In this document: piece by piece, positions 1 to 23,101 of the stretch
Numbering within the stretch: position 1 is the stretch's first letter
How the letters are laid out: the number at the start of each line of letters is the position of its first letter
Source of the DNA: a virus
IMG/VR virus record: IMGVR_UViG_3300021598_000867
Coordinates: 6,471-29,571 of that record
Reading direction: 5' to 3' (one strand)
DNA length: 23,101 nucleotides
Program-made: the position numbers and the translations under genes
Notes under the pieces: generated by a model
What the model saw: only the letters and a program-made list of their open reading frames with translations
Database searches by the model: none
Told to the model about the DNA's origin: nothing

Positions 1-3000
1 AAAGGAGTCATTAACAACGGTATTGAAAATGGCACGGTGACTTTCACTGTGCCCTATGATGCTCCAGATATATTGTATTATCAGGGATTGATCACCCCCG
101 ATGCCTTTGGTAGATTCGTCATAGCTGATATTGAATCTAATACCTATATAAATGTAGAAAAAGACATCATTGGCAAGAGTGAATATGTCAGTAGCAACAG
201 TATTACATTTACTAATGGAATGATTGTTGAATTTCAGGGTACCGTTGTCCCAGGAAAATATTCTTCAGAAACATGGTTAGTCGAGGGAGTTGGAAAAGCA
301 ATAACATTGACAAAATTTTCTGATCTAATAGTGCCAGTACTCACCGCTACAGTACCGGAAGTGTTGTTTGACAACGCAGGATTCGATACTGAACCTTTCG
401 ATGATGCCACAGCCTATCCCACTTTCAAAGACTATGTGACCATAGCTAGAGACAGCATAGACTCAAATCCTTGGTCACGATACAATCGTTGGTTTCACAG
501 AAATGTGTTAGAAACTGCTCATGCCTTGCGCGGCACAGATTTTCCCGCAGACGAAGCCACTAGAGCCAAACGTCCTATTATAGAATTTTCAGCAAATCTG
601 CAACTATTCAATCACGGTGCAGTAGCCAAACAGACTGTAGATTATCTCGACGATTACACCACTGATATACTATCTCGCATCGAAGGCAGCACAGGTTACA
701 ACATTGATGGGGAATTCTTATTTGATGGCGCTAGAATATTAGCCACAGCTGATACTGATAGATCAACAAACAACAAAATATATGAAGTAACATTTATCAG
801 GCACATCAACAGTACTCAGATACATCTTGTAGAAACCGAGGACAGTGACAGCGTATTGGATCAGGGAGTATTGGTACGTAGAGGTAATAAGAATGGCGGT
901 AAAATGTTTCACTTCAACGGTACTGACTGGGTGCCTAGTCAAACAAAGACCACAGTAAATCAGGCTCCGTTGTTCGATGCATTTGATTCGGCCGGTGTTA
1001 GTTTCGGAGACAGTGAAAAATACACCACCAGTACGTTTGCCGGTACAAAAATTGTCAGTTATAAACCAGGTTCAGGTAGAATAGATACTGAATTGGGATT
1101 CCGTCTCAGTTATCTGAATATTGACAATGTGGGAGATATAGAATTCAATTTTGACTGGGATACAGATGTTGCTGAATACACAGAGTTACGCATACCTAAG
1201 AATGTGAAAATATCAACCGGATACTTTAAATTTAATCCAAACTCAGTTTTTGACAACGGCTGGTTACTGGCAGGTACAGAATATATACAACCTATAATAG
1301 ACAGCCAACTGGTAGTTAGCGATACGGATACGCTGATATTCAACACCATAGATTGGTCCTTGTTATCCACTGATCCGATTATCAATGTTTATATCAATGG
1401 AGTAAAATACACAGGATCATACACAAGATCTGCGAATACATTTGTGTTCCCTTACACACTATCTGCCAAAGACACAGTGACTCTGAAAATTATCACGGAT
1501 CTGGAACCAGATCAGGGCTATTACGAAATACCTGCAGGACTAGAAAAAAATCCGTTAAATGCACAACTGACATCCTTCACACTAGGACAAGCAGTAGATC
1601 ACGTGATTTCAGCAGTGGAATTTGATTCCACACTCAGCGGAACTATCCCTGGAGTAAGCAATCTAAGAGATATTGCTGGATACGAAAAACACGCTAAACG
1701 ATTCCTTAAACATTCAGGAATCGCACCATTGGCTATAATGATGTTGTGTGACAAGACTCACAATGTGGTTAAGTCAATACAATACGCGAAAAAAGCCTAT
1801 ACAGACTTCCGAAATAATTTTGCCTCTAGAGCATTAGAAATAGCCTACAATGGCAGTGTTCCAAACTTTGTCGACGATATTATTATTAGTCTGACAAAAA
1901 ACAAAACAGCAGCAAGTCCTTTTGCAGACAGTGACATGTTAGGAGCAGGTGCCTATACAGCTATCACATATAGAGTAGAAGACATAGGAATAACAACATT
2001 CGCACTTAGTGAAAAGTTTGACCTAAACACTCTCAGCAAACGAGCAGTGTATGTGTATCTCAATGATAGTCAATTGTTGAATGCCAGAGATTACGTGTTT
2101 AATTCAACATTTGGTTTTGTGCAGCTCACTGTGACTCTCGAAGAAAACGACATAGTGGAAATACGTGAATATATTTCTACAGCTACTAGTTATGTCCCGC
2201 CGACTCCTACCAGTATGGGGCTGTATAAAAAATACACTCCTATGAAATTCATGGATGACACTTATCAGCAACCTCGTCTAGTTATACAGGGGCACGATGG
2301 CAGTATCACCGCCGCTTATGGTGATTTTAGAGATGACCTGATACTAGAACTTGAGTATCGCATCTACAACAACATCAAGCAGGAATACAATCCTGAAATC
2401 TTTGACATTGATTCTATTCTAGGCGGTTACTATGGTGTTGGACTTTATACCAAACCGCAATTAGATAATATTATAAATCAAGAATTTTTAAAATGGATAC
2501 AGAACACCAATATCAATTATACCCTGAACACGTATTTTGATAGTGAGAATAGTTTTACCTATACCTATTCTAGAATGTCAGATCCGACCAAGACACAGTC
2601 TTTGCCTGGTTATTGGAGAGGAGTTTATAAATGGTTCTATGACACAGACCGCCCACACCGCTGTCCGTGGGAGATGCTGGGATTTTCGCAAGAACCTGCT
2701 TGGTGGCAAACACAGTACGGTGCCGCCCCATACACACGTAACAACCTATTGCTCTGGGAAGATCTAGAGAATGGCCATATTAGACAAGGAAGCAGAGCCG
2801 GTCGCCATGACAGATACAAACGTCCGGGATTGATAAATCATATTCCTGTAGATAGCGATGGTGTGTTAATAAGCCCGTTAGACAGTAGTCTAGCACAGGA
2901 TTTTTCACTGATCAACAATCGAGGACCGTTCGTGTTAGGCGACATAAGCCCAGTAGAATATGCCTGGAGATCCAGTTCAGAATGGCCATTCGCAGTGATC

Positions 3001-6000
3001 ATGGCCATGTGTCTGATGAAACCCTTTGAATTTATCACAGATAACTTTGATCGGTCGAGGACCACTACAAATCTGTTGGGCCAGACAGTGAATAACGCAA
3101 CATCTCTGTTCAGCACACTTGATGAAATTGCTCCGGACACTTTATCAGATTCACACATAGGTTTATTGAAGTATATTGTGGCCTATGTGAAATCTCGAGG
3201 AATTCCACAGGACAGCATTTTAGAAAAAATAAACAGGTTAGATGTTGCATTAAGTTTTAGGATGAGCGGATTTGTAGATCAACAACAGCAAAAATTCTTG
3301 CTAGATTCTAAAAATCCCTCAGCTACCACCAGCAGTATATATGTACCTGCGGAAAATTATGATATTATCTTCAATGTAGGCGCTCCAGTGGCCACGGTGG
3401 CTATCAGTGGAGTGATATTTGAAAAGACCGAAGGAGGCTGGATCGCTACGGGGTACGACGACATACATCCTTATTTTGAATATCATCAGGCATTGGTTAG
3501 CCAGAGGGATCCGGTGATATCTGTAGGAGGAGTAAGCGAAACATTCTTAGATTGGACCACAGATAAAAATTACAACAATGGTACGATAGTCAGATATTCT
3601 AACGATTTCTATAGAGCACTGCGCACACACAACAGTGGAGATTCCTTCGATACCACAGTATGGCAAAAACTCAGCGACATTCCTAAAGTAGGCGCAGTGG
3701 AAGCACAACGCCGCCGCACATTTAACACATTATCAGTAAAACGTATTAGCTACGGCACACTGTTTACTACCGTACAACAGGTAGTAGATTTCCTATTGGG
3801 CTACGAAAGCTATCTAAAAAATCTAGGATTTAGGTTTGACAGATACGATCCTGAAAATCAGGTCAGCCAAGACTGGCTCAGCAGTGCCAAAGAATTCATG
3901 TTTTGGACCAAGCACAATTGGGAAAAAGGTTCGTTAATCGCTATAAGTCCTGTGGCACAAAAAGTAGATGTGGTGGTGCCTGTGGGGGTGGCAGATAACA
4001 TACTGGACGGGTTCTATGATTACCAGGTACTAAAAGGTGATGGAAAGCCTTTAGAACCAAGATTTTTAAATGTCAATCGTAGTTTCCAAAATATCACGGT
4101 CGAAACAACCAATACCACCGACGGAATATTTTTCTTGAAATTAAATTACGTTCTCAAAGAACATGTCACGGTATTTGATGATCGCACAGTGTTCAACGAC
4201 ATTATCTATGATAAAACCACAGGATATAGGCAGGGTCGAATCAAGGCACAGGGATTCCGCACAGTGGACTGGGATGGAGATTATACGAGTCCAGGATTTA
4301 TATTTGATAATGTTAATATACAAATTTGGCAGCCCTTCACAGATTATAGATTAGGTGATATAGTTTCATATAAAAGTTATAACTGGACCAGTCTAATAAA
4401 TCAGTTAGGGACAGAAATCTTTAACGACGCTTTCTGGACCAAATTAGATTCTACCCCACAAAAACAATTACTACCCAATTTTGATTATAAGATTAAACAA
4501 TTCGGAGATTATTTTGAAACATCATCGGAGGGAGTAAATCAAAGTCAGAGAGCACTGGCAAGACACACTATTGGGTATCAACAGAGAGATTATTTAAACA
4601 ATCTAGCCGAAGATCCAGTGAGCCAATTCCAACTGTATCAGGGATTTATACGCGAAAAAGGGTCGGCAAATGCTATAACAAAAATATTTGGCAAACTCAG
4701 TCGATCTGGATCCGACAGTTTGACCCTTAACGAAGAGTGGGCTTTCTTGGTAGGCCGTATAGGAGGTATTGACCAGGTTAGAGAAATAGAAATACAAATA
4801 GAAAAAAATAAACTTCAGTTAAATCCCCAGTTGTTTCTACTCCAGTCTTCACAAACAACCACAGTCACTGATCAAAATTATAGAATCACAGCTAATGATT
4901 TTACCATTAGTCCTACTCCATATACGACAAATATCACTCCAACTTCTTTTGAAACAGAACCAACATCAACAGCAGGTTATGTCTATGAAGATCAATATGA
5001 ACATGTATTAGCTACTCAAGCAGCATTAACCACGTTGAACATCGCCACAGTTAGAGAAAACGATCATATATGGATCACATTCAATAAAGATTCATGGACG
5101 GTATTGAGAGCTAATCAATCCGACATGCTGTTTGTGACCGGTCTGGAAAGACTCGATGATACCTTAGTGGTATTGACTTTTAATCGACCACACGCATTTT
5201 TAGTTGAAACTTATGTGGGCTTTAGGAATATCATAAACCTACAGGGTTTTTTCAAAATTGTTTCAGTTACTAATACCACTATTAGTATAGAAGTTGACGC
5301 TGATATTCGAGACCCAGAATTAGATGAAAGCACAATAGTCAATCCAATCATACTAACTAATAGCAGATTTGATGATTATCAGATTCTGAATCGAGGCACG
5401 TCTGCACTTTTACTTAATTCCTCTAGACTATTCATAGATAACAATGGCGACGATCGATGGGAAGTTATAGAAAAACAAAAACAATACACAGCTAATGCTA
5501 TCACAGATTATGCTACTACTAGCCCCGTGAATGCGGGTAAAAAAGTAATATACGACACAGTGAATAAACAGTTGATAGTCAGCATTCCTGGCTCTGGCAT
5601 AGTGACTGTGTATGCTGAAAGTTCTGAAGGATTAGTACTGAAACAAATAGTTTCACCTCCTACCGGATTCTTTTCCACTGCACTGGGATCTTTCGGCAAT
5701 GCCATGTCTTTGAGCCCAGATGGTAAGATGCTGATTATAGGTGCTGATGAAGCCAGTGGTGTAGCCAGCGCATTCCGAGGACCATGGGGAACAGACCAAT
5801 TATATCAGCCAGATGAAATTGTAATATACGGTGGCAGACTTTATCGAGCTAAAAATGCCAATACAGTGGTAGGCGACGGTAGCAGCGAACTAGCAGTGAA
5901 TACAGATGACTGGGAATTAGCCACGATCATACCTGCACTTGAATCTGGAGTTACTACAGGGTTGTATCAACAGGGCATGATAGCAATTTACACCTATGCT

Positions 6001-9000
6001 AACGGAAGATTTTCAAACACCACAACTTTCGTTAGTCCGAGACCTGCAGACAACGAAAAATTTGGCAGTGAAATAACTGTATCCGTAACCGGCAGATCGT
6101 ATTATATGGCAGTATCTGCTACAGGCGCCTATAATAACACCGGCCGCGTATATCTGTTCAAGTTCGATGGTACAGCATGGAGACATCTAGAAAATCCCAT
6201 GTACAAAGGCGTATATGATTTCCAAGAATCTTACAAAGCGGGGGAAATCGTATGGCAAGCTGCGCAAGACCCCATAACAGAAGCTGTGAGGGGAAATCTA
6301 TGGATGAATTTAGAAGATAGCACTTCAGACGGTAGCACAATTACTATTGAATCTCAAGGCTGGCTAAAGGTCAGCGACATTAGTACCAATTGTTCTTTGC
6401 CAACCACATTATCTGTAGAGGATGACGGCAGCACACTTGAATTCGCTATTACGGGTCTACTGAATGACACACAAATGGCTGAATTGGTCAAACAGGGTGA
6501 TAAATTTGGTTCCAGCATGGCCATGAATAGAGACGGCAGCATACTGGTAATAGGTGCTCCAGAAGCAGACGGTCAATATTTTACTAATTATCGAGGTTTG
6601 TGGAGAGGTGATGTAGAATATGTAGAAGGTGAAGTTGTGAGATTTAAAGATCCAACAGCTCCTGGCGATTCGTATCAATACTACCGCCTAGGTGATGCAT
6701 TTCTTGGACCAGATTCTACTTATAGAAGCTATAACGAAGATCCGTCAAATAGCGCCAACTGGCAGGTAGTAGGAGACAGCACCACCCAGTCTAGTGGCAA
6801 GGTATTTGTTTATGCTAGGACAGCAGGCGATGTTTATGAACTAAAACAAATGATCAATGCAGCATCTATCAGTTCATTCTCAGATATAGATTCCGGACTG
6901 GTGATCAGTACTGGGGATCAGTTTGGCTTTGCCATGGACATGGATCTTACCGGTAACACTTTGGTTGTTTCTAGTCCTAAATCAGATATCAACTATCAGG
7001 ACCAAGGCAGCGTGTATGTATTGGAATTAGATAATGCTACCACTGAGTATAGAGTAAAACAGCGTCTAGAAAGTTTCGAGACATATCCCAATGAGTATTT
7101 TGGCTTCGGAGTTTCGGTAAGTCCCGATGCAGCAAAAATTGCGGTGGGTGCAAAGAATGCTTCAAACAATATTCCTATCACCTTTGACATTCTACAGGAT
7201 ACCACATTTGATCTAAGATCAACTAGATTCAGCACTGCCCAAGGTTTCACCGGCGGAGTTTATATATTTGATAAGAAAGATCAAATATTTTTTATTACTG
7301 AAAAACTGCAGGAAGTCTTTTCTCCCGATGAAGCATTCGGCTCTAGCGTGGACTGTGTGGGATCTTATGTGGCTGTGGGCTCCCCATACTACAGATTACC
7401 GGTGCTACATGATGTAGGAGTAGTGGCTTTTGAAGGACCTTACATAGGCAATGCCAGATTGTTCAAAAAAGATTCCGAACAAAGTTCCTGGAATATCCTT
7501 AGCAGTCAGCAACCTGTGATAGACATAAGAAAAATCAGAAGCATAGAACTATACGACAATGTGCAGAACATTAAAATACAAGATCTTGATTACGTAGATG
7601 CTGCCAAAGGTAAAATACTTAACTCAGCAGAACAAGAAATAAAATTCAAGACTCCATACGATCCAGCAGTTTACACCATAGGCAATGATCGAGTGATTAC
7701 GGATCCTGCTATAGCCTGGTATGAATTTAATGTTGGAAAATTATGGTGGAATACTGCCGCTGCAAAATGGATTTATGCAGAACAAGGTGATGCTGCTTTT
7801 AGAACAGGCAACTGGAACCAACAGGTCGAGGGCAGCGATATTGGCGTATATGAATGGGTACAAAGTGTATTATTACCCAATGAGTGGGCAGCAGTGGCAG
7901 ACACCAACGAAGGCTTATCAGTAGGTATCAGCGGACAACCTCTATATCCTAATAACGATGCATATAGCGTAAAACAAACTTTCAATCCGATCACAGGGCA
8001 GGTACAAGAAACTATGTACTTTTATTGGGTGGAAAACAAAGCAGTGGTACCTGCTAATATGCCAGGTAGAACACGGTCAGCTGCAGAAGTAGCTGGAATT
8101 ATTGCTAATCCTGTAGGTACCGGCACTGCATTTATGGCATTAATAGCGGCTGATAAATTTGTTTTATACAATTTAAAATCGGTGATGTCATCAGACACCG
8201 CATTAATTAATATCAAGTATAGAAATGATTTAGAATCTCAAAGACCAATACATAGTGAATATCAATTACTAACAGAATCTGTTGCTGACAGTGTCCCCAC
8301 TGCGCAATTGGAAAATAAGTGGATTGATAGTCTAGTAGGTACTGATCTGCAGGGCAATAGAATTCCAGATACAAAATTGCCTGCTAAACAAAAATATGGT
8401 CTTAGTTTTCGACCTCGACAAAGTATGTTTGTTGATAGATTGACAGCACTAAAATTAGCTATAACAAACATTAATAATGTATTGACTACTCAGCCGTTCT
8501 CTGATCTTATAGATTTTACAAATTTAAATACCAAAGATACTGTGCCAGTAGATATATTGAATCTGTACGATGTTGAAGTAGATACAGAGATTGATTTGCA
8601 GACGGTAGGTACAGTACGAACTAAACAGGCTGTCTTACAAGCTAATTTAGTAGATGGGGAACTTGATACAATTGATATTGTTGAACCGGGATTCGGATAT
8701 AGAGTTGTTCCAACAGTAGAGATAGTAGGCGACGGTACGGGTGCAAAAGTTTCAGTAGTTCTAGATAACCAAGGAAGAATAGTCACTGCTACAGTACAGA
8801 GTAGAGGTAAAAGATATAGAACCTTGTCGATTAATGTACGGAACTTTTCAGTTTTAGTGATAAATGATTCTACTATAGACAATTTTTGGAGTATCTATGC
8901 CTGGGACGATGTTCGAAAGGTATTTTTCCGTAGCCAATCTCAGGCCTATGATACCACTAAGTATTGGAACACAGTGGATTGGTATCTCACAGGATACGAT

Positions 9001-12000
9001 AAAGATTCTCAGATAAGTCTAGAAATTCTAAGTGTTTTTCAAGAACAACAATATCAAATCTCACTAGGTGCACTAATAAGAGTCAAGGAATATGGTGCCG
9101 GAGGATGGGCAATTTTTGAAAAAATCAATGACATAGGCGCAACTTTTTCAGATAGATTTAAGTTAGTAGCGAGAGAAAACGGCACAATTCAGTTCAAAAC
9201 TTCATTGTATGATACTACCATAACAGGAATAGGATTCGATAACACACAGAGTTTTGATAATACCACCTATGATATTTCTAATTCAATTGAATTACGGAAT
9301 ATTTTACAAGCTGTGAAAAATGACATTTTTAGAACTGATTACGCTGTTGAATGGAACAAACTCTTTTTCTCTAGTGTACGATATGTATTATCTGAACAAC
9401 AGTATGTAGATTGGGTTTTTAAAACAAGTTTCCTAAACGCTACACATTCAGTAGGAAGTTTTGAACAAAAATTAAATTACAAAAATGATAATCTAGAAAG
9501 TTATCAACAATACATAGATGAAGTCAAACCGTTTAGAACCACGGTAAGAGAGTATGTGAGTCGTTACGACACTCCAGATCCCTATCAGTCAGCTATCGCA
9601 GATTTCGATCTGTCTCCTAATTATTCAGTACCAGACGGTAAAGTAGTTCCTATAACTTTCGAACGCACAGAATTGACACAGTATCCCTGGAAATGGTGGA
9701 CAGATAACAATGGATATGGAGTGACTGATATTCTGTTATACAACAGTGGAACAACATATACCACAGTTCCCAGAGTGATCATAGAAGGCAACGGATCAGG
9801 AGCCACGGCTCAGGCCTATATATCCAACGGTAGAGTATCTGGAATTAGGATTTTGACCGCAGGCAGCGGTTACACACAAAGACCCACAGTAACTTTAGTC
9901 GGAGGAAATTCTAATGATGGTACACAGGCCAAGGCCACAGCAGTTCTAGGCGATACCAAAGTTAGAACTTTTGACCTCACAGTGAAATTTGATCGTGTGA
10001 GTAAAACAGGCGACTATCAATCATACACACAAAATCAAACATTTACGGCAACAGGAACTACAGCAGTGTTTGAACTGGGATATGCTCCTACTAGAGACAA
10101 AACTAAAATTACTATATTAAAAAATAACCAACTAGTGTTAAGTAGTGAATATACACTCAATCTCTATTATTCATTTGCTGATAGTTATTTGTTACTGAGA
10201 GGAAAAATTATATTCAATATCGCACCGTTGTCGGGTGATTTCATTGTAGTTAATTATGAAAAAAATATTGAATTATTATCTGCAGTAAACAGAATAGATA
10301 GATTTTATAATCCTGTCAGCGGTATGATTGGCAAAGAACTTAATCAATTAATGACAGGGATAGATTTTGGCGGAGTTCAAATACAAGGAACGACATTTGA
10401 CGTTACTGGCGGCTGGGATGCACTGCCGTGGTTCACTGACAACTGGGACAGTGTTGAAACTAACAGCGATTATTACGTTGTCTGTGACGGAAGTACTAAC
10501 ACAGTAACTTTACCTTATACTCCTGCAGTGGGACAGGAGATAAACATCTATATTAAACCTGCAGGTGAAACGCTGACCAGAAGAATCGACGATCCTGCTT
10601 ATTCCGATCAAGTAGATTCATCCACCAGCGTAAATCCCAATGCAGAAATGCCTACATTCATAGGTAACGGTGTCAATAGGGTGATTGAAATTGGTAATTA
10701 TATTTCGACCCAAGACGGTGACACGTTGATTTTCCGTCCTATAGAAAGCGACGGATCTGTTACTATCACTGATGATAATCTACTAGACACAAAACTCAGT
10801 GGTGGTACTTTATCGGCTATAGACAGTGTGTATGTCACAGCCAAAGGCACCACAGCAGAAGAAATAGCGATCACCGGCGGCGGATTCACGGAACCTGACC
10901 ATGTACCGGCCCCAGAAGAAAATGTTCCCGGTCAGGTCATGGACAGCGTGTCTATTAAAGTGTTTCAATCAACACCTACAGGATCAGCGGCGCTGCAATC
11001 TAAAATTATCAAGGGTAATGGGATTATCACTAACTTTGACATCGGACAACGTGTCATTGAAAATAAATCGGTAATTGTATATGTTAATAAAGTTAAAAAA
11101 CACCTTGGCACAGATTATGTTTTAGACCTATTACAGAATACGGTAGAATTTAATACAGCTCCAATCAGCGATTCGGTAATAGAAATTATTTCGATAGGCA
11201 TCGGAGGAATAGGTATATTATCTTCAGATTTGTTTGTAGCTGATGGAGCCACTAATTTATTTCTCACAGACGCTAATTACGAAGACACAGCATTGATATT
11301 TGTTACAGTCGATGGTGAGTTTGTAGATATCGGGTTCAAAAACAGCACAGGAATTATCGATGTACCGGGAAAAACTTTGGTAGAATTTGGTGATATTCCT
11401 CCAGCATATGCGGTGATAAAAATAATCAGTCTTGAAGCCAGTCCTGATGTAGATAGCTCGGGTGTGGCTGTAGTGCAAGTCAATACTCAAACGGTATATT
11501 TTGAAGGCAGCACACGAAGTTTTGACCTTGAAGGATTTACAGAACTATCTAGAGGATCAGCACCTAATTCAATGTTGGTAGAAGTAGGCGGCCAATACCT
11601 TCGAGGCGCAGATACAATTTCTGTGGAATATAATGGAACCAATAATACGTTTATTCTAGGTCAAGATCCGTTGGAAGTTTCAGGAGCTATTCTTCCAAGT
11701 AATATAAGAGTATATGTAAACAATCAGTTAAAAACTTTCATTACAGATTATATCTACAACGGTGCTACAAAAGAATTAACGGTATCGCCCGCTGTACTTA
11801 CAGCGGGCGACGATATAAAGATCGAAAATAATCGAAGGGCAGAATATTCCATAGTTGAATCTAATCTCGTTATAGATCCCAGTGTCGAGATGATCACTAC
11901 CAACGAAACAGATAATGTAGAAATAAATGTTACATGGTTCAGCGAATATGCTTCATTGGATATGATATCTGATGAAATCGTTGGCGGCAAGGTACAGTAT

Positions 12001-12954
12001 CAATTACCCCGAGCTCCTATATCTGCTAGTTATGTTTGGGTATATAAAAATGGAATACGACTTACTCAGGATCAAGATTACTATGTGAGCATTCCTCGAA
12101 ATGTGGTTTATCTAGGTACAGACTCTACTTTTAGTGATCAGATCAAGATAGTATTGTTTTCATCAGACATTTATAGATCACCTAGCGCCTTTGAGATACA
12201 CAAAGATATGTTAAATGTCTATCACTATAATAGATTTGCCAGAGGAGAAGTATATCTAACCAGTGCTCTCAACTACTTTGATACTACTATTACAGTTACT
12301 GATAGCTCACAGTTAACGGATCCAATCGTATCGAGAAATGTTCCAGGAGTTATAAGTGTTAATGGAGAACGTATTGAATACATGAGTAAAATTGGTAATG
12401 TATTATCACAACTACGCAGAGGATCACAAGGCACAGCTATTGCAGAAACTTATGCTGAAGGAACTGTTGTGGTTGATGTAGGATACGAAGAAATACTACC
12501 TTATAATGAAACACAAAATAGAACAGATTTCGTCAGCGACGGTAGTTCATTATTAATAGGACCGTTAGATATTGTGCCTGTACAAGGCACGAGAAATGTG
12601 TGGTATAGAGATACTATTCCCAGCACTTATGGCGCCTGTGATCAACTCGAAGTGTTCGCAGGCGGCCGTAGATTGCGAAAAGATCCGATAGATATTTGGG
12701 TTGAAGATAACGGATCTTACAGTCCCTCGGCAGATGAAACGTTAGAAGCAGAATTTGCAGTAGATGGCATTACGGCTTATATTAGACTTACTGAGCCCAT
12801 AGTAGCAGGAACCAGAATCACAATTATCAAAAGAACAGGAAGAATTTGGTATGACAGAGGAGAAACTACGGCATCTAGCGGTACAACGCTTTTAGAAAAT
12901 TCAACAGCTATTGCCCGTTTCATAGCGGAGAAGACCACCAGTTTGCCTCGATAA
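1..12954 (+). CDS. Giant multidomain virion (tail/fibre-like) protein, 5' end missing
   Basis: The frame is open from base 1 with no stop upstream of the GTG at 37, so the start lies outside the window and at least 4317 codons are present. Residues below count from the GTG. Visible in order: a VPYDAPDILYYQG motif near residue 5; a conserved block with NPWSRYNRWFHR (about 144-155); an aromatic block with PWEML, PAWW and AAPYTRNN (869-950); Trp/Tyr modules resembling CBM5/12 at 1173-1215 and 1431-1474; an FG-GAP-type propeller (about 1860-2480) with three more such modules; a KLWW block at 2568; GxGY repeats near 2886 and 3236-3290; fibre-type beta-hairpins with a DY turn (for example 3678-3718, 3890-3931, 4000-4045); an LRRG domain (4067-4150). 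There is no signal peptide or membrane segment in the part seen. The late-operon position before the fibre genes fits a baseplate or fibre component. The coding assignment is certain; the exact role is inferred. Confidence 0.93.
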   Translation, partial: KGVINNGIENGTVTFTVPYDAPDILYYQGLITPDAFGRFVIADIESNTYINVEKDIIGKSEYVSSNSITFTNGMIVEFQGTVVPGKYSSETWLVEGVGKAITLTKFSDLIVPVLTATVPEVLFDNAGFDTEPFDDATAYPTFKDYVTIARDSIDSNPWSRYNRWFHRNVLETAHALRGTDFPADEATRAKRPIIEFSANLQLFNHGAVAKQTVDYLDDYTTDILSRIEGSTGYNIDGEFLFDGARILATADTDRSTNNKIYEVTFIRHINSTQIHLVETEDSDSVLDQGVLVRRGNKNGGKMFHFNGTDWVPSQTKTTVNQAPLFDAFDSAGVSFGDSEKYTTSTFAGTKIVSYKPGSGRIDTELGFRLSYLNIDNVGDIEFNFDWDTDVAEYTELRIPKNVKISTGYFKFNPNSVFDNGWLLAGTEYIQPIIDSQLVVSDTDTLIFNTIDWSLLSTDPIINVYINGVKYTGSYTRSANTFVFPYTLSAKDTVTLKIITDLEPDQGYYEIPAGLEKNPLNAQLTSFTLGQAVDHVISAVEFDSTLSGTIPGVSNLRDIAGYEKHAKRFLKHSGIAPLAIMMLCDKTHNVVKSIQYAKKAYTDFRNNFASRALEIAYNGSVPNFVDDIIISLTKNKTAASPFADSDMLGAGAYTAITYRVEDIGITTFALSEKFDLNTLSKRAVYVYLNDSQLLNARDYVFNSTFGFVQLTVTLEENDIVEIREYISTATSYVPPTPTSMGLYKKYTPMKFMDDTYQQPRLVIQGHDGSITAAYGDFRDDLILELEYRIYNNIKQEYNPEIFDIDSILGGYYGVGLYTKPQLDNIINQEFLKWIQNTNINYTLNTYFDSENSFTYTYSRMSDPTKTQSLPGYWRGVYKWFYDTDRPHRCPWEMLGFSQEPAWWQTQYGAAPYTRNNLLLWEDLENGHIRQGSRAGRHDRYKRPGLINHIPVDSDGVLISPLDSSLAQDFSLINNRGPFVLGDISPVEYAWRSSSEWPFAVIMAMCLMKPFEFITDNFDRSRTTTNLLGQTVNNATSLFSTLDEIAPDTLSDSHIGLLKYIVAYVKSRGIPQDSILEKINRLDVALSFRMSGFVDQQQQKFLLDSKNPSATTSSIYVPAENYDIIFNVGAPVATVAISGVIFEKTEGGWIATGYDDIHPYFEYHQALVSQRDPVISVGGVSETFLDWTTDKNYNNGTIVRYSNDFYRALRTHNSGDSFDTTVWQKLSDIPKVGAVEAQRRRTFNTLSVKRISYGTLFTTVQQVVDFLLGYESYLKNLGFRFDRYDPENQVSQDWLSSAKEFMFWTKHNWEKGSLIAISPVAQKVDVVVPVGVADNILDGFYDYQVLKGDGKPLEPRFLNVNRSFQNITVETTNTTDGIFFLKLNYVLKEHVTVFDDRTVFNDIIYDKTTGYRQGRIKAQGFRTVDWDGDYTSPGFIFDNVNIQIWQPFTDYRLGDIVSYKSYNWTSLINQLGTEIFNDAFWTKLDSTPQKQLLPNFDYKIKQFGDYFETSSEGVNQSQRALARHTIGYQQRDYLNNLAEDPVSQFQLYQGFIREKGSANAITKIFGKLSRSGSDSLTLNEEWAFLVGRIGGIDQVREIEIQIEKNKLQLNPQLFLLQSSQTTTVTDQNYRITANDFTISPTPYTTNITPTSFETEPTSTAGYVYEDQYEHVLATQAALTTLNIATVRENDHIWITFNKDSWTVLRANQSDMLFVTGLERLDDTLVVLTFNRPHAFLVETYVGFRNIINLQGFFKIVSVTNTTISIEVDADIRDPELDESTIVNPIILTNSRFDDYQILNRGTSALLLNSSRLFIDNNGDDRWEVIEKQKQYTANAITDYATTSPVNAGKKVIYDTVNKQLIVSIPGSGIVTVYAESSEGLVLKQIVSPPTGFFSTALGSFGNAMSLSPDGKMLIIGADEASGVASAFRGPWGTDQLYQPDEIVIYGGRLYRAKNANTVVGDGSSELAVNTDDWELATIIPALESGVTTGLYQQGMIAIYTYANGRFSNTTTFVSPRPADNEKFGSEITVSVTGRSYYMAVSATGAYNNTGRVYLFKFDGTAWRHLENPMYKGVYDFQESYKAGEIVWQAAQDPITEAVRGNLWMNLEDSTSDGSTITIESQGWLKVSDISTNCSLPTTLSVEDDGSTLEFAITGLLNDTQMAELVKQGDKFGSSMAMNRDGSILVIGAPEADGQYFTNYRGLWRGDVEYVEGEVVRFKDPTAPGDSYQYYRLGDAFLGPDSTYRSYNEDPSNSANWQVVGDSTTQSSGKVFVYARTAGDVYELKQMINAASISSFSDIDSGLVISTGDQFGFAMDMDLTGNTLVVSSPKSDINYQDQGSVYVLELDNATTEYRVKQRLESFETYPNEYFGFGVSVSPDAAKIAVGAKNASNNIPITFDILQDTTFDLRSTRFSTAQGFTGGVYIFDKKDQIFFITEKLQEVFSPDEAFGSSVDCVGSYVAVGSPYYRLPVLHDVGVVAFEGPYIGNARLFKKDSEQSSWNILSSQQPVIDIRKIRSIELYDNVQNIKIQDLDYVDAAKGKILNSAEQEIKFKTPYDPAVYTIGNDRVITDPAIAWYEFNVGKLWWNTAAAKWIYAEQGDAAFRTGNWNQQVEGSDIGVYEWVQSVLLPNEWAAVADTNEGLSVGISGQPLYPNNDAYSVKQTFNPITGQVQETMYFYWVENKAVVPANMPGRTRSAAEVAGIIANPVGTGTAFMALIAADKFVLYNLKSVMSSDTALINIKYRNDLESQRPIHSEYQLLTESVADSVPTAQLENKWIDSLVGTDLQGNRIPDTKLPAKQKYGLSFRPRQSMFVDRLTALKLAITNINNVLTTQPFSDLIDFTNLNTKDTVPVDILNLYDVEVDTEIDLQTVGTVRTKQAVLQANLVDGELDTIDIVEPGFGYRVVPTVEIVGDGTGAKVSVVLDNQGRIVTATVQSRGKRYRTLSINVRNFSVLVINDSTIDNFWSIYAWDDVRKVFFRSQSQAYDTTKYWNTVDWYLTGYDKDSQISLEILSVFQEQQYQISLGALIRVKEYGAGGWAIFEKINDIGATFSDRFKLVARENGTIQFKTSLYDTTITGIGFDNTQSFDNTTYDISNSIELRNILQAVKNDIFRTDYAVEWNKLFFSSVRYVLSEQQYVDWVFKTSFLNATHSVGSFEQKLNYKNDNLESYQQYIDEVKPFRTTVREYVSRYDTPDPYQSAIADFDLSPNYSVPDGKVVPITFERTELTQYPWKWWTDNNGYGVTDILLYNSGTTYTTVPRVIIEGNGSGATAQAYISNGRVSGIRILTAGSGYTQRPTVTLVGGNSNDGTQAKATAVLGDTKVRTFDLTVKFDRVSKTGDYQSYTQNQTFTATGTTAVFELGYAPTRDKTKITILKNNQLVLSSEYTLNLYYSFADSYLLLRGKIIFNIAPLSGDFIVVNYEKNIELLSAVNRIDRFYNPVSGMIGKELNQLMTGIDFGGVQIQGTTFDVTGGWDALPWFTDNWDSVETNSDYYVVCDGSTNTVTLPYTPAVGQEINIYIKPAGETLTRRIDDPAYSDQVDSSTSVNPNAEMPTFIGNGVNRVIEIGNYISTQDGDTLIFRPIESDGSVTITDDNLLDTKLSGGTLSAIDSVYVTAKGTTAEEIAITGGGFTEPDHVPAPEENVPGQVMDSVSIKVFQSTPTGSAALQSKIIKGNGIITNFDIGQRVIENKSVIVYVNKVKKHLGTDYVLDLLQNTVEFNTAPISDSVIEIISIGIGGIGILSSDLFVADGATNLFLTDANYEDTALIFVTVDGEFVDIGFKNSTGIIDVPGKTLVEFGDIPPAYAVIKIISLEASPDVDSSGVAVVQVNTQTVYFEGSTRSFDLEGFTELSRGSAPNSMLVEVGGQYLRGADTISVEYNGTNNTFILGQDPLEVSGAILPSNIRVYVNNQLKTFITDYIYNGATKELTVSPAVLTAGDDIKIENNRRAEYSIVESNLVIDPSVEMITTNETDNVEINVTWFSEYASLDMISDEIVGGKVQYQLPRAPISASYVWVYKNGIRLTQDQDYYVSIPRNVVYLGTDSTFSDQIKIVLFSSDIYRSPSAFEIHKDMLNVYHYNRFARGEVYLTSALNYFDTTITVTDSSQLTDPIVSRNVPGVISVNGERIEYMSKIGNVLSQLRRGSQGTAIAETYAEGTVVVDVGYEEILPYNETQNRTDFVSDGSSLLIGPLDIVPVQGTRNVWYRDTIPSTYGACDQLEVFAGGRRLRKDPIDIWVEDNGSYSPSADETLEAEFAVDGITAYIRLTEPIVAGTRITIIKRTGRIWYDRGETTASSGTTLLENSTAIARFIAEKTTSLPR
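3553..3684 (+). other. CBM5/12-like module 1 in the giant protein
   Basis: Residues 1173-1215 (counted from the GTG at 37) run W, then Y-NNG-IVRY, then FYRAL, and end with VWQKL. This W / Y..G.IV.Y / Y.A / W..L spacing is the usual look of small chitin-binding-type modules of the CBM5/12 group. Glycan binding is inferred from the pattern only. Confidence 0.5.
4327..4458 (+). other. CBM5/12-like module 2 in the giant protein
   Basis: Residues 1431-1474 show WQPFTDYRLGDIVSYKSYNW followed by FWTKL, the same aromatic frame as module 1. Of the five modules this is the closest to the classical Y..GDIV.Y pattern. It lies about 215 residues after module 1, with ordinary non-repetitive sequence between. 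Confidence 0.55.
5500..7485 (+). other. FG-GAP-type beta-propeller region with inserted Trp modules
   Basis: Six repeats begin with an FG pair at residues 1886, 2009, 2157, 2296, 2355 and 2434 (FGNAMSLSPDG, FGSEITVSVTG, FGSSMAMNRDG, FGFAMDMDLTG, FGFGVSVSPDA, FGSSVDCVGS). Most continue with a hydrophobic strand ending in GA or SP (IIGADEASG, VIGAPEADG, VVSSPKSD, AVGSPYY) and later a strand such as GKVFVYA or GSVYVLE. This is the FG-GAP_2 style of blade rather than the calcium-binding integrin style, because the DxDxDG loop is absent. A degenerate blade before the first FG (VTVYAESSEG) would give about seven blades. CBM5/12-like modules lie at 1917-1966, about 2056-2115 and 2189-2248, each between the early and late strands of a blade or between neighbouring blades. 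Confidence 0.7.
8650..9905 (+). repeat. Two GxGY-type protein repeat domains
   Basis: Around residue 2886 the protein reads EPGFGYRVVPTVEIVGDGTG with a following RIVTATVQSRGKRY. Around 3236-3290 it reads SGTTYTTVPRVIIEGNGSGA, then AGSGYTQRPTVTLVGG. The unit is G-x-G-Y, a few residues, P-x-V, then a Gly-rich turn, repeated as a beta solenoid-like pattern common in phage structural proteins. About 350 residues separate the two copies, and the DNA is not repeated closely. Function unknown; a structural or adhesive role is inferred. Confidence 0.6.
11785..11810. repeat. Perfect 12-bp inverted repeat inside the giant gene
   Basis: TCGCCCGCTGTA is followed by two bases (CT) and then its exact reverse complement TACAGCGGGCGA. 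The arms are GC-rich in an AT-rich gene and lie in codons for VSPAVLTAGDD. There is no run of T on either side, so it is not a normal intrinsic terminator. As RNA it would fold into a stable stem with a four-base or larger loop. Confidence 0.85.
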
Positions 12955-12957
12955 ATA
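12950..12957 (+). promoter_or_regulatory. Possible T4-type late promoter box before the 215-aa gene
   Basis: GATAAATA overlaps the stop codon of the giant gene and resembles the T4 late box TATAAATA. It lies 25 bases before the preferred ATG at 12983, leaving room for a short leader. Similar AT-rich words occur by chance in this DNA, so this is suggestive only. Confidence 0.4.
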
Positions 12958-12972
12958 TATGATGAATTCAAC

Positions 12973-12976
12973 AGAG
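12973..12976 (+). promoter_or_regulatory. Ribosome binding site favouring ATG 12983
   Basis: AGAG lies six bases before ATG 12983. The in-frame ATG at 12959 has no purine-rich stretch ahead of it. The gene at 15759 uses a nearly identical leader (AGAGAACAAG), which supports this choice of start. Confidence 0.5.
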
Positions 12977-12982
12977 AACAAA

Positions 12983-13630
12983 ATGCCAGAAAATAAATCA
13001 AAAATCTCAGAGACCCCCCAGTCTCGCCCCAACGAAACAGGCGGTTTCCATTTTGAAGGACACATAAAGATCTTTGATCCTAGCACCAAAGAAGTGTTTA
13101 TTGATAAACGTAACGCTATACATTATGAAAATATGAGCGTGGCTATGGTTCAGAGTCTTAGCAATCAAGGACAAGGCACAGTTTATCAAATGGCATTTGG
13201 TTCTGGCGGCACAATCGTAGATCCGACAGGGTTGATTACCTATCTCACACCCAACACCATAGGAGTAAACTCTAGTCTGTATAATCAAACCTATGTGAAA
13301 GTTATAGATCAAAATGCTATCGAAAATTCAGATCCTGCTAGAAATCTCATGCAGATACGGCATGTTAGTGGATCTACTTATAGTGATATACTTATTAGTT
13401 GTTTATTAGATTATGGAGAACCGCTGGAACAACAGGCTTTTGATAATTCGGTCGATATGAATGGAAATTTTGTTTTTGATGAACTAGGATTAGTAAGCTA
13501 TAACCCTAGCGGTACCGGTAAATTATTGACACATGTAGTATTTCATCCGGTACAAAAAAGTCTTAACAGACTTCTACAGATTGATTACACCATACGTGTG
13601 CAGAGTCTAACTGGTTTCATCGAGGTATAA
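12983..13630 (+). CDS. Small virion-type protein of unknown function
   Basis: This 215-aa protein has a polar N-terminus (MPENKSKISETPQSRPNE) and then a compact domain starting FHFEGHIKIFD. I do not recognise a named family. Notable motifs are NAIHYENMSVAM and, about 25 residues later, MAFGSGGTIVDPTGLITYL; these Gly-rich, aromatic blocks look like conserved structural sequence. There is no signal peptide, membrane segment or catalytic motif. An in-frame ATG pair at 12959 would add eight residues but lacks a ribosome binding site, so 12983 is preferred. The gene lies between the giant virion gene and the first fibre gene, with three bases before the next ATG, so a baseplate or fibre-attachment role is plausible but unproven. 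Confidence 0.88.
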   Translation: MPENKSKISETPQSRPNETGGFHFEGHIKIFDPSTKEVFIDKRNAIHYENMSVAMVQSLSNQGQGTVYQMAFGSGGTIVDPTGLITYLTPNTIGVNSSLYNQTYVKVIDQNAIENSDPARNLMQIRHVSGSTYSDILISCLLDYGEPLEQQAFDNSVDMNGNFVFDELGLVSYNPSGTGKLLTHVVFHPVQKSLNRLLQIDYTIRVQSLTGFIEV

Positions 13631-13633
13631 CAG

Positions 13634-15745
13634 ATGCCATATTCAGTTAATTTTACAGATAAAGAAAATAAAACACCCATCACAGTGTTTGATAATACTT
13701 CTAGTACAGATACGAGTCTAGCGTTTCCGGGTAGAAATGTTACGGGGTATGGCAAGATTATTGCAGAAAACTTTTTGGCTTTACTAGAAAATTTTGCTTC
13801 CGCTGATGAACCAATAAACCCTGTAGAAGGGCAGCTTTGGTATAATAGTACTGACGGAGTTCTTCAAATATGGGATAATACTGCATGGAAAGCAGCTTCA
13901 GGCATACAAAAAGGTGTAAGCGAGCCATCGGTAGAGTCTAGTAAGGTAGGAGAATTATGGGTAGACACTACTAATCAACAGCTAAGAATTTTCACAGGCT
14001 CACGTTGGATATTGGTAGGACCATCGGAAAGTGCTGTTGACGGATTACGATACGGTCCTGTGGTAGAAAAGATCGCAGATTCCGATAATATTGATAGATT
14101 TATTCTTGTTTTCTACATTGCAGATATACCAGTTATTATTTTTAGCAAGGACAGCTTTACTCCTAAGACCATTATATCTGGTTTCGATGTTGTACGTTCT
14201 GGAATTAACATATCTAACCCAAGTACGGCGCCTGAAATAGCAGAATTTGTTGGGGGGTTTGAACCAATATTATTCGGAACCGCCACTCGGGCTAATGCAT
14301 TGAGTGTTGGCGGAGTTGAAGTAGAATCGGGAAAGTTCCTAAGATCTAACACTATTAATACTACTGATTTTGCATTTAATGTAAGAAACAATAACGGGGT
14401 TACGGTCGGTGTCGATGGCACATTCAATATTGGTACTACATCCACAGCAGCAAAAATCTACAACAGTGCGGCTGGTAGTTCTATCGATATTCAAACCAAT
14501 CGGAATGGCATTCCGTCAACAATTTTAAAAGTAGTGGACAACAAAGTAGGTATAAATCAGGCAAGTCCTAACCAGGCCCTAGACATTGACGGCAGCCTTA
14601 CTTTAACTGGTTCAATCATAATCACAAACAATACTGCCAGCACTAATCTAAACAATGGAAGTTTAAGGACTGCCGGCGGTGCTGCTATTTCTAAAAATCT
14701 CATAGTAGGCGACGGAGTCGATATCACAGGTACATCACAGGTCAATAATCTACAACCAAAGACTACCGAACTGTATGATCTAGGTACTAATCTTAAACGT
14801 TGGAAGACAATCAGAGCCAAAACAATCATAGCAGACGATATACAAGGTATTTTGTCTGGAAATATCAGCGGTAATGCCAACACCGCTACCAGTCTTACTA
14901 ATATCACCAGTTTTCAATTGACTGGCGATGTGATAAGTCCAGCTGTGCAGTTTGACGGGCAGACAGGAAGTTACACCAAAATATTCAATACATCGTTGAC
15001 TGCTAATATCATTGTAAGTAAAGATCAACCCTTTCCGAATGTATCTAAGCCTACTGATTTTGTGCTTACATATAGGGCCAGTGAAGCGGCATTAGCATCA
15101 TCGGGTTTATTAAAACAGACTAGAGACACATTCGTAGGAGATCTAGGTATTCCAATCGGCGGAATCATTCCTTATGCCGGCGCAACCGCACCATACGGAT
15201 TTTTATTTTGCGACGGATCGGAAGTTGAAAGAACAAAATTTTCAGCCCTATATGACGTCATAGGTACAACATATAATGGTATAGCAGTTTTAATAGGAGT
15301 GAATACTTTTAGACTGCCGGATCTTAGAGGAAGATTTGCCTTAGGCAAGGACAATATGGACAACGCCGGAACAGTGCCAATCGTCACAGGCGGATTTGTA
15401 GATGCCGGTGGAGGTACGACAGGACGTGTGCCCGACGTAAAAGCCACTACCCTAGGAGGCGATGCCGGTCAGAGTTCGGCAACACTCACACTAGCAAATT
15501 TACCAGAGCATAGTCATACATTAAGTTCTGGTGCACAAGATTATTCGGCTGTAGCTGTGACCACAACTATCGATCCTGCAGCGACAACAGGACTAGGACC
15601 AACTGCTCCTGGCCAAGCACAGTATCTAAAAGATTCAGGCGGAATAAAAAAACCAGCTCTGACTACGTTGAGTACACCAATAGGTATTATGAATCCATTT
15701 CTAACAATAAATTATATTATTAGATCTGGACCACCGTTATTTTAA
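13634..15745 (+). CDS. Tail fibre protein with C-terminal phage tail-collar domain
   Basis: This 703-aa fibre has the N-terminal module shared by the four fibres: GRNVTGYGK, then LLENFASADEP and GQLWYNS (about residues 33-80), followed by a second GELWVD/GSRWILVGP unit and a KDSFTPK strand near 172-178. The middle contains fibre-like text such as LDIDGSLTLTGS and a LGTNLKRWKTIRAK segment. The tip is a phage tail-collar domain at about 505-575: IGGIIPYAGATAPYGFLFCDG, lacking its last residue here for brevity, then FRLPDLRGRFALG. LPEHSHTL near 625 matches the HxH that binds metal in T4 gp12-like tips. The C-terminal NPFLTINYIIRSG is also typical of collar proteins. GAGG eight bases before the ATG supports the start. 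It most likely forms a trimeric receptor-binding fibre. Confidence 0.93.
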   Translation: MPYSVNFTDKENKTPITVFDNTSSTDTSLAFPGRNVTGYGKIIAENFLALLENFASADEPINPVEGQLWYNSTDGVLQIWDNTAWKAASGIQKGVSEPSVESSKVGELWVDTTNQQLRIFTGSRWILVGPSESAVDGLRYGPVVEKIADSDNIDRFILVFYIADIPVIIFSKDSFTPKTIISGFDVVRSGINISNPSTAPEIAEFVGGFEPILFGTATRANALSVGGVEVESGKFLRSNTINTTDFAFNVRNNNGVTVGVDGTFNIGTTSTAAKIYNSAAGSSIDIQTNRNGIPSTILKVVDNKVGINQASPNQALDIDGSLTLTGSIIITNNTASTNLNNGSLRTAGGAAISKNLIVGDGVDITGTSQVNNLQPKTTELYDLGTNLKRWKTIRAKTIIADDIQGILSGNISGNANTATSLTNITSFQLTGDVISPAVQFDGQTGSYTKIFNTSLTANIIVSKDQPFPNVSKPTDFVLTYRASEAALASSGLLKQTRDTFVGDLGIPIGGIIPYAGATAPYGFLFCDGSEVERTKFSALYDVIGTTYNGIAVLIGVNTFRLPDLRGRFALGKDNMDNAGTVPIVTGGFVDAGGGTTGRVPDVKATTLGGDAGQSSATLTLANLPEHSHTLSSGAQDYSAVAVTTTIDPAATTGLGPTAPGQAQYLKDSGGIKKPALTTLSTPIGIMNPFLTINYIIRSGPPLF

Positions 15746-15758
15746 TTAGAGAACAAGA

Positions 15759-17609
15759 ATGGCATATCAAATAAACAAAACTGACGGAACTATAGTAGCC
15801 ACAGTGGCCGATGGGCAGATAGACACATTATCCACTGACCTTACTTTGATAGGCAAAAATTACAGTGGATTTGGTGAAGCATTTAATGAAAATCTAGTGA
15901 AACTTCTAGAAAACTTTGCCAGCACCACACGACCGCTACACCCACTCAAGGGTCAGGTTTGGTTTGATAGTGCAGAAAACAAACTTAAGGTGTATAATGG
16001 ATCTGTTTTCATTCCAGTGAGTTCTGCCACTGTTTCTAGCACACAGCCTGTTACATTAAGCATAGGTGACCTGTGGTTCGATGATGTAGGTGCGCAGTTA
16101 TATTTCTTCGATGGAACACAGCCCATATTGATCGGACCTGCATATTCCACAGCACAAGGTAAAAGCGGATTAGAAGTTGACAGCATTTTAGACACCCTGA
16201 ATCAAACTAGAGTTGTAACATATCTTTATAACAACGGTATATTACTAGGAATTTTTGCCAAAGACAGTTTTACACCTAAAATAGCTATCATCGGATTCAG
16301 CGGTAATATAGAACCTGGGTTTAACGCAGGGACATTAGCTAACATAAAATTCCGTATAACCTGCACCAACTCCGAACAGTTAGGGGGTGCGGTAGCTACC
16401 ACATATGCCCGAAGAGACACATCAAATACTTTTAATGGACAGGTATCTGTTGGTGTAGATGCCGGTATTGTGATAGGATCAGGCAATCAGATGAATCTCT
16501 TGGTGAGCTCGGGAGATATAGAAGTATCCAATTTCGCCAGCGACAAAGATCTATTCCTAAAGGTTAGAAAAGGTCTCGATCAAGAAACTGCCATAGCAAT
16601 AGATTCCAGTTCAAGAATCGTCGATATATATTCAGGAAAAATTGATAGCACAATGAATGTTGGTGGCAGTTTAGTGGTAGCAGGTGACCTCACCGTAGAA
16701 GGAACAACAACCACTATCAATACTTCTAATGTTACCATTGAAGATAAAACACTAACATTAGCCAATGTGGCAGCACCCAGTGAAACCACGGCTACTGGTG
16801 CTGGTATCATAATTAGATCAACCGGTGCTGATTCATCTTCCTACGACAAAGAAATAGTGTATAGGTCCACTAGCGAGGGGCCACCTCCTACTGGAGTTTT
16901 TGACGTCAGCGAAGATTTAAATCTGGCAGTAGGTAAACAGTTACAGATAGGTGGAGTCAAGGTCATAGATGGCAATAGCCTTGGAAGTGCAATCACCAGT
17001 ATTCCGGGTGTTACAGCATTTGGTACGCAAAACGTAGTCAACGTTGGTCCTGGAATACCGCCAGTGACGCAGATGCGATTAGAAAATCATAGGATCAGCA
17101 CAGTATCAACAAATTTTGATATTGAACTCGAACCAGACGGCACAGGAAACGTTGCGTTGATAGGCTCGCCGAGAATCACAGGCATGCAGGATCCTGTTAG
17201 CCAACAGGATGCTGCGACCAAAGAATATGTGGACAATACCATAGAATCTCGGCCATTGATATTCAGCATGGATTTATCTGATGGTAAATCTAACACATAC
17301 ATTATTAATAATGTATTAAATAATCTTGCACCTGTAGCGGAATTTAGAAGTGGCACTTATGCAAGGATATTGTGTACTCTGATAAATCCTTCCAGCACCT
17401 CATTAGCCATAAATGCATTACCTCCCAGTATCAGCACGAATCCTTTCCTCACTGATCTATCTGGCAGTAGTTCGTTGGCAGTGACTAGTATTTCATTTCC
17501 TACAGCAACAATCGCAGCAGCAAGTGTTTCTACTACTAGAATTATTAAAACCTTTCAAATTGTGTCAGGTGCATGGACCTGGCAGACAGATTCTACTTTA
17601 CCACCATAA
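15759..17609 (+). CDS. Tail fibre protein, paralogue 2, with unidentified tip
   Basis: This 616-aa protein starts MAYQINKTDGTIVATV and carries the common module: GKNYSGFGEAFNEN, LLENFAST, GQVWFDS, then GDLWFDDVG and the KDSFTPK strand near 168-174. The middle holds a GTTTTINTSNVTIEDKTL segment (about 314-335), a form common in fibres of T4-like marine phages. QDAATKEYVDNT near 483 is a standard phage-fibre hinge. About 115 residues after it form a tip that I do not recognise, including NPFLTDLSGSSSLAV and a terminal GAWTWQTDSTLPP. It has no collar or chaperone motif. AGAG seven bases upstream of the ATG supports the start, and 13 bases separate it from the previous gene. Receptor-binding fibre is the likely role; the target is unknown. 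Confidence 0.92.
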   Translation: MAYQINKTDGTIVATVADGQIDTLSTDLTLIGKNYSGFGEAFNENLVKLLENFASTTRPLHPLKGQVWFDSAENKLKVYNGSVFIPVSSATVSSTQPVTLSIGDLWFDDVGAQLYFFDGTQPILIGPAYSTAQGKSGLEVDSILDTLNQTRVVTYLYNNGILLGIFAKDSFTPKIAIIGFSGNIEPGFNAGTLANIKFRITCTNSEQLGGAVATTYARRDTSNTFNGQVSVGVDAGIVIGSGNQMNLLVSSGDIEVSNFASDKDLFLKVRKGLDQETAIAIDSSSRIVDIYSGKIDSTMNVGGSLVVAGDLTVEGTTTTINTSNVTIEDKTLTLANVAAPSETTATGAGIIIRSTGADSSSYDKEIVYRSTSEGPPPTGVFDVSEDLNLAVGKQLQIGGVKVIDGNSLGSAITSIPGVTAFGTQNVVNVGPGIPPVTQMRLENHRISTVSTNFDIELEPDGTGNVALIGSPRITGMQDPVSQQDAATKEYVDNTIESRPLIFSMDLSDGKSNTYIINNVLNNLAPVAEFRSGTYARILCTLINPSSTSLAINALPPSISTNPFLTDLSGSSSLAVTSISFPTATIAAASVSTTRIIKTFQIVSGAWTWQTDSTLPP

Positions 17610-17629
17610 TGAACACAGGAGCGGCATAA

Positions 17630-19912
17630 ATGGCCTATATAGTAAATAAATTTAGTGGGGCACAGTTAATAGTTCTAGAAGATGGAACTATTGATACCTC
17701 TACTAGTCTGGGGCTAGTTGGTAGAAACTATGTGGGTTACGGTGAAACACAGAACGAAAACTTTGTGTTTTTATTGGAAAATTTTGCCAATGAATTTCCA
17801 CCTTCAAGACCACTGCAGGGGCAGATTTGGTTTAATACCACTACCAATTTGACCTATGCTTATGATGGTACAAATTGGAATCCAATAGGTGCTGCGATTT
17901 TAAGTGCAACCGCTCCTGCGGATATTAACGCAGGCGCACTGTGGTTAGACACTGCCGCTAATCAACTTAAGATTTACACAGGTTCTGCTTGGACATTTAT
18001 TGGTCCCGAAGCAGTGGCCGGGTTCGGAATAACCAGAGCCAGAGCTACCTCATTAGACGATTCTGTAGGAGACCCCAAACCTGTAATAATTCTAGAAACG
18101 AATGGAACAGCTATTGCTATATGTACAGCACAGGCGTTTTCTATAAATTCTTCTAATTCAGTGGCCGGGTTTGAAAATACGTTGATAGCAGGTATTAATC
18201 TTTCAAACACTGCTAAGATCAAAGGCGATATAACAGGCAATTCTGCCAGTGCAGATAGGTTGAGTACTGCTAGGAATATCAACGGCACGCCTTTTGACGG
18301 CCAACAAAATGTCACTATAAAATCTTCTACAACAAACAAATTAGTTCGAGGCACATACATTTTTGGTTCTGATTTTGACGGAAGTTCAGAGACCACATGG
18401 AGTGTAGATGCTACTCCCTCAAATGTTGTAGGTAAATTAGTAGCTAGAAATTCAGAGGGGGGATTTTCAGCAGGCACTATTTCAGCGGATCTTGTCGGTA
18501 ATGTCACTGGTAATGTTATTGCTAGCTCTGGTACAAGTTCATTTAATATTGTACAGGCTAATACATTTGTAGGAGCCACACTCACCGGAAATGCAAACTC
18601 TGCTACACAGTTGGCCACAGCAAGACAGATTAATGGTGTGAATTTCAATGGCACCAGCAATATTACTGTAACAGCAGCAGCTGATACACTAACCGGTGAT
18701 ACTTTAAACTCTACCATAATACAAAGTAGTTTGCAACAATTAGGAACATTAATCAATTTAAATGTTACTGATAGCGGAGTTAATATAGGTAGTTCTGGTC
18801 AGCTTAAGATGTTTGTTGATTCTGGTAGGCCAACCGTAAGATCCAGTACAGGCACACTTAATTTTGATATGGGATCAAGCGGACCCGATGTATCATTCGT
18901 AGATGCTGCCACAGCACTTTCGTTAGGAGGTCCTAATGCACCTGCGGTACTAGGCGACAACACAACTAATCTTGGAATCACAGGATATAAATTCAACAAC
19001 ATTTATGCCAACAATTTCTTAGGGAATGCAACTACAGCAACCTTGGCCACGACAGCTACAAATATAGCAGGTGGCGGTGCAGGAGCAATTCCATTCCAAA
19101 CCGCTGCTGGAACTACATCAATGCTGGGACTAGGCACAGCTGGGTATGTATTAACTGCACAAGCAGGCTCAATTACATGGGCTTCAATCAGTAGAGAACC
19201 TTTGCGTAAGGGTTCATTTCTTACACTAGTTAATACCAGCACCAGTGGTGCTATAGCCAGTTACGATGGAATCGTTGATGCAACAATCGCTGTAGATGCT
19301 ACCTCCACCAATACTGTCAGCAAAGTTGTAGCACGTGACGCCAGTGGCAATTTTGCCGCAGGCACGATCACTGCTAACTTAATAGGTAATGTCTCTGGGA
19401 CAGTGTCCGGAAACGCAGGATCTGCGACACAATTACAAACTGCAAGAACCATTAACGGTGTTGCATTCAACGGTACCGCAAACATTACTATCACAGCTAG
19501 TGATACTGCAAGAGTATCTAAATCTGGCGATACAATGACTGGTTATCTTACACTGGTCGGTGCCCCAGTGAATGACAATCATGCTACCACCAAAACTTAT
19601 GTAGATAGTAGGTTACCTCAGTACACTTTCGTCAGCGGCCAACAGTCTAGCACCTCGGGATTTACTAATCAAGTGGGATCTTTTAACAATGGCGCAAACT
19701 TTTTTGATGTATTTCCTCCTGCAGGCAAAAGCATGGCAAATATTGTAGGATTTATTCCTTCTATACATTTTATAGCTTTTGCCGGTGGAGTAGATGGAAA
19801 TGACAGATTAAGATGCCAGTATTCATATCTCAGCGATAGAATCAGAGTATATGTTCAGAACACAGAACAGAATGGCACCCCAGCAGCAAACTATTTGGCC
19901 ATTTGGAGTTAA
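17630..19912 (+). CDS. Tail fibre protein, paralogue 3, with phage fibre repeats
   Basis: This 760-aa protein starts MAYIVNKFSGAQLIVLEDGT and shares the fibre module (GRNYVGYGETQNENF, LLENFANE, GQIWFNT, GALWLD, GSAWTFIGPEA). The equivalent of the SFTPK strand is altered to AFSINSSNS. Three phage-fibre repeats of the form SAT-L-TAR-ING-FNG-NITI occur near residues 205, 325 and 600. An octad VKVVARDASGNF-like unit pairs with the last two. The HATTKTYVDSR hinge near 652-661 is followed by a tip of about 100 residues with VFPPAGKSMANIVGFIPSIH and a terminal YLAIWS, family not recognised. AGGAG eight bases before the ATG is a strong ribosome binding site. The chaperone-like gene begins two bases after its stop, suggesting that this fibre is the main client. 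Confidence 0.92.
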   Translation: MAYIVNKFSGAQLIVLEDGTIDTSTSLGLVGRNYVGYGETQNENFVFLLENFANEFPPSRPLQGQIWFNTTTNLTYAYDGTNWNPIGAAILSATAPADINAGALWLDTAANQLKIYTGSAWTFIGPEAVAGFGITRARATSLDDSVGDPKPVIILETNGTAIAICTAQAFSINSSNSVAGFENTLIAGINLSNTAKIKGDITGNSASADRLSTARNINGTPFDGQQNVTIKSSTTNKLVRGTYIFGSDFDGSSETTWSVDATPSNVVGKLVARNSEGGFSAGTISADLVGNVTGNVIASSGTSSFNIVQANTFVGATLTGNANSATQLATARQINGVNFNGTSNITVTAAADTLTGDTLNSTIIQSSLQQLGTLINLNVTDSGVNIGSSGQLKMFVDSGRPTVRSSTGTLNFDMGSSGPDVSFVDAATALSLGGPNAPAVLGDNTTNLGITGYKFNNIYANNFLGNATTATLATTATNIAGGGAGAIPFQTAAGTTSMLGLGTAGYVLTAQAGSITWASISREPLRKGSFLTLVNTSTSGAIASYDGIVDATIAVDATSTNTVSKVVARDASGNFAAGTITANLIGNVSGTVSGNAGSATQLQTARTINGVAFNGTANITITASDTARVSKSGDTMTGYLTLVGAPVNDNHATTKTYVDSRLPQYTFVSGQQSSTSGFTNQVGSFNNGANFFDVFPPAGKSMANIVGFIPSIHFIAFAGGVDGNDRLRCQYSYLSDRIRVYVQNTEQNGTPAANYLAIWS
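18434..19498 (+). repeat. Duplicated fibre repeat within paralogue 3
   Basis: The unit beginning KLVARNSEGGFSAGTISADL (18434) and ending NITVTA near 18676 recurs as KVVARDASGNFAAGTITANL (19322) ending NITITA at 19498. The first copy carries about 20 extra residues between GNV and the SATQL stretch. The proteins match closely while the DNA has diverged, so the duplication is old or under selection at protein level. Confidence 0.8.
19905..19908 (+). promoter_or_regulatory. Ribosome binding site deciding ATG 19915
   Basis: GGAG is embedded in the last codons of the fibre gene and lies six bases before ATG 19915. It makes the ATG a better start than the in-frame TTG at 19903, which would overlap this site. 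Confidence 0.7.
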
Positions 19913-19914
19913 TC

Positions 19915-20271
19915 ATGCATTATATCTGTATAGAAAACAACACCGTAGTTGCGCTATTAAATTATCTACCCAGTGTTCCTAGCACTGTTAGTGTGCAGGA
20001 AATCACAGATTCTCAAGCCGAACAGCTTAGAGCGCAAACACATAATTTTGATGTTGCCAGTAGAACTATAATAGCTGTAGCTGCAAATGTAGCAACACAA
20101 AAGGCACAGGAACTGGCAAACGGGCAAGAACGTGAATTTTTAAATAGCACAGATTGGAAAGTTCTTCGACATCTGCGACAAAAAGCACTGAATATTACTA
20201 CCAGTCTATCTGATGAAGAGTACATAACGCTCGAGCAGCAGCGCCAAGCCGCGTCCGCTCGCATAGTTTGA
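19915..20271 (+). CDS. Tail-fibre assembly chaperone-like protein
   Basis: This 118-aa protein (MHYICIENNTVVALLNYLPS) has a small N-terminal beta domain, a middle helix with many Ala and Gln (VATQKAQELANGQ), and the C-terminal motif REFLNSTDWKVLRH followed by a helix ending QRQAASARIV. The DW near an Arg and the final R-x-x-A-R pattern are what small tail-fibre assembly proteins of tailed phages usually show; such proteins help fibres fold into trimers and are not part of the virion. It begins two bases after the paralogue 3 stop, so translation is probably coupled, and 32 bases precede the fourth fibre gene. The end of the gene is unusually GC-rich (27 of 35 bases at 20228-20262). The family match is by eye and moderate. 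Confidence 0.75.
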   Translation: MHYICIENNTVVALLNYLPSVPSTVSVQEITDSQAEQLRAQTHNFDVASRTIIAVAANVATQKAQELANGQEREFLNSTDWKVLRHLRQKALNITTSLSDEEYITLEQQRQAASARIV

Positions 20272-20303
20272 TAAGTAATAATAATGATTAGCGGAGTATA
20301 TCA

Positions 20304-22103
20304 ATGGCATATCAAGTAGATAAATTTAACGGTGCTTTTTTTGTATCTGTAGAAGACGGGACCATAGACACCACCTCAGATTTAAGATTTGTAGGTAAAA
20401 ACTATGCGGGATACGGCGAAGTTCAGAATGAAAACTTTCTACATCTTTTAGAGAATTTTTCTAACACTACTGCTCCTCCCAAGGTAATCACAGGGCAAAT
20501 CTGGTTCGATAGTGCTAATAAAAAATTAAAATTCTATGATGGTTCTCGATTTAAACTAGCAGGCGGTGCAGAAGTCAGCACCACTGCGCCCAGCGGTTTA
20601 AGCACTGGTGACTTTTGGTGGGATTCTGCTGCCAAACAATTGTATGCATGGACAGGCACAGAGTTTGCACTTATTGGACCAGAAGCCAGTCCCGATCTAG
20701 GATCGTCTATAGTGTCTGCAGCAGTGGTTAAAGGAACGGTCAGCACAGCGGTGGGTCCACATACTATACTTAAAATAATAGCAGATGACAAGGTCATAGG
20801 AATTTTTAGTAAAACATCATTTACCCTCGACAACGCACAGAATACAATCGATGACTTCACGGTCATAAAGAAAGGGTTTACCTTGGCCAAATCTCAGTCT
20901 GGAGTAAGTACTGATGATTATGTGATGTGGGGCACAGCAAATAATGCAGCTCGCCTTGGTGGTTTTGCTGCAGATCAATACCTCAAACAAGGTGAAAATT
21001 CATTCACTGGTGAAGTACAATTTTATGATCCAGGCCTAACTGTAGGTGATGGTAACGATTTTAGACTGCGTGTTGAAGGTGGTGACGAAGTGATTGTTGA
21101 AAATCGACTAGGAAACCCTATAACATTCCGCATTACTGTAACTGAAACTACCGATGAACGAGACATCGCGGTGATTACCAGCACAGGAGTTGTGCCTGGC
21201 AATGACAATGCCTACTCATTAGGTGCCAACGGAGGTCGTTGGAGCAACGTTTACGCTACCACACATACTGGCAATCTTGTAGGAAATGTCACAGGAAATT
21301 CTCTAGGAGTTCATACAGGCAATGTGTTGGCCTCAGATAACACAGTAATGATAAATGCCGCAACTAAACAGATTGGATTTGCGGGAGCCAATATAGTAGG
21401 AACCTTAACCGGATCAGTTACAGGTACAGCTTCTGCAGCCACTAATGCCAGTAAGCTAAATGATCTAGATCCTAGTGCTACGGTACCAGGTACTGCAATA
21501 GCTACTATACCTGTAAGAAATACTTCAGGAAATATACTGGCTAACCAATTTGTAGGTATCGCAGATAAGACTGACAAGACATTCATTGATAAAACTGATG
21601 CTGTAGTAGATCCTGCATGGAATGATGCAACTACCAGTACCAAGTACAGAACCGCTAGACTTACTGCTACCGCATATAGCATTGCGGCTAGAGACTCCAG
21701 CGGTAATATCTCAGCGGTATTATTCCAAGGAACCGCTACATCAGCACGGTATGCAGATCTCGCAGAGAAATATCTAGCTGACACAGAATACGAAGTTGGC
21801 ACTGTAATGGTCATAGGGGGTCCAGCCGAAGTTACCGCATCTAGCTACGGCGAACTAGCCATAGGAGTGATCAGTGAAAATCCAGCATACATGATGAACA
21901 GTGAGCTAGAAGGCGGGGTTTACGTGGCACTTAAGGGTCGAGTACCAATCAAGGTCAAAGGATCAGTACGTAAAGGAGATAGATTAGTTGCCGGTGATCA
22001 AGGTTGCGCACAGGTAGCGCAAGATAGATTAGATGTATTTGCTGTAGCCATGGAAACCAGTGACAACGAAGATGTAAAATTAATACAATCAGTGGTGCTG
22101 TAA
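20304..22103 (+). CDS. Tail fibre protein, paralogue 4, with YADLAEKY C-terminal domain
   Basis: This 599-aa protein starts MAYQVDKFNGAFFVSVEDGT and carries the shared module (GKNYAGYGEVQNENF, LLENFSNT, GQIWFDS, GDFWWDS, ALIGPEA). The middle has LGANGGRWSNVYATT and strings of TGN/GNV/GS typical of fibre shafts, then two IPVRNTSGNILANQF and AARDSSGNISAVLF units. From residue 483 to the end is a distinct domain: SARYADLAEKY, GTVMVIGGPAEV, GVISENPAYMMNSE, ALKGRVPIKVKG, VRKGDRLVAGD. It resembles C-terminal domains in fibres of T4-like marine phages and, more loosely, the peptidase G2 type self-cleaving chaperone domain of Bacillus phages. GGAG seven bases before the ATG supports the start. No nucleophile for cleavage can be assigned by eye. 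Confidence 0.92.
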   Translation: MAYQVDKFNGAFFVSVEDGTIDTTSDLRFVGKNYAGYGEVQNENFLHLLENFSNTTAPPKVITGQIWFDSANKKLKFYDGSRFKLAGGAEVSTTAPSGLSTGDFWWDSAAKQLYAWTGTEFALIGPEASPDLGSSIVSAAVVKGTVSTAVGPHTILKIIADDKVIGIFSKTSFTLDNAQNTIDDFTVIKKGFTLAKSQSGVSTDDYVMWGTANNAARLGGFAADQYLKQGENSFTGEVQFYDPGLTVGDGNDFRLRVEGGDEVIVENRLGNPITFRITVTETTDERDIAVITSTGVVPGNDNAYSLGANGGRWSNVYATTHTGNLVGNVTGNSLGVHTGNVLASDNTVMINAATKQIGFAGANIVGTLTGSVTGTASAATNASKLNDLDPSATVPGTAIATIPVRNTSGNILANQFVGIADKTDKTFIDKTDAVVDPAWNDATTSTKYRTARLTATAYSIAARDSSGNISAVLFQGTATSARYADLAEKYLADTEYEVGTVMVIGGPAEVTASSYGELAIGVISENPAYMMNSELEGGVYVALKGRVPIKVKGSVRKGDRLVAGDQGCAQVAQDRLDVFAVAMETSDNEDVKLIQSVVL

Positions 22104-22104
22104 C

Positions 22105-23013
22105 ATGACATCCGGTACACAGATTTTTGCTTCACAGTACGTAACCATACAGGACAAAGCACAGTCTTTGATGGGCACGGGATCAGCGACCAGAGGATAT
22201 GGTCAGACTGTGCAGAGTGCAGATGTATTCGAAGGAAATTCTATCACAAAGGCTCAATGGGATCTACTAAGATACGACATTGTTAATATTCGAGTGCATC
22301 AAGATGGGGTATTGCCTAACATAGTTCAAATCTCTGCGGGCGACCCTATAGGATACGGAGCAGGCTCACCTAACACCAACTATGACTCCCTATTAGAAAC
22401 AGCCATAGCTAATAGATTTCGAATAGACTCTAGTCAAGCAGTAGTGACTTCAAAAGCCTCCGGAACCTACACATCTGCTTGGTCGAACAGTCTTACAGCA
22501 ACACTTACAGTTACGTTTGCCAACAACAATGAGGCAAGATATTTTTTCAACAGCGGCGGTAAGATTAGATTTACCCCTTCATTGACCGGAGGTACTGTAA
22601 CTCCTCAATATACTGCCTGGGTTAATATCTTAAATTCTATCGGAACTAGATCTTTTGGAGCTGATACTGATCTGTTTATAACATACTATACATTGACCAA
22701 TACTTTTCAAACCTATTATACCAAGTTTGCCAGCAGTCCGTATTCTAATAATTCATATACTTTAGAAGCTAGAACCAACGTAGCTAACAACAGTACAGGT
22801 ACAGCGACCCAATTGTTCTTACGTGTAACACTAGCAGATACATATGTAGATCCAGATGTGGCCTCAGGAGCATCATTTCCTCCAACCGATTCTGTGAACG
22901 GCACACTAACTATAGCAGTTTCTGAACTCAAAGCAGCCGGCAGTCTGCAACCATCGGGGTCGTTTGCAATAACCAGTCCCTCATATTCACTTTCAGCTAT
23001 TAGTGGCAGTTGA
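22105..23013 (+). CDS. Conserved virion-type protein of unknown function
   Basis: This 302-aa protein begins one base after the previous stop (TAA C ATG), so it is probably translated by coupling. It starts with QIFASQYVTIQDKAQSLMGTG and GYGQTVQ, followed by ITKAQWDLLRYDIVNI and HQDG near residue 65. From about 127 the sequence is beta-rich, with NNNEARYFFNSGGKIRF (140-156) and AWVNILNSIGTRSFGAD (171-187), then ITYYTLTNTFQTYYTKFASS (about 192-211). These blocks look strongly conserved and resemble sequence in other aquatic phage structural clusters, but I cannot name the family. There is no signal peptide, transmembrane segment or enzyme motif. The position after the fibres and before a likely paralogue suggests a tail or fibre-associated role. 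Confidence 0.88.
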   Translation: MTSGTQIFASQYVTIQDKAQSLMGTGSATRGYGQTVQSADVFEGNSITKAQWDLLRYDIVNIRVHQDGVLPNIVQISAGDPIGYGAGSPNTNYDSLLETAIANRFRIDSSQAVVTSKASGTYTSAWSNSLTATLTVTFANNNEARYFFNSGGKIRFTPSLTGGTVTPQYTAWVNILNSIGTRSFGADTDLFITYYTLTNTFQTYYTKFASSPYSNNSYTLEARTNVANNSTGTATQLFLRVTLADTYVDPDVASGASFPPTDSVNGTLTIAVSELKAAGSLQPSGSFAITSPSYSLSAISGS

Positions 23014-23017
23014 TTCT

Positions 23018-23025
23018 GTAAATAG
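23018..23025 (+). promoter_or_regulatory. Possible T4-type late promoter box before the last gene
   Basis: GTAAATAG lies 23 bases before ATG 23049, in the only intergenic gap that follows the virion gene. It matches the core of T4-like late boxes (TAAATA). The spacing is close to that of the box at 12950, which gives some mutual support. Confidence 0.35.
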
Positions 23026-23048
23026 CATACTTGATATAAAAGACAATT

Positions 23049-23101
23049 ATGGCCGTAAATGACAAAATCCGTGTAGCAGACTACAACACAATTAGAAACA
23101 C
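23049..23101 (+). CDS. Start of a probable paralogue of the preceding virion protein (partial)
   Basis: The ATG opens a frame MAVNDKIRVADYNTIRN that runs off the window after 17 codons. KIRVADYNTI can be lined up with QIFASQYVTI at the start of the 22105 gene (shared I, Y and TI in register), so it is probably a second member of that family. There is no strong ribosome binding site. With so few residues the assignment rests on context and this short alignment. Confidence 0.5.
   Translation, partial: MAVNDKIRVADYNTIRN

Follow-up and report, generated by a model that had tools for sequence, protein, structure and literature searches.

The propeller of integrin alpha subunits consists of seven four-stranded blades, with FG in strand 1 and a GAP-like motif in strand 2, and several blades of the metazoan propeller carry DxDxDG calcium loops (PMC3192720). 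In the alpha-I-domain integrins, the I domain is inserted between blades 2 and 3 (PMC12422189). CBM5/12 domains (PF02839; chitinase A1 ChBD 1ED7 and CjCBM5) are small beta modules with the pattern Y...(G)D.V.y...[YW].a...W, and a conserved Y-W pair contacts chitin in CBM5 (PMC8449059). Among phage proteins, the giants of PHROG 10938 (PA5oct gp355, Atu_ph07 gp180 and those of RaK2 and CBB) share with the protein described here the scaffold on both sides of the propeller and the place after a gp6-like wedge gene, but they are without the propeller itself.

The protein described here, from an uncultured large phage, is encoded in a 23,101-nucleotide stretch of DNA (the window), part of a 29.6-kb virus record. 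Its parts are known, while their nested arrangement is new. The preliminary description knew of no phage protein with this layout, and our literature search agreed with it: no paper was found that reports an FG-GAP propeller as part of a phage virion protein, or an integrin-alpha-type propeller joined to the baseplate protein of a phage.

The giant protein belongs to a baseplate-wedge locus

The 3' part of the giant virion protein gene occupies 1..12954 of the window (4,317 aa; the ORF is open at the 5' end), on the plus strand like every feature below. Complete relatives have about 4,600–4,800 aa, and the protein in the window, of ~4,600 aa when complete, is missing its N-terminal part. It carries the scaffold of phrog_10938, a virion structural protein family (E = 7.6e-269, strongest over residues 485–1435). 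A single profile search of IMG/VR gave 348 stretches that encode relatives; no relative was found in GTDB genomes, and hence no host link.

In the relatives, a gp6-like baseplate wedge gene (phrog_10646, phrog_219) lies directly upstream of the giant gene, as a baseplate wedge gene also does in PA5oct, Atu_ph07, Phosso, CBB, RaK2 and XaC1. Four fibre-like genes with a common N-terminal region lie downstream of the giant gene, and a 223-aa protein is encoded downstream as well. The related PA5oct gp355 is annotated as detected in the virion by ESI-MS/MS. The giant protein is encoded in a baseplate-wedge locus rather than being a free tail fibre; synteny and the PA5oct protein together suggest a location at the baseplate periphery. 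Standing directly after the gp6-like gene, the giant gene has the position of T4 gene 7, which follows gene 6. However, profiles of the scaffold and of the N-terminus detected no homology to T4 gp7 (hhalign probability no higher than 0.2%), and the giant protein is more than four times longer.

A seven-bladed propeller of integrin-like fold

Residues 1808–2503 (5422..7509) were assigned to a seven-bladed FG-GAP propeller with inserted modules by Pfam, AlphaFold2 and fold searches. FG-GAP_2 (PF14312) matched the isolated region in five stretches (E = 2.6e-19, 69.6 bits against a cut-off of 23). The AlphaFold2 model, built with 48 aligned sequences, has seven four-stranded blades (mean pLDDT 77, pTM 0.72), so that the propeller proposed in the preliminary description is present in the predicted structure. 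The six FG-starting blades listed there were recovered, with FG at residues 1898, 2021, 2169, 2308, 2367 and 2446 and both residues retained at each site in 46 or more of the 48 relatives, but the total is seven: a divergent blade A (residues 1845–1890, 5533..5670; strands at 1849–1884), with four strands in the model, precedes them, lacks FG and does not resemble the other blades in profile comparison. FG thus stands in strand 1 of six of the seven blades.

The model together with FG conservation defines blades B (residues 1898–2011, 5686..6036) and D (2169–2285, 6496..6861), which are split by modules M1 and M3, respectively. The model also defines blade C (2021–2062, 6049..6192), the 3–4 loop of which is at residue 2056 (nt 6166–6168). 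Three further blades are supported by the model and by profile comparison: the uninterrupted blade E (2308–2357, 6910..7080), blade F (2367–2436, 7090..7320), which has an extra hairpin in its 2–3 loop, and the last blade, G (2446–2502, 7327..7509). Ahead of the propeller lies a beta-rich domain (residues 1656–1800, 4966..5400; pLDDT mostly 79–93).

Integrin alpha heads were the best PDB matches to the predicted propeller in Foldseek (9t5z, E = 2.1e-11), with a TM-score to target of 0.48 for 9t5z and up to 0.60 for others. Seven four-stranded blades, with FG in strand 1 and a GAP-like motif in strand 2, are common to integrin alpha and the model, and so, with the alpha-I-domain integrins, is a folded domain in an inter-blade loop. 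In contrast, sequence identity is about 10%, FG is found in six of seven blades, and integrins have one inserted vWFA domain where the window propeller has three small modules in a phage virion context. The DxDxDG calcium motif is absent from the window propeller (0 or 1 in the 48 relatives), which makes the propeller integrin-like in fold without one metazoan-type feature (PMC3192720). The same propeller fold is found in viral FG-GAP proteins of BFVD (for example Atu_ph07 'hemagglutinin' A0A2L0UZX4 and uncultured Caudovirales A0A6J5S3H5; TM-score to target 0.56–0.70). These are far shorter than the giant protein, at 393–473 aa, and A0A2L0UZX4 is separate from the giant baseplate protein gp180 of Atu_ph07.

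The propeller as an insertion between conserved scaffold regions

The left scaffold (residues 730–1640, 2188..4920), defined by alignment to isolates, is common to PA5oct, Atu_ph07, SCTP-2, Phosso, CBB, RaK2, XaC1 and Vibrio 2.275.O, and the right scaffold (residues 2504–3210, 7510..9630) is conserved in the same jumbo phages. The alignment to these eight isolates stops at window residues 1611–1647 and mostly resumes at 2486–2518; resumption at 2427 in XaC1 is a weak extension. The interval between the scaffolds is about 1,500 aa in Atu_ph07 and Phosso, where it starts with GxGY-type repeats, about 500 aa in SCTP-2 and about 200–300 aa in PA5oct, CBB, RaK2 and Vibrio 2.275.O. Some isolates also have the AGYV / IW..W.V element of the pre-propeller domain (residues 1656–1705), and the clade-specific piece is therefore approximately the propeller itself. 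No match to the propeller was found in cultured phages (tblastn, 50,697 records). Candidate propeller remnants in PA5oct and SCTP-2 were rejected, being weak matches that fell mostly in the pre-propeller domain. By these alignments, the propeller is an insertion between scaffold regions that are conserved in propeller-less jumbo phages.

Three homologous modules sit in propeller loops

M1 (residues 1922–1976, 5764..5928; model, profiles and Pfam), M2 (2065–2126, 6193..6378; model and profiles) and M3 (2194–2259, 6580..6777; model and profiles) are CBM5/12-like. The preliminary description had placed three modules between propeller strands; they are real, with slightly shifted limits, and the placement within a blade holds for M1 and M3, in the 2–3 loops of blades B and D, whereas M2 lies between blades, from strand 4 of blade C to strand 1 of blade D in the AlphaFold2 model. 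Profile–profile comparison (hhalign) gave 99% for M1–M2, 97% for M1–M3 and 94% for M2–M3, against at most about 3% for the modules versus blades or control segments. That the modules might themselves be blade strands was rejected on this lack of homology to the blades and on their loop placement in the model. Strands alternate in direction, hence 2–3 and 4–1 loops share a side, and M1, M2 and M3 would all crowd one propeller face, going by strand order alone; the several ligand-binding faces that had been envisaged around the propeller are not what this arrangement gives.

The pLDDT of the modules is mostly 55–88, below that of the blades. No module deletion was found in 51 non-redundant relatives, and M1 and M3 each formed a separate group in a module tree, which was weakly resolved owing to the short alignment. 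In four close pairs, dN/dS was 0.026–0.057 for modules versus 0.047–0.057 for blades. At 0.03–0.06, the modules are as constrained as the blades, and a view of them as rapidly evolving tips for receptor contact finds no support in these low values. The polarity, that is, insertion of modules into an existing propeller, is one that we infer, since a propeller of this family without modules was not found.

Kinship to CBM5/12 and the question of sugar binding

A combined profile of M1–M3 and two scaffold-loop modules, U1 and U2, matched CBM5/12 structures with E-values of 2e-7 to 1e-5 (chitin deacetylase DA1, 2e-7; chitinase A1 ChBD, 1e-5). Further matches were to All3316, which belongs to an injection system of Anabaena (8e-7), and, less strongly, to fibres or spikes of phage and pyocin tails (8fqc, 9rkv, 25vf). 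With Pfam CBM_5_12 (cut-off 26.2 bits), M1 scored 16 bits and M2 and M3 alone had no match, but the whole cassettes of relatives L045, L021 and L116 exceeded the cut-off at 30.8–33.8 bits. A PDB search with M1 alone returned designed TIM barrels as top matches, which we attribute to chance. The small beta fold and the CBM5/12 sequence pattern are common to CBM5/12 domains and the window modules, with core Tyr/Trp invariant in 48/48 sequences (Y1935, Y2078, Y2207, W1971, W2121 and W2254), and at the family level the kinship, as judged from the sequences, appears sound.

These invariant residues align with fold-core positions of CBM5, Y265 and W299 of CjCBM5 (PMC8449059). Unlike CBM5/12, the window modules are seated inside propeller loops and lack the chitin-contacting aromatic pair; M1 and M2 carry a DGST motif instead. 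An exposed Y-W or W-W pair was found in 0 of 51 relatives at each of M1, M2 and M3. The CBM5/12 likeness noted in the preliminary description appears to stand for family and core but does not extend to the chitin-contacting pair. Given that this pair is missing in 51/51 relatives and that the constraint equals that of the blades, glycan binding is no more than a candidate role; the strong conservation would fit attachment to a conserved glycan as well. The possible role is directly testable with a fragment of roughly 700 residues.

A loop of blade C accepts further domains

Inserts were surveyed in 51 non-redundant propeller cassettes. In the relatives, residue 2056, within the 3–4 loop of blade C, is a hotspot of insertion; the site is empty in the window clade. 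An insert of 152–154 aa in L032, L036 and L153–L155, which from its motif we read as cupredoxin-like, matches the phrog_708 baseplate wedge family. A 191-aa insert in L157 and L193 is unrelated to it, and one of 111–119 aa in L163 and L166 is unrelated to the others; L166 also has a 61-aa insert within M1. The 309-aa insert of L165 is a cupredoxin-like domain split by an inner piece matching PHROGs 38233 and 21413. At least three unrelated extra domains have thus entered this loop in relatives, one of them interrupted by another. Smaller inserts of 54–82 aa were reported at residue 2056 as well (L178, L208, L210–L212 and L214–L216); those with a printed sequence include the beginning of M2, which places these inserts within that module. 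The hotspot domains matched no Pfam family. In an AlphaFold2 model of the L045 version, blade strands were retained on both sides of the insert, and the cupredoxin-like insert itself was poorly modelled (pLDDT about 28–62).

The relatives form a natural insertion series in or beside one loop (none, about 50–80, 110–120, 150, 190 and 309 aa), which can be used for studying the growth of giant phage proteins and which marks an insertion-tolerant loop. Domain insertion into loops is a way in which phages build proteins, as shown by the nested propeller, modules and further domains.

A proposed platform at the baseplate periphery and its alternatives

Starting from the observed families, loop positions, predicted fold, insertion pattern, gene order and strong constraint, we think it reasonably probable that a clade-specific propeller in a giant peripheral baseplate-wedge protein holds the modules fixed on one face while the loop on the opposite face accepts domains. 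In this explanation, the giant peripheral wedge protein of a jumbo-type contractile phage would have gained an integrin-alpha-type propeller between two scaffold regions in one clade, and three homologous modules of CBM5/12 fold would have become fixed in loops of one face before the clade diversified. The 3–4 loop of blade C, on the opposite face, and loops of the modules themselves would accept further domains, giving nested insertions. At the edge of the baseplate, the propeller would act as a rigid platform that tolerates insertions and probably serves docking or adhesion. The contact made by the module face would be conserved; a variable receptor is a less likely partner for it than other baseplate proteins, fibre proteins or a common surface polymer. 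The opposite face would be exposed and carry the exchangeable domains. As a broader and more tentative proposal, jumbo-phage baseplate proteins might evolve by recursive loop insertion: a propeller would enter the scaffold, CBM-fold modules and other domains would enter loops of the propeller, and these inserts would receive domains in turn. With the module loops and the hotspot loop on opposite faces, one face would then serve fixed contact and the other exchangeable display, an arrangement that would be to phages what the inserted I domain is to integrins.

The modules could instead be truly carbohydrate-binding and the propeller a multivalent adhesin that holds the phage to host-surface glycans, or to those of particles and mucilage in the water. 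The cassettes of L045, L021 and L116 that exceed the CBM5/12 cut-off (30.8–33.8 bits), the combined-profile matches to chitinase and chitin-deacetylase modules, and related modules in solved structures of tail fibres or spikes from phages and pyocins (8fqc, 9rkv, 25vf) all point this way. We nevertheless consider such an adhesin doubtful, given that the chitin-contacting pair is absent from each module in 51/51 relatives, that the invariant Tyr/Trp appear by alignment position (Y265, W299) to belong to the fold core and that dN/dS carries no diversification signal. The propeller with its modules might also have a structural role alone, as a spacer or as an adaptor for fibre docking whose modules would bind the downstream-encoded fibre proteins. 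Modules that are fixed and conserved, the common N-terminal region of the four fibre-like genes, and the similar module in Anabaena All3316 (Cis13, 7b5h; PMC8894136) would suit this role, but PA5oct, RaK2 and CBB manage without a propeller, and we rate it as rather unlikely. It is very improbable that the propeller has been over-read, with the FG motifs marking some other beta-repeat and the modules being ordinary irregular loops: blade A is indeed unrecognisable by sequence and model confidence in the module regions is moderate, yet this is opposed by the Pfam match (E = 2.6e-19), by a model of pTM 0.72 in which each blade has four strands, by the integrin heads that lead the PDB matches and by modules unrelated to the blades.

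Modules in scaffold loops

U1 (residues ~1181–1226, 3541..3678), a CBM5/12-like module in a scaffold loop, scored 25.8 bits with Pfam CBM_5_12 against the cut-off of 26.2; it is present in PA5oct, Atu_ph07, Phosso and SCTP-2 and absent from CBB, RaK2, XaC1 and Vibrio 2.275.O. U2 (residues ~1440–1488, 4318..4464), also CBM5/12-like and in a scaffold loop, scored 18.2 bits, below the cut-off. It is confined to the window clade, where it is a clean insertion relative to all eight aligned isolates. A LamG-like reading of an insert in SCTP-2, made by eye, had no Pfam support. Separately, SCTP-2 has in another scaffold loop an additional stretch that resembles two CBM5/12-like modules.

Variable and repeated domains of the giant protein

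When close relatives were compared, the beta domain preceding the propeller (residues 1656-1800, window nt 4966-5400) was found to evolve faster than either the propeller or the scaffold, with identities of 42-86% and dN/dS of 0.08-0.17. Insertion within the propeller can itself be nested. In the L165 ORF of one relative, a 309-aa insert follows position 2056, and the cupredoxin-like domain of this insert is interrupted by another domain, making three levels of insertion beneath the scaffold.

Further candidate CBM5/12-like modules were encountered elsewhere. The SCTP-2 protein (L131, ORF 11994-23417) carries an additional stretch in a scaffold loop unused elsewhere (A4 columns 561-660), which looks like two such modules in tandem. 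In Vibrio phage 2.275.O, the annotation of the gene preceding the giant gene (L134:7868-11731) includes CBM family 5/12; therefore the neighbouring wedge protein may also receive such modules.

A GxGY-type beta repeat occurs at residues 2872-2950 (window nt 8614-8850) and again at residues 3238-3311 (window nt 9712-9933). The same repeat is contained in phrog_438 and phrog_460, and the proteins of Atu_ph07 and Phosso carry it many times over. The C-terminal third (window nt ~10140-12930) has the appearance of tandem beta domains, with the pattern 'vyvn....l..Dy......i.f..aP..g..i.i' repeated across it. Its match to Phage_T7_tail is weak in the window and stronger in the related sequence L046.

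Fibre-like genes downstream

Four fibre-like genes (window 13634-15745, 15759-17609, 17630-19912 and 20304-22103) have a common N-terminal region, 'LLENFA...P..G.iWf', followed by divergent remainders. They look like paralogous fibres built on one shared adaptor. The C-terminal part encoded by 20304-22103 matches the C-termini of the PHROG tail proteins phrog_22593 and phrog_19602; it possibly acts as a chaperone or cleaves itself off.
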